NCBI GenBank assembly: GCA_020073445.1
Contig: JAIQFE010000001.1
Coordinates: 124,001 to 188,000 of the forward strand
Reading direction: 5' to 3'
Length of the DNA stretch: 64,000 bases
Source of the DNA: Terriglobia bacterium
GTDB lineage: Bacteria; Acidobacteriota; Terriglobia; Bryobacterales; Bryobacteraceae
Shown: piece by piece, positions 1 to 64,000 of the stretch
How positions within the stretch are numbered: the stretch's first letter is position 1
Layout of the letters: every line of letters begins with the position of its first letter
The notes under the pieces: model-generated
Database searches by the model: none
Seen by the model: the letters and a program-made list of their open reading frames with translations, nothing else
What the model was told of the DNA's origin: nothing
Position numbers and translations under genes: made by a program

Positions 1-1091
1 TTATGACACCGCGCACACTGGACCGTTAGCCCCAGAAAGCCACGGGTCACTGCATCCACCCGGTCGTGGCGCTCGTCGGCGCGAGTGACCTCCGCAGATC
101 CGTTGTCGTAGTACCACGGGCCAAGCCCGAGAAACCCAGTCGCGGGAAGCATCTTATAACGTACCGATTTATCCATCAAATCACCGGCCAGCTGAGCCAG
201 CACAAACTGGTCATACGGCAGGTCGTCGTTGAAGGCCTGAATCACCCAATCGCGATACTTGTAGGCATTCGGATAGGGACGGTACCCTTTCGGATTCGGG
301 TTGAGGCTGCGATAGTCGTCCTCGCCGTAACGCGCGACGTCCAGCCAGATGCGGCCCCAACGTTCCCCGTAATGCGGAGACGCGAGCAACCGGTCCACCA
401 CCTTCGCGAAGGCGTCCGGCGAGGCGTCTTTCTCAAACGCGGCGGTCTCTTGCAGGGTGGGTGGCAGGCCCGTTAAATCCAGAGTGGCGCGGCGGATGAG
501 ATCGCGCTTGTTCGCCAGCTTCACCGGCTTCAGTGAGTTCTTTTCCAGATTGGCGAGCACGAAACGATCGATGTCTGTTTTCGCCCACTTGGGATCCGAG
601 ACCTTCGGGACAGGCGGGGCCGCGAGCGGCTGGATGGACCAGAACTTCCGGCGTTCCGGCGCGATCACGTACTTCCCATCGTCCGAAGCGGAAATGGTAG
701 CCACGGCGCTCTTCGGCCAGATTGCGCCGGCTTTTACCCAAGTGGTGAGGTCGGCAATTTCGCTGTCTTTCAAACGGCCGCCCATGGGCATCTTCAAATT
801 CGGATCACTTTGGCGAACCGCCTGTATCAGAATGCTCTTGTCGGGATCACCGGGGGTGACCGCAGGCCCTCGCTTCCCGCCCTTGGCCACAGCCTCCGGG
901 CTGTCCAGGCGCAAGCCGCCGAGTTGGGACGCAGTGTGACAGGCGTAGCAGTTGGTCGCGAGAATGGGGCGAATCTTCGTCTCAAAAAACTCGGGAGACG
1001 CAGCATCGGGCCGAGTTTGCGCCGTTGTCACGCTTGCCATCAGAAACGTTAAGGTGATTAGAAAAACGGTATTTTGGAGAAGCTTTCGCAT
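1..1091 (-). CDS. PSCyt1/PSD1-family cytochrome c protein, C-terminus cut off by window edge
   Basis: The frame is open from ATG at 1091 to the left window edge (363 codons, no stop). A secretion signal covers about residues 1-24. A first haem motif CYACH lies at residues 48-52 in a PSCyt1-like domain (about 35-130), followed by a stretch typical of DUF1549/PSCyt2 (about 160-363, with motifs RRATLDLTGLPP and HYGERWGRIWLDVARY). The last visible residues are CARCH, a second CxxCH haem site. Such proteins are large periplasmic multidomain cytochromes common in Planctomycetes and Solibacter-type Acidobacteria. Their substrates are mostly unknown, and they often sit beside DUF1501 genes. The remainder (DUF1553) should lie to the left. 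Confidence 0.88.
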   Translation of the reverse strand, partial: MRKLLQNTVFLITLTFLMASVTTAQTRPDAASPEFFETKIRPILATNCYACHTASQLGGLRLDSPEAVAKGGKRGPAVTPGDPDKSILIQAVRQSDPNLKMPMGGRLKDSEIADLTTWVKAGAIWPKSAVATISASDDGKYVIAPERRKFWSIQPLAAPPVPKVSDPKWAKTDIDRFVLANLEKNSLKPVKLANKRDLIRRATLDLTGLPPTLQETAAFEKDASPDAFAKVVDRLLASPHYGERWGRIWLDVARYGEDDYRSLNPNPKGYRPYPNAYKYRDWVIQAFNDDLPYDQFVLAQLAGDLMDKSVRYKMLPATGFLGLGPWYYDNGSAEVTRADERHDRVDAVTRGFLGLTVQCARCH

Positions 1092-1463
1092 GTGGGACTC
1101 TGTTCTGAAAAGTATCTAGTTGCACAGCCGCTTTGAGGAAAACCTACACGGGATGCCCAAGACTTGTGGGCCAAGATGTGACAGGAACAGAGGTCGTTGG
1201 AGGCTTGCTTCGCCGGGAAGAGACCTTACAGGAGGTCAGACAAAAGCTCGAGACTCGGAGCTAACGTCGGAGAAACGGCCTTAACCGTCTCAGCTAATAT
1301 GTATACTCCTTTCGCGCAACGCTTGTCAATCCACTTGTCAACCACTTAATCAAGCCGTATACTAGAGTTCCACGCTCAGTAGCGTTTCCCCCGTCTTTCC
1401 AAACCCACGCCGGTACGGGCTTCGTAGCTTTCCTAACCTCATAACACGAGAAGGGTTCTCCAA
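1092..1463. other. Intergenic region between divergent PSD1 and beta-propeller genes
   Basis: No gene is visible here. The stretch separates the leftward PSD1 gene from the rightward beta-propeller pair and holds a good sigma70-type promoter for the latter. I see no RNA gene and no strong hairpin. Confidence 0.6.
1335..1363 (+). promoter_or_regulatory. Sigma70-type promoter for the beta-propeller pair
   Basis: TTGTCA at 1335-1340 and TATACT at 1358-1363 are separated by exactly 17 bp. The -35 and -10 boxes each differ from consensus at one position. The predicted transcription start is near 1370, leaving about 95 nt of leader before the ATG at 1464. Confidence 0.6.
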
Positions 1464-2504
1464 ATGAGATCATTGATCTGCCTCGCTTCCTCCCTGGTCG
1501 TCTGCGTGACTCTGACTGCCGGCGGCCCGGCGAACTCGACTAAAGCGAAGACCGCCGCCGCCACTCCTGCCGCACCTGCGGCACCCAAGAACGGCGTTAA
1601 GACTCCTGGCGTGCAAATCCCGTTTGCCAGCCTCAAATCCGAGGCCGAGTTTCCGGTTGAGGGCGCCGCCTGGGTGACCACCGGCGCTGCCATCCTAGTC
1701 CCCAGCAAGCCCCAAGATATCTTGGTGCGCATCGACCCGAAGGGCAACAAGACGATTGATCCGGTCACCGGACTGAACAAGCCCTGCGCCGGCGCTATCG
1801 TTGCGTTCGGAAGCATCTGGACCCCAAACTGCGGATCGAAGGCGGTTGTCCGCGTGGATGCGAAGACAGCCAAGATCACCGCGACTCTCGCAGTAGGAGC
1901 AAGCGATGTCCCAGTCGGGATCGCCGCAACCCCAGATAGCGTGTGGATGCTGACCGACGATAAAGCGACGCTTTCGCGAATCGATCCCGACCAGAACGCC
2001 ATAGCCGGCGAGATCCGTCTGCCCTCCGACTGCAATTCTCTGGCCTTCGCCGAGGCGTCGCTTTGGGTGACTTGCCCTGCCGAAAATCGGATCCTGCGGA
2101 TCAATCCGGTAACGAATCTGGTTGAGAAGCACATTGAAGTTTCCGCCAGCCCCCGTGCACTGGCATCGGGAGGCGGCTCGGTATGGGTGCTCTGTGAGAA
2201 GGACGGCAAGATCGACCGTATTGACCCCAAGACCAACAAGGTAATTAAGACCATCGACCTTCTGACCCCCGGCGCTGGCGGCAACCTTGCTTTCGGCGAA
2301 GGCTTCTTGTGGGTGACGCAGACCGGCTTCCCGCTGACGCGGATCGATCCAAAAAGCGATGAGGAGAAAGTCGTCCAGCAGTTTTGGGGCGATGGGGGCG
2401 GGTTTATTTCCGTTTCTACCGGCGCTGTGTGGCTGTCGAACACAGCCCACGGTACAGTTACACGCTTCGACCCGAAGCGGGTCTACTCAACGCTCGCGGA
2501 ATAG
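1464..2504 (+). CDS. Secreted YVTN/Vgb-like beta-propeller protein
   Basis: 346 residues. A signal peptide (about 1-20) is followed by an Ala/Pro/Lys-rich linker and then by repeated blades of the type 'VWVT...RIDP.TNKV', as in YVTN, NHL and virginiamycin-B-lyase-like seven-bladed propellers. The blades run from about residue 50 to 340, with 'RIDP' recurring at the end of most repeats. The ATG follows a GAGAAGG stretch. It is probably exported and binds a ligand, but the catalytic residues of a true Vgb lyase cannot be assigned by eye. The next gene is a clear paralogue, 11 bp downstream and in the same direction, so the pair is likely a tandem duplication and one operon. Confidence 0.8.
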   Translation: MRSLICLASSLVVCVTLTAGGPANSTKAKTAAATPAAPAAPKNGVKTPGVQIPFASLKSEAEFPVEGAAWVTTGAAILVPSKPQDILVRIDPKGNKTIDPVTGLNKPCAGAIVAFGSIWTPNCGSKAVVRVDAKTAKITATLAVGASDVPVGIAATPDSVWMLTDDKATLSRIDPDQNAIAGEIRLPSDCNSLAFAEASLWVTCPAENRILRINPVTNLVEKHIEVSASPRALASGGGSVWVLCEKDGKIDRIDPKTNKVIKTIDLLTPGAGGNLAFGEGFLWVTQTGFPLTRIDPKSDEEKVVQQFWGDGGGFISVSTGAVWLSNTAHGTVTRFDPKRVYSTLAE

Positions 2505-2515
2505 GAACCATCCTA

Positions 2516-3553
2516 ATGAAGACTCTCGTCAGAACGTTCGTTGCCGTCGCTGTCGTCGGCGTGGCAGCCCTGCTCGTATTCGCGCAGGAGCCCCAGAGCG
2601 CAGCGCCCGGAGAAGACGCCGCGAAGAAGAAGGGTGGCGGCAAACGTCCGAACCGGCCAGGCGTCTCGACGCCTGGAGTCCGCCGCGAGATGGCTTCGAT
2701 CACTCCGCTCGCCGTGTTCCCCGCGGAAGGAACTCCTGACTGGCAGGTGCTGACTGACGACGCGGTTTGGGTGACCAACGGACCGAAGAACACGGTCCAT
2801 CGCCTGGATGTGAGGACCAACACGGTGGCCGCCGTGATCCCCGTGGGAAAGCGCCCTTGCTCGGGATTGGCCGCGGGCTTCGGCAGCGTGTGGGTTCCGA
2901 ACTGTGTCGATAAGACCGTTTCGCGGATCGACATCCAGACGAATCAGGTCGTTGCGACGATTCCTGCTCCTCCAGCGGCAAGTGAAGGCGGCATCGCGGC
3001 GAGCCCCGAGGGCGTTTGGCTGGTAACGGATGCCAAGGGGATTTTATCCAAGATCGATCCGGCCACCAACACAGTAACGGCGGAAGTCGAGATCGCGCCA
3101 GGCTCAGCGGGAGTTACCTACGGTGAAGGACTTGTGTGGGTGACCTCGCCGGAGAAGAACATACTGACGGGCGTGGATCCCAAGACCGCCAAGGTCGTGT
3201 ATTCCACTGAAGTTGGGCCCGGGCCTCGCTTCGTAACCACGGGCGCGGGCTCGGCATGGACCTTGAATCAAGGCGACGGAACGCTGTCGCGGGTCGATGC
3301 CAAAACCGGCAAACTGGCTGCAAACATCGAACTGGGCATCCCGGGCTCGGGCGGCGAGCTCGCGTTCGGTGAAGGACACGTGTGGGCCACCGTGTTCACC
3401 GTCCCGATCACGGAAGTGGACCCCGCTACGAATACTGTTGTGAAGCAGTGGTTCGGCAACGGTGGAGACTCCATTCGCGTGGGCCACGGATCCGTGTTTC
3501 TTTCGAACCTGCGAGATGGAAACGTGTGGCGGATCAGTCCGGAACAACCGTAG
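2516..3553 (+). CDS. Secreted YVTN/Vgb-like beta-propeller protein, paralogue of the preceding gene
   Basis: 345 residues from ATG 2516, chosen because the reading after it begins with a clean signal peptide (MKTLVRTF... to about residue 23) and it lies directly after the upstream stop. An acidic and Lys/Gly-rich linker precedes propeller blades with 'VWVTNGP', 'VWVPNC' and 'RID/KIDP' repeats. Layout and blade order mirror the upstream gene, with 'CSGLAAGFGSVWVPNC' here and 'CAGAIVAFGSIWTPNC' there. The pair of Cys flanking one blade is conserved in both, which may mean a disulfide. No enzyme function is claimed. Confidence 0.8.
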   Translation: MKTLVRTFVAVAVVGVAALLVFAQEPQSAAPGEDAAKKKGGGKRPNRPGVSTPGVRREMASITPLAVFPAEGTPDWQVLTDDAVWVTNGPKNTVHRLDVRTNTVAAVIPVGKRPCSGLAAGFGSVWVPNCVDKTVSRIDIQTNQVVATIPAPPAASEGGIAASPEGVWLVTDAKGILSKIDPATNTVTAEVEIAPGSAGVTYGEGLVWVTSPEKNILTGVDPKTAKVVYSTEVGPGPRFVTTGAGSAWTLNQGDGTLSRVDAKTGKLAANIELGIPGSGGELAFGEGHVWATVFTVPITEVDPATNTVVKQWFGNGGDSIRVGHGSVFLSNLRDGNVWRISPEQP

Positions 3554-3803
3554 CCCGGTAGTCGGCGAGATTATCAGTACTACGGTTCTCCTTATGGACA
3601 TCATCGAATCTTTTATCTTGAGCCTGCGGCCGTTCCGCTACATACTTACATTGTGAGCCTTCAGTGCAATGTGAGAAACACGGGCAGCCGGATCTCGCTG
3701 CGCGTATTTCTCCGTTTGACGCTCATGGATGTTTGCTGTGGCCCACCCGCCTAGCCTCTGAAGCTCAACCAGCTCAGATCTTCCAGCAGCCGAAGGAGGC
3801 AGT

Positions 3804-4526
3804 GTGTCTATTCCTACAGCACATGCGCTTTGGGAGGAAACGATCCACCCAGGCGCGACATGGTCCCATGTTCTAAAACGCGGCACGGCGCTACGCATGA
3901 CCGACACGGGAGGCGGCGCCAACGCGGGAACGATTGCTTACAATTTCGAATGTCCGGCGGAGCGCTTCAACATGCCGGACACTCTCAAGGCCCAGCACAC
4001 TGCTCGGCTCACAACGGGTCATGTGCTCTACTCCGACATGGGGCGGGTCCTGTGCTCGATCACAGACGACTCGGTGGGCTGGCACGATCCGATCGGCGGA
4101 TCATCCAACGCAGAACTAGTGAAGGCCCGGTGGGGCGTCGCACGCTATCAGGAACATCGCAACAATTACCACAAGAACGCCCACGACAGCTTCTTAATTG
4201 AGCTGGCCAAATGGGGCTTGGGCCCGCGCGACCTCACGGCAACTGTGAACTTCTTCAGCCGTATCGACGTCGCCGCGGATGGCAAAATGACCTTCCATCG
4301 GGACAACTCCGCTCCCGGTTCATTTGTCGAGCTACGGGCGGAGATGAACGTCCTCATCATCATCAATACCTGCCAGCATCCGCTCGATGATTCGCAGTCC
4401 TACCAACCCAAACCCGTGCATCTCACCCTCAAGCGCGTTCCTCCGCCCAGTACGGACGATCCATGCCGAATATCGTGCCCAGAAAACGGGCGAGGCTTCA
4501 CCCTGACGGAGTGCTATTTCCTATGA
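3804..4526 (+). CDS. DUF1989 protein, urea-carboxylase-associated type (probable carboxyguanidine deiminase subunit)
   Basis: 240 residues. The GTG start at 3804 is favoured by GGAGG at 3794-3798. The sequence matches the DUF1989 family long annotated 'urea carboxylase-associated protein 1/2', with motifs [24 protein letters not shown] and [12 protein letters not shown]. Members paired in one operon were shown to be the two subunits of carboxyguanidine deiminase (CgdA/CgdB), which turns carboxyguanidine into allophanate. A conserved His/Cys-rich core is visible (HDP, NTCQHP). It is first in an operon with a second DUF1989 gene (ATGA overlap), a carboxylase and an allophanate hydrolase. Which subunit it is, A or B, is not decided here. 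Confidence 0.87.
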
Positions 4527-5173
4527 GTCTTACTGCCAGCCGCCTCAATCCGTCTCACGCGGTGCACAGCGCCGAGGTTCCCGCCGGGGAACCGTGGATG
4601 CATGAACTCCGCAAAGGGCAGTACTTTCGCATTGTCGACCTGTACGGGAACCAGGCGGTCGACACTCTCTTCTACAACGCGCGCGATTACTCCGACCGGT
4701 ACAGCGCGCAAGATACGATCCGGGCGCAAGGCAATCTGTATCTGACCACCGGCACGCGGCTGATGTCCTCGGAGGGGCACGTGCTTCTCACGATCGTGGC
4801 CGATACTTGCGGCCGTCATGACACGCTCGGCGGAGCGTGCGCTAACGAAAGCAATATGGTGCGCTATGACATTTCCAAGGGCTCGATGCACGCGTGCCGC
4901 GCCAGTTTCTTGAAGGCCGTGACGGAGTGGAATCGCGGAATGAGCAAGCGCGATATCGCACACAACATCAACTTCTTCATGAACGTCCCGGTGACGCCGG
5001 AAGGCGGGCTCACGTTCGAGGACGGCATTTCGGAGTCCGGCAAGTATGTCGAGATGCGCGCCGAGATGGATGTGCTCGTGATGATCAGCAATTGCCCACA
5101 ACTGAACAATCCGTGCAACGCGTACAATCCCACCCCGATTCAGGTGCTGATTTGGGAGCCGCCGGGAGAATGA
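4523..5173 (+). CDS. DUF1989 protein, second carboxyguanidine-deiminase-type subunit
   Basis: 216 residues from ATG 4523, which overlaps the upstream stop as ATGA and implies translational coupling. An upstream in-frame ATG at 4463 would run deep into the previous gene and is less likely. Family motifs are [45 protein letters not shown] and [13 protein letters not shown]. The conserved Cys in DTCGRHDT and the '[12 protein letters not shown]' segment near the C-terminus match the urea-carboxylase-associated protein type. It presumably forms a heteromer with the product of the previous gene. Confidence 0.87.
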
Positions 5174-5182
5174 AGACCGGCA

Positions 5183-8100
5183 ATGTTTCGTAAAGTCCTG
5201 ATCGCGAATCGCGGCGTGATCGCCTGCCGCATCATCCGCACGCTGCGCCGCATGGGGATCGCGTCCGTCGCGGTGTATTCGGAAGCGGATCGTGCGTCGC
5301 TGCATGTTGAACAAGCTGACGAGGCGGTTTGCATTGGCCCCCCGCAAGCCGCGCGGAGTTACCTGTCCGTGCCGGCGATCCTCGACGCCGCGCGTGCCAC
5401 CGGCGCGGAGGCGATCCACCCGGGGTACGGCTTCCTCAGCGAGAATGCGGCGTTCGCCGAGGCATGTCAGGCCGAAGGTTTTACGTTCATCGGACCCACG
5501 CCGGATCAGATGCGTTCCTTCGGGCTAAAGCACACCTCGCGGAGCATCGCTGCAGAATCACAACTGCCTCTCCTGCCCGGAACCGGATTGCTCGCCGACG
5601 CAGGCGCTGCCATGAGCGCCGCGGAAAAGATTGGCTACCCGGTCATGCTCAAGAGCACAGCGGGCGGAGGCGGCATCGGCATGCGCCTGTGCAGGACACC
5701 GGAAGAGCTGGCGAGTTCTTTTGAGGTAGTCGCAAGGCTCGGCCGCGCCAACTTCGGCGATGCGGGCGTATTTCTGGAACGGGCCGTCACGCGGGCCCGG
5801 CACATTGAAGTACAGATTCTGGGCAATGGACGAGGCGGCGTGGTCGCGCTGGGCGAACGCGACTGCTCTGCTCAGCGCCGCAATCAGAAGGTGATCGAAG
5901 AGACGCCCGCGCCGGGCATCACAACGGAAGTGAGAAAGCGGCTTGGAGATGCCGCGGTACGGCTCGGGCAGTCCGTGCAGTATCGCTCCGCCGGGACTGT
6001 GGAGTTTCTCTACGACGACTCCACGGGCGAGTTTTATTTCCTGGAAGTGAATACTCGCCTCCAGGTTGAACACGGCGTCACCGAGGAGGTGACTGGTCTC
6101 GATTTGGTTGAGTGCATGATCCGGATCGCGAGCGGCGAGACTTCGCTCCCACATGTTCAGCCGCAAGGCGCCTCGATCCAAGTGCGTCTGTACGCCGAAG
6201 ATCCGGCGCACGACTTTCAGCCTTGCGCAGGCCGGATCACAGAGATTGTATGGCCGGCCAACGCGCGCATCGAAACGTGGATCGAAGCCGGGTCGGAGGT
6301 GTCGCCGTATTACGATCCTATGCTCGCCAAGATCATCGTGAGAGGCGAACACCGGGCCGAGGCCGTTCAGAAACTTCGTGACGCGCTCGCCACAACGCGC
6401 TGCGCCGGCATCGAAACGAACCTGGGCTATCTGCGCCAGGTCATCGGCGATGAGACGTTTGCCGCGGGCAAGATCACCACGGCGTTCCTGGGGAGCTTTG
6501 CGTATGATCGGCATGCGATCGACGTCGTCGCGCCCGGCACGCAAACCACAGTGCAGGACTATCCGGGCCGCTTGGGGTTATGGCATGTGGGGGTGCCACC
6601 CTCGGGGCCCATGGATGCGCTCGCATTTCGCCTCGCGAACCGTCTGGCGGGAAATCCGGAAGGCTCGGCAGCTCTTGAGATAGCGGTTACGGGACCGGCG
6701 TTGCGGTTCAACTGCGAAGCGACCATCGCGGTTACCGGGGCGGACTTTTCGGCCAAGCTCGATGGCGCGCCGCTGGAACGATGGAGATCGCATCGCGTCC
6801 CGGCCGGTTCGGTTCTCGAGTTTGGATCGGCACAGGCTGCCGGCAGCCGGGCTTACCTGGCGGTCGCCGCAGGCATCGATGTGCCGGAGTATCTAGGCAG
6901 CCGCAGCACATTCATCCTGGGGAAGTTCGGAGGCCACGCAGGCCGGACCCTTCGCGCCGGCGACGTGCTGCACATCCAAGTGCCCCAACCGGATGTCCCG
7001 CGCGAGTTAAAGATATTCCCTCAGTACAGCAACCGGTGGGAGGTTGGGGTCCTGTACGGACCTCACGGTGCCCCCGACTTCTTTACGGATCAGGACATCG
7101 ATACTTTCTTCTCGTTTGACTGGAAGGTTCACTACAATTCCGATCGAACCGGTGTCCGGCTCATTGGTCCCAAGCCACAATGGGCACGCAAAGACGGAGG
7201 GGAAGCTGGCCTCCACCCATCGAACATCCACGACAACGCCTACGCAGTCGGGACAGTCGACTTTACGGGCGATATGCCGGTGATTCTCGGGCCCGACGGC
7301 CCTAGTCTTGGCGGGTTCGTCTGCCCTGCGACCATCGTGCAGGCGGAACTGTGGAAGATCGGTCAGGTAAAACCTGGCGACTTGGTCCGCTTCATCCCGA
7401 TGACGCAGCACGACGCGGAGCGGATGGAACGTGAAATGGACCGCGCCATCGACGACCTGACCAGTCCTCTCCCCGTTTTGCCAGAGCCTCAGCGCGATCC
7501 TGCCGTACTTCGGAGCACGCCCGCGCTTGCAATCCGCGCCGATGGCGACAAGTATCTGTTGATCGAGTATGGCGCAAATGTTTTGGATCTGAACCTGCGC
7601 TTCCGCGTTCATGCACTGGAGAACGAGTTGCGAACAGCTGGACTTCGGGGCATCCTCGACATCACACCTGGCGTGCGATCCCTGCACATTCACTACGACA
7701 CGCGCCGCTTGCCTCGCCAGGCGCTGCTGGAAGCTCTGGATGCATGCGAGCGCCGCATCCCCGACCTCGATAACATCTCCGCGCCGTCCCGGGTGGTGCA
7801 TTTACCGTTGTCGTGGGATGACCCACAGACGCAGCTTGCCATTCGCAAATATATGCAGTCGGTCCGGCCCGATGCACCATGGTGCCCGAGCAACATCGAG
7901 TTCATTCGCCGTATCAATGGTCTCGGCTCGATCGACGACGTCTACCGCACGGTTTTTGATGCAAGCTACCTGGTACTGGGGTTGGGAGATGTCTACCTTG
8001 GCGCTCCCGTGGCGACGCCCGTTGATCCGCGCCACCGTTTGGTCACGACCAAGTACAACCCGGCGCGCACGTGGACTCCGGAGAACGCCGTCGGGATCGG

Positions 8101-8749
8101 CGGCGCCTATCTTTGCGTTTACGGCATGGAAGGGCCCGGAGGATATCAGTTCGTAGGTCGAACGTTACAGATGTGGAACAGTTGGAAGTCCACCGATGCC
8201 TTCGAGCCCGGCACGCCGTGGCTGCTGCGCTTCTTCGATCGAATTCGGTTTTACCCGGTGAGCGCGGAGGAACTGCTCGATATTCGTGCGGCGTTCCCTC
8301 TGGGGCGATACCCCGTGAAGATGGAACACGGCGAGTTCCGGCTCTCCGAGTATCACGCGTCGCTCAAATCAATCGAAGCCGAATCCGCGTGGTTCAAGAA
8401 ACGCCAGCAGGCAGCGTTTGATGAAGAGCGCGAGCGCTGGACCGCAGCCGGACTGATCACCGCGGTGCCGGAGGATCGGGGCGTCGAGGTTCCCTTTGCG
8501 GACGACTCCCTACCGGAAGGCTGCCACGCCGTACCGTCTCCCATCACGGCCAGCGTGTGGAATGTCACGGTCGAGCCCGGTCAGCGCGTGGAAGCGGGTC
8601 AGACTCTGATCGTGTTGGAGGCGATGAAGATGGAAATAGCCGTTGTGGCACCCAGCGCCGGTACTGTGGAGAGGTTGTATTGCTCCTCCGGAACCCTCGT
8701 ATCTGCAGGCCAGTCCCTAGTGGCCCTGCGGCCGGAGCCGGCGGTATGA
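5183..8749 (+). CDS. Biotin-dependent urea/guanidine carboxylase
   Basis: 1188 residues, the usual length. Domain order: biotin carboxylase with ATP-grasp (about 1-450; glycine-rich loop GGGGIGMRL), KipA/AHS2-type carboxyltransferase half (about 470-770), KipI/AHS1-type half (about 820-1040; DPRHRLVTTKYNPARTWTP) and a biotinyl domain at the C-terminus with EAMKM, biotin on K1149. The enzyme carboxylates urea to allophanate or guanidine to carboxyguanidine using ATP and bicarbonate. Two DUF1989 genes immediately upstream favour guanidine. One carboxyltransferase residue (Asp in guanidine, Asn in urea enzymes, as I recall the literature) would decide, but I could not place it with certainty. 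The stop overlaps the next start (ATGA). Confidence 0.93.
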   Translation: MFRKVLIANRGVIACRIIRTLRRMGIASVAVYSEADRASLHVEQADEAVCIGPPQAARSYLSVPAILDAARATGAEAIHPGYGFLSENAAFAEACQAEGFTFIGPTPDQMRSFGLKHTSRSIAAESQLPLLPGTGLLADAGAAMSAAEKIGYPVMLKSTAGGGGIGMRLCRTPEELASSFEVVARLGRANFGDAGVFLERAVTRARHIEVQILGNGRGGVVALGERDCSAQRRNQKVIEETPAPGITTEVRKRLGDAAVRLGQSVQYRSAGTVEFLYDDSTGEFYFLEVNTRLQVEHGVTEEVTGLDLVECMIRIASGETSLPHVQPQGASIQVRLYAEDPAHDFQPCAGRITEIVWPANARIETWIEAGSEVSPYYDPMLAKIIVRGEHRAEAVQKLRDALATTRCAGIETNLGYLRQVIGDETFAAGKITTAFLGSFAYDRHAIDVVAPGTQTTVQDYPGRLGLWHVGVPPSGPMDALAFRLANRLAGNPEGSAALEIAVTGPALRFNCEATIAVTGADFSAKLDGAPLERWRSHRVPAGSVLEFGSAQAAGSRAYLAVAAGIDVPEYLGSRSTFILGKFGGHAGRTLRAGDVLHIQVPQPDVPRELKIFPQYSNRWEVGVLYGPHGAPDFFTDQDIDTFFSFDWKVHYNSDRTGVRLIGPKPQWARKDGGEAGLHPSNIHDNAYAVGTVDFTGDMPVILGPDGPSLGGFVCPATIVQAELWKIGQVKPGDLVRFIPMTQHDAERMEREMDRAIDDLTSPLPVLPEPQRDPAVLRSTPALAIRADGDKYLLIEYGANVLDLNLRFRVHALENELRTAGLRGILDITPGVRSLHIHYDTRRLPRQALLEALDACERRIPDLDNISAPSRVVHLPLSWDDPQTQLAIRKYMQSVRPDAPWCPSNIEFIRRINGLGSIDDVYRTVFDASYLVLGLGDVYLGAPVATPVDPRHRLVTTKYNPARTWTPENAVGIGGAYLCVYGMEGPGGYQFVGRTLQMWNSWKSTDAFEPGTPWLLRFFDRIRFYPVSAEELLDIRAAFPLGRYPVKMEHGEFRLSEYHASLKSIEAESAWFKKRQQAAFDEERERWTAAGLITAVPEDRGVEVPFADDSLPEGCHAVPSPITASVWNVTVEPGQRVEAGQTLIVLEAMKMEIAVVAPSAGTVERLYCSSGTLVSAGQSLVALRPEPAV

Positions 8750-10548
8750 ACCTCACGTCTTTGCACCAGCAGTATGCCTCGGGGCATAAACCCTCGCAAG
8801 TCGTCTCCGCCATCTACGACCGCATCGAGGCCGAGCCTCTTCGGCCGGTCTGGATCTCCATCGTTCCGCGTGAGGTCGCTCTGGAGAGAGCACGCACACT
8901 CGAGCGCCGCCGAGCGGCACGCGCACTCCCGCTCTATGGTGTACCCTTTGCCGTCAAGGATAATTTCGACGTGGAAGGCATGGCGACCACCGCGGGATGC
9001 CCCAGGTTCAGCTATTCGCCCGTGACGACGGCCACAACGGTGGCGAGGCTCCAGGAGGCAGGCGCGATCCTAATCGGCAAGACCAACATGGACCAGTTCG
9101 CCACCGGATTGGTGGGTGTGCGCTCCCCGTACGGGGCCTGTTCGAGCATCTTCGACGAGCGCTACATTTCCGGCGGTTCCAGCTCGGGTTCGGCGGTAGC
9201 CGTCGCTCGGGATCTGGTCGCGTTTTCGCTCGGCACCGATACAGCGGGATCGGGGCGCGTTCCCGCAGCTTTCAACAATCTGATCGGCCTGAAGCCGACT
9301 CGCGGCATACTTAGCGCCAGCGGGGTCGTTCCCGCGTGCCGCACGCTCGACTGTGTTTCGATCTTCGCGCACTCCTGCGGCGATGCCCACACGACGTGGT
9401 CGGTAGCGCGGGGCTTCGATCCGGCTGACCCCTATTCGCGCGAGCCGGGGACCAGCGAGGATGCAGTGCCCTGGAGTGGGAGCACGTTCCACTTCGGCGT
9501 ACCTCCCAAGGAACAACTGGAGTTCTTCGGCGACGAAGAGGCCGCGAGGCTGTACGGTGCAGCCGTCGAACGATTGAAAGAACTGGGCGGCCAGACGGTC
9601 GAGATAGACTTCTCCATCTTTCGTGCCGCCGCTGAGCTACTGTACGCCGGTCCGTGGGTGGCCGAGCGCGCCGCCGCCCTGGGTGGGTTCCTCGACACTA
9701 ACGCCGACGACATTCATCCCGTGGTTCGCGGCATTATCTCAGGCGCCTCTCGCTACACCGCGGTCGATTGTTTCAAGGCGGAGTACAAGCTTCGCGAGCT
9801 GTGCCGGGCCGCCGAGGAAGAGTGGAAGCGCATGGATGTATTATTCCTTCCCACTGCGCCCACCATCTATACCATCGAAGCTGTCGCCCTCGATCCGGTG
9901 AAGCTGAACAGCAACCTCGGCTACTACACCAACTTCGTCAATCTGATGGATCTGGCGGCGGTGGCTGTGCCCGCGGGGCTGGACCGGAATGGCCTGCCGT
10001 TCGGAGTGTCTTTGATTGGTCCGGCCTTCACTGAGGAAGCCCTGCTGGGCCTGGCGGACCGGTTCCATCGAACTTCTTCCCACGAGCCGGAACTGGCGGC
10101 ACAAACCGCGATGGAGCAGGACGCTTGCCCGGCTGGATGTGTGGAAATCGCCGTAGTTGGGGCCCACCTTTCCGGGCAGCCGCTGAACAAGCAACTCACG
10201 GAACGCGGCGCCCGGTTGCGGCGAGCCACGCGCACGTCGGCCAACTATCGTCTTTATGCGCTCGAAGGCACCGTGCCGCCCAAACCAGGCTTAGTGCGCG
10301 ATGACGAAAACCCCGGCCCGGGAATCGAACTCGAAATCTGGGCTATGCCCGAGGACAAGTTCGGAGGCTTTGTAAAGGGGGTTCCACCACCCCTCACCAT
10401 CGGGACCGTGGAGCTGAAAAATGGCGGCCTGGTGAAGTGCTTTCTGTGCGAATCCGCTGCGTTGCAGGGGGCACGCGACATCACACGCCACGCCGGCTGG
10501 CGCGGCTATCTAGCTCAAGCTAAAGCACATTCGCCCTTCGGGAAGTAG
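8746..10548 (+). CDS. atzF: Allophanate hydrolase
   Basis: 600 residues from ATG 8746, overlapping the carboxylase stop. The N-terminal amidase-signature domain (about 1-450) has the Ser-cisSer-Lys triad: K71 in PFAVKDN, the cis-Ser in GGSSSGSA (143-150) and the nucleophile S169 in GTDTAGSGR. A C-terminal domain (about 465-600; VEIAVVGAHLSGQPLN) matches the extra domain of full-length allophanate hydrolases. It splits allophanate to ammonia and CO2, the last step of this nitrogen-scavenging route. Confidence 0.93.
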   Translation: MNLTSLHQQYASGHKPSQVVSAIYDRIEAEPLRPVWISIVPREVALERARTLERRRAARALPLYGVPFAVKDNFDVEGMATTAGCPRFSYSPVTTATTVARLQEAGAILIGKTNMDQFATGLVGVRSPYGACSSIFDERYISGGSSSGSAVAVARDLVAFSLGTDTAGSGRVPAAFNNLIGLKPTRGILSASGVVPACRTLDCVSIFAHSCGDAHTTWSVARGFDPADPYSREPGTSEDAVPWSGSTFHFGVPPKEQLEFFGDEEAARLYGAAVERLKELGGQTVEIDFSIFRAAAELLYAGPWVAERAAALGGFLDTNADDIHPVVRGIISGASRYTAVDCFKAEYKLRELCRAAEEEWKRMDVLFLPTAPTIYTIEAVALDPVKLNSNLGYYTNFVNLMDLAAVAVPAGLDRNGLPFGVSLIGPAFTEEALLGLADRFHRTSSHEPELAAQTAMEQDACPAGCVEIAVVGAHLSGQPLNKQLTERGARLRRATRTSANYRLYALEGTVPPKPGLVRDDENPGPGIELEIWAMPEDKFGGFVKGVPPPLTIGTVELKNGGLVKCFLCESAALQGARDITRHAGWRGYLAQAKAHSPFGK

Positions 10549-10706
10549 CCCGTTGCCTTGCCCACAAAAAAATCAATCGGGGCCATAAAAAATGGCGAAG
10601 AAAGCCCAACGGTACGCCATGATAAGCTTAAGAGGCCCGCCAGTCGGCCTTGTCTTGCCACTGACACTTTTGCGCTCCCGTCAGCAGCTCATTCAGCAGG
10701 ACAACT

Positions 10707-11774
10707 ATGCGCCGACTCATCGTTAGCCTCGTTCTAACCTCGTTTTTCTCGTTCTCCGCATTGGCTGAAAAGCCGACGTTTACCGTTGGATGGTCGATTT
10801 ACGCGGGATGGACGCCGTATTACTACATGGCGAAATCCGGACTTATGCGCAAGTGGGCCGACAAGTATGGCGTGACCATCAAGGTCCAGCGCTTCGACTA
10901 TGCGCCGTCCCTCGACGCCTTTGTAGCGAAGAACATTGACGCCTGCACCATGACCAATATGGAGGCGCTCGATATGCCCTCGGCGTCGGGCGTCCCCACC
11001 ACCAGCATCATCGTCGGCGACTACTCCAATGGCAACGACGCTCTGCTGGTGCGCAACGGGCTCACACTGAAAGACCTCGCGGGGAAAAAGACGTTATTGG
11101 TGCAGAAGACCGTATCGGAGTATCTGCTCGACCGCGCGATGACCATCAACGGCTTGCGTGACGAGCTGAAGAAGATGCAGCTGGTCAACACCTCGGATTC
11201 CGATATTGCGACCGCATTCCTGAGCGAAAAAACTCCATTGGGCGTGGTCACTTGGAAACCAATGGTCTCGCAGCTTCTGAAGCAGAAGGGGGTCTCGTCG
11301 CTTTTCAATTCGTCCCAGATTCCCGGCGAAATCATGGATCTGACCGTGGTGCGGACAGATGTACTGGAGCGGCCGGATGGTTCGGGCCAGCGTTTCGCCA
11401 AGGCACTCGCGGGAGCCTGGTACGAGATGATGGCGGAGATGTCCGCCAGCGGGCCCGCAGCCGACAAGACGCTCGCTTCGATTGCGGAAGGCTCGCAGGA
11501 CACACTCGCCTCCTATCGGGAGCAGCTCAGCACCACGAAGATGTTCTTCACGCCGAAGTCGGCGGTCGATTTCAGCACGGCCCCCGACTTCAAAACCAAG
11601 ATGGCGTTGGTGCGCGATTTCTGTTTCCAACACGGCCTGCTGGGTTCGAACACAAAGTCGGCAGACGAGGTTGCCATCCGGTATCCCGATGGAACCGTTC
11701 TGGGCAAGCCGGACCGGGTTCGCTTGCGCTTCGATCTCACCTATATGCAGCTTGCCGCGCAGGGCAAGCTCTAA
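10707..11774 (+). CDS. ABC transporter substrate-binding protein, urea-carboxylase-region type
   Basis: 355 residues with a signal peptide (cleavage near A20 before EKPTF). The start of the mature protein, 'VGWSIYAGWTPYYYMAKSG', is typical of NitT/TauT (SsuA-like) periplasmic binding proteins, and more specifically of the group found beside urea/guanidine carboxylase genes. It is followed after 8 bp by the permease and then by the ATPase. It probably captures guanidine, urea or a related amidine outside the cell. The 158-bp gap upstream holds no visible gene, so it may be cotranscribed with atzF or have its own promoter. Confidence 0.88.
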   Translation: MRRLIVSLVLTSFFSFSALAEKPTFTVGWSIYAGWTPYYYMAKSGLMRKWADKYGVTIKVQRFDYAPSLDAFVAKNIDACTMTNMEALDMPSASGVPTTSIIVGDYSNGNDALLVRNGLTLKDLAGKKTLLVQKTVSEYLLDRAMTINGLRDELKKMQLVNTSDSDIATAFLSEKTPLGVVTWKPMVSQLLKQKGVSSLFNSSQIPGEIMDLTVVRTDVLERPDGSGQRFAKALAGAWYEMMAEMSASGPAADKTLASIAEGSQDTLASYREQLSTTKMFFTPKSAVDFSTAPDFKTKMALVRDFCFQHGLLGSNTKSADEVAIRYPDGTVLGKPDRVRLRFDLTYMQLAAQGKL

Positions 11775-11782
11775 GGCACGCG

Positions 11783-12640
11783 ATGTCCGCCGGTTTCCTC
11801 CTCATACACGCAAAACCATCGCGAAGCGCGGTGCTGGTCCTCTCCTGGTTTCTGTTCGCCGCCGGCATCCTCGCCTACTTGTACGCTGCCAGCGCGCGTC
11901 ACCGCGACAATCCGGAAGATCGAGTGACACCCACCATCGCCCAGATGGCCAAAGGCATGTATGATGCAGCCTTAAAGCCGGCAGAGGAGGACGAAGCCGG
12001 CGAAGAAGCGACAACGCTGCCCAAGCGGTTCTTGGGCAGCATGCTGTGGAAGGACACGAAGGCTAGTGCGTGGCGCTTCGGTGTCAGCATGGCACTGCTC
12101 TTCCCCGCTGTCATACTCGGGCTGCACATGGGACTGTTCCCGTATGTCGGTGCATTCTTCCTTCGCTTCGTGCTCTTCTTCGACAAGATCGTTGCACTGT
12201 CTCTTCTGCCGATTCTCTTCATTGCCTTCGGAATCGACGAGCTATCGAAGATCATGCTGATCGTTGTTGGGGTTGCCCCAACGATCCTCCTCGATACCTT
12301 CAATCTGACTCGCGGCGTTCCGCCCGAACAGATTGTGAAAGCATTCACGCTCGGGGCGAGCGACTTCGACGTAGCATACCGTGTGGTTCTGAAACAGATC
12401 TTTCCCAGGGTATTCAATAGCATTCGTCTGAACCTGAAGGCCGTGGTGCTTTTCCTGTTCGCCGGCGAGATGATCGCCTCCACCGATGGCTTGGCGTATC
12501 GCATTGCCCTGCTGCGGCGCCATATGGGGATGGACGTGATCATCCCTTACGTTCTCTGGGTCGCGCTGCTGCTGTTTCTAGTGGATTTGAGCATGCGCCG
12601 CATCAATCAGTGGCTGCACCCATGGTTCAGGGAGGCGTGA
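11783..12640 (+). CDS. ABC transporter permease, NitT/TauT type
   Basis: 285 residues from ATG 11783, 8 bp after the binding-protein gene. A first membrane helix (about 13-35) is followed by a charged, Glu-rich loop (about 55-80) and then by helices near 95-115, 120-160, 215-240 and 255-275. The coupling-helix region has the EAA-like motif 'FTLGASDFDVAYRVVLKQIFPRVF'. The N-terminal helix plus long loop before the core is an addition compared with minimal SsuC proteins. It should form the membrane channel of the carboxylase-linked importer. Confidence 0.87.
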   Translation: MSAGFLLIHAKPSRSAVLVLSWFLFAAGILAYLYAASARHRDNPEDRVTPTIAQMAKGMYDAALKPAEEDEAGEEATTLPKRFLGSMLWKDTKASAWRFGVSMALLFPAVILGLHMGLFPYVGAFFLRFVLFFDKIVALSLLPILFIAFGIDELSKIMLIVVGVAPTILLDTFNLTRGVPPEQIVKAFTLGASDFDVAYRVVLKQIFPRVFNSIRLNLKAVVLFLFAGEMIASTDGLAYRIALLRRHMGMDVIIPYVLWVALLLFLVDLSMRRINQWLHPWFREA

Positions 12641-12642
12641 CG

Positions 12643-13473
12643 GTGTCTCTGATTCGGATCCAACAGCTTTCGGTCTCCTACGGAACTCCTCCTCGGCCCG
12701 TCTTGAGCGACATCGACCTCAATATCGAAGATGGCGAATTTGTCTGCCTGTTAGGCCAGACCGGCTGCGGAAAGTCCACGTTGCTGCGCCTTGTTTTGGG
12801 ATCGGAGCATCCCACCCAAGGCCACATCCTGATTGACGGCGTCGAGCACCACCAACCGGATCGGACTCGCGGGTACGTGCCGCAGAAGTACTCGCTGTTC
12901 CCGGACAAGACCGTTCTCGGCAACATCACTTTCGGGCCCGAGGTAAGCGGGTTCGGGTTGTTGGGCCACTTGTTGCCGCGATTCTACCGCCGCCGGCGCG
13001 AATTCCGGGAGAAGGCGTACGACTACCTGCGCCGCATTGGCCTCCACGAGAGTGATGCCGGCAAATACCCGGATCAGCTCTCGGGCGGGATGCAGCAACG
13101 GGTCGCGATCGCACAGGCACTCATGACAGAGCCGCGCATTTTGCTGATGGACGAAGCATTCAGTGCGCTCGACCCCGGCACGCGCAAGGAAATGCAGCGC
13201 TTGATCCGGGGCCTGTCCCAAGATCTCGGGATCACGGTGCTGTTTGTCACCCACAGTATCCAGGAAGCCATTCAAATCGGATCTCGCGTCGTCGTATTGG
13301 CGCGAGAGTCGGCGTCGAACGGGTCCAGCATAGTTCTCGACTGCGATCCCCGGAGTGGCGACTCGGGCCTGCTCGCCCGCCAACTCTTGGACATCATGGA
13401 GACCTCGAAGGAGACTCCCAGTCTTAACCTGGCAGCGGTCGAGGTGGGAGACACCCAGTTCGCAGGCTTCTGA
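12643..13473 (+). CDS. ABC transporter ATP-binding protein, NitT/TauT type
   Basis: 276 residues from GTG 12643. This start has GGAGG at 12631-12635 with 7-nt spacing; an ATG at 12622 inside the permease gene is the alternative. Walker A is GQTGCGKST (about 38-46), the signature is LSGGMQQR and Walker B is ILLMDEAFSALDP, followed by the H-loop FVTHSIQEA. It supplies ATP hydrolysis for the importer and is the last gene of the nitrogen operon. Confidence 0.9.
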   Translation: MSLIRIQQLSVSYGTPPRPVLSDIDLNIEDGEFVCLLGQTGCGKSTLLRLVLGSEHPTQGHILIDGVEHHQPDRTRGYVPQKYSLFPDKTVLGNITFGPEVSGFGLLGHLLPRFYRRRREFREKAYDYLRRIGLHESDAGKYPDQLSGGMQQRVAIAQALMTEPRILLMDEAFSALDPGTRKEMQRLIRGLSQDLGITVLFVTHSIQEAIQIGSRVVVLARESASNGSSIVLDCDPRSGDSGLLARQLLDIMETSKETPSLNLAAVEVGDTQFAGF

Positions 13474-13532
13474 CAGCAGGTGGCTTAAGGGTCCCTCGGA
13501 ACTTTGCCTCCCGCTAGTTCGCTCAGCAAGCT

Positions 13533-13680
13533 CTATTCGTAACGCAGGGCAACCGCCGGATCCACACGCCGGGCGTGACGCGCGGGAACCCGCGCTGGCC
13601 AGGGCGGCGACAGCCAGCACGAAGCACGCCAGGCTTGCGAAGGTAGCGGCGGAGGGCCTCTGCGTTCGACGATCGTATCG
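13533..13680 (-). pseudogene. C-terminal remnant of a MacB/ADOP-type (FtsX family) ABC permease
   Basis: On the minus strand one frame reads ATFASLACFVLAVAALA (a last membrane helix), and the next frame over reads VPARHARRVDPAVALRYE followed by a stop. Together they match the standard C-terminus of acidobacterial ADOP/MacB permeases (helix, then 'PARRA.RVDP..ALRYE'). A frameshift lies between the two parts and nothing else of the gene remains. The rest was probably lost by deletion beside the tRNA insertion site. Confidence 0.7.
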
Positions 13681-13789
13681 CGTTCCCTACCTGCTGTTTT
13701 TCGGTGCAGCAGAGAATGCGTCATTTTGCTGACAAAAATGCGGAAAGATGAGACCGATGAGACGGACGAAGCGCGCAAGTGACTGATTC

Positions 13790-13837
13790 TATGGAGCCAC
13801 CCGCCGGGATCGAACCGGCGACCTGCTGATTACGAAT
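13790..13837 (-). repeat. Left attachment site: 48-bp copy of the 3' part of tRNA-Thr(CGT)
   Basis: These 48 bp are identical to 48961-49008, which holds the 3' part of the intact tRNA-Thr gene from the CCA end through the anticodon loop. After the repeat the left copy diverges (TTAGCAAATCC versus CAGCCGCTCT), so it is only a tRNA fragment. Integrases of tyrosine-recombinase islands commonly cross over in the anticodon loop and leave exactly this kind of duplicated 3' end. Confidence 0.92.
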
Positions 13838-13947
13838 TAGCAAATCCTGGCTCCTTCCACCCCTCTGTAGCTAAGTTGTTAGTTTTCAATTTCAATTACT
13901 TGCCGACTAGGCTATACTTCTGCCTATCTGGCCATTTTGGCAGAAAA

Positions 13948-13970
13948 AGTACCGCCCGGAGTACCGCCCG
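13948..13970 (+). repeat. Two 11-bp repeats near the left end, candidate integrase arm sites
   Basis: AGTACCGCCCG occurs at 13948-13958 and again at 13960-13970, one helical turn apart. A third copy is at 48916-48926, just inside the right end. They lie upstream of the preferred integrase start (14021). Repeated short sites near both ends fit arm-type binding sites of a tyrosine recombinase. Confidence 0.5.
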
Positions 13971-14020
13971 CAGGGCCGGACAAGGCGGTAATCTCCAGCC
14001 AGTTTGGGAGGCACCGAGAG

Positions 14021-15208
14021 ATGACTATCGTAGCGATCCGCAAGCCAGCCAAGACCCCGACGGAATCTAAAACTGTAGCCGCTAATCAGAAGGCAATCGA
14101 ATCCTTGCCGCTAGAGAGTGGCACGTGGCGCGTGGAAGGCGTGCCGGGCCTATATCTTCGCTGCCGAATTAAGAGCAAGTCGTTCTTCCTTCAGCGACGC
14201 GTACAAGGCCAACTCGTGAAAGAGACGCTCGGGGAGTTACCAATGAAGCGCGCACGAGAGCAGGCCATGAAAGCGTGGAGCGGTCTGAAACCCAAACCGG
14301 TTGCGCATGAAGTCGTGACCCTTGGGGCTGCAATCGAGCGCTATCTGGAAGAGAAGACGCTTGCATCTAAGACCGTTCAGAATTATAGCTACAACTCGGA
14401 GCACTATCTGAAAGACTGGAAGTACCGCGGACTGCATGACGTGGGCAACGACCGCGCCGGTTTCCGTTATTTGCAACGTCAGATCCGAAAGAACCACGGA
14501 CCCGCTGCTAGTAACCAGGTGGTGCGGCTTGTTTCCGCCGTCTATCGCTGGCAGCGGAAGATTGACCCCACGCTGCCCGAGTCTCCCACCACAGCCGTTG
14601 AGATCGAGGCGATACCGGCGCGGGATTGGGCGTACACACCTGAGGAACTTCGCTCCTGGTGGTACGCGCGGGAAGAAAAAGACGGCAAGATGACGGAGAG
14701 CGGCGTAAAGACGCTCGGGCCAATCAAACGTATGTGGTGGATCACGGCGCTTTTCACTGGCGCGCGAAAAGGAAGCATCGAAGCCCTTCAGTGGACGGAT
14801 CTAGATTTGGAAAAGAAGACGATTCGCTTCCGAGTGACGAAAGGTGACAGACCCTACATCGTTCCAATGAGCGACAGGCTAGCAGGGTTTTTTACTGCCT
14901 ATCGCCACAGCGGCAACGTTCCACCTTCTGATTGGGTATTTCCCTCGAATGCGAAAGCGGGGCACCATATAGTGGGCGTCAAGAATGACAGGGAGGGGGT
15001 CGGACCGGCCCATCGGTTGCGTCACACGTTTAGGACTGCGCTTGCGCAGCTTGGTGTCCCCAACGATCAAGCCCGGATGTTAATGGGGCATTCCATGAGC
15101 GGTGACATCTCTCTTGGATACATTACGGCACCCTTAGTGTTGGAGGCACTGCGCCCAAGCACCAACGGCGTCGCAGACCATTATTTGAGAATGGTAGACA
15201 TAGACTAA
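14021..15208 (+). CDS. int: Tyrosine recombinase/integrase
   Basis: 395 residues from ATG 14021, which has GGAGG at 14007-14011; a TTG at 13937 would add 28 residues over the repeat sites. The N-terminal region (about 1-95) resembles the DUF4102 arm-binding domain of P4-type integrases. A SAM-like core-binding domain follows, then the catalytic domain with R249 (TGARKGS), H331-x-x-R334 (HRLRH), H357 (GHSMSG) and nucleophile Y367 (LGYIT). All key residues are present, so the enzyme is probably active. It sits beside the left attachment site, as expected for a tRNA-targeting island. Confidence 0.93.
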   Translation: MTIVAIRKPAKTPTESKTVAANQKAIESLPLESGTWRVEGVPGLYLRCRIKSKSFFLQRRVQGQLVKETLGELPMKRAREQAMKAWSGLKPKPVAHEVVTLGAAIERYLEEKTLASKTVQNYSYNSEHYLKDWKYRGLHDVGNDRAGFRYLQRQIRKNHGPAASNQVVRLVSAVYRWQRKIDPTLPESPTTAVEIEAIPARDWAYTPEELRSWWYAREEKDGKMTESGVKTLGPIKRMWWITALFTGARKGSIEALQWTDLDLEKKTIRFRVTKGDRPYIVPMSDRLAGFFTAYRHSGNVPPSDWVFPSNAKAGHHIVGVKNDREGVGPAHRLRHTFRTALAQLGVPNDQARMLMGHSMSGDISLGYITAPLVLEALRPSTNGVADHYLRMVDID

Positions 15209-15213
15209 TTCTC

Positions 15214-15321
15214 ATGGCTTCGGACATCGTGGAACGACTAAAGGAGCTCAGCAAGCAGGCGAATGAGCTTCGAACCTTGGTGGTGCCCGCATTCGCGGCC
15301 CTCGACGAGGCTCGCCCGTAG
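15214..15321 (+). CDS. Small ORF after the integrase gene, unknown
   Basis: ATG at 15214, 5 bp after the integrase stop, opens a 35-codon frame (MASDIVERLKELSKQANEL...) that predicts one amphipathic helix. It has no recognised family. It could be a real small protein translated together with int or a chance frame. Support comes only from position and helical composition. Confidence 0.3.
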   Translation: MASDIVERLKELSKQANELRTLVVPAFAALDEARP

Positions 15322-15392
15322 AACGCGGGGGACTAAAGAATAGGATCTCTGAGACGGTCAGCCGCATTCAGCCCGATTCGTCCGGACGAAGA

Positions 15393-15920
15393 TTGGACAC
15401 GCCGGAGGTCGCCGAGTACCGCAAACAAATCGCAGAACTCAATGCCAAGGTGGAGGCCCTCTATGCGCGCCTTGTGTCCTTAGGCGATTCATACAAGGAT
15501 CTTGTTTGTCGCGTCGTATCGACGCTGCAATTTGTTCCGCGCAGAGGAAGAAAACACTGCCAGGAGATCGAGACCTTACCGCTGCTCACTCGTGGGATGG
15601 GGCCAAATTGCTCGGACGCTTGTGACGATTTTGAAGCACTTAGTTTCCGTCTCGATGAACTCATTGCTTATCTTGAGGCAGCCGAGGCGAATAGGCCGGG
15701 TGTGCTCAGCAGCGCTCCGCTGATGGACCCGAAAACTGATGGTTTGTTACGCAGCCTAAAACGTGAAAGTGGCCTCACGTGGGATACCATCGCAAACGAA
15801 TCCGGTATTTCCGTACGCCGCCTCTATGACATCTCCAAGGGGGCCAATATCTCGTCCGACACACGGGCGAAGTTGAGCGCCTGTTTTTCGAGATTACTCC
15901 AGCGGCCTTTACAGTTCTAA
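15393..15920 (+). CDS. Helix-turn-helix protein with coiled-coil N-terminus, unknown
   Basis: 175 residues from TTG 15393; no ATG lies upstream in frame. The N-terminus (about 5-35) is a predicted coiled coil. The C-terminal third (about 118-172) reads as an XRE/Cro-like HTH: 'LLRSLKRESGLTWDTIANES' followed by GISVRRLYDISKG. It could repress the element's own genes. The perfect palindrome at 15926-15942 right after the gene is a possible operator. Which promoter it controls is not known. Confidence 0.6.
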   Translation: MDTPEVAEYRKQIAELNAKVEALYARLVSLGDSYKDLVCRVVSTLQFVPRRGRKHCQEIETLPLLTRGMGPNCSDACDDFEALSFRLDELIAYLEAAEANRPGVLSSAPLMDPKTDGLLRSLKRESGLTWDTIANESGISVRRLYDISKGANISSDTRAKLSACFSRLLQRPLQF

Positions 15921-15925
15921 GGCTC

Positions 15926-15942
15926 TGCTGCACTGTGCAGCA
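15926..15942. promoter_or_regulatory. Perfect 17-nt palindrome, candidate operator
   Basis: TGCTGCAC-T-GTGCAGCA is a perfect inverted repeat with one central base. It lies between the HTH gene (stop 15920) and the small excisionase-like gene (start 15992). Two copies of GCACTAT follow about 10 bp apart at roughly 15940-15955. Confidence 0.5.
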
Positions 15943-15991
15943 CTATGCCGCACTATACAGCCGAAAGAAACGGCCATATGCTTCTGAGTAG

Positions 15992-16198
15992 ATGGAATTA
16001 CAGGCGCCGAAAACGACTCAGAATGTCGGGCCTGGCCGATGGGTCACGGAACGTGTCTACGCCGAGTACCACGGACTCGCACGGCAGACGCTGACCAATT
16101 GGCGTTATCGTGATCGCAAGGCCGGGCGCAATCATGCTGAGCCCGGCTATCCCCAGTACTCCTACTTCGGACGAGCGGTGAGGTACTGGGTCGCATGA
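15992..16198 (+). CDS. Small AlpA/excisionase-like DNA-binding protein
   Basis: 68 residues. The pattern 'VTERVYAEYHGLARQTLTNW' followed by a basic tail and 'YFGRAVRYW' is that of MerR/AlpA-like winged-helix proteins, which serve as excisionases or activators in P4-like satellites and islands. Its stop overlaps the primase start (ATGA), so it is coupled to the replication genes. Confidence 0.65.
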   Translation: MELQAPKTTQNVGPGRWVTERVYAEYHGLARQTLTNWRYRDRKAGRNHAEPGYPQYSYFGRAVRYWVA

Positions 16199-16926
16199 CC
16201 GCGGCAAAGATTGCACGCGCGCTTCTCCGCGGCCGCAAGAGTGGCGCGGGATATATCGCGTGCTGCCCGGCTCACGAGGATCACAACCCGAGTTTGAGCT
16301 TGAAGGATGGAGAGGGCAAACTGCTCGTGTGCTGCCACGCGGGCTGCTCACAAGAAACCGTGATTGCAAAGCTCAAGGAAATGGAATTGTGGCCGGAACA
16401 CGATAGCAGCAAGAAGTCACGCATTGTGGAGGTATACGACTACACCAGTGCCTCCGGCCACATCCGGTACCAGGTGGTCCGCACGGATCCCAAAGGGTTC
16501 TATCAGCGCAAGCCAGACGCCACTGGCGGTTGGACCAACCGCGGCCCAACGGACCGCGAAAAATTACTCTACCGCCTACCGGAAGTCATCGAGGCTCCGA
16601 TTGTCTTCGTTGTGGAGGGAGAAAAGGATGTAGAGACGCTCCGGGCGCACGGCTTCGTAGCTACAACGAACGCGGGCGGCGCCAAAGCCATATGGCTCCC
16701 GCAATACACCGAGGTGCTGAAGAGCCGCGAATGCATCATCATCCCCGACAATGATCGCCCCGGCTGGAGGCGAGCTGCCTCAATCGGTCGGGCCCTCTTG
16801 GGGGTGGCGGAGCGCATTCGAGTGCTGGATCTGCCGCCGGAGACCAAGGACATTAGCGATTGGTTTGCCGGTGGCCACAGTGACTCGGAGCTCATCGCTC
16901 TGCTGGAAGGTGTGCATGCCCTTTGA
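16195..16926 (+). CDS. CHC2 zinc-finger and TOPRIM primase of phage/plasmid type
   Basis: 243 residues. The N-terminal zinc ribbon has C24-P-A-H27 and the CHAGC pair (C47, C51). The TOPRIM core has the glutamate motif FVVEGEKDVET and the acidic pair motif IIIPDNDRPG. Family members prime replication of phages, plasmids and satellites. The C-terminus is short, so the helicase part must come from another protein. The gene overlaps the genes on both sides, which indicates one operon. Confidence 0.8.
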   Translation: MTAAKIARALLRGRKSGAGYIACCPAHEDHNPSLSLKDGEGKLLVCCHAGCSQETVIAKLKEMELWPEHDSSKKSRIVEVYDYTSASGHIRYQVVRTDPKGFYQRKPDATGGWTNRGPTDREKLLYRLPEVIEAPIVFVVEGEKDVETLRAHGFVATTNAGGAKAIWLPQYTEVLKSRECIIIPDNDRPGWRRAASIGRALLGVAERIRVLDLPPETKDISDWFAGGHSDSELIALLEGVHAL

Positions 16927-18214
16927 GATCAGCTCTGAGGCCGATCTCAGTGAGGTTGAAGCTCGGGCGAAGACTAGCCCGAACCCAGACGATCAACTCC
17001 AGATTGCGAATGGTATTGAGTCTGGGCCGGAGGTCATCAGTTGGCCGGACCGCTTGCGGGCAGAAGCATTCCACGGTGTGGCGGGCGAATTCGTGCGCCT
17101 GATTGAACCTCACTCGGAAGGTGATCCTGCAGCGATCCTCATTCAGACCCTTGTCGCCTTCGCGAACGTCATCGGCCGGTCAGCCTATTTCCGAGCCGAA
17201 GCCGATCGCCATTACACGTCACTCTACTTGGTGATCGTCGGCGCCACATCCAAGGGCCGCAAGGGAACGTCCTGGGGTCAAGTGCGGCGGGTGTTTGAGG
17301 GGGTCGATGCCGAATGGGCCAAGGCGCAAATAATGGGCGGTCTGGCGTCTGGAGAGGGGCTTATACACGTTGTTAGCGATGATGGCGGGCGTTCGGATAA
17401 GCGCTTACTAGTGATGGAGCCGGAGTTCGCCCGTGTACTGCAGGTATCTGAGAGAGAAGGCAATACGCTCTCAGCGATCATCCGTCAGGCGTGGGACACC
17501 GGCATGCTGAGCATGTTAACGCGGAAGAATCCACTCCATGCTAGCGATGCCCACATCTGCATCATCGGGCACATTACCCGCGACGAGGTGAGGCGGCTTC
17601 TGACAGACACCGCAGCAGTGAACGGCTTTGCAAACCGGTTCTTGTGGTGCTGCGCACGCCGTTCGAAAATGCTCCCGGACGGCGGAGCACTGGACACCGA
17701 GGACTTTGAGCCTATCGTACAGCGCATCCGACTTGCGGTGGATTTTGCGCTTCAACTGGGTGAATTGCGCCGGGATGATTCTGCACGTATCTTATGGCAC
17801 GAGTTTTATCCATCGCTTTCAGAAGGGCACCCAGGGTTATTAGGCGCAGTAACCTCACGAGCTGAAGCCCAGACGATGCGGCTGGCATGCGTCTATGCCG
17901 TCTTGGACCGCTCGCCCGTGATCCGTAGGGAACATCTCTTGGCCGGACTAGCTGTCTGGCAGTACTGCGAGGCATCAGCGCGGTGGTTATTCGGCGCGAC
18001 GCTGGGGGACGCCACGGCGGATGAGATCCTACGCATTTTACGCGAAAGGCCAGAAGGCCTGACTAGGACAGAGATCAGCGCCCACTTCCGCCGACACAAG
18101 CCGGCGGCCGAAATCGGGCGGGCCCTGTCACTGCTGTCTGAACTTGGCCGAGCGCGCATGGACCGACAGCCAGAGGGGGAGGGTCGGCGTACCGAACGAT
18201 GGTCTGCGACGTGA
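16916..18214 (+). CDS. DUF3987-type protein of mobile elements
   Basis: 432 residues from ATG 16916 with GGAAGG just upstream; it overlaps the primase end by 11 bp. The region 'IVGATSKGRKGTS' at about 95-108 looks like the modified P-loop of DUF3987 proteins, which often follow primases in islands. The segment 'HICIIGHITRDEVRRLL' and a C-terminal winged-helix-like part (about 365-430) complete the family picture. It may act as helicase-like partner of the primase. I am sure of the mobile-element family but not of the activity. Confidence 0.75.
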   Translation: MPFEISSEADLSEVEARAKTSPNPDDQLQIANGIESGPEVISWPDRLRAEAFHGVAGEFVRLIEPHSEGDPAAILIQTLVAFANVIGRSAYFRAEADRHYTSLYLVIVGATSKGRKGTSWGQVRRVFEGVDAEWAKAQIMGGLASGEGLIHVVSDDGGRSDKRLLVMEPEFARVLQVSEREGNTLSAIIRQAWDTGMLSMLTRKNPLHASDAHICIIGHITRDEVRRLLTDTAAVNGFANRFLWCCARRSKMLPDGGALDTEDFEPIVQRIRLAVDFALQLGELRRDDSARILWHEFYPSLSEGHPGLLGAVTSRAEAQTMRLACVYAVLDRSPVIRREHLLAGLAVWQYCEASARWLFGATLGDATADEILRILRERPEGLTRTEISAHFRRHKPAAEIGRALSLLSELGRARMDRQPEGEGRRTERWSAT

Positions 18215-18234
18215 ATCCATGGCACTCCGCGAGT

Positions 18235-18305
18235 GCGAAAAAAGCGAAATAAGCGAAATAAGGTGCAGACTACTCGAGTCGTTTCGCTTATTTCGCATTT
18301 TTCGC
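18235..18305. repeat. 24-bp inverted repeat with internal 9-bp iterons
   Basis: Arms 18235-18258 and 18282-18305 are inverted copies with one mismatch, around a 23-nt centre. Each arm is built from short GCGAAA units, and AAGCGAAAT is repeated directly in the left arm. No T-tract follows, so a simple terminator is unlikely. The position after the primase operon suits a replication or transfer origin. Confidence 0.55.
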
Positions 18306-18531
18306 GGCGGTGGAGAAACTGGCGTAACCGCTCATGCCGTGACGACTACGATTCTCGGAATGATGCCAAATCGGCGAAGCCGCCCGCAAACGGGCTCTGG
18401 CTCCCCTTCGTGGATTCGTTTAGAACTTTTTGCCTGACGCCCAGCGTCGAAAAGAAGGCGTTAGTTTTTGAAGCCCGAGGCTTTCACCTCTTGCCAGCAA
18501 GCAATCCATCAGTTTCTGGAGACTGCACCGC

Positions 18532-19235
18532 ATGAGGGTGGCTATTTACACGCGCGTCTCCACTCGGGATAAAGGTCAAGACGTCCTTAACCAGGTCACT
18601 CCCATTAGAAATCTGTGCGTTCAAGAGGGCTGGGACATCTGGCGTGAGTACGAGGACCATGACTCCGGAACCAGGGCCGATCGAACTCAGTTCCAGCGGA
18701 TGCTTAAGGATGCCGCTGAAAAAAAATTGACCTTCTAGTTTTTTGGTCGCTTGATCGGTTGACCCGAGAAGGCACTCTCGCCACCTTGAAATATTTGGAG
18801 CTTCTTGAAAAATATGGAGTTCGCTGGCGAAGTTTCATGGAGCCGTGGATCGACAGCGCCGGGCCTTTTCGCGATGTAATTATTAGTCTGCTTGCCAGCC
18901 TGGCCAAGCAAGAGCAAATTCGGATTTCGGAGCGAGTCAGAGCCGGCTTGAATCGAGCCAGGCTCGGCGGAACGAAGAGTGGCAAACCCTTCGGTCGACC
19001 AAGAGCCGTTTTTAGGCGCGATCAAGTCCGCACCCTTCGAGACCGAGGTCTCTCATGGCGCCAGATTGGCAAGCTGCTGGGCGTGAGCGGGTCGACGGTC
19101 CGGCGAGCATACGAGGCCGAGGCGACTGAGTTACCCTTGCCAGAAACCGCTCTTGGGGGTTTTGTGCAGCCGCCAGAGAACTTGGCCGGTCCCCGTAAAG
19201 CCGGACAGCTATCCCAGGACAACCAAGAGAGCTGA
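18532..19235 (+). CDS. Serine recombinase (resolvase/invertase), split by a frameshift at an A8 run
   Basis: The first part (18532-18738) has the catalytic motif YTRVSTRDKGQD (S10) and DSGTRADRTQF. It then runs into a stop after the A8 run at 18719-18726. A -1 shift at that run joins it to the second frame, which reads LVFWSLDRLTREGT, then the E-helix and a C-terminal HTH (LGVSGSTVRRAY). The joined product would be 234 residues, the normal length of Tn3-type resolvases. The shift may be programmed slippage on A AAA AAA, a real mutation, or a sequencing error in the homopolymer. Confidence 0.72.
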
Positions 19236-20373
19236 CTCCGAGCAGCTGAAGGGACCAAACGCTTGGCGATTGGGTAAACGGCTATCCCGCGTTAGAGAAG
19301 AGCCGGCTCCGCTTTGGTTGGCCTGAATGATCTTCGTCCAAGCGTGTTCCCTGGGCATGGTGCGATCTGAATGGTTCTGCGTGGATCGGGCCAAGGTTAC
19401 AATTTCTCCTATAGCTATACCTATAGCTAAAACTACACTTCGGGCCCTCACAGCCCAGACCTTGCTTCTGAGCAAAGGCAGCTGGATCACGCCCCAAAAC
19501 AACCTAGGCTCCTCGCGCGCGCGCTTATATTTAAATATATATATATAGCCGCCGAGCCCTGCCAGAAGGCGCGATCTCCTAAGTCCGGGCCGTTTTGGAA
19601 GCAAACTTTTGGATGGCGGAGTCAACCTAAAGAAAATTTTTCTCTATCCCGTTCCGGCTTAGTAAAAGAGAGCCAGACTACTGATTATGCGGGAGTTGGA
19701 GCATGGTCCAATCTGAATCGCGCCGCGCGGTGAATGCGAATTGGGCATGGGCGACTTTTTTTGAAGCGAGTAGTCTCTTGCCCAGACGTGCAAGAAAAAC
19801 GTTGAGCCGGCAGCTTTTTTTCGACGCGCTGAGCTTTTTGCCTCTACCTCTAACTCTACATGTAAGTTTTCAGAAGATTCGCGACCGTCAGCGCAAATGC
19901 GCGAATCCCGTGGTGGCGTGTGTCAAAACGAAATGATTCTGGCACAGTGCCACGGGCAGCCAAAAAGGGTCACCATCTGGATACACCATCAATCCGCTAG
20001 TGACTGGAATGGCGAGACCAATGGGAGCGATCAACCAGGTCAGCGCTCAACTGTTTAGCGCTGGCGGCGCCAATGCGCGACATCATTAGCCCCGAATAGC
20101 CTCCACTTAACATGGACCGTAGTGGTAGTTCAGCGACCGCAAAAGTCGTTACGTCCTTCTAGGAGAGCGCGCTTAAGCGTAGTAGGTCCTCGACCTCGCC
20201 CGTAAATCCGACAACCGGACGGACTTGGTAATTTAGCCCATGAACCCACTGACATTGCTTGTTCGCGGTTCCCTGTAGACTAGACGCGCGAGTTGACGTG
20301 CTCTAGACTACTTTCACGCGATCCTGCTCTCTCGTTCCTTCCAATCCGTGTGGCCACCGCATCAAGAACGGAA
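19236..20373. other. 1.1-kb stretch without a convincing gene, with AT-rich repeat patches
   Basis: No frame here resembles a known protein. Two copies of CTATAGCTA lie at 19409-19417 and 19421-19429, 12 bp apart. A run of CG dinucleotides (about 19514-19524) abuts an AT-only tract at 19525-19547, unlike anything else in the window. The stretch separates the replication module from the chemotaxis cargo and could hold an origin or a junction between two insertions. The rest shows nothing clear. Confidence 0.5.
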
Positions 20374-21957
20374 TTAATCGGCGTTGCTCTTTTCCAAACG
20401 CACCGTGAAGTGGAAGGTGCTGCCTTGCCCGACTTCGCTCTCCACCCAAATCCGTCCAGCCATCATTTCCACCAGTTTCGCCGAGATCGCCAGGCCGAGA
20501 CCCGTTCCGCCGAACTTACGCGTGGTTGAATTGTCTGCCTGGGAAAACCGTTCGAAAATCACCCGCTGTTTGTCGGGCGCAATACCGATTCCGGTATCCT
20601 GCACGGCAAAGTGCAATCGAACGTAGTCTCCGCTGTCGGGATCCGGCTGAACTCCCAAAGTGACACTGCCCCGGGGCGTGAACTTTATCGCATTGCCCAT
20701 GAGGTTCAGAATGATTTGCCGCAGCCGGTGCGGGTCTCCTCGCATAAACTGCGGTACGTTGGTGGCGATCTCCAAGAAGAGAGTCAGCCCTTTCTCATGG
20801 GCACCCGGCATCAGCAATTTCAGTGTCTCCGCAGTCTTATCGCGAAGATCGAAGTCCACTAGATCCAAGACCAGGTGTCCAGCCTCGATTTTGGAAAAGT
20901 CCAGAATCTCGTTGATGATGGTCAGTAGCGATTCAGCTGATATTTTGACTGTCTGCAAGTAGTCCCGCTGTTCGGAGGTCAATTCCGTTTCTAGCGCCAG
21001 ATCCGTCATGCCGATAATCCCATTCATCGGAGTGCGGATCTCGTGACTCATATTGGCCAGGAACTGACTCTTGGAGCGCGCGGCTGTCTCGGCGGCCTCC
21101 TTCGCTTGCCGCAGATAATTTTCCGCCAGTTTACGCTCGGTGACGTCGGTCAATATGGCGACAGTGCCGTCGAACTCGCCAGTGCGACTGAACATCGGCG
21201 ATGCGGAGACGATGGTCCACAATTCGCGGCCGTCTTTCCGGCGCCAACTCAGGTCGTATTGCTCGGTGTTCCCATTTCGGCGGCATTCAAGCTTCGATCG
21301 CACTATGGAAGCCGACTCAGCGTCCATGAAATCAAAGATGCTGTGGTCGACCATTTCAGAAATGTCGTAACCCAACCGCGAGGCGAAAATGTTATTGACA
21401 TAGGTCATTTCCATGACACTGTTGGTCTCGCAGATACCCTCATGGATACCCTCAACGATGGTGCGTAATCGCTTCTCGTTGTCAATCAAGAGCGCTTGGA
21501 TCTGCCGCATTTCGCTGGCGTCACGAATAACCGCAATCGACCGGTGTCCGGCAGCCATGTGCGTATGGCTGAGCATGATGTCTACTGGAATCTCGCGCCC
21601 GTCCTTGTGCAAAGCGAAGAGGTCTTGCGCCATACCCATGTGGCGTGTTCCGTGCCTTTTCGAAAAACGGGCTCGATGACCGGCGTGATCTCTGTTGAAA
21701 CGAGTCGGAAGCAGATCCTCGACCTTCCGGGCCTCCAGTTCTTGGCGGCTATAGCCAAGCATGCGCGCCAGTGATGCGTTGACCCGTAGGATGCGTCCGT
21801 CATCATCGGCGACCAGTACGCCGTCCGGCATGGTTTCGACAAGTACCATTTCCTCTGTGATACGTCCTAACGATCGATCCTCGTGTTGCTTGGAGACGGT
21901 CTCCAGAGAGGTCGGGTTATCGCACTTCACGTTCTGCGCGGCAATCAGTTCTTCCAC
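20374..21957 (-). CDS. Sensor histidine kinase, PAS-PAS-HisKA-HATPase
   Basis: 527 residues, no membrane segment. PAS domains lie at about 33-155 and 160-285. The HisKA motif FLANMSHEIRTPMNG has the phosphorylated H305. The ATPase domain shows the N-box (ILNLMGNAIKFTP), DTGIGI and GGTGLGLAIS. There is no receiver. It follows fliM after 6 bp on the same strand, so it is the last gene of the switch operon. Its partner regulator is not adjacent; the PhoB-type regulator at 25504 is the nearest DNA-binding candidate. Confidence 0.9.
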   Translation of the reverse strand: MEELIAAQNVKCDNPTSLETVSKQHEDRSLGRITEEMVLVETMPDGVLVADDDGRILRVNASLARMLGYSRQELEARKVEDLLPTRFNRDHAGHRARFSKRHGTRHMGMAQDLFALHKDGREIPVDIMLSHTHMAAGHRSIAVIRDASEMRQIQALLIDNEKRLRTIVEGIHEGICETNSVMEMTYVNNIFASRLGYDISEMVDHSIFDFMDAESASIVRSKLECRRNGNTEQYDLSWRRKDGRELWTIVSASPMFSRTGEFDGTVAILTDVTERKLAENYLRQAKEAAETAARSKSQFLANMSHEIRTPMNGIIGMTDLALETELTSEQRDYLQTVKISAESLLTIINEILDFSKIEAGHLVLDLVDFDLRDKTAETLKLLMPGAHEKGLTLFLEIATNVPQFMRGDPHRLRQIILNLMGNAIKFTPRGSVTLGVQPDPDSGDYVRLHFAVQDTGIGIAPDKQRVIFERFSQADNSTTRKFGGTGLGLAISAKLVEMMAGRIWVESEVGQGSTFHFTVRLEKSNAD

Positions 21958-21963
21958 AGCCTT

Positions 21964-22917
21964 CTAGTCCCGTTCGTACTCACAAGCCACTTTAAGCGCG
22001 ACCTTTGTTCCCGCCAACTCGACGTCGCCCCAGAACTTCGGTGCGCCGTTCAGAAGAGCAGTAACCTTTCGATCAAGAGGATAATCAAGGGCGAGGACGT
22101 CACCGGCCTCAAGATTGAGCAAGGTTCCTGCTGAAATGGTTTCGCCGTCCAAACGTACCTCCATCTCCACGCCAACTCTAGCCAGCAACTCCGCCATGTG
22201 AACCTGGTCCCGGCGTTTTGATTCGGCGCGGTGAACCCGGCGAAGGCGGTCAAACATATGCCGCAGCCGTTTAATGAAGATGGAAGGAATCGCCAGGTTC
22301 ATCATGCCTGTCGTCGAGGCTACACGAACTTCAATCCCGATGGTAACCACGGCTTCTGCGGGAGATAGAATGTGGAAGCCTTGGGGTTCGTCCGCTAACG
22401 ATTGAACGGCGAAGCGGATATCGGCAACCGTTTTCCAGGCGTCACCGAGGTCCTGAAGAGCGATCCGGAGCAGGTTCTGCATCAGATGTTTTTCGATCTC
22501 GGTTACCTTGCGCTGAGGATTCCCAGCCGTTTTGCCGCCTCCCCCGAGCAGCATCTCGACGAAAGTGAAGACGAGCGCAGGGTTAAGTTCCATGACCGCG
22601 GTGCCGTCATAGGGCCGCAGACCAACGTAGGCAATGAACGTCGGCGAGGCAAGTCCTTCCAGGAACTCCCCGTAAGAGATTTGTTCCAGACTCACTAGAT
22701 TCATGCTGACGTAATCGCGAAGATATGCGGAGAGGCTCGACGCCAAGTTCCGGGCGAAGTTCTCGTGTACCAGGTGAACAGATCGGATTTGAGATTTCGG
22801 AATGCGGTCCAGCCGGCTAAAGTCGAAGGGGACTACTGCGGGCTTGCTATCGCGGGTTGCGTCACTCGACCCCTGGAAGACGGCGTCAATCTCTTGCTGT
22901 GACAGTTCACGTTTCAT
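21964..22917 (-). CDS. fliM: Flagellar motor switch protein FliM
   Basis: 317 residues, about normal length. The N-terminal CheY-binding segment LSQQEIDAVF (5-14) is conserved. The middle CheC-like domain carries 'YGEFLEGLASPTFIAYVGLRP', and the SpoA/FliN-like C-terminal domain covers about 235-315. FliM forms the C-ring with FliG and FliN and binds phosphorylated CheY to reverse rotation. Presence of the CheY-binding motif means that it could take signals from the element's own CheY proteins. Confidence 0.92.
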   Translation of the reverse strand: MKRELSQQEIDAVFQGSSDATRDSKPAVVPFDFSRLDRIPKSQIRSVHLVHENFARNLASSLSAYLRDYVSMNLVSLEQISYGEFLEGLASPTFIAYVGLRPYDGTAVMELNPALVFTFVEMLLGGGGKTAGNPQRKVTEIEKHLMQNLLRIALQDLGDAWKTVADIRFAVQSLADEPQGFHILSPAEAVVTIGIEVRVASTTGMMNLAIPSIFIKRLRHMFDRLRRVHRAESKRRDQVHMAELLARVGVEMEVRLDGETISAGTLLNLEAGDVLALDYPLDRKVTALLNGAPKFWGDVELAGTKVALKVACEYERD

Positions 22918-22957
22918 CGGTTCACCCAGACTGCTGATTCTTGCCGCCGTTCCTCCG

Positions 22958-23812
22958 TCAATTCCCCGCGGCTTGATGACTGACGCGCGTTGCCCGGGTG
23001 ACCGCCGAACTCTGTAGCGCGAAGCGATCCTTACGGCTGATCACCTCCTGGATCTTGACGCCGTAATTTCCGCCAACGGACACCACTTCCCCACGCGCCA
23101 CTACCGCACCGTGCACAACGATTTCGACGGGCTCGCCTACATGATGATCCAGCTCCACAAGCGATCCTGCCGTCAGCTTGAGCACCTCTCGGATTTGCAA
23201 TTTTGCCCGACCCAACACCACCGAGACCGGCAGCTCCAGGTCAACCAACCGGTCGAGCCTTGCCGATTCGTCCGACGTACTCAAGGCATCCCCGAGTGGC
23301 TCCGATGGGCGCTGCTCTTTTTCCCGCAGAAGGGCGGCAAAGGCCGGGTGAACACCCACCAGGATTGGGAAACGTTCTCGCCCCGGCATCACGAGCCATG
23401 CGGTTTCGACGTCGGCCAGGTCCGGAGGTAAGGAACCGTCTTCGATCGCTTGCTTACAGACGATTCTTGGCGTGAGGCCGGAACTGAGCACATGGGCCGC
23501 ACCCTCCAAAGACTGCTGCAACAGCTCCTTGTAAAGCGCTTCCCGGCCCGCGGAATCCTCCGCAGAAGTCTCGGTAAGAGCAGTGCATGTTGCAACCGGA
23601 GTTCCGATCCAGACGGCGGCGCCTTCTTCCCGCTCGAATATCTGCCCCTGCCACAGAATTGAGTCTCCCGCGTCGAACGTCTTGCCCGACCCGGTTGCCC
23701 CATCATATTCCAGCTTCACGGGTTGGCCGGTGAACATCTCGACAGACTTCTCAAATTCGGCGGTCCACGCTTCGAGAAACGTCTGCAATGCTTGTTGGTT
23801 GCCGTGCGCCAT
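22958..23812 (-). CDS. FliN/FliY-type switch protein with long N-terminal region
   Basis: 284 residues. The C-terminal SpoA domain (about 185-258) reads LDRLVDLELPVSVVLGRAKL, then 'AGSLVELDHHVGEPVEIVVHG' and GNYGVKI, all typical of FliN. The 180-residue N-terminal region has no clear FliM-like or CheC phosphatase motif, so it is not a standard FliY. It lies between fliN and fliM in an operon with gaps of 4 and 40 bp. It probably replaces or caps part of the FliN ring. Confidence 0.82.
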   Translation of the reverse strand: MAHGNQQALQTFLEAWTAEFEKSVEMFTGQPVKLEYDGATGSGKTFDAGDSILWQGQIFEREEGAAVWIGTPVATCTALTETSAEDSAGREALYKELLQQSLEGAAHVLSSGLTPRIVCKQAIEDGSLPPDLADVETAWLVMPGRERFPILVGVHPAFAALLREKEQRPSEPLGDALSTSDESARLDRLVDLELPVSVVLGRAKLQIREVLKLTAGSLVELDHHVGEPVEIVVHGAVVARGEVVSVGGNYGVKIQEVISRKDRFALQSSAVTRATRVSHQAAGN

Positions 23813-23816
23813 AAGA

Positions 23817-24143
23817 TTACTCCCCGCGACTGCGAACTCCTTCGGGCTCCACTTGATCCTCTTCCTGCAGGTCTGGGAGGCGGGCGTTGCGGAGATCGGC
23901 GAGTCTCACTGCCATCGTCCCGTCCAACAGCAGCACCTCACCCCACCCCAGCAGGATGTCTTCGATGTAGATGTCGATGTTTTCGCCGGTCGGCCGCGAT
24001 AGCTGAATCAGGCTGTCCACATCGAGGTTCAGCAACTCGGCGAAAGTCAAGATGGTTTGATCCAACTCGGCGCGCACGGTGACCTGAATATGCTCGATTC
24101 GGTCCATTCGATCTAGGAGCGGGTCTGGTTGGTCAGGTTTCAT
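23817..24143 (-). CDS. fliN: Short FliN-type switch protein (SpoA domain)
   Basis: 108 residues, nearly all one SpoA domain (about 18-90): 'IQVTVRAELDQTILTFAELL', then LIQLSRPTGENIDIYIEDIL and AVRLADLR. The usual 'GN(F)GVRI' signature is replaced by 'LLLDGTMAVRLADL', so it is somewhat divergent. It sits between fliG and the long FliN-type gene. Two different SpoA proteins plus FliM are therefore encoded side by side. Confidence 0.8.
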   Translation of the reverse strand: MKPDQPDPLLDRMDRIEHIQVTVRAELDQTILTFAELLNLDVDSLIQLSRPTGENIDIYIEDILLGWGEVLLLDGTMAVRLADLRNARLPDLQEEDQVEPEGVRSRGE

Positions 24144-24158
24144 GCCGTGGCTCAGTTT

Positions 24159-25190
24159 CTAGTTGATATACTGCTCGGCCGGAGAATTCTTGAGACTGAT
24201 GGTGCCGTCCTTCTCGAGCTGGCGCGCTAGTGTGATGATCTGCTGCTGGGCAGCATCAACTTCCTTTATCTTGACGGGGCCTAGGGCGGCCATGTCTTCC
24301 TTCATCATTTCCGCGCCTCGCTGGGACAGGCTCTCAGTAAAGCGTTTCTTCAGTTCCTCGCTAGTGCCCTTCAGCGCGATCATCAAGACTTTGCGATCGA
24401 CAGCACCTACCAGCTCCTTGAATCCGCTGGCATCGAGTCCCGCAAGATCATCGAAAACAAACATGAAGCGCCGGACACTCTCAAACAACTCTGGATTCTC
24501 TTTTTCCACCGTATCCAGGAGCTGACTGCAGTTATTTGGATCCAGCCGATTAAGCATGTCGGCTACAGCTCGCACGCCACCGCAGGCCTCACGGCTGAGC
24601 TCTCCAAGGTTTCTGAGCTTTTGCCCGATGACCGTTGCGATTGTCCGCACGGCCTCCGGAGAAATCTGTTCCAGACTGGCCATCCTCACCGCGATGTCGG
24701 AACGCTTTTCGACCGGGAGTGCGGCAATTAGTGCGGCCGCCTGGGATGGATCAAGATGCGAGAGCACGAGGGCAATCGTCTGGGGGTGCTCGTCCTGGAT
24801 GAATTTCGCCAGCTGCTGCGGATCTACCCGGCGGAGATTACTGAAATCGGGCCCGTCCCGGTCCAGGGTCTTCGCGATGCGATCGACAAGGCGGGTAGCG
24901 TGATCCTCCCCAAAGGCCTCGGTGAGCATTGCCCTGGTGCGTTCAAGACCTCCCTGGGTATCGACGTTTCGAGTGCTAACCGCCAGTTGAAATTCGCCCA
25001 GCACCGCTTCGGTTTGCTGAGACGTGACTGCATCCAGCTTGGCAATCGAGGCGGTGATCCTATCGACCTCTTCGTCACTCAGCTGCTTCAGGATCCCAGC
25101 GCTAGCAGTCGGACCGAGGGACAGCAGAACGATCGCGGCCTTCTGGAGCCCGGTGAGCGAATTCTGAAGTGACATACCTGGACTTGACAT
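24159..25190 (-). CDS. fliG: Flagellar motor switch protein FliG
   Basis: 343 residues, normal length. The N-terminal FliF-binding domain (about 10-105) is present, with the FliM-contacting motif EHPQT at 134-138 and the C-terminal torque domain (about 235-330), which ends KEDMAALGPVKIKEVDAAQQ. The torque helix keeps charged residues (KKR, ESLSQRGAEMMKED). No fliF, motA or motB lies in the window, so the rotor ring would have to join a base encoded elsewhere. It is first gene of the leftward switch operon. Confidence 0.93.
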   Translation of the reverse strand: MSSPGMSLQNSLTGLQKAAIVLLSLGPTASAGILKQLSDEEVDRITASIAKLDAVTSQQTEAVLGEFQLAVSTRNVDTQGGLERTRAMLTEAFGEDHATRLVDRIAKTLDRDGPDFSNLRRVDPQQLAKFIQDEHPQTIALVLSHLDPSQAAALIAALPVEKRSDIAVRMASLEQISPEAVRTIATVIGQKLRNLGELSREACGGVRAVADMLNRLDPNNCSQLLDTVEKENPELFESVRRFMFVFDDLAGLDASGFKELVGAVDRKVLMIALKGTSEELKKRFTESLSQRGAEMMKEDMAALGPVKIKEVDAAQQQIITLARQLEKDGTISLKNSPAEQYIN

Positions 25191-25503
25191 TTACGTGACC
25201 TACCCTAGCTATCGTCCTAAGCAGAACCACGTACAGAGCAAAGATGGCGGGTGAAGATAAAGTTTCCATAAATTCCTGCGAGGTCCATGCGGTTGACCTC
25301 TTTCGAGCTGGAAGGCATCAGATCGCGCTCAGAAAACATTTTTGACATACAATGTAATTGGATGGCGTTCCGGCTCGTCCAAGCCTGGAGGCCGATTGCT
25401 TTTGAAAGAAGAGCATCCACATGTCCCCATTCTCCAACTCCTACACTGCATTGACCGTCCTTCCTGATTCAAGACCCGGCCTAGAGAAAGCCCCGGAGTT
25501 GCT
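25191..25503. other. Divergent promoter region between fliG and the PhoB-type regulator gene
   Basis: No gene is visible. TTGACA occurs at 25342-25347 on the plus strand but lacks a good -10 at 17 bp. The TAAAGAT-N4-TAAAGAT boxes seen upstream of cheA are not found here. Confidence 0.4.
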
Positions 25504-26304
25504 ATGAATCACCGGCAGGTACTTGTAGTTGAGGATGAGCAGATCGTAGCGCTCGATCTGGAGATGTTCCTTGGAACGATGGGATACGACGTCGCTCTGG
25601 AAACGACCGGCGAAGGCGCGGTGGAAGCCGCTGGAAGGCTGAAGCCGGATGTTGTATTGATGGATATTCGGCTTGATGGCGATCTCGATGGCATCCAGGC
25701 GGCAGAGCGGATCCGGAAGGAAGCTGAGATCCCGGTTGTTTTTCTCACGGCATATACCGATCATCAAACAATAGAACGCGCTGCACGAGTGGACCCTTCC
25801 GGTTATGTTGTCAAGCCCTTCAATGAAAAGGACCTGGCCGCGACTCTCCACCTCGCGCTCCACAAACCCCGAATTCGACGTCGAACTTTCGCTGGCGGTC
25901 CGCAGACCCGGGGTACAGGAAGCCAGGGCAGTGATTCTCCGCACGAAGAAGGAATCCGGGTAGCTTCCGTAGTCCGAATCGGCGACCTCAGGATAGATTC
26001 CGTGCACCGTCAGGTTTTCCGGCGGGGAACAGAGATCCAACTCACCAAAAAGGAGTTCGATGTGCTTGAGTGTCTCGCCGAACATCCAGGCGTACCAGTG
26101 AGTTCTGAGGCGTTGCTAACCAGGGTGTGGGGTCCCCAATTTGTGCACTACATCCAGACGCTCCGCGTTCACCTCGGGAACTTGCGGCAAAAGATCGAGA
26201 GTGATTCCTCCTCCGGAATCCGGATCGAAGCCGTTCGCGGCGTAGGATATCGCCTAATCGAGGCCGGTCTGACGCATCTAGAGCACGTCAGCCTGACGAA
26301 CTGA
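25504..26304 (+). CDS. Response regulator, receiver plus OmpR/PhoB-type winged helix
   Basis: 266 residues. Receiver (about 4-120): acidic pocket E10-D11, phospho-acceptor D54 (VLMDIRLDG), FLTAY and PSGYVVKPF. After a linker of about 35 residues comes the Trans_reg_C domain (about 160-255): QLTKKEFDVLECLAEHPG, VWGPQFVHYIQTLRVHLGNL and VRGVGYRL. It is probably a transcription factor of the element. Regulators of this class bind direct repeats with 11-bp spacing, such as those at 36087-36104 and 36180-36197. The damaged receiver at 42507 resembles this receiver. Confidence 0.9.
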   Translation: MNHRQVLVVEDEQIVALDLEMFLGTMGYDVALETTGEGAVEAAGRLKPDVVLMDIRLDGDLDGIQAAERIRKEAEIPVVFLTAYTDHQTIERAARVDPSGYVVKPFNEKDLAATLHLALHKPRIRRRTFAGGPQTRGTGSQGSDSPHEEGIRVASVVRIGDLRIDSVHRQVFRRGTEIQLTKKEFDVLECLAEHPGVPVSSEALLTRVWGPQFVHYIQTLRVHLGNLRQKIESDSSSGIRIEAVRGVGYRLIEAGLTHLEHVSLTN

Positions 26305-26352
26305 AACACTCCCACGCTTCCGCGCCAGGAGCAACTGCGCGAACGCAAGCTA

Positions 26353-26829
26353 TTATGCGCGCTCCTGGTCCGACACTTGCACGAGGGTGACCCAGAAGGG
26401 ACCCAACTCACTCGAGAAACCGAACGTCTTGGAAGCATTGCGTCCACAGATGTGAAGCGCGTAGTGATTCCCCTCCACCACCGACGGCATGGAGAGCGCG
26501 ACTCCAGGAGGCAGTACAGACTTCAGGTTTCCCCCCACCATGTTGGCCAGTTCGCCGAGGGCATCCCGAACGTCCTCGTCGAATCGGGAGGGCTTTTGGC
26601 TAGGGATCAAAGAGGTTGTGAAAGCAAACGCTTGCCGCGGACTGCATCGCAGCAGCACGGCCCCCTTCCAATCACCGACGAACTGGACGGCTGCCGTCAG
26701 CAATCCCGGTTCGGATGAATCGCCCGTTTCGGACGTAGCGACTTCCAGACACAGCATCGTGCGGAATACGTCCTCCACAATGCGGGCGACGTCTGTCTGA
26801 TGGGCATCGATCTCAAAGGTAACGGGCAT
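26353..26829 (-). CDS. cheX: CheX-type CheY-P phosphatase
   Basis: 158 residues. The phosphatase helix motif E93-L-A-N96, followed by MVGGN, matches the ExxN of CheX/CheC proteins. The fold segments 'VQFVGDWKGAVLLRCS' and 'PSVVEGNHY' also fit. It removes phosphate from CheY. It is the last gene of the cheA...cheX operon, 13 bp after cheR. A second CheX lies at 36722. Confidence 0.83.
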   Translation of the reverse strand: MPVTFEIDAHQTDVARIVEDVFRTMLCLEVATSETGDSSEPGLLTAAVQFVGDWKGAVLLRCSPRQAFAFTTSLIPSQKPSRFDEDVRDALGELANMVGGNLKSVLPPGVALSMPSVVEGNHYALHICGRNASKTFGFSSELGPFWVTLVQVSDQERA

Positions 26830-26842
26830 ATTCCTCCTTGTC

Positions 26843-27682
26843 TCAGGGCGCCTGGTAGAATACCGTGCGGCCTGCCGGCACGCGCCGGAACTCGTTGTCC
26901 AGATTCAGCGTGCTCTCCGATCCGCCCAGGATCAGATAACCTCCCGGGAATAGCGCGCCGCGCAGCTCTTGCAGGATCTTTTTCTTGGTCTCCACATCGA
27001 AATAGATGAGAACATTGCGGCAGAAGATTATGTCAAACGGACCCTTCGTTCGCATGCTCTTCCTAAGGTCGAATTGCTCAAACCGGACCATGTTTCGAAG
27101 GTGATCCTTAATTTGCCAGTCCAGACCCCGGCGTTCGAAGTGTTTGAGCAGGTAGTTGGCTGGCAATCCCCGGTTGACTTCAATCTGCAGGTAGCGTCCT
27201 TCCCGTGCCCGCGCGAGAATCTGGTCGGAAAGGTCCGTTCCCAGAATCTGAATGTTCCAGCCAGACAGTCCCATTTCAAGCAACAACATGCCGAGGCTGT
27301 AGGCTTCTTGCCCAGAGGAAGCCGCAGCCGACCAGAAAGTCAGTTTGCGGGTCGTTTTTCGTTGCTCGATGAGCGGGGGGAGAATCTCGGTCTTCAGCGC
27401 ATCGAAGGGCGCGATGTCGCGGAAGAACAGTGTTTCATGAGTGGTCATAGCTTCGACCACTCTCTTGTGGAGCGGCGGGTCACCGTGGTTGCGCAGGGCC
27501 GTGCAGAGGGCGTCTAGGGAAGCCAAGTGAGATTGCTGCACGATGGGCAGCAATCGCGCCTCTAGCAGATAGTGCTTGTCGTCGTCCAATACAATTCCCG
27601 ATTCCCGGTAGACGTACTCCTTCAGGAAGCGGTAATTCTCCGCGCAAATCGGCGACGTTGTTGTGGTGGTCTCTGGCATCAT
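26843..27682 (-). CDS. cheR: Chemotaxis protein methyltransferase CheR
   Basis: 279 residues from ATG 27682, overlapping the cheB stop (ATGA). The N-terminal helical domain (YRFLKEYVYRESGIVLDDDK, TTHETLFFRD) is followed by the SAM-binding methyltransferase fold (FWSAAASSGQEAYSLGM, GTDLSDQILARAREGRY, IFCRNVLIYFD). It methylates receptor glutamates; the receptor encoded in the same operon is the expected substrate. Confidence 0.93.
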   Translation of the reverse strand: MMPETTTTTSPICAENYRFLKEYVYRESGIVLDDDKHYLLEARLLPIVQQSHLASLDALCTALRNHGDPPLHKRVVEAMTTHETLFFRDIAPFDALKTEILPPLIEQRKTTRKLTFWSAAASSGQEAYSLGMLLLEMGLSGWNIQILGTDLSDQILARAREGRYLQIEVNRGLPANYLLKHFERRGLDWQIKDHLRNMVRFEQFDLRKSMRTKGPFDIIFCRNVLIYFDVETKKKILQELRGALFPGGYLILGGSESTLNLDNEFRRVPAGRTVFYQAP

Positions 27683-28824
27683 CTTGTGCTCAGCGCTTCG
27701 GTGCGCCGGGGAGAGGTCGTCGCCCGGCCGGTCCTGCGGAGGATTTCCGGGATTACTCCGTCCAGGGGCACTACCGAATCGGCCAGCCCGGCGTTGACGA
27801 CGGCGCCCGGCATGCCCCACACGACGCTGCTCGCCTCATCTTGGGCGATGATCCAGGCGCCATGCGCTTTCAGAATTTCCGCGCCACGCAGGCCGTCGTA
27901 CCCCATGCCGGTCAGCACGGCCGCGATCACGGAACCGCCATAGACTTCCTCCACCGAGCGGAACATGACGTCCACCGCGGGCCGGCAGGAATTTTCAGGT
28001 GGTCCTTGATCCAGCGTCACGGTTTTCGCCAGACGTTTCTTGCTCAGGCGCATGTGATAGTTGCCGGGTGCGATCAGCACCTTTCCAGGCTCGACGACCG
28101 CGCCCTCCGTAGCTTCTTCCACTTTGAGCTTGGTTGCAGCCTGCAGCCGCTCCGCGAGAAGACGCGTGAAAACGGGCGGCATGTGCTGCACGATCAGGAT
28201 AGGAAGCGGGAAGTCGGACGGAATGGTCGGGATGATGGCGCCCAGCGCAGTAGGCCCTCCCGTCGAGATTCCAATGGCCACAACTTCTGGAGCGAAGGAC
28301 GGCCGGAAAGTGTTCGGGACTACCGGCTGCGATCGAACTGTCGCGGCTGTTGCCACCGGGGAAGGAGCGGCATGGTCTTGCTCCAGGCTGAAGAATTGCT
28401 TGATCTTGGGGATCAGCTCGCTCCGCAATGTGGTCAGCGAACGGTCGAGGGAGCCCTCGTTAGACGCCTTGGTGACATAGTCGTCCGCTCCGAGAGACAG
28501 AGCCTCCATGGTGGAAGCCGCCCCGCGTTCGGTGAGCGTGCTGAACATGATGACACGGAGGTCCGGATAGGCCGGCCGCAGGCGGCGCAGCATCTCCAGA
28601 CCATCCACTTCAGGCATTTCAATGTCCAGCGTGATCACGTCGGGATTGAGCTGGGGGATGCGCGCCAGGCCGATCGCCCCGTTCGGCGCCGAGCCGACGA
28701 CCTCCAGCGACGGATCTGCTTCCAGCGCGTGCGTGACCAGCCGCCGGATCACGACGGAATCGTCCACGACGAGCACCCGGATCCGGCTGCCGCGGCGAAT
28801 GATCTTCTTAGAAAGGGCGCCCAT
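27679..28824 (-). CDS. cheB: Chemotaxis response regulator protein-glutamate methylesterase CheB
   Basis: 381 residues. The receiver has D21/D22 and phospho-acceptor D67 (ITLDIEMPEVDG). After a linker (about 140-178) the esterase domain carries S187 (GISTGGP), H214 (QHMPP) and D310 (LTGMGYDG), the complete catalytic triad. It removes receptor methyl groups and balances CheR. Confidence 0.94.
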   Translation of the reverse strand: MGALSKKIIRRGSRIRVLVVDDSVVIRRLVTHALEADPSLEVVGSAPNGAIGLARIPQLNPDVITLDIEMPEVDGLEMLRRLRPAYPDLRVIMFSTLTERGAASTMEALSLGADDYVTKASNEGSLDRSLTTLRSELIPKIKQFFSLEQDHAAPSPVATAATVRSQPVVPNTFRPSFAPEVVAIGISTGGPTALGAIIPTIPSDFPLPILIVQHMPPVFTRLLAERLQAATKLKVEEATEGAVVEPGKVLIAPGNYHMRLSKKRLAKTVTLDQGPPENSCRPAVDVMFRSVEEVYGGSVIAAVLTGMGYDGLRGAEILKAHGAWIIAQDEASSVVWGMPGAVVNAGLADSVVPLDGVIPEILRRTGRATTSPRRTEALSTR

Positions 28825-28835
28825 CGTTCACTCTT

Positions 28836-29210
28836 TTACTGAATCACGCCCATCAGTCGCAGCTTGTCGGCAATGATCTCCTTGGTGAAGGGCTTCATTA
28901 CGTATTCGTTTGCGCCGGCTTCGAGGGCTACAGTAACTTGCTGCATCTCCGTCTCGGTGGTCACCATCATCAACGGAACAGAAGAAAACCGTGAATCCGC
29001 ACGAAGGCACTTTATGAACTCCAGGCCGTTCATTTCGGGCATGTTCCAGTCCACAAGAATCAGAGAAAGTCCGCCGCTCTCCCGCTCTGCTAATGCGAGG
29101 CCTTCTTTGCCATTCGCGGCCTGGCAAACCTCATATCCCAGCTCCGCAAGAGTGTTTGTGAGAATCATGCGGATGGCACGCGAGTCGTCGATCACCATTG
29201 CTTTAGGCAT
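28836..29210 (-). CDS. cheY: CheY-like single-domain response regulator
   Basis: 124 residues from ATG 29210; a GTG at 29231 is the alternative. D8/D9, D54 (ILVDWNMPEMNG), the TTE switch region and YVMKPF are all present. It is transcribed after the glutamyl-tRNA reductase gene and before cheB. It is likely a target of CheA and may signal to the FliM encoded nearby. Confidence 0.9.
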   Translation of the reverse strand: MPKAMVIDDSRAIRMILTNTLAELGYEVCQAANGKEGLALAERESGGLSLILVDWNMPEMNGLEFIKCLRADSRFSSVPLMMVTTETEMQQVTVALEAGANEYVMKPFTKEIIADKLRLMGVIQ

Positions 29211-29240
29211 CAGAACTTCCGATCCTCCCACTGATCATGT

Positions 29241-30350
29241 CTAGGCCACTAAGTTCGCTACGGCGTTCTGGTCAATGAATCCGGAGGCTTCACGGAGCTC
29301 GTCTCTGTTCGCGGGATGATGGCCGGCAGAGCGGCGCAGCCTCCAGCGGCTCCAGCGGGACAGCTCCTGGACTAAGATGGCCTCGACGCGCGGAACTTCC
29401 TTGCGTCGCGCGGAGAGCGCCTGCTCTTGTTCCAAATCGAGTGCATCCAGATTCATCAAACGAACCTGGGACAATTCCGCCACTGCGGGATCGACGTTTC
29501 GGGGAATCCCCGCGTCTACGATCAACAGTTGCTGGTGGCGTCCCGCCGTGAAGCGTTGTACTGAATCCCGATCCAAGATTTCCAGACGTGCCGAGGTCGC
29601 CGCCACCAGGACATCGATGTCAGCCAATCGATCGCGTACCTGCTCCCACTCCGCGGTGCATCCCTGAAATTCACGCGCCATATGGGCCGCCTGTTCAGGA
29701 TTTCGGGCAGCGAACGTCCGGCTGGCGAGGTGAACTTTAGACAGGTGATAGGCGATGTCCCGGCCTGCCTCTCCTCCGCCCAGAACTAGCGTACGAACTT
29801 GTGTTAGATCGGGGAAGGCGTGACGAATGGAGCGGAGAACGGCGGCACCCACACTCGCCGCCCCTTTGCCGATCGCCGTCTCCCGCCGTGTCCTCTTAGA
29901 GGCACGGAGGCTTTCGGTGACCATGCGATCCAGAGTGGGGCCCAGCGTTCCGGCTTCAAAGGCGGTGCGATGCGCCTGCTTCACCTGCGTAACGATGTGC
30001 GTATCTCCCAGGATCTGGGAGTCGATCCCCGCAGTTACTCGGAACAGATGCCATGCGGCACGGTCGTCCAACTCCACGAAACGGAGACAATCTTCGTGCA
30101 GTGCGCGGGCGTGGCGGCGGAGCGTGCGAAGACTCTCCAATATGGAAGCGACCGGCGACTCACCCTGGTAAGCCAGGTAGAATTCGGTGCGGTTGCAGGT
30201 CGCCAACAAAAGCGCCTCCTGTACGCCGCCGATCTCGACAAGTCGCGGCAACAGCTCCAGCGCCTGCTCACGCGTGAATGTAAGTTCTTCGCGAACTTCC
30301 ACCGGAGCGCGGCGATGGTCCACACCGAGTAATACGATCTGTTGGGCCAT
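29241..30350 (-). CDS. hemA: Shortened glutamyl-tRNA reductase paralogue inside the chemotaxis operon
   Basis: 369 residues against about 415-460 for usual GluTR. The catalytic domain keeps C52 in ATCNRTE. The ring region reads SQILGDTHIVTQVKQAH where the usual form is close to 'LGEPQILGQVK'. The NADPH domain has LVLGGGEAGRDIAYHLS. After it only about 60 residues remain, ending in an Arg-rich stretch, so most of the C-terminal dimerisation domain is missing. GluTR makes glutamate-1-semialdehyde, the precursor of haem. Here it follows the haem-type receptor gene by 50 bp. It may boost haem supply or have become a sensor or regulator; activity is uncertain. Confidence 0.85.
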   Translation of the reverse strand: MAQQIVLLGVDHRRAPVEVREELTFTREQALELLPRLVEIGGVQEALLLATCNRTEFYLAYQGESPVASILESLRTLRRHARALHEDCLRFVELDDRAAWHLFRVTAGIDSQILGDTHIVTQVKQAHRTAFEAGTLGPTLDRMVTESLRASKRTRRETAIGKGAASVGAAVLRSIRHAFPDLTQVRTLVLGGGEAGRDIAYHLSKVHLASRTFAARNPEQAAHMAREFQGCTAEWEQVRDRLADIDVLVAATSARLEILDRDSVQRFTAGRHQQLLIVDAGIPRNVDPAVAELSQVRLMNLDALDLEQEQALSARRKEVPRVEAILVQELSRWSRWRLRRSAGHHPANRDELREASGFIDQNAVANLVA

Positions 30351-30400
30351 TGGTTGGGGGGGCGCGGGTGACCCGCGCCCCTGGGTGTCTGCGAGTATGT

Positions 30401-32419
30401 CTACTGGCCCTTCGACTTGAGGACCAGCCCCTGGAGCTGCGCCGCCAGTTCGCTTAACGCCTGGGCTGCCTTTTGGGTGTCGTTGGCCCCCTGCGTCGTT
30501 TCACGAGCAGCCTGGGCAACGCCCGAGATGTTCTTGGCGATGTCGCCAGTCCCCTTGGCCGCTTCAGTAACATTCCGGCCGATCTCGTTCGTGGTCACTG
30601 TCTGTTCTTCCACCGCGGAGGCGATATTGTTGGAGATGTCATTGATCTGATTGATCACCGAGCTGATCTCTCCAATCGCCTGCACAGCGCCCTTGGTATC
30701 GGCTTGAATCGCCTCGATTTTCTGACCGATGTCCTCGGTTGCCTTTGCGGTTTGCTTGGCCAGTTCCTTCACCTCGTTGGCCACCACCGCGAAACCCTTG
30801 CCCGCCTCACCGGCGCGCGCGGCTTCGATGGTTGCGTTCAAGGCCAGCAGGTTCGTCTGCTGAGCAATCGAAGTGATCACCTTGATCACCTTGCCGATTT
30901 CGACGCTCGATTCACCCAATTTGGAGATGGTCTGGTTGGTGGTTTCCGCCACGGAGACTGCGTTCTTGGCCACGCGCGCGGCTTCATTGGCGCTCTTGGA
31001 AATTTCGCGAATAGAAGCCTGCATCTCTTCGGATCCGGTCGCCACGACGCTGACGTTCTTGGACACCTCTTCGCTGGCGGCGGAAACTACATTGGCTTGT
31101 GTGGCCGTCTCTTCGGCGTTACCCGCCATCTGCTGGCTGATCGCGGTCAGTTCTTCGGCCGACGATGACAAGGTGTTGGCGTTCTGTTCGATCTGGCTTT
31201 CCAGCTCCAACTTCTTGGTGATGAGGCTCCACGTCACCATGGGCCCCATGTAGTTGCCCTTGCTGTCGTAGATCGGACTGACCAGCAAGTCGAGCGTTTC
31301 CGGTCCCAGCTTGATGTTCGCGCGGTGGGGGAGGTTCTTGGGGTCCGCCAGCATGCGCCGCTGGTGTTCCGGATTCTTGTGGAAGATATCGATCGATTTG
31401 CCGATGATGTCCTCGACTTTCACCGGTAGAAGGTGCTGCACGGCTTTCAACTGCTTCGTCGAGGCCGGATTCACGTAGCGAATAGTCAGGTCCGTATCGG
31501 CATAAAGAATGTTGATGGGCATGTTCTCCATCATGGACTGCGCGCGAGCCGCCTCCACTTCCAGGCGCTTTTTCTCGCTGATCTCTTCCCAGTTGACGAC
31601 AATGCCGATGTACTCGCCGGTCTCGCTCAGGATGGCGTTGACGTTCAGATCGAGGATCAGATCCGCCAGCTTGATCTCGGTGCGAATTGGCAGGCTGCTG
31701 GCGTCGCTGAGCATGCGGCGGATCTGTTTGGCCCGGTCGCCGTGAAAGCTGTCGATCTTGGTCCCAATCAGTTCACCGAACGATACGCCGAACAACTTTT
31801 CGATGGTTGAGCCGAGCTTGCGCATGATGTCGGTGGCTCGACGGTTCATGTAGATCAATCGGAGGTCCCTGTCGGCGATGAAGACGTTGGTCCCCAGACT
31901 GTCCAGCGCGCCCTTCATCCCTTCTAGGGCGTTCGTCAGATCGGATTCTACTTCTAGGACGGCAGACCCGCCCGAAACGTTGGTTTTCTCTTGCGCCATG
32001 TTATTCTCCTTGGATTCCTTGATATTCACAATGTCAACCGCGAGCGGTGCTACTGCCGCGACAATTTCCCCGATAGTTTCCTGGTCCACGCCCAGGGATT
32101 GAAGGGTGTCCACAAGATGCCCGGCCACTTTATCGAAGTGCTTTTGAGCGATTTTGAAGCGCGCGTGCGCGGTACGCATATCGCGGCCCCGGTATTCCGC
32201 GGGTCCACCTAGCGCCTGCGCAAAGAAGGCCCGCTGTTTGAATTTCAGGGCCTTCATGTTCAGGTTTGAAAAGAACCCCCGCAAATCCGGATCGGCCAGG
32301 ACGCGGTCATAGAAGGCGTCTACCGCCGCTTGAAGGGCCGAGGCGCCGCCGATGCGATCGTAGATGCAGTCTGCCACAGCGCTGTTCTGACCGTTGTCGG
32401 TCTTACCTTTTAATGCCAT
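30401..32419 (-). CDS. Soluble methyl-accepting chemotaxis protein with truncated hemoglobin and two PAS domains
   Basis: 672 residues, no membrane segment. Residues about 18-133 form a group I truncated hemoglobin: Y37 (B10) in [12 protein letters not shown] at 49-50, and predicted proximal H85 in [10 protein letters not shown]. Two related PAS domains follow (about 160-295 and 310-420), then HAMP-less signalling helices with the hairpin [20 protein letters not shown]. The ATG at 32419 follows a GGGAAAGGGAAAG stretch. At residue 141 an in-frame ATG (31999) has AAGGAG 6 nt upstream, so a globin-free form may also be made. It likely senses O2, NO or redox state in the cytoplasm and controls CheA. 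Confidence 0.92.
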
Positions 32420-32445
32420 TACTTTCCCTTTCCCTTTCGCGAGTC

Positions 32446-32802
32446 TCAGATCATCCAGCTGGTGATGTAGTTGGCGGTCCGGCACGCACCGAACAGCCAG
32501 GCGGTGCGGCGGTGCCAGGGACGGAGTTGCTCGGCGCCTTTGCGCACGCGTTCGCCCAGCACGAACATGACGCCATAGAACACCAAGGCGGACACGGAAA
32601 CAGTGACGTGAAACAGTAACAAGGGTGGCGGCGCGGAAATAGCTTTCTTGATGGCGCCACGGCTCACCTCAATCGCCAGCACCGATGCCAGGTCCAACCC
32701 GAATGCCGTGATCATGATGGGCACATGAATCCGGCGCCGGCGCCGCAGCAGGATGCCTGCGATCAGAATCAGTAAGACCAGTGTGGATGCGATATGAAAC
32801 AC
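32446..32802 (-). CDS. Small four-helix membrane protein, DUF420-like
   Basis: 118 residues from GTG 32802, which has GGGAG 6 nt upstream and follows cheW. Predicted helices lie near 3-17, 27-43, 55-80 and 92-110. His residues occur near the ends of helices (H3, the H in [22 protein letters not shown]), a pattern like DUF420 and other small proteins linked to haem or cytochrome oxidase. Assignment to DUF420 is by general resemblance only. Its place between cheW and the globin receptor suggests a membrane partner, perhaps haem-binding. Confidence 0.65.
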
Positions 32803-32813
32803 GTCAAGCTCCC

Positions 32814-33302
32814 TTAGTTGCAGACCTGCGTTTGCAGCACACGTTCCGCATTCAGGACCAGCAGGAGCCGGCCCTCCAGCTTGTATACGCCCTCGATCAA
32901 CTCGCGTTGCTCCCGCGGCATGTTGTCCGGAGGCGGCTCGTAACTTTCCGGCGGCACTTCCAGCACGTCTCCAATTTCGTCCACCAGCAGGCTCACGGCG
33001 CCTTCCTCCGAGCGCACCACCATGTTCATCGGAGTCTGCCCTTCGCCGCGCTTCGGCAAGCTCAGCCTGCGCCGCATATCCACTGCCGTGACGATCTGGC
33101 CGCGCAAGTTGATCAATCCCTCGATCACGTCCGGCGCCAGGGGCACACTGGTCATTTCGAGGTATCGGAGCACTTCCTGAACCTTCAGCACTTGGATTCC
33201 GAAGAACAAGTTGTCGACGAAGAAAGTGGAGTACTGCTGACTTTGGTCCGATGCGGTTTCCCGCCTTGGATTGCTCGCATCGCGGATCGTCATGTCGCTC
33301 AT
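32814..33302 (-). CDS. cheW: Chemotaxis coupling protein CheW
   Basis: 162 residues from ATG 33302, overlapping the cheA stop (ATGA). The CheW/SH3-like fold shows 'FGIQVLKVQEVLRYLEMTSV', then VIEGLINLRGQIVTAVDMRRRL and VDEIGDVLEV. It links CheA to the soluble receptor. Confidence 0.94.
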   Translation of the reverse strand: MSDMTIRDASNPRRETASDQSQQYSTFFVDNLFFGIQVLKVQEVLRYLEMTSVPLAPDVIEGLINLRGQIVTAVDMRRRLSLPKRGEGQTPMNMVVRSEEGAVSLLVDEIGDVLEVPPESYEPPPDNMPREQRELIEGVYKLEGRLLLVLNAERVLQTQVCN

Positions 33303-35965
33303 CGTCTGTCTCCTGCCAACTCGGGCACCGCCCGCAGCGCATCTTTTTCTTCCAGGGCTGCCGACAACTGCTTGAGAGAATCGAGTAAGCCGATCCGGTC
33401 GAACCGTTCCACACAAGCGTCGAAGGGGCTGGTGTCTTGCGTCCCGAGTTCTTCTTTTAGATCGCAGAGCGCCACTACGGGAATGCGCTCCATCCCAGGA
33501 CGCTTGCGCATCTGCTCCACAAGCTGCTTCCCTCCTCCGGAAGGAAGACTGCGAGAGGTCACGACGGCCGCAATATCGTTCCGGTCCAGCTTTTCGAGCG
33601 CGTCGGGCTGGTCGATGGCTTCCAAAACCGGATGGCCGGCAAGTTCGAGGTAGTTGCGCACCAGCCCGCGCGAAAACGCCCGGCCATCGGCAACCAGGAC
33701 GGCGGTGCGCGTCCAGGAAGCCGCGGAGCCCTGGGTGGACCAGCTCTGGTCGCCGGCCGCCAGGATCGCCGGCAGATCCAGGAAATCCGTCACCTTTCCG
33801 CCGATCACAGCGGAACCGGACAACCCCGGCCGGTCGCTCTTCTTGCCTATATGGATGCTTTCATCGTGGATGTCCAGGATCTGATCGACCATTAAGCCCG
33901 CCATGCGGTCCCCATCGGAGAAGACAATGACCTGCGCGGGGTCGGCCAGGTGTTCGGCGGACGATTGCCCATTTTGCAGCTCCGCGGGAAGCGATGTGAG
34001 GTGTAGAATCTGCTCGCGGTATTGCACCACCGCCTTGCCGCCAGCGTGTTCGATCCGCGCGGCGGGGAACTCTTCCAGGCGGGCGACCAGTGAGAGAGGC
34101 ACGGCGAGCCGCTCGAACTTCCCGGCGCGGAACAGCAGGAAGGTCTGGCGCTCCTGATGCGACACTTCGTTTCTGGCGGAGTCGGCGTGCGCCTGATCCC
34201 GTGATTCGGATAAGACGCCCGATCGCTGTCCGATGCCCAGCACGTCCAGGATCAGCGCCACTTTGCCGTCGCCCATAATAGTCGCGCCCGCATACGATGT
34301 CAGGCCCTTCAACTGTTTCCCGAGCGGCTTGACCACGATCTCCTGCGTGTCGTTGATGGCGTCCACCACCAACCCAAATTGGCGGTCTTCGGCCTGCAAC
34401 ACAACGATGTTGAGCACTTCGGAATCGGCGCTCGTAGCGGGCAGGTGAAGCACTTCGTTGAGATACGCAACAGGCAGGAGGCTGCCTCGGCGCCGGTACA
34501 CGGGGGTACCGTGAATGCGCTCGATCTGTTTCTTGCCAGCTTCGCCTTCGAGCCGCAAGAGCTCCAAAAGGCTGACCTGCGGAATGATGAATCGTTCGCC
34601 GCCGCTGTTCACAACCAGTCCGGGAATGATCGCCAGAGTCAGCGGAATTTTGATTTTGACGGTAGTGCCTTCTCCCGTGCGACTGGACAGATCCACCACG
34701 CCGCCAATCTTTTCGATGTTGGTTTTGACCACGTCCATCCCGACTCCGCGTCCGGAGATGCTGGTCACTTTCTCGGCAGTGGAGAATCCCGGCAGAAAGA
34801 CCAGGTTCACGGCTTCGCGCTCGCTCAGACGTTCCGCCTGTTCCGGCCGCAGCAGGCCTTTTTCTACTGCCTTCTGCTTGACCCGGGCGGCGTCGATTCC
34901 CGCGCCATCGTCGGTGATTTCGATATTGACTTGACCGCCTTCGTGATAGGCACGAAGGAGAAGCCGGCCCTGAGCCGGTTTGCCGTTTTTCGTCCGCCTG
35001 GCAGGGAGCTCGATGCCGTGGTCGCAACAGTTGCGAACAATGTGCGTCAGCGGATCCTTGATGGCTTCGATGATGCTCTTGTCCAGCTCGGTCTCAGCTC
35101 CGTCCATGTCTAACTGGATCTGCTTGCCGCAGGATGCCGCTAAGTCTCGCACTACCCGCGGCAATTTGTTCCAGACCACGCCGATCGGCTGCATCCGGGT
35201 CTTCATGACACCTTCCTGCAACTGCGTGGTGATCAAGTTGAGGCGCTGAGCGGTACCATTCAATCCAGTGTCATCTTGCCTCGAGTTGAACTGAAGAATC
35301 TGATTGCGGGCCAAAACCAGCTCACCCACCAGGTTCATCAACTTATCGAGCAGGCTAACGTCCACCCGAATCGTGGAGTCCGCAATCGAGCCGGTCTTCG
35401 GTGAAGCCGATCTTTCAGGCTCTGTGGACGATCCCATCGGCTGCGCGCCAGAAGCCGGTTCCTCGGCCTCAACACCGTGGAGGGAGTCTGACGGTGAAGC
35501 ACTTTCCACGGAAGCCGCTGGCTCCGGAGCCGTCTGCTCCTCTGTGCTCGCCGTGGCTGGCGTAGCTTTTGCGCCGCTTTGGATTTCGTTGCATGTGAGG
35601 GTCAGGCGCCGCCGTAAATCTTCGTATACTTCTCCGCTTTCCTTCGACGTGGCCTCGATGCTCGCGAGTTCCTTCTTGATGGCGTCCATCGTTTCGAGGA
35701 TCAGCGAAGTAAGCGCTGGCGTGAGGTTTCGCTCGCCGTTACGCAACTGAGACAAAATGTTCTCGGCAACGTGAGTGACGCGCTCCAGAGTTGTGAAAGC
35801 CAGAAAGCCGCATGTCCCTTTAATGCTGTGGATGGTGCGAAAGATACTGGCCAGCAGCGCCGGATCGCGGGGACGCTGTTCCAGCTCCACGATCTCCTGC
35901 TCCAACCGCGTCAGGTTCTCGTTGCTCTCGATGAGGAACTCGTTGATAATGTCCTGATCTTCCAC
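33299..35965 (-). CDS. cheA: Chemotaxis histidine kinase CheA with second CheW-like domain and degenerate receiver
   Basis: 888 residues. Hpt domain with H46 (TIHSIKGTCGF), variable Ala/Glu/Ser-rich linker (about 135-195), P3 dimerisation helices (LLDKLMNLVGELVLARNQIL), HATPase (HIVRNCCDHGIE, DDGAGID, GRGVGMDVV) and CheW-like P5 (about 455-590). A second CheW-like stretch (about 615-750) and a C-terminal receiver-like domain (about 765-880) follow. In that receiver the phospho-acceptor Asp is replaced (VVTSRSLP instead of 'VVTDI.MP') and one acidic pocket residue is lost (VADGR), so it cannot be phosphorylated in the normal way. First gene of the leftward operon. Confidence 0.93.
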   Translation of the reverse strand: MEDQDIINEFLIESNENLTRLEQEIVELEQRPRDPALLASIFRTIHSIKGTCGFLAFTTLERVTHVAENILSQLRNGERNLTPALTSLILETMDAIKKELASIEATSKESGEVYEDLRRRLTLTCNEIQSGAKATPATASTEEQTAPEPAASVESASPSDSLHGVEAEEPASGAQPMGSSTEPERSASPKTGSIADSTIRVDVSLLDKLMNLVGELVLARNQILQFNSRQDDTGLNGTAQRLNLITTQLQEGVMKTRMQPIGVVWNKLPRVVRDLAASCGKQIQLDMDGAETELDKSIIEAIKDPLTHIVRNCCDHGIELPARRTKNGKPAQGRLLLRAYHEGGQVNIEITDDGAGIDAARVKQKAVEKGLLRPEQAERLSEREAVNLVFLPGFSTAEKVTSISGRGVGMDVVKTNIEKIGGVVDLSSRTGEGTTVKIKIPLTLAIIPGLVVNSGGERFIIPQVSLLELLRLEGEAGKKQIERIHGTPVYRRRGSLLPVAYLNEVLHLPATSADSEVLNIVVLQAEDRQFGLVVDAINDTQEIVVKPLGKQLKGLTSYAGATIMGDGKVALILDVLGIGQRSGVLSESRDQAHADSARNEVSHQERQTFLLFRAGKFERLAVPLSLVARLEEFPAARIEHAGGKAVVQYREQILHLTSLPAELQNGQSSAEHLADPAQVIVFSDGDRMAGLMVDQILDIHDESIHIGKKSDRPGLSGSAVIGGKVTDFLDLPAILAAGDQSWSTQGSAASWTRTAVLVADGRAFSRGLVRNYLELAGHPVLEAIDQPDALEKLDRNDIAAVVTSRSLPSGGGKQLVEQMRKRPGMERIPVVALCDLKEELGTQDTSPFDACVERFDRIGLLDSLKQLSAALEEKDALRAVPELAGDRR

Positions 35966-36086
35966 CTAGAACCTCCAGTCGTTACTCACTTGTTGTCCAC
36001 AACTCCGAAACCTGCTAGTACTCAATTCTCAAAGCATCTATCGTCTTCGTCCCTATGCCCAGTAGGTGAATTTCCGTAATCCCGAA

Positions 36087-36104
36087 TAAAGATTTGCTAA
36101 AGAT
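36087..36104. promoter_or_regulatory. PhoB/OmpR-type operator, TAAAGAT direct repeat (cheA side)
   Basis: TAAAGAT at 36087-36093 and 36098-36104, separated by 4 bp (11-bp period). An inverted copy of the whole box lies at 36180-36197. The box is 122 bp before the cheA start. Confidence 0.6.
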
Positions 36105-36179
36105 CGATGCGGCCGCGAAAACATCTCATGGATCGCGCCACACGCGCAGAGAGACACTCGCGCGGAGTCTGCCGAGTTG

Positions 36180-36197
36180 ATCTTTAGCGAATCTTTA
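36180..36197. promoter_or_regulatory. PhoB/OmpR-type operator, inverted TAAAGAT repeat (cheY side)
   Basis: ATCTTTA at 36180-36186 and 36191-36197, again with 4 bp between. It is the mirror image of the box at 36087-36104. A -10-like TATATA at 36243-36248 and the cheY start at 36326 lie downstream. Confidence 0.6.
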
Positions 36198-36325
36198 GCT
36201 AACACAACTCGGCTCCTCTCGAATCGATTCGCTTTTCCTCGATATATAGGAACACTGCAAGGACAGGCGTAAGAAGGCCGGAGCCGGATGTGGCTAACGG
36301 CTCCGGCACAACATAAGGAGGCGCA

Positions 36326-36712
36326 ATGGCGCTTGATGTCTTGATCGTGGATGATTCTACGGCGATCCGGAAGATTCTCCTGCGGGTGCTTTCGCAGACG
36401 GATCTCACGATTGGCGACGTCTTAGAGGCGGGCGACGGGGTCGAGGCACTTCGAATACTGGAAGAACGGAAAGTGGGCCTGATTCTGTCTGACATCAACA
36501 TGCCGAACATGGATGGTCTCCAGTTGCTCACTTCAGTCCGGGCCCGCCCGGACTGGAACAGCATTGCGGTAATCATGATCACCACGGAAGGCAGCCAGGC
36601 CAAGGTCATGGAGGCCGTTCAGATGGGAGCGCAAGGTTACGTCCGGAAGCCTTTTACAGCCGAACAAATCAAGGAGAAGATCTCCTCTTGTCTGGGATCG
36701 CCCGCAAACTAA
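36326..36712 (+). CDS. cheY: CheY-like single-domain response regulator
   Basis: 128 residues with a strong ribosome site (AAGGAGG). Pocket D9/D10, phospho-acceptor D56 (GLILSDINMPNMDG), TTE and YVRKPF are present. It is divergent from cheA and followed after 9 bp by a CheX phosphatase. It is the second CheY of the element, so the two may serve different outputs or one may be a phosphate sink. Confidence 0.92.
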   Translation: MALDVLIVDDSTAIRKILLRVLSQTDLTIGDVLEAGDGVEALRILEERKVGLILSDINMPNMDGLQLLTSVRARPDWNSIAVIMITTEGSQAKVMEAVQMGAQGYVRKPFTAEQIKEKISSCLGSPAN

Positions 36713-36721
36713 TCCACGCCT

Positions 36722-37246
36722 ATGGAATCACCACTGACACGCGATGAAATCGCGGATCTGATCCGCGCTAATACCGAGAAGGTATTTACAACGATGCTGG
36801 ATCTCCCGATTCACGCTGGCCCCGTTACCGTGCAAACGACTGGAGCCGGCGAGGACGGCGGAGTCGTTTCCCTGGTTGGATTTGCGGGCGAATGGAGCGG
36901 CTCGGGCACCATCCGCTGCAGCGGCGGCTTGGCGTGCGCCATCAGCGCCAAGCTGCTGTTGACGGACTTCGATCATGTGAACGATGACGTGCTGGATGCC
37001 ATTGGAGAAGTCGCAAACATGATCATCGGCAACTTCAAGGATGACGCCGCCTACAAGCTGGGTCCACTCGGCCTGAGCACGCCGACAGTCATCTACGGAG
37101 ACAACTTTCAGGCCAGGAACTGGAACGGTCAGAGCTGGACTACCGTACCGTTTTCATGCGAGGGCGAACTGTTCGAGGTGAAGATATGTCTGGTTCCAAG
37201 TCACGCGCTTCGCGGGTCACTCCGGCCAACGGGCGTTGGCGGCTGA
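36722..37246 (+). CDS. cheX: CheX-type phosphatase
   Basis: 174 residues. The active helix is E96-V-A-N99 followed by MIIGNFKDD, the CheX/CheC signature, with 'VSLVGFAGEWSGSGTIRCS' as the beta core. It is paired with the upstream cheY. It is related to, but distinct from, the CheX at 26353. Confidence 0.85.
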   Translation: MESPLTRDEIADLIRANTEKVFTTMLDLPIHAGPVTVQTTGAGEDGGVVSLVGFAGEWSGSGTIRCSGGLACAISAKLLLTDFDHVNDDVLDAIGEVANMIIGNFKDDAAYKLGPLGLSTPTVIYGDNFQARNWNGQSWTTVPFSCEGELFEVKICLVPSHALRGSLRPTGVGG

Positions 37247-37286
37247 CGCGAATGTAACCCAGCCTTGAAGGAGGCGGCAATATTCT

Positions 37287-38618
37287 ATGATTGGAGGTCA
37301 AACCTCGACAGGTGATCTGGAAATAGACCGCACCCAAACGCCGGCTCCAGATACCCTTCAGGAAACTTGCGGATCCGAAGGCGAAGACCCCGGGTCAACG
37401 GTTCTTCTCGCGCGCCAGCCCATCTTCGACCGTAATCTGCACACATGGGGATATGAACTCCTGTACCGGAATGGTCCGACGAACCACTACGAACCCGCCG
37501 GAACTCCTGCCCAGGCAACTGCCAACGTGATCGTGAACTACCTGCTGAATGCCGGCTTGAACAACCTCGTCGGATCTGCACTGGCCTTCATCAATGTCGA
37601 CCGCGAGACCTTGCTTGGCGGCAATCTGCTGACGCTTCCCCGAAACAAGGTCGTGCTCGAAATCCTGGAGACCGTCGAGCCCGATGCCGAAGTCATACAG
37701 GCTTGCACAGAGCTGAGAAGCAAAGGGTTCATGCTGGCCCTGGACGACGTCGACCATCAGTTGCAACCTAGTCTCTTGCTGAATCTGGCAAGCCTTATCA
37801 AAGTTGATTTCCAGAAGACTACGCCGGCTTGCCGCAAGGAGCTGGTCAATCGCTACGGTCCCGGCGGGACCACAATGTTGGCGGAAAAGGTCGAATCGGA
37901 AGAAGAGTTCGAGCAAGCGGTATCTTTCGGTTACCAGTACTTCCAAGGCTACTTCTTCGAGAGACCTGCGCTGGTGTTCGGCCGTCCACTCCCGATCTCC
38001 ACGCTTGCGCTACTGCGAATTCTTGGGGAGTTAGCGAACCCTGACGTGAGCGTGAATCGCCTGGAGGTGCTGGTCAAACAGCATGTGTCACTGTCCTACA
38101 AACTCATTCGCTATATCAACTCCGGAGCATTCGCGTGGCGGGGATCCATACAATCCTTGCGGCACGCTCTCGCCTTGATGGGTATGGATCAACTCCGGAA
38201 GCTGCTGTCGCTCATGGTGGTGGCGGACATCAACGGAAAAGGCCCGCGCGAACTCTTGGTGACAGCCCTCGTGCGGGCCCGCATGTCAGAAATCCTCGGC
38301 CCCCGTTTCGGCTTGGAGAATCGAGAGGCGTCGCTCTTCCTAATGGGCCTGTTCTCCCTGCTCGGAGCCATCCTCCACCGGCCTCTGGAAGATGTTCTCA
38401 ACGAGCTGAACCTGGAACCAGACGTCTCCGACGCCTTGTTGGGACGGTCTCCCAGCGACTATCCCCTCCGTCGTTTATTTGCGTTCGTGGTGGCTTGCGA
38501 ATCAGGGGATTGGTCCTCCCTGGTTGCAGCCGCCGAACGCGCACGGATTAACTTGCACGGCCTCTCCCAAGGACACATTCAAGCCCTGCAATGGGCCGAG
38601 GAAGTCGCGAGCGCCTGA
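37287..38618 (+). CDS. EAL-like plus HDOD signalling protein (YuxH type)
   Basis: 443 residues. After a polar N-terminus (about 1-40) comes an EAL-like domain (about 40-235), but the EAL triplet reads YELLYR and only part of the metal-binding set (EILE, LALDDV, YFQGYFF) is kept, as in YuxH proteins that lack phosphodiesterase activity. The HDOD domain follows (about 240-440). The ATG has AAGGAGG 12 nt upstream. Such proteins often regulate motility or c-di-GMP output. It is third gene after cheY and cheX. Confidence 0.88.
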   Translation: MIGGQTSTGDLEIDRTQTPAPDTLQETCGSEGEDPGSTVLLARQPIFDRNLHTWGYELLYRNGPTNHYEPAGTPAQATANVIVNYLLNAGLNNLVGSALAFINVDRETLLGGNLLTLPRNKVVLEILETVEPDAEVIQACTELRSKGFMLALDDVDHQLQPSLLLNLASLIKVDFQKTTPACRKELVNRYGPGGTTMLAEKVESEEEFEQAVSFGYQYFQGYFFERPALVFGRPLPISTLALLRILGELANPDVSVNRLEVLVKQHVSLSYKLIRYINSGAFAWRGSIQSLRHALALMGMDQLRKLLSLMVVADINGKGPRELLVTALVRARMSEILGPRFGLENREASLFLMGLFSLLGAILHRPLEDVLNELNLEPDVSDALLGRSPSDYPLRRLFAFVVACESGDWSSLVAAAERARINLHGLSQGHIQALQWAEEVASA

Positions 38619-38653
38619 GGGTTAGCGATTTGCGCGACCACCGTTGGTAGTGA

Positions 38654-39775
38654 TTACGGGCCGACCCGTTGCGCTTGCGCGGCGGATGGAAACGCAATCC
38701 GGATTTCTGTGCCTATGCCGGAATGCACTTCGATCTTCGCGCGCAGTTGTTTGGAGAGGGAGTGGACCAGACGGAAACCTAGCGATTGCACTGCGTTCCA
38801 GTCCACGTCGCCCTGCAGTCCGATGCCTGTATCGGCGACGGTCAGTATTGCCATGTTGTTCGGTCCAGCATGAAGCCCGATGCTGATCTCACCTTCACGA
38901 CCGCCGGAGAACGCGTATTTCAGCGCATTTGACACCAGTTCGCTTACGATCAAACCGCACGACAAAACGTCATCCGGAGCCAGAGAAATCCGGTCTAGGT
39001 CGGTCCGGAGCCGAATGCGATCGCCCGTACCGTCATAGGAGCGGAACAGATGTTCGGCTAGTTTGCGGATGTACCTCGCGACGTCGATCTCGACGAGGTT
39101 TTCGGACTGGTACAGTGTCTCGTGCAGGAGAGCCATCGAATGGACCCGCTGTTGGCTCTCCAGGAACAGTTTGCGAAAGCCGGGGTCGGAAATGCTCCGC
39201 GCCTGCAGTCCGAGCAAGCTTGAGATGAGTTGTAGATTGTTCTTGATGCGGTGGTGAATCTCCTTGAGCAACGTTTCCTTTTCACGAAGCAACGTCCAGA
39301 TTTTCTCTTCTTGGATAACGCGTTGGGTCGTATCACGGAGGATGACTGTGAGAATCGTCTGCCCATTACCTTCGATCTTGGAGATAGATGCCTCTGCCGG
39401 AAACTCGGATCCGTTCTTGCGTCGGCCAAAGATAGCCCTCCTTTCACCCATGCGGCGCGCCGATACGGAGGACTCACAGAACTCTTGAATATGGGTTCGA
39501 TGGGCGGCGACTAAAGACGGCGGCATCAGGATATCAAGCTGCTGCCCTATGACTTCCTCAGCCGGATAGCCGAAGATCTTCTCGGCGCCTTGATTGAAGA
39601 GAATGATTCGCTGCTCGCGATCGACCGATATGATTGCATCATCGGCTAAGTCGATGATCTTGGCCAAGTCCATGAGCGGGTTCTGGCAATGCTCGCACGC
39701 GCTGAAGTGGAAGTCAATCGATGCCCCCTGCAAGCGCTCCATTTCGCGTAGCCCTGGATCATCGTCGTTGCCCAT
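38654..39775 (-). CDS. PAS sensor histidine kinase of HisKA_2 type
   Basis: 373 residues. An N-terminal CEHC motif (residues 27-30) may bind a metal. One PAS domain (about 38-155), then HisKA_2 with KEIHHRIKNNLQLISSLL (H174/H175) and an HATPase ending (DTGIGLQGD). Soluble. It is convergent with the EAL-HDOD gene and divergent from the next kinase, 86 bp apart. Kinases of this family usually pair with single receivers; the ruined receiver at 42507 may have been such a partner of the related kinase next door. Confidence 0.9.
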   Translation of the reverse strand: MGNDDDPGLREMERLQGASIDFHFSACEHCQNPLMDLAKIIDLADDAIISVDREQRIILFNQGAEKIFGYPAEEVIGQQLDILMPPSLVAAHRTHIQEFCESSVSARRMGERRAIFGRRKNGSEFPAEASISKIEGNGQTILTVILRDTTQRVIQEEKIWTLLREKETLLKEIHHRIKNNLQLISSLLGLQARSISDPGFRKLFLESQQRVHSMALLHETLYQSENLVEIDVARYIRKLAEHLFRSYDGTGDRIRLRTDLDRISLAPDDVLSCGLIVSELVSNALKYAFSGGREGEISIGLHAGPNNMAILTVADTGIGLQGDVDWNAVQSLGFRLVHSLSKQLRAKIEVHSGIGTEIRIAFPSAAQAQRVGP

Positions 39776-39861
39776 GAGTCATGTCTGGTCATTCCAGCGG
39801 AAGCCTACGGGGCCGTATAATGTTCTGTAAGTCATGAAGTCCTAGGTCCCGGAAGAGGTTT

Positions 39862-42510
39862 GTGAGGTCTCTGGAGTTCCTACACAGCGCTTTTGAGAAT
39901 TGTCAGGACTCCATTGTCGTTTCGGATGCCACCGTTGCGGATCTGCTAGATGGCCCGGTACTCTGCGTAAATGCCGCGTTCTTGAGGCAGTCTGGTTACC
40001 TGCCAGAAGACGTTGTGGGACGACCTCTGCGGAATCTTCTTGCATCCGGGTCTCAAGGTGCTCTCCGGAAAGAGAACCTTACCGGCGCGAAGCCCCAGTT
40101 GCATCTACCTCTAACAGCCCGCCACAAGAACGGTTCAGAAACCCCGGTCGAGACGACCGCCTGGCTCATTCGGGATCCCGCGGGTCCGAACGACTACGCC
40201 GCGTTCCAGCAGCGGCCTGAGAGCGAGGAGCAACGGCGGGTAGAGGCAGACCTTGTCGAGCTGGCCCGTGCCTCTATGGTCACGGTAGATCTGGCTGGAA
40301 ACATCGCAAGTTGGAATCCAGGCGCTACCCGGCTGACCGGGTACTCCGAGATAGAAATGGTCGGCCGAAGCGTGGAGGTGCTCTTCCCGGATGAGGATCG
40401 CCCCCAGTTGGAGCAAGTTATTATTCCCACATTGCTGAAGGAACGCTCCCTGGACATCGATGTACCTCTCAAGAAGAAGGATGGAAGCATCGCCTACCTC
40501 GGTCTTGCGCTTTCGGTAATTCCGGATGCTTCTGGCGCGCCCGTGGGTTTCCTGGGTGTCTCCGTGGACGTCACCAATCTCAAACTCTGCGAAATTGCTC
40601 TGCAGGAGAACAATGGCCTCCTGACCGCGATTCGGCGCTTGCAGAGCATTATGATCTCAGTGCAAGACAAGCGCGTTGCTCTGAAGGAGACAGTGTCAAC
40701 GCTATTGACGATCACTGGTAGTGAGCACGGTTTCCTGGGGGAACTTCGCGATGATGGCACAGGGCAGCCCCACATTCGGGCCTATGTTGTCCAGACGCGC
40801 TCAGAGGACCCCGAGGTCCTAGGATTCTTTCAGACGAACTCAGAACAGCCGGTTGAATTCCATCGGTCAGACAGTCTCATCGGGCACGTTATCCATCGTA
40901 AGGAGGCGATTCTAACAAACGCACCGTCCTCGGATCCGCGAAGCACCGGCCTGCCGCTGGGCCATCCGCCGATTCTTTCGTTCGCGGGTCTTCCTTTGAA
41001 GATCGGGGATGAGATGGTAGGGATGCTCGGTCTCGCAAACCGCCCTGGAGGCTACGACCAGGCGCTGATCTCGCACATTCAGCCTCTCCTGGAGTGTTGC
41101 GCGGCCTTTATCGATGTCTACCGCAACCGCAACGCTGCCCGCGCATTGGGCGTGAACTTGGAGCGCGCTTTTCAAAACTCTCGCGATGCGCTGGTGATCA
41201 CGGACGAGCAAGGCAAGGTCATCAACTGGAATCCGGAGGCCGAGAGGCTGCTGGGATACAGCCGGGCGGAAGCTGTGCGTGTGAATCTCAACGTGCTGCG
41301 TGGAAACTGGGACTCGTGGGAATTACAGGGCATTTTCTCCAGCGCCAAGCAGAATGGAAACTGGTCCAAGGAAATCACCTTTCGCAGTCAGAGCGGGAGC
41401 GAAGTTGAGGCAGAGACCACGGTCATCTCAGGAGACGGGTTCTTCACCTGGGTAATCCGCGACATTGGCTGGCGCAAGAAGGCTGAAAAAGAGCTCCAGG
41501 AGGCTAGCGACCGGTTCGATGCGTTGGCCCAGAACACCCACAGCGCGTTCTGGATGGCCACTAAGGATGGCGCAACGGTCCTCTATCGGAGTCCTGTCTG
41601 CGAGACCATCGGTGGGGTTCCGAACAGCGGTTTGCCAACCAGTTCCAAGCCTTGGACCGACCTGATTCATCCGGAAGACTACGAAGGATTTCAGGCGAAC
41701 CGGCGGATCTACCTTCAAGGAGTCCCGGTCCGACAAAAGTACCGGATCATTCGGCCGGACGGCAAGGTGCGCTGGATCGATTCCTACGTGTTCCCAGTGA
41801 AAAACACCAACGGGGAAATCTATCGCATCGCCGGTTTGCTGGAAGACATTACCGAACAGGAGGAGGCCGATGCCCGCCTTCGCTCGGCGCTGGGGGAGAA
41901 GGAGGCTCTTCTCCAAGAGATTCACCATCGGGTCAAGAACAATCTGCAAATCATTTCCAGTTTGTTGCGCCTGCAAACGGTATCGGCCGCCGAGTCCGAT
42001 CCGGTCGCGGTGCTCCAGGAAAGCCGCGGCCGCGTGGAAACGATCGCCATTATTCACGAGCATCTCTATCAGTCCGGGAGTGTCTCGCGCGTCAGCCTCC
42101 AGGCGTATGCCGGGCGTCTCGTTGCGAACGTGATCAGCGTCAATCAGGTCACGCCGGAGCGGATCAAAGTCAGCGTGGATATCGGGCAAGTGACTCTGGA
42201 CCCTCAGACCGCCGTGCCGTGCGGGCTGATCTTGAACGAGCTAGTGTCGAATTCTCTGCGCCACGCGTTTCCCGATGGCCGGAAGGGCAAGATTACCATC
42301 ACCTCGCATGTGGGAGCCGGCGCGGTTGTGGTCATGAACGTCAGCGACAACGGCGTTGGGCTGCCCCAAGATTTCGATGTCTCTCGAGTCAATACATTGG
42401 GCCTTAGGCTCGTCCGGCAGTTGACTCGCCAGCTTAAAGGGACTATGTCGGTTTCCGGTCACAATGGCACTGCCATAGGAATCGAGTTTCCCCTTGCGGA
42501 GTCCACATGA
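39862..42510 (+). CDS. Multi-PAS/GAF sensor histidine kinase of HisKA_2 type
   Basis: 882 residues from GTG 39862 (GGAAGAGG upstream). Order: PAS (about 5-120), PAS (about 130-245), GAF (about 265-420), PAS (about 430-545), PAS (about 550-670), HisKA_2 with [18 protein letters not shown] (H688/H689) and HATPase ([18 protein letters not shown]). No membrane segment. Its stop overlaps (ATGA) the start of a receiver gene that is now broken, so the native kinase-receiver pair has been lost. Confidence 0.9.
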
Positions 42511-42837
42511 CACCTCAGTATGTGCAGGTGTTGGAAAATGAGGGCATCTGGCTCTTGATCTGGAGGAGTTGCTGACAGGCATGGGGCACAGCGTTTCCGT
42601 TGTGATGAGCGGAGAGGAAGCTATCGCAGCCGCTAAGCGCGACGGACACTCGCTGTGGTTTTAATGGATCAGGCTGGACGGAGCCTCCGACGGAATCCAG
42701 GCGGCGGAACAGCTCGGCGGAAATGAAGGTCCCAGGTCTTTCTTACGGCGCACTTAGAAGCCGCGGCCGTCCGGTTACATCGTTAAGCTTTTCAACGAAA
42801 AGGCGCTTGGCGACGATCTATCTGGCACCTCTGTGCG
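42507..42837 (+). pseudogene. Decayed CheY-like receiver gene
   Basis: ATG 42507 overlaps the kinase stop. The first frame reads VLENEG and soon stops. One frame over the text continues LDLEELLTGMGHSVSVV, then SGEEAIAAAK, a stop, LDGASDGIQAAEQL, another stop, then PSGYIVKLFNEKALGDDL. This follows the receiver of the gene at 25504 piece by piece (LDLEMFLGTMGYDV, LDGIQAAE, PSGYVVKPFNEKDLA). There is at least one frameshift and there are two in-frame stops. Confidence 0.8.
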
Positions 42838-43437
42838 GCCCGACCCGATCGGGCTGGCAGCGGACTGATCAACCCCCGCGTTGAAATCTCTATGCCACGA
42901 TCTCCAGTCCCTGATAAGTATGGTCCGTTTCGCTATGCCTACAGGCGGACGTTTGACCCGCACGGCTGCTGAAGAGATCAAACATCCTCTCTTGCATGAC
43001 GTCCCAGTCAGCATGCGGCACCTACGCGCCCCGTGCCACAACCCTTCGCCGTTGAGCGTCTTGGCAGCACAGAAAACACCGACTTTAACAGCCCCCGGAT
43101 GCCGCGCCACAAGGATCAGGTTTCGGCAAGGATTAGGTAACGCTAGCACCATCCGACTGGAGCTTACGCTTGTCATGTTACTGCTCGGTTGCATGACAGA
43201 CCGTTATGCTACGTCCAGCTTGGGGATAGCACGTAGATTGAAAATACAAAACTTAGCGTCTACTGCGTGTGTTTTGAAGCGATAGCAAGCATTTCAGTTT
43301 CAGCAGGTTGGCTTCAAGGCTCTCTTCATGGAGCCATTTTGGAGCCACTGCGACATTCATCAAGCGTGGCTCAAAAGAGCCTGGCCTCACCGTTATCCGT
43401 TGAGAGCAGTTCCAGTCTAATCCCAAGCGGGCTCGGC
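42838..43437. other. Gene-free stretch after the receiver pseudogene
   Basis: About 600 bp without a recognisable protein, RNA or repeat. It separates the signalling cargo from the leftward redox cluster. Confidence 0.4.
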
Positions 43438-43836
43438 TCATGCCCGGCAATATTGCTCGGCTGTCACCTTCTCCATCCACTCGACACTTTTGCCATCAAG
43501 CGCCTCAGCTATAGCAATGTGCGTCATCGCCGTGGTGGACGCAGCTCCGTGCCAGTGCTTCTCTCCGGGTGAAAACCAAACAACATCACCAGGGTGGATT
43601 TCCTCGACAGGGCCGCCGTAACGCTGCACCCAACCGCACCCGGCTGTAACGATCAGTGTTTGGCCGAGTGGATGAGTGTGCCACGCCGTTCGTGCGCCGG
43701 GCTCGAATGTAACGACTGCGCCCCCAATCCGCGCTGGGTCGACTCGTTGAAACCTGGAGTCGATGCGCACTGTGCCAGTGAACCAATCGTCGGGGCCTTT
43801 CGCCGACGCCTGAGAACCCACCCTGGTAATCTCCAT
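43438..43836 (-). CDS. Cupin-domain protein
   Basis: 132 residues. Cupin motifs are [20 protein letters not shown] and [17 protein letters not shown], with metal ligands His-x-His, Gln in place of the usual Glu, and a later His. It matches small cupins found beside carboxymuconolactone decarboxylase and SDR genes. It is last of a leftward cluster, and the actual substrate is unknown. Confidence 0.8.
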
Positions 43837-43858
43837 ATCTTGTCCTTTCGCGTTAAGG

Positions 43859-44686
43859 TCACTGCGGCGCGAGTTCGCCGTACCAATAGGAAGCAGTCAC
43901 TCCGCCGTCCATAAGGAAATCGCTACCAGTGATGAAGCCGCCATCAGGTCCCATCAGAAGTGCCGCAACATTCGCCACCTCATCAGGAGTGCCGGCGCGC
44001 TTTGCTGGAGCGCCTTCGATCATGCGCCGATAGCCCGCGCCGCGCGGCCCTGTCAGTTCGTCCTTAGCCAGCGGGGTGATGATAATACCTGGGCTGATCG
44101 TGTTGATCCGCGCTCCGCGCTTTCCCCAACGAACAGCCTCGGCCATCACGCGGAGCGAATTACCCCGCTTCGAAAGCTGGTAAGCCTGAAGCGTGTCGGT
44201 CACCTTGTCGGGCTGGAGAAACGGAAGGCTGAGCAGTTCCTCAACCGGAGTCGTGGCCAATGCCTTATTCTGTTGGACTGTGAGCGGAGGAAGCCTGTGT
44301 CCGGACTGAGACGCAATCACAATGCCCGAGCCACCGCGAGCAATGACATTTCCGCACTCTTCGAGGACGAGCGCTGTGCCGTACAAGTCAACTTTGAGAA
44401 TTGTCGCTACCGAAGCCTGACTCGGCGATACGCCGGCAGCATGAATAAGGCCTGTAATGTCGCCACGACCGGCTGTGTTCTGGATCAGCTCATGCACCTC
44501 TTCCCGCGATGACACATCGACGGTTGCCACACTCACGTCGTATCCAGCGTTCGACATGACCTCCGCGGCGGCTTCCGCGTTCTCACGGCGCAAGTCGGCG
44601 AGGATTATCTGCTTCCCCACGCCGACACGGCGTGCGATCGCTTGCCCAATCAGGCCAGGTCCGATGACAACAATGACTTTTGCCAT
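43859..44686 (-). CDS. Short-chain dehydrogenase/reductase
   Basis: 275 residues. The nucleotide-binding start [19 protein letters not shown] departs from the usual TGxxxGxG (it reads GPGLIG). The NNAG-like motif is HAAGVS, the active site is Y-Q-L-S-K, and the C-terminal part ('[12 protein letters not shown]', '[11 protein letters not shown]') is typical of classical SDRs. Some annotation pipelines call this group 'SDR family oxidoreductase'; no substrate can be named. Confidence 0.85.
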
Positions 44687-44707
44687 ACCTTCAGTCCTTT
44701 CGTGCTT

Positions 44708-45520
44708 CTATTGCATGTCTCTCTTTGTGCGGCTTACTTTGCCGGAGTACCGCGCTTTTACCGCATCCAAGTCCTGACGAACTCTTTCTGGTTCCATATT
44801 GAGCGGCATGTTGGCCGTGCCCGCCACGGGATCGAGCGCGTCTTCTGGATCGGGAGTCAATGCCGCGAAAAGCTCACTGAAATCGTCTTGTGCAGGACCT
44901 CTGGTGGAAACCAGCTCGAACGTCTTGCGAATGGCCTGGTCTGATGAAAGGCTTCGGAGCAGCACTTCGGCCAGTTGTTCCCGAGAGACGGCTCCATCGC
45001 TCGGCGTGCCGGACTGGCGCTTGTCGCCTTGCAGCAGGACGAGCTTACGCTCCCCCGGAGCGTTGTAATCAAACCAACCTGGTCGCACGATCGTGTACGG
45101 CATACCGCTGGCACGCACGAGTCGTTCAGAACGTCGTTTCCAATCGTGCGCCTCAGTGGACCGGTTATGGGCCCCCGTCCGGTTCGTCACCCCGATCGCG
45201 GTCATGAGGGCGATGCGCACACTACGCGATCCGAGTGCAGCCAGGATGTTACGGACCCCGCCGTAATCGACAGACTCGGAGGCGGCCTTTCCACCTCCGT
45301 CAGAGCCATGCGTGAAAACAATTGCGTCAACGCCGTCCACAGCAGCGGAGAGCGTTTCGGGCCGCGTTAAATCGCCGATCACGGCCTCGGCATCACTGGG
45401 AAGCTGACGAGCCTTAGATTCACTGCGCACTAGGGCGCGGACCTTGTGTCCCTCGCTGATACCCTTCTCGACGACAAGGCTGCCGATACTGCCGGTAGCT
45501 CCGACTACCAAGATCTTCAT
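44708..45520 (-). CDS. NAD(P)-binding (NmrA/atypical SDR) protein
   Basis: 270 residues. It starts MKILVVGATGSIGSLVVEKG, the NAD(P) loop of atypical SDRs. Further signs are VIGDLTRPETL and 'YTIVRPGWFDYN'. It lacks the classical YxxxK catalytic pair at the usual place. Its start overlaps the stop of the decarboxylase-like gene by 4 bp, so the two are coupled. Confidence 0.82.
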   Translation of the reverse strand: MKILVVGATGSIGSLVVEKGISEGHKVRALVRSESKARQLPSDAEAVIGDLTRPETLSAAVDGVDAIVFTHGSDGGGKAASESVDYGGVRNILAALGSRSVRIALMTAIGVTNRTGAHNRSTEAHDWKRRSERLVRASGMPYTIVRPGWFDYNAPGERKLVLLQGDKRQSGTPSDGAVSREQLAEVLLRSLSSDQAIRKTFELVSTRGPAQDDFSELFAALTPDPEDALDPVAGTANMPLNMEPERVRQDLDAVKARYSGKVSRTKRDMQ

Positions 45521-46299
45521 CGCTTCTCCTGCTTTTGCGGCGCGAGACTTGCGGGAGTTACCTCATTGATTGCTCGCAGAGCGTTCAAGGTTCGTGGGTA
45601 ACCGATGAATGGAAGGAGTTGCGTTACTACGTCGATCAGCCGCGCTCGATCATTGCCGACGTTTAGATTCGCGGCCACATGGCCTTTTACCTGTGGGTCA
45701 CATCCGCCGAGTGCAACGAGCATGCTTAGCGTCAGCAACTCCCGGGTTGGGATGTCGATGCCAGTTCGGGTGTAATTGTCCCCAAAGCAGTTGGCCGAAA
45801 GGAAGCGCTGGATATGCATCTCGTCCTGCGGAGAATTTGCATACAGCTTCTCAACGACTTCGTTGCCAATGATTTGTTTCTGGACGGCAAGGCCCTTTTC
45901 CATCCGGTTTTCGCGCGTCGTCGTGGATTGGGGCGGCAGCGGCAATTTGATACCGCACTCTTTCAAAACATCGTTGGTTGCGTGCAGGAAATCGATTGCC
46001 TTGGCGATCCCTATATAGGGCACGGACTGATACATCACCTCCTTTGCTTCCGTCGGAGTAACGCCAACATTCAGCGCCGCTCCGAGCATCACACGATATT
46101 CGGTGAGCGCCTGGCACCCGATGATCGCCGCAAGCTGCACCATAAGACGTGTTCGAACGTCCAACCTGCTCTCGCGAAGTACCTCGTCGAAGGCAAAATT
46201 GTCGAAGGTTTCGATAAGCTCAGGGTCGGTCACTGCAAGCGTTGAAACGTGATTCGGAAATAGTTGCTCGTGGGACTTAGTCGCTCGTTCGTTCGGCAT
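45517..46299 (-). CDS. Carboxymuconolactone decarboxylase-family protein, tandem domains
   Basis: 260 residues with two CMD/AhpD-like repeats (about 30-110 and 160-245): 'TRLMVQLAAIIGCQALTEY' and 'TRELLTLSMLVALGGCDPQV', each with a Cys where AhpD-like proteins carry theirs. The first AhpD CxxC pair is not complete, so peroxidase activity is doubtful. It is upstream gene of the NmrA-like, SDR and cupin genes. Confidence 0.85.
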   Translation of the reverse strand: MPNERATKSHEQLFPNHVSTLAVTDPELIETFDNFAFDEVLRESRLDVRTRLMVQLAAIIGCQALTEYRVMLGAALNVGVTPTEAKEVMYQSVPYIGIAKAIDFLHATNDVLKECGIKLPLPPQSTTTRENRMEKGLAVQKQIIGNEVVEKLYANSPQDEMHIQRFLSANCFGDNYTRTGIDIPTRELLTLSMLVALGGCDPQVKGHVAANLNVGNDRARLIDVVTQLLPFIGYPRTLNALRAINEVTPASLAPQKQEKR

Positions 46300-46320
46300 G
46301 ATCGTTTCCTCCTCACCCGC

Positions 46321-47030
46321 TTACGGCTGCAACAGCGACTTGATGGCGCGGCGCTCATCCATGGCGCGGTATGCCTCCGCAACCTGGTCGAGCGGCAGCT
46401 TGAGATCAAAAACTTTTCCGGGGTTAATCTTTCCGTCGAGTACGAGCTTCATCAAGTTGGGCAGGTAACGCCGAACCGGAGCAGGACCGCCGTGAAGACG
46501 GACGAGTTTGAAGAACACCTTTTGCAAGTCCAGGTGCGCGTCATGTGGAACTCCGACGTAGCCGATCGAGCCACCCGGCCGAGTGGATTGAATCGCCTGC
46601 ATCATCGATTCCAAGGTGCCGACGCATTCGAGCACGGAATCCGCGCCGATACCTTTGGTCATTTCCTTAATACGAGCAACGCCTTCATCTCCGCGTTCTG
46701 TGACAATGTCGGTTGCCCCGAACTCTGTCGCCAGCTTCTGCCGCGATTCGTGACGGCTCATGGCAATGATCCGTTCTGCTCCCATCTGCTTGGCCGAAAG
46801 GACACCGAGCAAACCGACCGCCCCATCCCTACGACGACTACCGTCGCACCGGGTTTTACATTCGCAGCGTCAGCCGCAAACCAGCCCGTTCCAAGCACGT
46901 CCGAGACTGCCATAAGGCTGGGAAGTAAATCGTTTGGCGGCATCTCGGGCAACGCGACCAGCGTGCCATCTGCAAGGGGGACCCGAGCATACGGTGCCTG
47001 CGCTCCGGTCATGAATTCCAGGTTCTGACA
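46321..47030 (-). pseudogene. Zinc-type alcohol dehydrogenase, truncated at the N-terminus and frameshifted
   Basis: One frame reads APYARVPLADGTL...GATVVVVGMG up to about 46825. The other frame continues GAVGLLGVLSAKQMGAERII through to LPLDQVAEAYRAMDE and a stop at 46321. Restoring one G in the GGGATGGGG run gives the normal VVVVGDGAVG dinucleotide loop. The GroES-like zinc domain (about 110-120 residues) is missing; the reading joins the end of the DUF4236 gene near 47030. Confidence 0.8.
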
Positions 47031-48502
47031 ACCTCACCGTCGCGTGGCGTTACCTCCTCTTCGCGAAAGTTAGTCGTGCTCGCATTGACGTTCAGGCTCT
47101 TCCCAAGGGGCTGATATCGGCCTCCATCGCTCACGACGAAGCCATCAGGCAACAGAAAGAGAGTCGAGCTACCGACGCATAGGCCAAATGCCACATTCGT
47201 CTCAAATCCCGAAGCCTGATCCACTAGTGTCGGCGAAATTCGAGACCGAGTAACCAGTGCACCAGCCCCCGCGTTGCGTTTCCAATCTTCTGTTCGTTCC
47301 TCTCTTTCGTAACGCCACACACAATCGCATTGGACGATAATCGCAAACGCGTTCCGAAGCGCCTGGAATTGCCTGAAGCTATCTCCCTGAAGATTGTAGA
47401 AGAGGGGGACGTGAGCCGGATCGAAGTGCGTGTATACGGTCCCATCAGTTTCCTTAGCGCCGGCTTCGGCGGTCCCCGTGACGGCTCGCATGTGCGTAAC
47501 GAATTCCTGGCCACTCTCGGGTCGCGACGTCATCAGCCGTGCCTGGAAAGCAGGAGCGGCGTCAATCTCGACCAACCCGTAATAGAGAACCGGAATCGTG
47601 CTCTCGTCCAAGAGCGAACGTCGCATTGTGCTTTCGATCGGCGCATCCAGGGGCTGTCCTTCCCGCTCAAGAAAGGTAACTTTTGCAAAAGATAGTTTTA
47701 GATTGCCGTAGTCGACCGCTGCAAACTGTCCTAAACGCCAGACAAACAACCGATCAGGAAAAAAATAGAGCGTGCTGTCCGTCAATTGTAGGGCGGGAGG
47801 GGTTATGTTGGCACGAATGTATTTTGGCAATGGAGGCGGCTCGCTTCCAACCTTTGAGCGGTTGAGCGTAGGGGGATGTGCCGTTAAACCGTTCGCTAGA
47901 CTTGCCTCGCGCACTGACCAGACGGAATCGGCCGATCGCAAAGCTGTGACGGCTTTGTGAAGACTCTCGAGCCGATGGATGGTCTCTTCTTCATCCCCGT
48001 AAACCAGAGCGCTATATTTCGAACGACGGTGCTGCAAAGTGACAAGAGCGGTTGAGAGAACGCTGATCACGACCGCGATCGGCCAGGGCACGGATGCTGC
48101 GACCAAACCAATCGAAATAACTAATCCAACGAGAAGGGCGAAGTTGGACCGCTTGATCCGCCTATTCATCGCCTCGACAACCGCGTCCGATGTTGTGTCA
48201 CCGAAAATCTCTGGTGGTGGCTGTATCGGCGGCATCGCATCTGCTGGTGATTCGGCGAAGGGGCGAGAGGGTTCCACCGCTTCCCGCTGTGTGAGCGGGA
48301 CCTGTGGACTCATGGACTCCCTTCGCGAAGCATCCAGCCGCGTCCGGTAGTAGAACCCGCCTTTGGAGAATGATACGTGGGTTCCACGAGGCCCTGCGGT
48401 GAGACGAGCGCCGCCAGCCCCCACCGACATGCTGACCCCGGACTTCGAGAGGGTCATCCGAAATGGACCCGACTTGAAACCCTTACGGAATCCGAAACTC
48501 AT
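47009..48502 (-). CDS. DUF4236-domain membrane protein
   Basis: 497 residues from ATG 48502, where the family start MSFGFRKGFKSGPFRM begins; the frame is open further upstream but unlike a protein. The DUF4236 domain (1-58) ends FSKGGFYYRTRL. Two membrane helices lie at about 120-160. The rest is a large soluble part with 'TDSTLYFFPDRLFVWRLGQF' and a second similar block near 'GSSTLFLLPDGFVV'. The last 10 or so residues overlap the alcohol-dehydrogenase remnant and may be foreign. Function unknown. Confidence 0.75.
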   Translation of the reverse strand: MSFGFRKGFKSGPFRMTLSKSGVSMSVGAGGARLTAGPRGTHVSFSKGGFYYRTRLDASRRESMSPQVPLTQREAVEPSRPFAESPADAMPPIQPPPEIFGDTTSDAVVEAMNRRIKRSNFALLVGLVISIGLVAASVPWPIAVVISVLSTALVTLQHRRSKYSALVYGDEEETIHRLESLHKAVTALRSADSVWSVREASLANGLTAHPPTLNRSKVGSEPPPLPKYIRANITPPALQLTDSTLYFFPDRLFVWRLGQFAAVDYGNLKLSFAKVTFLEREGQPLDAPIESTMRRSLLDESTIPVLYYGLVEIDAAPAFQARLMTSRPESGQEFVTHMRAVTGTAEAGAKETDGTVYTHFDPAHVPLFYNLQGDSFRQFQALRNAFAIIVQCDCVWRYEREERTEDWKRNAGAGALVTRSRISPTLVDQASGFETNVAFGLCVGSSTLFLLPDGFVVSDGGRYQPLGKSLNVNASTTNFREEEVTPRDGEVVRTWNS

Positions 48503-48960
48503 TGTGTCTCGCTTAGCGCAATACGTCGCGACGCGCGCTTCGCGGTCGCAGTGGCGATCATAACATCGCCCAGGCATCTCACCTTGCGATGCCGACGGTC
48601 CTGCTTGTCGTATGCGGAATCTCGCAAGCACAACGATCAGGATCTTGGGCCGCACGGCTTTACTTGAAACGGGGTACCGTGGGCCGGATTCTAGCGAGTG
48701 GCACAATCGCCGACCGCTACCAGATCGGAAATCATCGTACAATCCGGCGCTGGACAGACAATAACAATCGCCCAAGTGATAGAGACGACATGGAACGGAC
48801 TCCGGCGCACGCAAAACCTCCCAATTCGCGTCCAGGAGGTCTTCTCTCAGGTATCCGGGCGCACTCTGGCCTGACCTGAATGCAGCACCGACGACGCTTA
48901 AGAATGATGCCCCGAAGTACCGCCCGTAAAAATCCAGGATTTATTTAACTTATTTATTTT
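48503..48960. other. Right-end intergenic region of the element
   Basis: No convincing gene. It holds the third AGTACCGCCCG copy (48916-48926) and AAATCCAGGATTT at about 48930-48942, whose complement AAATCCTGG also occurs just inside the left repeat (about 13842-13850). AT content rises right before the repeat. Confidence 0.5.
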
Positions 48961-49008
48961 TATGGAGCCACCCGCCGGGATCGAACCGGCGACCTGCTGA
49001 TTACGAAT
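48961..49008 (-). repeat. Right attachment site inside tRNA-Thr
   Basis: 48 bp identical to 13790-13837. It covers the CCA end, T arm, variable loop, the 3' side of the anticodon stem and the anticodon loop of the intact tRNA. Confidence 0.92.
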
Positions 49009-49038
49009 CAGCCGCTCTACCAACTGAGCTAGGGTGGC
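48963..49038 (-). tRNA. tRNA-Thr (anticodon CGT)
   Basis: A full cloverleaf on the minus strand: acceptor GCCACCC/GGGTGGC, D arm GCTC/GAGC, anticodon stem GCTGA/TCAGC with loop TTCGTAA, T arm GCCGG/CCGGC with loop TTCGATC, encoded CCA. Anticodon CGT reads ACG. Confidence 0.97.
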
Positions 49039-49143
49039 CCTAAGGCGGGCGGGGCCCGGCAACTTCTCTAAACTTCTTCGCGCCCCTCTTTCGGAGGATA
49101 TCATAGCGTTCCTCCAAACTGCCGATAGATTAGCAGGCTTCGC

Positions 49144-49494
49144 ATGAACGGACAATTGCAGGAACAAGTTTTAGATCGGGCTGCCGCGCTGGCTCGGGTC
49201 GGCGGGGATCTCGATTTGCTGAAGGAAATCGCCGCGCTCTTCCTGGAGGAGTACCCGCGCGAGCTGGACGACCTCCACAAGGCCATGGCCACCGGCGACG
49301 CCCGCTTGCTTGAGCGCACGGCACATGGATTAAAAGGTTCGGTCGCGAATTTCGGCGCGCGCGCGGCAGTCGATTCCGCCTTCCAATTGGAGCGGCTCGG
49401 CAAAGCTGGCAAGCTCGACCAGGCCCCGCCAGCCTTGGCCGCACTGGAACGAGCGCTCGCATCTCTGCACGCCGAACTGTCTTCCATCGAATAA
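49144..49494 (+). CDS. Hpt-domain phosphotransfer protein
   Basis: 116 residues forming one histidine phosphotransfer domain: 'LFLEEYPRELDDLHKAMATG' and the phospho-site motif AHGLKGSVANFGA (His at about 60). It is outside the element, 105 bp from the tRNA. It probably relays phosphate between a hybrid kinase and a receiver encoded elsewhere. Confidence 0.88.
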   Translation: MNGQLQEQVLDRAAALARVGGDLDLLKEIAALFLEEYPRELDDLHKAMATGDARLLERTAHGLKGSVANFGARAAVDSAFQLERLGKAGKLDQAPPALAALERALASLHAELSSIE

Positions 49495-49568
49495 CACGAC
49501 GATTCCGTTACAGAACCAGCCGGCGCGCCGCCGCGTCCAGCTTGTTATCATGAGAGTTGAATCAACCC

Positions 49569-50411
49569 ATGCTTACCGCCGTCACGGAAATTACGTGTGC
49601 GCACAGCCCGGATTCCGATGATGCATACATGTTCTATGCGCTCGCGACCCGGAAGGTCCGGAGCCCTCTGCTCACGTTCCGCCATGTGCTCGAAGACATC
49701 CAGACGCTGAACCAGAAAGCCCGCGAGGGTGAATACGAGCTCAGCGCCATCTCCTACCACGCCTATCCTTACGTTGCCGACAAGTACGTGCTGCTGGCCG
49801 CTGGATCGAGCGTCGGCGATGGTTACGGTCCCATGGTGGTGGCTCCCCATCCCATGTCGCCCGCGGAGCTGAAGGGCAAGCGCATCGCGATCCCCGGCTT
49901 GCTGACCACCGCGTATCTCACGCTGAAGCTGATGCAGCCCGACTTCGAAGCGGTCGTGGTTCCCTTCGACCGTATTCTCGAAGCCATTCAGAACGGAACG
50001 GCCGATGCCGGCCTGGTGATTCACGAAGCCCAACTCACCTATGGCCGCGGCGGGTATCACAACGTGGTCGATCTGGGCCGCTGGTGGAAAGATACCTATA
50101 ATCTGCCTCTGCCGCTGGGCGCGAACGTCCTGCGGCGCGATCTGCGTCCGGATATCGCCAAAGAAGCGTGCCGCGTCATGAGCGAGAGCATCCAGTACGC
50201 ACTGGATCATCGCGAGGAAGCGCTGAATTACGCTATGCAGTTTGCCCGCGACCTGGATCCGTCCCTGGCCGAAAAGTTCGTGGGCATGTACGTCAACCAC
50301 TTCACCGTGGATTGCGGGGAGCTCGTGCCGAAAGCCGCGCAAAAGCTGCTCGATATGGGTTATGAGGCTGGACTCATCCCGCACCGCGTCGTACTAGAGT
50401 TTGTACGTTGA
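49569..50411 (+). CDS. mqnD: 1,4-dihydroxy-6-naphthoate synthase (menaquinone, futalosine pathway)
   Basis: 280 residues from ATG 49569; a TTG at 49557 is possible. Family motifs: HSPDSDDAYMFYALA, ELSAISYHAYPYVADKY, GYGPMVV and 'GLVIHEAQLTYGRGGYHNVVD'. The enzyme converts cyclic dehypoxanthinyl futalosine to dihydroxynaphthoate. The stop overlaps the TTG start of the HEAT gene. Confidence 0.92.
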   Translation: MLTAVTEITCAHSPDSDDAYMFYALATRKVRSPLLTFRHVLEDIQTLNQKAREGEYELSAISYHAYPYVADKYVLLAAGSSVGDGYGPMVVAPHPMSPAELKGKRIAIPGLLTTAYLTLKLMQPDFEAVVVPFDRILEAIQNGTADAGLVIHEAQLTYGRGGYHNVVDLGRWWKDTYNLPLPLGANVLRRDLRPDIAKEACRVMSESIQYALDHREEALNYAMQFARDLDPSLAEKFVGMYVNHFTVDCGELVPKAAQKLLDMGYEAGLIPHRVVLEFVR

Positions 50412-51700
50412 AACGTTTAACACTTTTACTCTTTTCGGCAGTCCTGACGTTCGCGCAACCCGATCCCAAACAAGACCAAAGTGACGCCCGCCAGCGCGTC
50501 CGCGCCGTACGCGCGATGGCCTCGCAGGGCCAGGATGCGATCCCCAAGATCGTTCCATACATACGCGACGCCGACACCAGCGTTCGTCTCGAAGCCGTCA
50601 AGGCCTTGGATGATCTCGGTGGACCCAAGACGGTGGACGGCCTGGTGGAAGCCACGCGCGATAACGATCCCGAAATTCAGATCCGCGCTGCCGATGGCCT
50701 GGTCAACGTCTATCTTCCGGGTTACCTCAAGACCGGCGTTAGCGGCACTCTGAAGCGCGCGGGGGATTCCATCCGCGCGAAATTCACCGATACGAACGAC
50801 CAGATTATCGATGCCTACGTGGAAGTTCCGCTTCCCGTGATTCAGGCCCTGGGCCGCCAGGCCCGCGGTGGCGTGAGTTTCGAAGTCCGGGCCAACGCCG
50901 CCCGCGCGCTCGGCATTCTGCGCGGCCAGGCCGCCGTTCCCGATCTCCTCGAAGCTCTCAATTCCAAAGACAACCGTCTGATGTATGAGTCCCTGGTGGC
51001 GCTGCAAAAGATCCGCGATCCCGCCGCGGGACCCGGCCTCGCTTTTCTGCTGCGCGATCTGGATGAAAAGGTTCGGATCGCCGCGCTCCAGGCCACCGGG
51101 ATTCTGCGCAACCAGAAAGCCGCCCCGGAAGTTCGCGAGGCCATCGATCATCCGCTCACGTCCAAGACCCAGCGTGAAGCGCTGGAGGCGCTCGCTATGA
51201 TCGCCGATCCCGCCGATCGCGGCGTTTTCCTGCGCTATTTAAATGACAAGGATGACGGCCTTCGCGCCGGTGCCGCCGAAGGTCTGGCGCGGCTCAAGAA
51301 TCCCGGCGATCGTATCGTGCTCGACAAAGTGTTCGAGAGTGAGCGCAGCTCCAACGCCCGCGTCTCGGAAGCCTTCGCTTTGGTCTCGCTGGGGAGTCGC
51401 CAGATGAGCGAATTCAGCCCGCTGCAGTATCTGCTCAACAACCTGAATGTGAAGGCATATCGCAGTACGGCGATCGCGTTCCTCACCGAGCTGGCGCGCG
51501 ATTACGAAGTCCGCCAGGCGATTTACCCCATTCTGACGCACGCCACCCGCGATGAGAAAACCGGAATCAGCATCGTGCTGGCGCGTTCCGGGGATCGGGA
51601 CAGCGAGCCGTACTTGGAAGCGCTGCTAAAGGATTCGGATCCCGAAGTGATGCAAGAGGGTACACGTAGTTTGCGTACCCTTCGTACCCGTGTTCGGTGA
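50408..51700 (+). CDS. Secreted HEAT-repeat protein
   Basis: 430 residues from TTG 50408, overlapping the mqnD stop. A signal peptide (1-17, MKRLTLLLFSAVLTFAQ) is followed by HEAT/PBS-lyase-like repeats throughout, for instance 'DADTSVRLEAVKALDDLGG', 'DNDPEIQIRAADGLV' and 'LDEKVRIAALQATGILRNQ'. It is a scaffold-type protein with no catalytic motif. The coupling to mqnD may be accidental. Confidence 0.85.
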   Translation: MKRLTLLLFSAVLTFAQPDPKQDQSDARQRVRAVRAMASQGQDAIPKIVPYIRDADTSVRLEAVKALDDLGGPKTVDGLVEATRDNDPEIQIRAADGLVNVYLPGYLKTGVSGTLKRAGDSIRAKFTDTNDQIIDAYVEVPLPVIQALGRQARGGVSFEVRANAARALGILRGQAAVPDLLEALNSKDNRLMYESLVALQKIRDPAAGPGLAFLLRDLDEKVRIAALQATGILRNQKAAPEVREAIDHPLTSKTQREALEALAMIADPADRGVFLRYLNDKDDGLRAGAAEGLARLKNPGDRIVLDKVFESERSSNARVSEAFALVSLGSRQMSEFSPLQYLLNNLNVKAYRSTAIAFLTELARDYEVRQAIYPILTHATRDEKTGISIVLARSGDRDSEPYLEALLKDSDPEVMQEGTRSLRTLRTRVR

Positions 51701-51798
51701 AAAAGCGCGCTAAAAGCGCACAGCGTGGGGCGCGCTCATAGGAAATAGAAAACCATCGCGGCCCACTGCGTTGTGCGCGATGATCTGAAAGAAAACGG

Positions 51799-52008
51799 CT
51801 ACTTCGCCTTCTTCTGCTTCTGCTGTCCGACGCGGATCTTGAACTGCTTCGCCTGGGCTTCCTGGTACGCTTTCCAGTCAAAGCGCTGTGAAGCTTCCGA
51901 AAGATACTTGTTGACGTCGATGTCCTTCGGCAACACCGCCATAAGGGATGCGTTCATGGAGCCGTCCGGGCTGGTGATCTTATAGCGTTTTACGTTGGGA
52001 ATGGCCAT
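51799..52008 (-). CDS. Small hypothetical protein
   Basis: 69 residues. The N-terminal half (MAIPNVKRYKITSPDGS, SLMAVLPKDIDVNKYL) looks folded; the C-terminus is a Lys/Gln-rich tail (VGQQKQKKAK). No family was recognised. The codon pattern is like its neighbours and it lies 21 bp before the subtilase stop, so it is probably a real gene. Confidence 0.55.
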   Translation of the reverse strand: MAIPNVKRYKITSPDGSMNASLMAVLPKDIDVNKYLSEASQRFDWKAYQEAQAKQFKIRVGQQKQKKAK

Positions 52009-52029
52009 AACGTCTTTAGAATAGCACGA

Positions 52030-55000
52030 CTATTGCACCACGATCTTTGCTGCTGGCGACGTTCGCCCTCCTAGCGAAACCGTAATCGGATAGGTGCCCG
52101 GGCGGGCCAGCGTCGGCGGCACCACCACGTTTAGCACGTACAGCGTACCGGATCCCGGCGTCAGACCGCTGAAGAGCACCGTCGCCTGCTGCGTGCCGAT
52201 CACCACCACGGGGGTCGGCGTCTCCGCAAACGGACCGTTGGGGGCGGGATCTCCGCTGGCCGGCTGGTTGGTGACCGGACCCAGCCCGTTCGCGTAAATC
52301 TGGATGGTCTCGCCCGGGTGCGCGGGATCGCTGGCGTTGATCGCGTTGTAGTTCAAATCGCGAGCCCACACGTTTCCGTCTGCCATCAGGAAGAAAGAAG
52401 GCGCCACAGGCGCCAGCGCAATGGTAAAGACGTTGCTCGGAGAGAAATTGACGTTAACCTTCACCTGAACCGAGGGCTGGCCCGCCAGCTCCCATGGAAC
52501 CTGGACATTGATCCACGTTGCACTGGCATAGATCAGATGGCCCGGCACGCTGAGATGCGCCGAAGGCACGTCGAAACTCACGCTGACGGAGTCGATCGCC
52601 AGCGGATGCGGCGCCGACAGGTGCGCGTCGGTGAAGTCGCTGAGTCCGGATCCCACAATGGAGATGTAAGAGCCGGGGGCGAACGGGCCCGGCAGCAGGC
52701 TGGCGCCATCGACGACGCTTGAGATGGTTGGTTGCGCGCGTGCGAACCCGGTGAAGCTGTGGCTCATGCCTCCCCGTCCGCCAGCGGTCACCGTATACGA
52801 ATACGAACCGGATCTGGACCCCAGTAGCGGCTGCGCCGCGGCGACACCGAACGAATCGGTCACGATGTCCGCGTTGATCACGGACCCGCCGGATGTTGCG
52901 CTCCAAGCGACTGGAACTCCCGAGACCGGCAATCCAAAGGCGTCCACCAGTTTGATCGCGATAATGCCCTCCGAACTCCCGCCCCCGACCACTCCGTCAA
53001 AAAAATCTCCGGCCAGCGGAATCAGATTGGCCGCCGCGCCGCTTGGACCGAAGAAAAGATACGGAATGCGCAAGGAATTCGTCCCGCCCTTTACGGTAAT
53101 CGCGCCGGAATACGCTCCCGCGGTGGGAACCGAACCTGAAAGGGTCGCCACTGCGGTCACCGAATCTCCCGGCGCTAGTGTGACGCTTGGCGGAGCGACA
53201 ATAACCGATACCGTACTGCTTGCCACGGCCTGCGTCACGGCCAACGAAAGACTCACGCTCGCGGTGCCTGAATTCTTGATGGTGAATAGTTTGCTCACCG
53301 GCAGCACGGCACCCGGCTGGATCGAGCCGAAGGAAATCGTCGCGGGGTCGGAGGTTACCGTGGCACCGACGGCTGCATCCGCGGTGAGCATGCCGCCGCC
53401 CAGCCAGCGCACGTCGACTACATCGCCGGAATCGTCATGAGTCACCACCGCAGAGGCACTGTTCACCACGGCCGACTTCACCTGCGCGGCCGTGAACCCG
53501 GGATGTTTTTGTTTCACCAGGGCCGCAGCGCCCGATACCATAGGCGTCGAGAAGCTGGTGCCGTCGGCATTCGTGTATCCGTCGGCGCTGTACAAGTCAC
53601 CCAGTGGATCGAGTTTTTGCCCGGCCATGTAAATGCTCCCGGCGTTGTTCCAGTTGCCTCCCACAGCCACCACCTCCGGCTTCAGGCCGATATCCGCCGA
53701 CGGTCCGATGGACGAAAAACCGACCACCAGATTCGGAGTCGCTTCGACTTCGATGCCGTGCCCGTCGATGTCGGCCAGCGGAGGAAACACGCTCGCCGCG
53801 TAGTCCGCCAGGGATTTCCCATCGGCCAGCGAAATAAGGGTCACCGGTATCCCGACGGAAGACAGCCCGCTAGGCGTGGGCATCGACGACGAGTCGGCCA
53901 TGTATAGGATCACACCCACGGCGCCCGCATCCCAGGCGTTCTGGGCCTTGGTCGCGAAGGTGCATGTGCCCCGTTGAATCAGTGCGATGGTCCCGTCCAG
54001 GGAAAAGGGCGGAAACGCCGAACAGCCCAGCGGCCCTGCTCCAAACACCGAAACATCCACCAGCGGGGCACGGACCACGCCCGGCGGGATCAACGCATCG
54101 CCCGGATTCGCGGCGATCTTTTGCAAATCCGGCCGCCCCGGCACGCCCACGTTTTCGGCAAAGGAGTGCGAATTGGTGGTGGCGCCCACGGTAATAACGG
54201 ACGGCGCATCCCCGGGAGAGGAGATGGAACTGAATGTCGGATAGTTCGTGCCGTCGCTGCCCTCGTTCCCGGCCGCGACCACGATCACCATTCCGGCTTT
54301 GGCCGCGTTCTCGAACGCTTGCCCGGACAGGTCGCACGGTTGGCCCAGACCCACGCCGCAGGCCGCGCCTGTATCCAACGGCCCCGTAAACGCCGGACCA
54401 CCGCTGGAAAACGAAACGATGTCCATGCCGTCGTTGATGGCATCCTCCAGAGCCTGGATGATCACGTCGTCAGTGGTGAAGTCGTTCACTTGGGGCGACC
54501 CGTAAATCTTGTAATTGCCGAGGTACGCCGCGGGCGCGACTCCCGAAATCGTAAACTGTCCCGTGTTGGTGTGGCCCGCGGCCGTGGAAGCCACCGCCGT
54601 CCCGTGACCTATGCGATCCCGCGGCGAATAATCGTCGGGCCGCGAATCGGCGGCCGGGTTTAGGGGAGAACTTCCCGCCGCCAATTGCTTCACGTAACTC
54701 CGCGCGACGATCACCTTGTTGTTCGTGTAGGCGCAATCGTCGCCGTTGCAGCGGGGATATCCTGCCGGCATCGGCAAAGAAGGATCCTGAAACGCCGGAT
54801 GCTGCTGGTCAATGCCGGTATCGAGGATCGCGATTTTGACGCCCGCCCCCGCATTGGCCACCCCGCCGAGAACGTTCCACGCCGCGGGTGCGTTCACCAG
54901 AGCCGTAGCGCGATTCAGCTTGCGGTGATACGTCCGGATCGGAACCACGCTGCTAACGCCGGGGATGCTCTGCAGATCCGCGATACTACCCGCCGGCGCG

Positions 55001-55275
55001 ACGACGAATACCGCGTTCAACAGCGTGGTCACCGATCCCGTCGTCACGATTCCGCGCCGCGTCAATTCCGTCTGGACAGACTGCTGCCGCTGGCGCAAGG
55101 TGCGCGCGTAATTAACGCTCGCGGTCTCCGCCATCCGTGCCCGGGAGAACTGGGATGCAACCGGCGAATCCTCCAGAATCAGTGCATATCGGTTGCGAGC
55201 CGGCTGCGCGAACAAAAGAGACGCGCCCAGCAGGGCCATCGCAAGAATCGGAATGTTTCGAAACGACAACGGCAT
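52030..55275 (-). CDS. Secreted subtilisin-like serine peptidase with PA insert and Solibacter-type C-terminal domain
   Basis: 1081 residues. Signal peptide (1-23), inhibitor-like propeptide (about 30-115), S8 catalytic domain with D152 (AILDTGID), H224 (GHGTAVAS) and S574 (GTSFSTPM). A PA domain is inserted between His and Ser (about 385-500; TIALIQRGTCTFATKAQNA). Ig-like parts follow. The last 210 residues (IVGSGLSDFTD, IYANGLGPVTN, TYPITVSLGG) match the roughly 215-residue C-terminal domain known from Solibacter secreted proteins. The ATG has AAGGAA upstream. It should act outside the cell on proteins. Confidence 0.92.
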   Translation of the reverse strand: MPLSFRNIPILAMALLGASLLFAQPARNRYALILEDSPVASQFSRARMAETASVNYARTLRQRQQSVQTELTRRGIVTTGSVTTLLNAVFVVAPAGSIADLQSIPGVSSVVPIRTYHRKLNRATALVNAPAAWNVLGGVANAGAGVKIAILDTGIDQQHPAFQDPSLPMPAGYPRCNGDDCAYTNNKVIVARSYVKQLAAGSSPLNPAADSRPDDYSPRDRIGHGTAVASTAAGHTNTGQFTISGVAPAAYLGNYKIYGSPQVNDFTTDDVIIQALEDAINDGMDIVSFSSGGPAFTGPLDTGAACGVGLGQPCDLSGQAFENAAKAGMVIVVAAGNEGSDGTNYPTFSSISSPGDAPSVITVGATTNSHSFAENVGVPGRPDLQKIAANPGDALIPPGVVRAPLVDVSVFGAGPLGCSAFPPFSLDGTIALIQRGTCTFATKAQNAWDAGAVGVILYMADSSSMPTPSGLSSVGIPVTLISLADGKSLADYAASVFPPLADIDGHGIEVEATPNLVVGFSSIGPSADIGLKPEVVAVGGNWNNAGSIYMAGQKLDPLGDLYSADGYTNADGTSFSTPMVSGAAALVKQKHPGFTAAQVKSAVVNSASAVVTHDDSGDVVDVRWLGGGMLTADAAVGATVTSDPATISFGSIQPGAVLPVSKLFTIKNSGTASVSLSLAVTQAVASSTVSVIVAPPSVTLAPGDSVTAVATLSGSVPTAGAYSGAITVKGGTNSLRIPYLFFGPSGAAANLIPLAGDFFDGVVGGGSSEGIIAIKLVDAFGLPVSGVPVAWSATSGGSVINADIVTDSFGVAAAQPLLGSRSGSYSYTVTAGGRGGMSHSFTGFARAQPTISSVVDGASLLPGPFAPGSYISIVGSGLSDFTDAHLSAPHPLAIDSVSVSFDVPSAHLSVPGHLIYASATWINVQVPWELAGQPSVQVKVNVNFSPSNVFTIALAPVAPSFFLMADGNVWARDLNYNAINASDPAHPGETIQIYANGLGPVTNQPASGDPAPNGPFAETPTPVVVIGTQQATVLFSGLTPGSGTLYVLNVVVPPTLARPGTYPITVSLGGRTSPAAKIVVQ

Positions 55276-55284
55276 TTCCTTCCC

Positions 55285-55713
55285 TTACTTCGCAGACTCC
55301 GCATTCGCAGGCACGCCAAGGAACACAACGATGCGGACCGCCTCGAAAGCGCCGTCCAGTGAACTCTGCATATCGATGTCTACGGTCTGGCCGGGCTCAA
55401 GTGAAGAAGTCTTAACTTCCTTCGAGACGTTCTTGCCTTGGCCGTCTTTCGACTGGGCGAAGATCTTGGTCTTGTGGGTCATCCGGAACTTCATCTCGTG
55501 TTCATCGTCCACTTCCACGAATAGCTGCGATCCCGAAATCGACTTAATAACACCATGAGAAGTGGGATATACCCCTTTGGGTGCATTCGGATCCGCCGGC
55601 GCCGCCGATCCGCCACGGCTGACCGGCCCCTTGACGCGCTTCTGCCCGGAGGCCCCGGCTTGACCAAAACAAACCAGCGGTAAACACAATCCTGCTAACA
55701 CGAAAACACGCAT
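55285..55713 (-). CDS. Secreted small protein, DUF5666-like
   Basis: 142 residues from ATG 55713; a GTG at 55740 would add 9. Signal peptide MRVFVLAGLCLPLVCFG, a Gly/Ser/Pro linker, then a single small beta domain (about 60-135; GVIKSISGSQLFVEVDDE, KTSSLEPGQTVDIDMQ) that resembles DUF5666/OB-like folds. It lies 9 bp before the subtilase start on the same strand and is likely cotranscribed. Confidence 0.65.
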   Translation of the reverse strand: MRVFVLAGLCLPLVCFGQAGASGQKRVKGPVSRGGSAAPADPNAPKGVYPTSHGVIKSISGSQLFVEVDDEHEMKFRMTHKTKIFAQSKDGQGKNVSKEVKTSSLEPGQTVDIDMQSSLDGAFEAVRIVVFLGVPANAESAK

Positions 55714-55813
55714 TCCGACTCTGCAAAGGTTCAGACGCACTGCGAATACTCCTGTGGGACGCTACCCGCGGGTCCCTCGGTTTCGTCGAAAGGCCCGATC
55801 AAGCCGGGCTCGA

Positions 55814-57040
55814 TTAAGAATTTACACCTAGGACACGGCTTTTGAAACTCTTTTCGTCCATCACCATCGGACTGGCGGCGGTAAGAATCGCGTCGCGATC
55901 GGCGGGCGGATAGATTAGTTGTGTGTTGATATGCCGCTTGATGGCTTTGGCACGTTCCCCCGCGGCTTGCACGATCCGATCCCAGCCTGTAGTGAGCACC
56001 GCGCCCGACTCACCCAGATCCAGGCATGTCGTGTAGAGTGGCTGCCGATACGCCTGCAGCGGCAAGCCCGCAAGATCGGCTGCCGCATTGAAACCCGCGA
56101 ATCGCCCGGTCATCTGCGCATGCTGGCAGGATTGCAGCGCGGCATGGCCCCCATCGTCCGCAACCGCGTGTGCCACGTCACCTGCGGCAAATACGTGATC
56201 GACTCCTGCCACTCTCAACTCCGGGGTAACCTCGATCCGCCCGAGAGCATCGGTGCGCGTCGAAATCTTGGCGGCCAGAGGGCTGGCGCACATCCCTGTG
56301 GTCCAGACCAGTGTCCGGCAAGCGATCCGTTCCCCGCTCGATAGCACCACGCTCGCCGAATCGGCGCTCGCGATTGCAACGCCCGTGCGTGTTTCGATTC
56401 CCGCCGCTGCAAGAGCCTCGTGAATGGCCGATTGCGGCCCGTCGCCCAGACTCGCTCCAATTCGATCCGCTATATCCACTACAATCACGCGAATCTTGCC
56501 GCCCGCGGCGATCGAGCGCAGTCGCTCCGGCAGGTCCGTCGCGAGCTCGATTCCGGTAAAACCCCCTCCGGCGATCACCACCGTCCATCGGCCTTCCGTC
56601 TCTGGGTGGGCCTCCGGCTGCGCGGCTAGCCCGTGCAAATGCCGGTCAAGAGCCGCGGCGCCCGCCAGAGTGTCGATGTCGAATCCGCGCGCACCCAGCG
56701 CGCCAGCGGGGCGCGCCAATTGGCTTCCGGTGGCCAGAACTAACCGGTCATACGAGATCACGGACGCCGCGGCCCGGATCACCTTGCTGGCGACGTCGAT
56801 GGCAGCAATCTCGCCCTGTTCAAACCGGACGCCGATCGCCTCCAGTCTCGGAACCAGCGCGACCGTCATGCTCGCCGGATCCTTCTCATACAGCCGCGGC
56901 CGGATCACCAACTGGTCGTCCCGCGAGATGAGCACTATTTCCAGCGAAGCCAGCGATGGGACATCGCGCCGCATGCGAGCAGCCGCAGCCGCCGCCCAGA
57001 AACCTGCGAACCCCCCGCCCGCGATGACCAGTTGCCCCAT
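55814..57040 (-). CDS. FAD-dependent NADH dehydrogenase (type II-like)
   Basis: 408 residues from ATG 57040 (TGATG overlap with the cutA stop). N-terminal FAD-binding GxGxxG-like MGQLVIAGGGFAGFWAA, second nucleotide motif VVIAGGGFTGIELATDL and the FAD-contacting 'VDHVFAAGDVAHAV'. The C-terminal amphipathic anchor of Ndh is not obvious. It passes electrons from NADH to quinone or a related acceptor, consistent with mqnD nearby, but the acceptor is not certain. Confidence 0.85.
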   Translation of the reverse strand: MGQLVIAGGGFAGFWAAAAAARMRRDVPSLASLEIVLISRDDQLVIRPRLYEKDPASMTVALVPRLEAIGVRFEQGEIAAIDVASKVIRAAASVISYDRLVLATGSQLARPAGALGARGFDIDTLAGAAALDRHLHGLAAQPEAHPETEGRWTVVIAGGGFTGIELATDLPERLRSIAAGGKIRVIVVDIADRIGASLGDGPQSAIHEALAAAGIETRTGVAIASADSASVVLSSGERIACRTLVWTTGMCASPLAAKISTRTDALGRIEVTPELRVAGVDHVFAAGDVAHAVADDGGHAALQSCQHAQMTGRFAGFNAAADLAGLPLQAYRQPLYTTCLDLGESGAVLTTGWDRIVQAAGERAKAIKRHINTQLIYPPADRDAILTAASPMVMDEKSFKSRVLGVNS

Positions 57041-57357
57041 CAGCTCAGCTCGCGATCGAGCCATGCCAGATAGCTCTCCGAGCCATCCACTACCGGGACC
57101 GCCAGCAATTCCGGCACTTCGTAGGTATGGATTTTTCCGATCGCCGCGCGCAGTTGCTCCATCAAGTCGCGGCGAGACTTGATGATCAGCATCCACTCCG
57201 CGGCATCCTCTATCTGTCCCTTCCAGTGATAAATGCTGCGCGCCCCGGGCACAATATTGACGCACGCGGCCAGCCGCTGCTCCACCAGCGCACGCGCCAC
57301 GCGACCGGCCTGCTCCTCGGAATCGCAGGTGGAAAACACCACGATCTTGTCCGTCAT
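57040..57357 (-). CDS. cutA: Divalent-cation tolerance protein CutA
   Basis: 105 residues, full length. Motifs VFSTCDSEEQAGRVA, LAACVNIVPGARSIYHWKG and HTYEVPELLAVPV are those of the trimeric CutA1 family. It overlaps the TPR gene upstream (4 bp) and the dehydrogenase downstream. Confidence 0.93.
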   Translation of the reverse strand: MTDKIVVFSTCDSEEQAGRVARALVEQRLAACVNIVPGARSIYHWKGQIEDAAEWMLIIKSRRDLMEQLRAAIGKIHTYEVPELLAVPVVDGSESYLAWLDRELS

Positions 57358-57755
57358 TTGTGCGACTTATCGTCGGGCCACTTGTCCATCTTCTTGCGGA
57401 CAGCGTCTTTTTCCTTGGGATCTTCGGCCAGCTCGATGTACTTCGAGTAAGCCTCCCGCGCGGGGCCATACTGGTGGAGTTTCTCGCGGGCTTCACCCAG
57501 CTTCAGAAACCCTTCCGCCGAGCCGGGATCCCAGCGCGTTGCTTCCACGTAGCGCCTCGCCGCCGCGCTGTAGTTGGACTTCTTGAAGTACTGGTCTCCC
57601 ACCACGATCTCTTTCTTGGCTTGCACCGGATTGAGCGCGTAGACTTTAGGCGCGAGCGATTCGTCCTCTTCGGGCGGTTCGGGGGGCGTTACGGCGGGCT
57701 TTTGAGCACTCAGAACACAAGCAAATAGAGTAGCCGCAAAGAAGGTACGTGCCAC
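57354..57755 (-). CDS. Secreted TPR-repeat protein
   Basis: 133 residues from GTG 57755. Signal peptide (about 1-17, MARTFFAATLFACVLSAQ), acidic Pro/Glu linker, then two to three TPR motifs (about 50-120; 'YFKKSNYSAAARRYVEATRWDP', 'HQYGPAREAYSKYIELAEDP'). It probably acts as a periplasmic scaffold. It is divergent from uvrC, 27 bp apart. Confidence 0.8.
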   Translation of the reverse strand: MARTFFAATLFACVLSAQKPAVTPPEPPEEDESLAPKVYALNPVQAKKEIVVGDQYFKKSNYSAAARRYVEATRWDPGSAEGFLKLGEAREKLHQYGPAREAYSKYIELAEDPKEKDAVRKKMDKWPDDKSHK

Positions 57756-57782
57756 AATTTAAGTATAAGACCGTACTCCGAG

Positions 57783-59615
57783 TTGCGCGCCCGTGCCGCC
57801 GAACTTCCCACATCGCCGGGAGTGTATCTATACAAGGACGCCAACGGCGCGGTGATTTACGTCGGAAAGGCCAAGAACCTTCGTGCCCGGGTCCGCAACT
57901 ATTTCCTCGACGAGCGCCTGGCCGACGTCAAGACCGGCACGCTGATCCACGACGCGCGCGCCATCGACTTTATCCAGGTCGATAACGAAAAAGAGGCTCT
58001 GGCGCTCGAGAACAACCTGATTAAGCAGTGGAAGCCGCGTTACAACATCCTCCTGCGCGACGACAAGACGTATCCCTACATCAAGCTCACCGCCGAGCGT
58101 TATCCGCGCGTGTACGTGACGCGCCGCTTAAAGAAAGACGGATCCAGCTACTTCGGCCCCTATTTCCCCGGGAACCTGGCCCATCGGCTGGTGCACTTCA
58201 TCCATCGCCATTTCAAGGTGCCGTCCTGCAATGTCGATCTGACTCGCAAGCACACTCATCCGTGCCTGGAATATCACATCCATCGCTGCCACGGGCCCTG
58301 CGTCGAAGGCCTGGTAACCGACGAGCGTTACGCCCAGTCTGTCCGCGACGTCCGCCTGTTCCTCGAAGGCCGGCACAAAGATCTCGAACAGGAACTGCGA
58401 TCGCGCATCGAAGCCGCGAGCCAGGCCACGCGTTACGAAGAGGCGGAAGCCCTGAACCACTTGCTTCACACCGTGGAAGAGGTGGCCGAAAAGCAAAAGA
58501 TGGCCGCCGCCGAAGGCGACGACACCGATATCTTCGCTTACTATGCCGAGCCTCCTCTGGTCGCCGTGAACCTGTTCCACTTGCGCCGCGGCCACATTGT
58601 CGACCGCCGCGAGTTCTTCTGGGAAGACCAGCGCCAGTTCGATCCGCCCGAGTTCTTCGCTTCGCTTCTGAAGCAGGTGTATCTCAACGATCCCTACGTC
58701 CCTGCTTTTATCCATGTGCCCGTCGAATTCGAAGATTGCCCGGTTCTGGAGGAATACCTTACCGAAAAGCGCGGCCGCAAGGTGGAGATTCACACTCCCC
58801 AGCGCGGGCAGAAGAAAGCCATGCTGGCGTTAGTCGAATCCAACGCCCGCCACAGCTTCGAACAGCGTTTCCGCGTGATGAAGCCGTCTTCCACCGCGAT
58901 CCAGGAGGCCCTGCGCGACGCTCTCAGTCTGGAAAAAGCCCCGCGCCGGATCGAGTGTTTCGATATTTCGCACATCCAGGGCACCGACAAGGTCGCCAGC
59001 ATGGTGGTGTGGGAAGACGGCCGGATGAAGAAATCGGACTATCGCAAGTTCATCATCCGCATCGTGGAAGGCAATGACGATTTCGCGTCCATGCGGGAAG
59101 TCATCACGCGCCGCTACGGCCGCTTGCAAGAAGAAAAAGCCGACCGCCCGGGATTGGTCTTAGTCGACGGCGGTATCGGCCAGTTGCACGCGGCCGCCGC
59201 CGCACTCGAGTCACTGGGAATTACCGACCAGCCTCTCGCGTCGATCGCCAAGCGCGAAGAGTGGATCTACGTCTACGGCCAGGAAGACGAACCGATTGTG
59301 CTCGACAAGTTCTCGCCGGTGCTGCACCTGGTTCAGCTGGTGCGCGACGAAGCTCACCGGTTCGCCGTGACCTTTCATCGCACCCGGCGCAACGCGGACC
59401 GCCTGCGCGGTGAACTGGCGCGCATCCCGGGTATCGGAGAAAAGACAGCGGCTAAACTGTTGCGCCACTTCGGGAGCCTGGACCGGGTTCGCGAAGCCTC
59501 GGAGGAAGAACTGAGTGGAGTAATTGGAAAAGCGGCGGCGCGCAAGCTGCGCACGGCGCTTCATGCTTCCGTGCCCGCACCCGATGGCGCGGCACAACTC
59601 ACGATTCTAGAATAA
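57783..59615 (+). CDS. uvrC: Excinuclease ABC subunit C
   Basis: 610 residues from TTG 57783. GIY-YIG nuclease domain (about 8-90; SPGVYLYKDANGAVIYVGKA), Cys cluster region (CLEYHIHRCHGPC, about 160-172), UVR motif (RYEEAEALNHLL), RNase-H-like 5' nuclease domain (IECFDISHIQGTDKVAS, LVLVDGGIGQL) and C-terminal HhH pair (IPGIGEKTAAKLLRHFGS). It makes both cuts in nucleotide excision repair with UvrAB. Complete and likely functional. Its end overlaps the convergent roadblock gene by 9 bp. Confidence 0.96.
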   Translation: MRARAAELPTSPGVYLYKDANGAVIYVGKAKNLRARVRNYFLDERLADVKTGTLIHDARAIDFIQVDNEKEALALENNLIKQWKPRYNILLRDDKTYPYIKLTAERYPRVYVTRRLKKDGSSYFGPYFPGNLAHRLVHFIHRHFKVPSCNVDLTRKHTHPCLEYHIHRCHGPCVEGLVTDERYAQSVRDVRLFLEGRHKDLEQELRSRIEAASQATRYEEAEALNHLLHTVEEVAEKQKMAAAEGDDTDIFAYYAEPPLVAVNLFHLRRGHIVDRREFFWEDQRQFDPPEFFASLLKQVYLNDPYVPAFIHVPVEFEDCPVLEEYLTEKRGRKVEIHTPQRGQKKAMLALVESNARHSFEQRFRVMKPSSTAIQEALRDALSLEKAPRRIECFDISHIQGTDKVASMVVWEDGRMKKSDYRKFIIRIVEGNDDFASMREVITRRYGRLQEEKADRPGLVLVDGGIGQLHAAAAALESLGITDQPLASIAKREEWIYVYGQEDEPIVLDKFSPVLHLVQLVRDEAHRFAVTFHRTRRNADRLRGELARIPGIGEKTAAKLLRHFGSLDRVREASEEELSGVIGKAAARKLRTALHASVPAPDGAAQLTILE

Positions 59616-59972
59616 TTCGGCGATCTGCTTGGCCGTATCGCGCGCTTCCAGGTGAATCAGACCAGCGTTTCCGCCTTGCGGGCTGAGTACCGCCAGCACG
59701 GCCTTTGTGCCGGCCGAGTACACGAAGAGTGCACCCTCTTCGGCCTGCACCGAAACTTCACCCAAAGTCCCGGCGTTCATTGTTTCACTGACGCGGCGGC
59801 CCAACGCGGTCGCGGCCGCAGCCATCGCCGCCACACGATTCGGATCGGCGCCGTTGGTAAACGAGTGCGCGATCGGCAGTCCTTCGCTGGACGCCAGCAG
59901 CACCCCTTTCAATTCCGGAATGGCGTTACGTAACGCCTCTAAGTGGTTCTTCAGAGCTTCCACCTTGGCCAT
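59607..59972 (-). CDS. Roadblock/LC7-domain protein
   Basis: 121 residues, one roadblock domain: GVLLASSEGLPIAHSF, AAMAAAATALGRRVSETM, 'VYSAGTKAVLAVLSPQGG'. Bacterial members such as MglB act on small GTPases in polarity and gliding. No MglA-like gene is in the window. Confidence 0.85.
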   Translation of the reverse strand: MAKVEALKNHLEALRNAIPELKGVLLASSEGLPIAHSFTNGADPNRVAAMAAAATALGRRVSETMNAGTLGEVSVQAEEGALFVYSAGTKAVLAVLSPQGGNAGLIHLEARDTAKQIAELF

Positions 59973-60009
59973 GCCTCAACCTCCATCTGCTCCCGCTAAA
60001 TTCAACTGA

Positions 60010-60276
60010 TCGGTGTTACATTCATCGTCAAGTAGGAAAGGAACTTTAGGCCCGCTAGCTGGTGAAATTGCTTACCGCCGTTAGGGTCTTCGGCGTAACT
60101 CGATTCCCAACCGTCCAGGACATCCGTACTCGTACCCGGTTCGCCCTTGGACCGGGCGTTTCCCCTAACGCCCTCTAAGGTGTCTCACCCAAAAGCTCTA
60201 AATAAGTGCTTTACCGCAGAGAAACCTCTAAGTCCCCTCTTTAGCATCGAGCCCAACATGACGATGTAAACCTCGT
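60010..60276 (+). other. Gene-free leader with several stable hairpins
   Basis: No ORF fits here. Three hairpins follow one another: 60072-60098 (TTAC-c-GCCG pairing with CGGCGTAA), 60135-60156 (CCCGGT/ACCGGG) and 60154-60173 (GGGCGTT/AACGCCC). The last two share GGG at 60154-60156 and exclude each other. No match to a riboswitch or housekeeping RNA that I know. It could be a regulatory 5' leader of the gene at 60277. Confidence 0.4.
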
Positions 60277-62511
60277 ATGCAGTGTCTTTTCTGCGGGAAG
60301 GAGCTTGCCCTCCTCAAGCGTCTGAGGGGCGGGGGCGAGTTCTGCTCGGAGGCTCATCGTAAGGAGTACCAGGAACAGTACGAGCAACTCGCGCTGGCCC
60401 GGCTCCTGCAAGCCAAGCCGCCCGCCGAGCCCGCGTCGCCTGTTCGAGCCCCACTCAACGCGCCCGATCCCCGCCTGGAGAGTCGCCACACGGAGTCGCC
60501 AGCTTCGGTCGCGACGTTTGAAGCTCGGGATGACGCGCCGGAGGAGGCTCCGGCCCCGGTGACAGCGCAGCAACCCGACGCTTGGCAACAACCCGCCGAA
60601 GAGTCCGATCCAGCACCGATGGCGGGATTCCTGGCGGAACCGGTGGTGCCGGCCGTGACGCAGTTCGACCAGGCCGGTCTCATCGAACTGAACAACACCT
60701 GGGAGCGGGTGGCTACCCTTCCCAGTTTTTCCCCGCGGAGTTCGGCAAACGGATCGGATCTTACGAATTCCGAGTCCTCCGGGGATTCGAAATCACAGGG
60801 ATGCCTGCCCCCTGCACCGCGTGTCGCGCTCTCTCTTTCTCTGCAAGCTCTGGAACACCACACGCGGACCAGCGAACGCGGATTGGAACTACGCGAATTC
60901 ACCAGCCCGGCTCCCGTCATGGAGCTGCTACTGCGCCCGGAAACCGGAAGTGAACCGGCCGGCGCCGACGATGTCATGGAGATTCTCATGTCGCCTCATC
61001 CTCCCCAGAAAGCCAAGCCTTGGCTCGGGCTGCCACGCGGTTTTCCCAGCGCGCCCGCCGAGCTCGGAGATTTGGCACGTCTGGATTTCGCCACCACAGG
61101 TTTTGCTTATTCGGACGGTCCACCAGCCGCACCGCAAGCAGCCGTTCTGGCTCCAGAAATTCCCCAAGCGCCGCCGCAGGTTTTTCACGAAACGCCTCCT
61201 CAGGCGCCAGTGTATGCCGAGCCGGCGCCCGAAGCTTTCATCGCCCCAGCCGAGCCTGTGTCGCAGCCTTCTTTGGCTGCCATACCGGATGTCACTGAAC
61301 CTGTGCCGCCCGAGTCTGTCGCACCCGAATTGGTGACCCAGGCCCTGCCGGTAACTCTTCATGGTCTGGCTGCCGCTCGCGGAAAGTTGGCTCAGGCCTT
61401 CCCCACCGCGCTCACCGCGGCTTCCGACGTACAGATACCTCCGTCGACAACTCTGCCGCTACGGCCGGTGATCGTTTTCGGCCCAGCTCCCGCTGCGGCT
61501 CGTACACCCGAGACACCGGCTGCTCCCAAAGCTGCGCCATCCCAACCTAAAGAAGTTCAACCCAAACAAGCTCAACCTGCGCCGGCACAATCGTTGCCGC
61601 CGCAATCCCGGCCGGTACAACCCACGCCTGCTCAGCCCAAGGCGGAAGAACGTCCGCGCTCGTCGGTGGTTCCCGCGCCAAAGCCGGTGCCGATCAAACG
61701 GCAAGCGGCAGCCGAGGCCCCCGTTCCTGAGAAGGTTCAGGCGCGAGTTCCCGAGAAGAATGTTCCGAAGGCTGCCACCCGCCAGGAATCGCCGGCGCCC
61801 AAATCCTGGGAATCCGCGGCCCCATCTGAAAGCGCTATTCCGTACGAGTTGAAAGCTACCGAAAGCGCTTGGTCCAAGCTTTCCGCAGGTGTCAAAATCG
61901 GGGTCGCCGCGGGGCTCGTGGTGGCCATCTCCGGCGTCGCCTATCTGGTCACGCGAGGCAACGGGAAAAACACCCCGGAAACGCCGGTCTCGGTTTCTTC
62001 GACCCCGGCGGTTGCCACCGGTGTGGCCATCTCTGGCGGCTGGATCGACGATTGGGCCAACTCCGCCAAATCCAAGCGGCACATTTCCCTGCTTAGCGGC
62101 TCCGCCAAGCTCAGCGATTACCGCTTGGAGTTCCAGGCGCAGATCGAAAGCAAGGCCATCGGTTGGATCTTCCGCGGGCTGAATCCAAGGAATTATTACG
62201 TCACCAAGCTCGAAATCGTCACGCCCGGCCTGGAGCCGACCATCGCGCTGGTGCACTTCGCCGTAGTCGATGGACAGGACGAAAACCGCGTGGTGGTTCC
62301 GCTGCCCCTGAAGGTGCGCGTCGATACCACTTATAAGATTCGCTTCGACGCGATCGGCAATCATTTCGCCACGTGGGTTCAGGGCCAAAAGATCGACGAA
62401 TGGACCGACAGCCGTTTTGGCTCCGGCGGCGTAGGTTTCTTCTCCGAACGGGATGAGAAGGCCGCCATGCAGGGACAGGTAAACGTAGTGCCGCTGATTC
62501 CGAAGAATTAG
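60277..62511 (+). CDS. Zinc-ribbon, Pro-rich, single-span protein with concanavalin/DUF1080-like C-terminus
   Basis: 744 residues. The N-terminus MQCLFCGKELALLKRL followed by FCSEAHRKEY is a CxxC...C..H zinc site (1-32). Residues about 60-530 are low-complexity Pro/Ala-rich. One membrane helix (about 545-565; VKIGVAAGLVVAISGVAYLV). The last 160 residues (GWIDDWANSAKSK, DYRLEFQAQIESKAIGWIF, GGVGFFSERDEKA) form a beta-sandwich like DUF1080/3-keto-disaccharide hydrolase domains. Zinc ribbon inside and sandwich outside the membrane suggests a sensor or anchor. No catalytic residue is claimed. Confidence 0.7.
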   Translation: MQCLFCGKELALLKRLRGGGEFCSEAHRKEYQEQYEQLALARLLQAKPPAEPASPVRAPLNAPDPRLESRHTESPASVATFEARDDAPEEAPAPVTAQQPDAWQQPAEESDPAPMAGFLAEPVVPAVTQFDQAGLIELNNTWERVATLPSFSPRSSANGSDLTNSESSGDSKSQGCLPPAPRVALSLSLQALEHHTRTSERGLELREFTSPAPVMELLLRPETGSEPAGADDVMEILMSPHPPQKAKPWLGLPRGFPSAPAELGDLARLDFATTGFAYSDGPPAAPQAAVLAPEIPQAPPQVFHETPPQAPVYAEPAPEAFIAPAEPVSQPSLAAIPDVTEPVPPESVAPELVTQALPVTLHGLAAARGKLAQAFPTALTAASDVQIPPSTTLPLRPVIVFGPAPAAARTPETPAAPKAAPSQPKEVQPKQAQPAPAQSLPPQSRPVQPTPAQPKAEERPRSSVVPAPKPVPIKRQAAAEAPVPEKVQARVPEKNVPKAATRQESPAPKSWESAAPSESAIPYELKATESAWSKLSAGVKIGVAAGLVVAISGVAYLVTRGNGKNTPETPVSVSSTPAVATGVAISGGWIDDWANSAKSKRHISLLSGSAKLSDYRLEFQAQIESKAIGWIFRGLNPRNYYVTKLEIVTPGLEPTIALVHFAVVDGQDENRVVVPLPLKVRVDTTYKIRFDAIGNHFATWVQGQKIDEWTDSRFGSGGVGFFSERDEKAAMQGQVNVVPLIPKN

Positions 62512-62515
62512 CCGC

Positions 62516-62532
62516 CAACGCCCGCGGCGTTG
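62516..62532. terminator. GC hairpin after the zinc-ribbon gene
   Basis: CAACGCC-CGC-GGCGTTG is a perfect 7-bp stem starting 5 bp after the stop at 62511. No T-tract follows, so it is at best a weak terminator or a pause and processing site before the next gene. Confidence 0.3.
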
Positions 62533-62560
62533 CGCACGATGGAAACGAAGGAGTACTGAC

Positions 62561-64000
62561 ATGTCGCAGAATGACGAACAAGCTTTCTTTGTAGATAACG
62601 AACTGGTGGAACGGCTGCTGCGCGGTGATTCGCCGGCCGCCAAGCCCAAGACACAGCGTCCCGCCGAAACCAGCGCCCTCGGAAACGCGGTGAAGCTCGC
62701 CGCCGCCGGCCGTTTGGACGAGGCCGTCAAGGAACTGGAAGGCGCGGCATCACGCGGAGAAAAACCCGCCGAGGTGTACACCGGCCTGGGCCATCTGCGC
62801 TTCGAACAGCAAAAGTGGGGAGAGGCGGCCGCCTGCTACTCCAAGGTGATCGCGGCCGACGCGAAAAACGCCACGGCCCATTACAACCTGGGTCTCGCCC
62901 TGGAGCGCCAGGGCCAGTTCGACCAGGCCGGCCGCTCCTTTGAGACGGCCCTTTCGCTCAATCCGCAGTTGTGGCAAGCCCATACCGGGCGCGGCCTGTG
63001 CCTGCTGCATCTCGGTCAGCCCGACCAAGCGCTGCCGCATTTCGATCAGGCGCTAAAGTCCAGCCCCGGCCAGGACCGGACCTTGTTCGGCAAGGCCGTA
63101 GCCCTGCATCAGCTCGGCAAGTTCGATGAAGCCGCCGAGATCTACCGGAAACTGCTGCCCAGCAACGCCAGCTCGACCGAGCTGCTGGTCAACCTCATCA
63201 CGCTTTCCATGGCGCGCAAGGACGACTCCAAGACCAAGGAATATTCCGAGCGGATGCTCAAGATCCGCCCGCAATCGCGCCAGGCCCTGGAGGGTCTGAC
63301 GGCCGTCGCGCTTTCTCGTGGCGACTTCAGCGGCGCCGTGCAACACTGTTCCAACCTGGTCAAGATCGCTGCCGATTCCTATGAAGCATGGTTCAACCTC
63401 GGCCTCGCGTATCAGAAAACCGGCCGCATGGATCAGGCCGGGAACGCCTATCGCGAAGCCGCCAAGCTTCGTCCCGATGCCCCCGAAGCCAACGCTCATC
63501 TGGGCGTCCTGCTCGAGGAACGCGGCGACCTCCACGGCGCACGTCACGCCTGCGAAGCCGCTTTGGCGGCTGCTCCCGATTCGCCCGGGCTCTTGTGGAA
63601 CCTCGCGCTGATCGACGAGCGCGAAGGCCGCACGCAGGAAGCCGAACAGCACTTCGCCAAATTGGTCGGCGTGAAACCGGATTGGGAAGACGCCGCTTTC
63701 CGCCTGGGTTTCCTCCAGATCCAGCGGGGCGATTTCGCCGCCGCCGTCGACTCCTTCGAGCTCTGCACCAAACAGCGCGGCGATTGGGTGGAAGCGCTGG
63801 TCAATCTCGGCCTGGCCTACTGGAAATTCCAGGATCTCGACGGCGCCACCCAGACCTTCGAGCGGATCCTGTCGCTCCAGCCGCAGAATACCGATGCGCT
63901 GCGCGCCCTGACCGCCATCGCCATCGAGCGCAAGGATCACAACCGCGCTTGGGACCTGCACCAGAATCTGATGTCGTTGGGACAGCGCTCCTTGGAGCTG
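62561..64000 (+). CDS. Large TPR-repeat protein, C-terminus beyond the window
   Basis: 480 codons from ATG 62561 (AAGGAG at 62548-62553) to the window edge, no stop. After about 45 residues the protein is a chain of TPR units, for example 'EVYTGLGHLRFEQQKWGEAA', 'ATAHYNLGLALERQGQFDQA', 'EAWFNLGLAYQKTGRMDQA' and 'EALVNLGLAYWKFQDLDGA'. No signal peptide. It follows the zinc-ribbon gene by 49 bp and may be cotranscribed. A scaffold role is likely; the partner is unknown. Confidence 0.88.
   Translation, partial: MSQNDEQAFFVDNELVERLLRGDSPAAKPKTQRPAETSALGNAVKLAAAGRLDEAVKELEGAASRGEKPAEVYTGLGHLRFEQQKWGEAAACYSKVIAADAKNATAHYNLGLALERQGQFDQAGRSFETALSLNPQLWQAHTGRGLCLLHLGQPDQALPHFDQALKSSPGQDRTLFGKAVALHQLGKFDEAAEIYRKLLPSNASSTELLVNLITLSMARKDDSKTKEYSERMLKIRPQSRQALEGLTAVALSRGDFSGAVQHCSNLVKIAADSYEAWFNLGLAYQKTGRMDQAGNAYREAAKLRPDAPEANAHLGVLLEERGDLHGARHACEAALAAAPDSPGLLWNLALIDEREGRTQEAEQHFAKLVGVKPDWEDAAFRLGFLQIQRGDFAAAVDSFELCTKQRGDWVEALVNLGLAYWKFQDLDGATQTFERILSLQPQNTDALRALTAIAIERKDHNRAWDLHQNLMSLGQRSLEL

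Follow-up and report, generated by a model that had tools for sequence, protein, structure and literature searches.

A genomic island of about 35 kb in a soil Acidobacteriota bacterium (family Bryobacteraceae) carries a full chemotaxis pathway together with a second full set of flagellar switch genes, fliG2-fliN2-fliY2-fliM2, in a genome that encodes a complete flagellum and its own switch elsewhere. We consider it probable (roughly 0.6) that the island supplies a chemotaxis pathway and a CheY-responsive C-ring which would be expressed, would assemble on the host FliF and would switch the motor. Since the resident switch lacks a docking site for phosphorylated CheY (CheY-P), the insert has the look of a plug-in module for steering the one flagellar motor that the host has.

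The window (the whole stretch of DNA that was analysed, 64 kb) corresponds to positions 124001-188000 of a 564-kb contig, and belongs to a draft metagenome assembly of 6.58 Mb in 102 contigs (completeness 95.8%, contamination 0.9%). The host genome was searched family by family and protein by protein, using profile and protein searches; FliG was surveyed in 200 genomes of the family, and the CheY-docking peptide and CheA in 24 genomes. The following features define the island and its mobility genes:

13790..13837, plus strand: left direct repeat (attL-like), 48 bp, identical to the 3' half of tRNA-Thr, with 0 mismatches to 48961-49008
13937..15208, plus strand: tyrosine recombinase (integrase), just inside the left end (Pfam Phage_integrase 6e-14; PHROG integrase 6e-37)
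16195..18214, plus strand: two overlapping ORFs, DNA primase and primase/helicase-like (PHROGs primase 2e-29 and 2e-9)
18759..19235, plus strand: serine recombinase fragment without the N-terminal catalytic part (Pfam Resolvase, profile positions 79-143 of 145)
48961..49008, plus strand: right direct repeat (attR-like), 48 bp, inside tRNA-Thr(CGT) at 48963-49038 (minus strand)

Three sister genomes (G198, G205 and G119) are collinear with the window, at 75-82% DNA identity, only rightward from 48961-48963; to the left of their tRNA gene lies other DNA than in the window. The GC content of the island is 0.574, versus 0.604 and 0.616 for its flanks, and no conjugation genes were recognised among the proteins tested. 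Given the repeats, the integrase and the absence of the island beside the tRNA in the sisters, the insert of about 35 kb is an integrative genomic island in tRNA-Thr, which confirms an earlier note on this DNA that had placed the switch genes on an element. The control on the left is weaker than that on the right. The urea carboxylase/allophanate hydrolase genes of the left flank were sought beside the tRNA in the sisters and not found, apart from about 85 bp immediately left of the left repeat (13681-13765) that resemble G205 sequence left of its tRNA (score 50, best of 30 shuffles 25); for the right edge of the island no such resemblance was found. Both this absence and a second near-identical repeat, located 2.7 kb from the tRNA in G205, therefore mark the tRNA-Thr site as a hotspot. 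Other tRNA islands with a tyrosine integrase share the tRNA 3' repeats, the integrase at one end, primase-like genes and variable occupancy of the site; the difference is the cargo, which here is a chemotaxis pathway and a motor switch. Within the accessible parts of the open-access literature, we found no description of a tRNA island with a complete C-ring and a chemotaxis pathway as its cargo.

The switch operon (21964-25190, minus strand) consists of four intact ORFs with short gaps between them, in the order fliG, fliN, fliY-like, fliM:

24159..25190, minus strand: fliG2 (TIGR00207, 316.8 bits; EHPQT motif and FliG_C charged residues conserved in the alignment)
23817..24143, minus strand: fliN2 (Pfam FliMN_C 2.7e-17)
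22958..23812, minus strand: fliY-like (fliY2), with a FliM/CheC/CheX-fold N-domain and a FliN (SpoA) C-domain (Pfam FliMN_C; AlphaFold model against PDB)
21964..22917, minus strand: fliM2 (TIGR01397, 226.5 bits; N-terminal CheY-docking peptide LSQQEIDAVF)

FliG2 contains N, M and C domains (Pfam FliG_N/M/C about 1e-33 to 1e-41), the sequence EHPQTIAL and the torque-helix residues, and its score exceeds the NCBIfam fliG cut-off of TIGR00207 (316.8 versus 226.7 bits). FliM2 likewise exceeds the fliM cut-off of TIGR01397 (226.5 versus 219.6 bits; Pfam FliM 5e-52 plus FliMN_C), its matches in the PDB are FliM chains, and its N-terminus, MKRELSQQEIDAVFQG, is the CheY-P docking peptide, with the middle and SpoA domains also present. 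The SpoA domain is clear in FliY2 and FliN2 (Pfam FliMN_C 2e-22 and 3e-17, respectively); against the fliN equivalog cut-off of TIGR02480 (84.05), one of these two SpoA proteins scores 83.4 bits (just below) and the other 52.1 bits (well below). The AlphaFold model of FliY2 resembles the Salmonella C-ring FliM, Thermotoga maritima FliY, CheC and CheX; no CheC ExxN motif was seen in the FliY2 alignment, and we therefore make no claim of phosphatase activity despite the predicted FliM/CheC/CheX fold. The SctQ equivalog model gave 20.9, 62.1 and 41.2 bits, versus a cut-off of 100.8. The description in the earlier note, of FliG, two SpoA/FliN-type proteins and FliM encoded together, with the CheY-binding motif retained in FliM and EHPQT in FliG, is thus accurate, as is its statement that fliF, stator, export and hook genes are missing from the 64-kb window.

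Those genes are found on two other contigs, C81 and C51, which together hold fliF-fliG1-fliI-fliJ, fliC, fliD, flgK, flgL, motA, motB, flhA and flhF, along with flgE/F/G, fliQ, fliR and flhB, and hence a full flagellum. The same contigs encode a second switch set, comprising FliG1 (its gene directly behind fliF), FliM1, FliY1 and FliN1. The last of these is encoded on C51, FliM1 and FliY1 on C81, and these three make up, with the three in the window, the six SpoA-domain proteins of the host genome. A single fliF was found in this 95.8% complete draft, so that the host has FliG, FliM, the FliY-like protein and FliN in duplicate but a single FliF. The genome search suggested by the earlier note, for fliF, motAB and a second switch, therefore returned all of them. 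That note had also named the outcome under which the operon would simply be part of the host's split flagellar cluster (the remaining flagellar genes elsewhere, with no second switch set); we found those genes elsewhere with a second set, and because two switch sets share one FliF we rejected the split-cluster explanation.

FliG is present in 181 of the 200 family genomes, mostly as one copy; genomes with two usually also have two FliF, and about twenty with both have two flagella. The fliG-fliN-fliY-fliM operon occurs in 11 other Bryobacterales genomes, sometimes beside che genes (G101, G128, G157, G166, G182, G190, G203, G211, which is Acidobacteriaceae CP_BM_RX_15, and G212-G214, which are Bryobacterales bog_105, palsa_124 and bog_377). 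FliG2 groups with those FliG proteins that are encoded away from fliF, in such an operon (SH-aLRT 99), and the FliM2 tree recovers the same clade (SH-aLRT 99). In ten of the carriers no fliG stands between fliF and fliI; G157, in which the contig ends soon after fliF, stands outside this reading. Among the seven carriers in which FliG was counted genome-wide (G101, G128, G157, G166, G182, G190 and G203) the single match is the operon's own, and one flagellar FliF is present in every carrier whose FliF was counted. The operon thus appears to be the sole flagellar switch in the 11 relatives and to be, therefore, a bona fide flagellar C-ring. Since in these relatives it serves flagella without another FliG, the coexistence of two sets in the host is unusual; the host is the only carrier seen with an additional fliG behind fliF.

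For the docking-peptide survey, the N-terminal peptide of FliM was scored as [LV][ST]Qxx[IM][DE]. All 15 genomes with CheA carried it, and none of the 9 genomes without CheA did; G059 was counted as positive because an in-frame peptide precedes its first standard start codon (14/15 by script). Four independent contrasts could be drawn on well-supported branches, all or nearly all of them in the expected direction, a number too small for significance. The pattern suggests that chemotactic competence may be predictable from FliM alone in uncultured Acidobacteriota. Of the host's six SpoA proteins FliM2 is the sole one with the peptide: the N-termini of FliY1, FliN1, FliY2 and FliN2 are without it, as is that of FliM1, upstream of which lies a stop codon. 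On this sequence evidence, the host FliM has lost its CheY-P-binding peptide, and only the island FliM would therefore be able to take CheY-P by the known route. The three sisters gave no CheA match, and their FliM also lacks the peptide; in two genomes with two FliM each (G162 and G206), one FliM has it and the other, a relative of FliM1, does not. Two of these observations go beyond the earlier note, namely that the host FliM is without the docking peptide and that the one CheA detected in the genome came with the island.

The chemotaxis genes, and the signalling genes next to the switch operon, are as follows:

20374..21957, minus strand: PAS-PAS histidine kinase, 6 bp downstream of fliM2 (Pfam)
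25504..26304, plus strand: OmpR-type response regulator, divergent from fliG2 (Pfam)
26353..26829, minus strand: cheX, CheY-P phosphatase family (Pfam CheX 7e-18)
26843..27820, minus strand: cheR, true start probably near 27680 (Pfam CheR 1e-54)
27679..28824, minus strand: cheB (Pfam CheB_methylest 1e-63)
28836..29231, minus strand: cheY (Pfam Response_reg 1e-26)
29241..30350, minus strand: hemA2, second glutamyl-tRNA reductase, inside the che operon (Pfam GlutR_N 7e-39)
30401..32485, minus strand: globin-PAS-PAS chemoreceptor, MCP (Pfam Bac_globin 4e-25, MCPsignal 1e-31)
33299..35965, minus strand: hybrid CheA with Hpt, dimerisation and ATPase domains, two CheW-like stretches and a receiver (Pfam, NCBIfam)
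36326..37246, plus strand: second cheY (36326-36712) and cheX (36722-37246) pair (Pfam)

The che operon is intact and lies upstream of the switch operon on the same strand, in the order cheA-MCP-hemA-cheY-cheB-cheR-cheX, with the divergent cheY-cheX pair beyond cheA. A genome search for CheA returned one match, that of the island.

We propose that FliG2 would cap the host FliF, either replacing the resident FliG1 or mixed with it, and that FliM2, FliY2 and FliN2 would build the switch below it. Island CheA would phosphorylate the island CheY proteins, which would then dock on the N-terminus of FliM2 and give the host motor directional control, with the two island CheX proteins ending the signal. 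The larger proposition, that the che pathway and its C-ring form a mobile steering cassette that turns a CheY-blind motor steerable through an alternative or mixed ring on the resident FliF, we put at even odds. Of the two readings offered in the earlier note, the one in which an element bringing its own switch could rewire rotation control of the host motor is the better supported, given that 11 relatives apparently have this operon as their sole flagellar switch. FliG2 is just 50% identical to FliG1, and hybrid rings are therefore not guaranteed. The compatibility of FliG2 with the host FliF is supported by G203, a member of the host's genus in which the operon is paired with a FliF 63% identical to that of the host, and by the FliG-binding tail pattern of FliF, which the two lineages have in common (host, RGWLREE; operon carriers, IRGWLEED-like). 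A comparison of the host FliF tail with those of the sisters revealed no change favouring FliG2.

The sisters have the resident switch only, and share 95-96% (FliG1) and 79-88% (FliM1) identity with the host. In the host, FliG1 and FliM1 are under purifying constraint as in the sisters (dN/dS about 0.04-0.18, NG86), which indicates either that the resident switch has not been displaced or that the island is recent; on the basis of that constraint, both proteins are probably still used. An intact and conserved resident switch, the unusual coexistence of two sets (the operon serving flagella without another FliG in 11 relatives) and the presence of a recombinase fragment nearby would all fit the view that the switch operon simply arrived with the che genes from a lineage in which it was the sole switch, and is here unexpressed, excluded by FliG1 or starting to decay, leaving the motor unswitched. 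We regard this as rather unlikely, because all four switch ORFs are intact, the island che operon is also intact and is the sole one with CheA in the genome, and FliM2 keeps a docking peptide that is degenerate or absent in five operon carriers, of which four or more have no CheA.

It is more doubtful still that the island set serves a second flagellum whose FliF, encoded without an adjoining fliG, is missing from the draft. The assembly is in 102 contigs and 95.8% complete, and about twenty genomes of the family do have two FliG and two FliF; however, a second flagellum should bring roughly twenty more genes, yet one fliF was found, the carriers with a counted FliF all have a single flagellar FliF, and the closest relatives have one flagellum only. 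That the island contig derives from another organism, through an error of binning or assembly, would be conceivable for a draft metagenome, but seems very improbable and was rejected: contamination is 0.91%, and the right flank on the 564-kb contig is 75-82% identical to and collinear with the same three sisters that are also closest on C81. Least credible is the other reading of the earlier note, a non-flagellar C-ring (or a secretion sorting platform), which a mobile island bearing switch genes but no fliF might suggest, but against which stand the flagellar equivalog scores of FliG2 (with its torque-helix residues) and FliM2, the SctQ score far under its cut-off, the failure to find a second MS-ring protein for FliG to sit on, and the apparent service of the operon as flagellar switch in relatives.

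Chemotaxis and the motor are usually regarded as tightly co-evolved. Here the signalling pathway seems to travel with the matching motor part, the rest of the flagellum being left to the host. The genome is a natural experiment on whether C-rings are interchangeable on one FliF, on how chemotaxis is regained in a non-chemotactic lineage, and on whether switching is possible in rings that mix CheY-blind with CheY-responsive FliM. The C-rings of Campylobacter jejuni and Helicobacter pylori contain FliM, FliN and FliY together (PMC6946799, PMC8809382) and so resemble the island set, in which FliG, FliM and FliN are combined with a FliY of FliM/CheC-type and SpoA domains; they are encoded by a single chromosomal set, whereas here a second full set on an island accompanies the resident one, with one FliF. 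In Nitratiruptor, an F14 chemosensory class was transferred with a whole flagellum (PMC9321776), and chemotaxis genes and matching motor parts were similarly gained together by horizontal transfer; there the whole flagellum came and the native one was lost, whereas here the C-ring is the only motor part to travel, on a tRNA island, and the resident motor and C-ring remain. Borrelia burgdorferi also has two FliG homologues, FliG1 and FliG2, with divided labour (PMC7225975), but there FliG alone is doubled and not the whole switch, and neither a mobile element nor a difference in CheY docking is reported in the accessible part of that report.

The che gene order is common to the island, G162 and G053, whose CheA proteins are 58-61% identical to that of the island over their lengths and whose cheY in the same operon position is 54-62% identical to the island cheY. 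In bog_105, palsa_124 and bog_377 the switch operon is transcribed away from a cheY-cheX-cheA-MCP-cheB(-cheR) cluster, whose CheA shares 55-56% identity with that of the island, and in G182 from che genes of a different class; the cheY-cheX pair is divergent from fliG or fliM in relatives. The one exception to the order common to the island, G162 and G053 is hemA, which is inserted in the island only, and whose product, HemA2, is 31% identical to the host's other HemA (on C39).

The peptide at the N-terminus of FliM that docks phosphorylated CheY has been lost repeatedly among Bryobacteraceae genomes without the chemotaxis kinase CheA, and across different FliM lineages (N-termini at loci L075-L080, L154-L156, L102 and L112). 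These repeated losses form a natural record of chemotaxis having gone while flagella were kept. CheA and the docking peptide are likewise both absent from relative G201, and fliF in that genome (contig C464, L287/L288) is read as two overlapping ORFs, possibly reflecting a frameshift.

The che operon of the island includes the following features:

29241-30350, minus strand: hemA2, encoding a second HemA (glutamyl-tRNA reductase), TCNRTE motif present
32446-33414: ORF between the MCP and CheA genes, no family match
33299-35965: CheA containing two CheW-like stretches and, at its C-terminus, a receiver

The hemA2 product, which shares 31% identity with the genome's other HemA, is encoded between cheY and the gene for a globin-domain chemoreceptor, and may supply haem for that receptor; hemA is not part of the corresponding che operon in relatives G162 or G053. 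Of the ORFs tested in this operon, none was recognised as a separate CheW. A 103-aa homologue of the unassigned ORF (46%) occupies the equivalent place in G162.

Detached switch sets of a second type occur in genomes with two flagella (loci L145, L157, L159 and L160, with L221, L222, L224 and L225): fliG is divergent from or adjoins fliN/fliY/fliM, and no fliG lies behind the second fliF. At two further loci (L239, on G157:C120, and G166:C53), a weaker SctJ/FliF-like protein of 264 aa adjoins a FliI-like ATPase (49% identity to FliI), and this pair probably belongs to a non-flagellar type III system.

In the sister genome G205, the 48-bp tRNA-Thr repeat occurs twice (L254, contig C86, 9480-9527 and 12256-12303), with 2.7 kb between the copies. 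This doubling indicates that the tRNA is a hotspot of integration with differing cargo.
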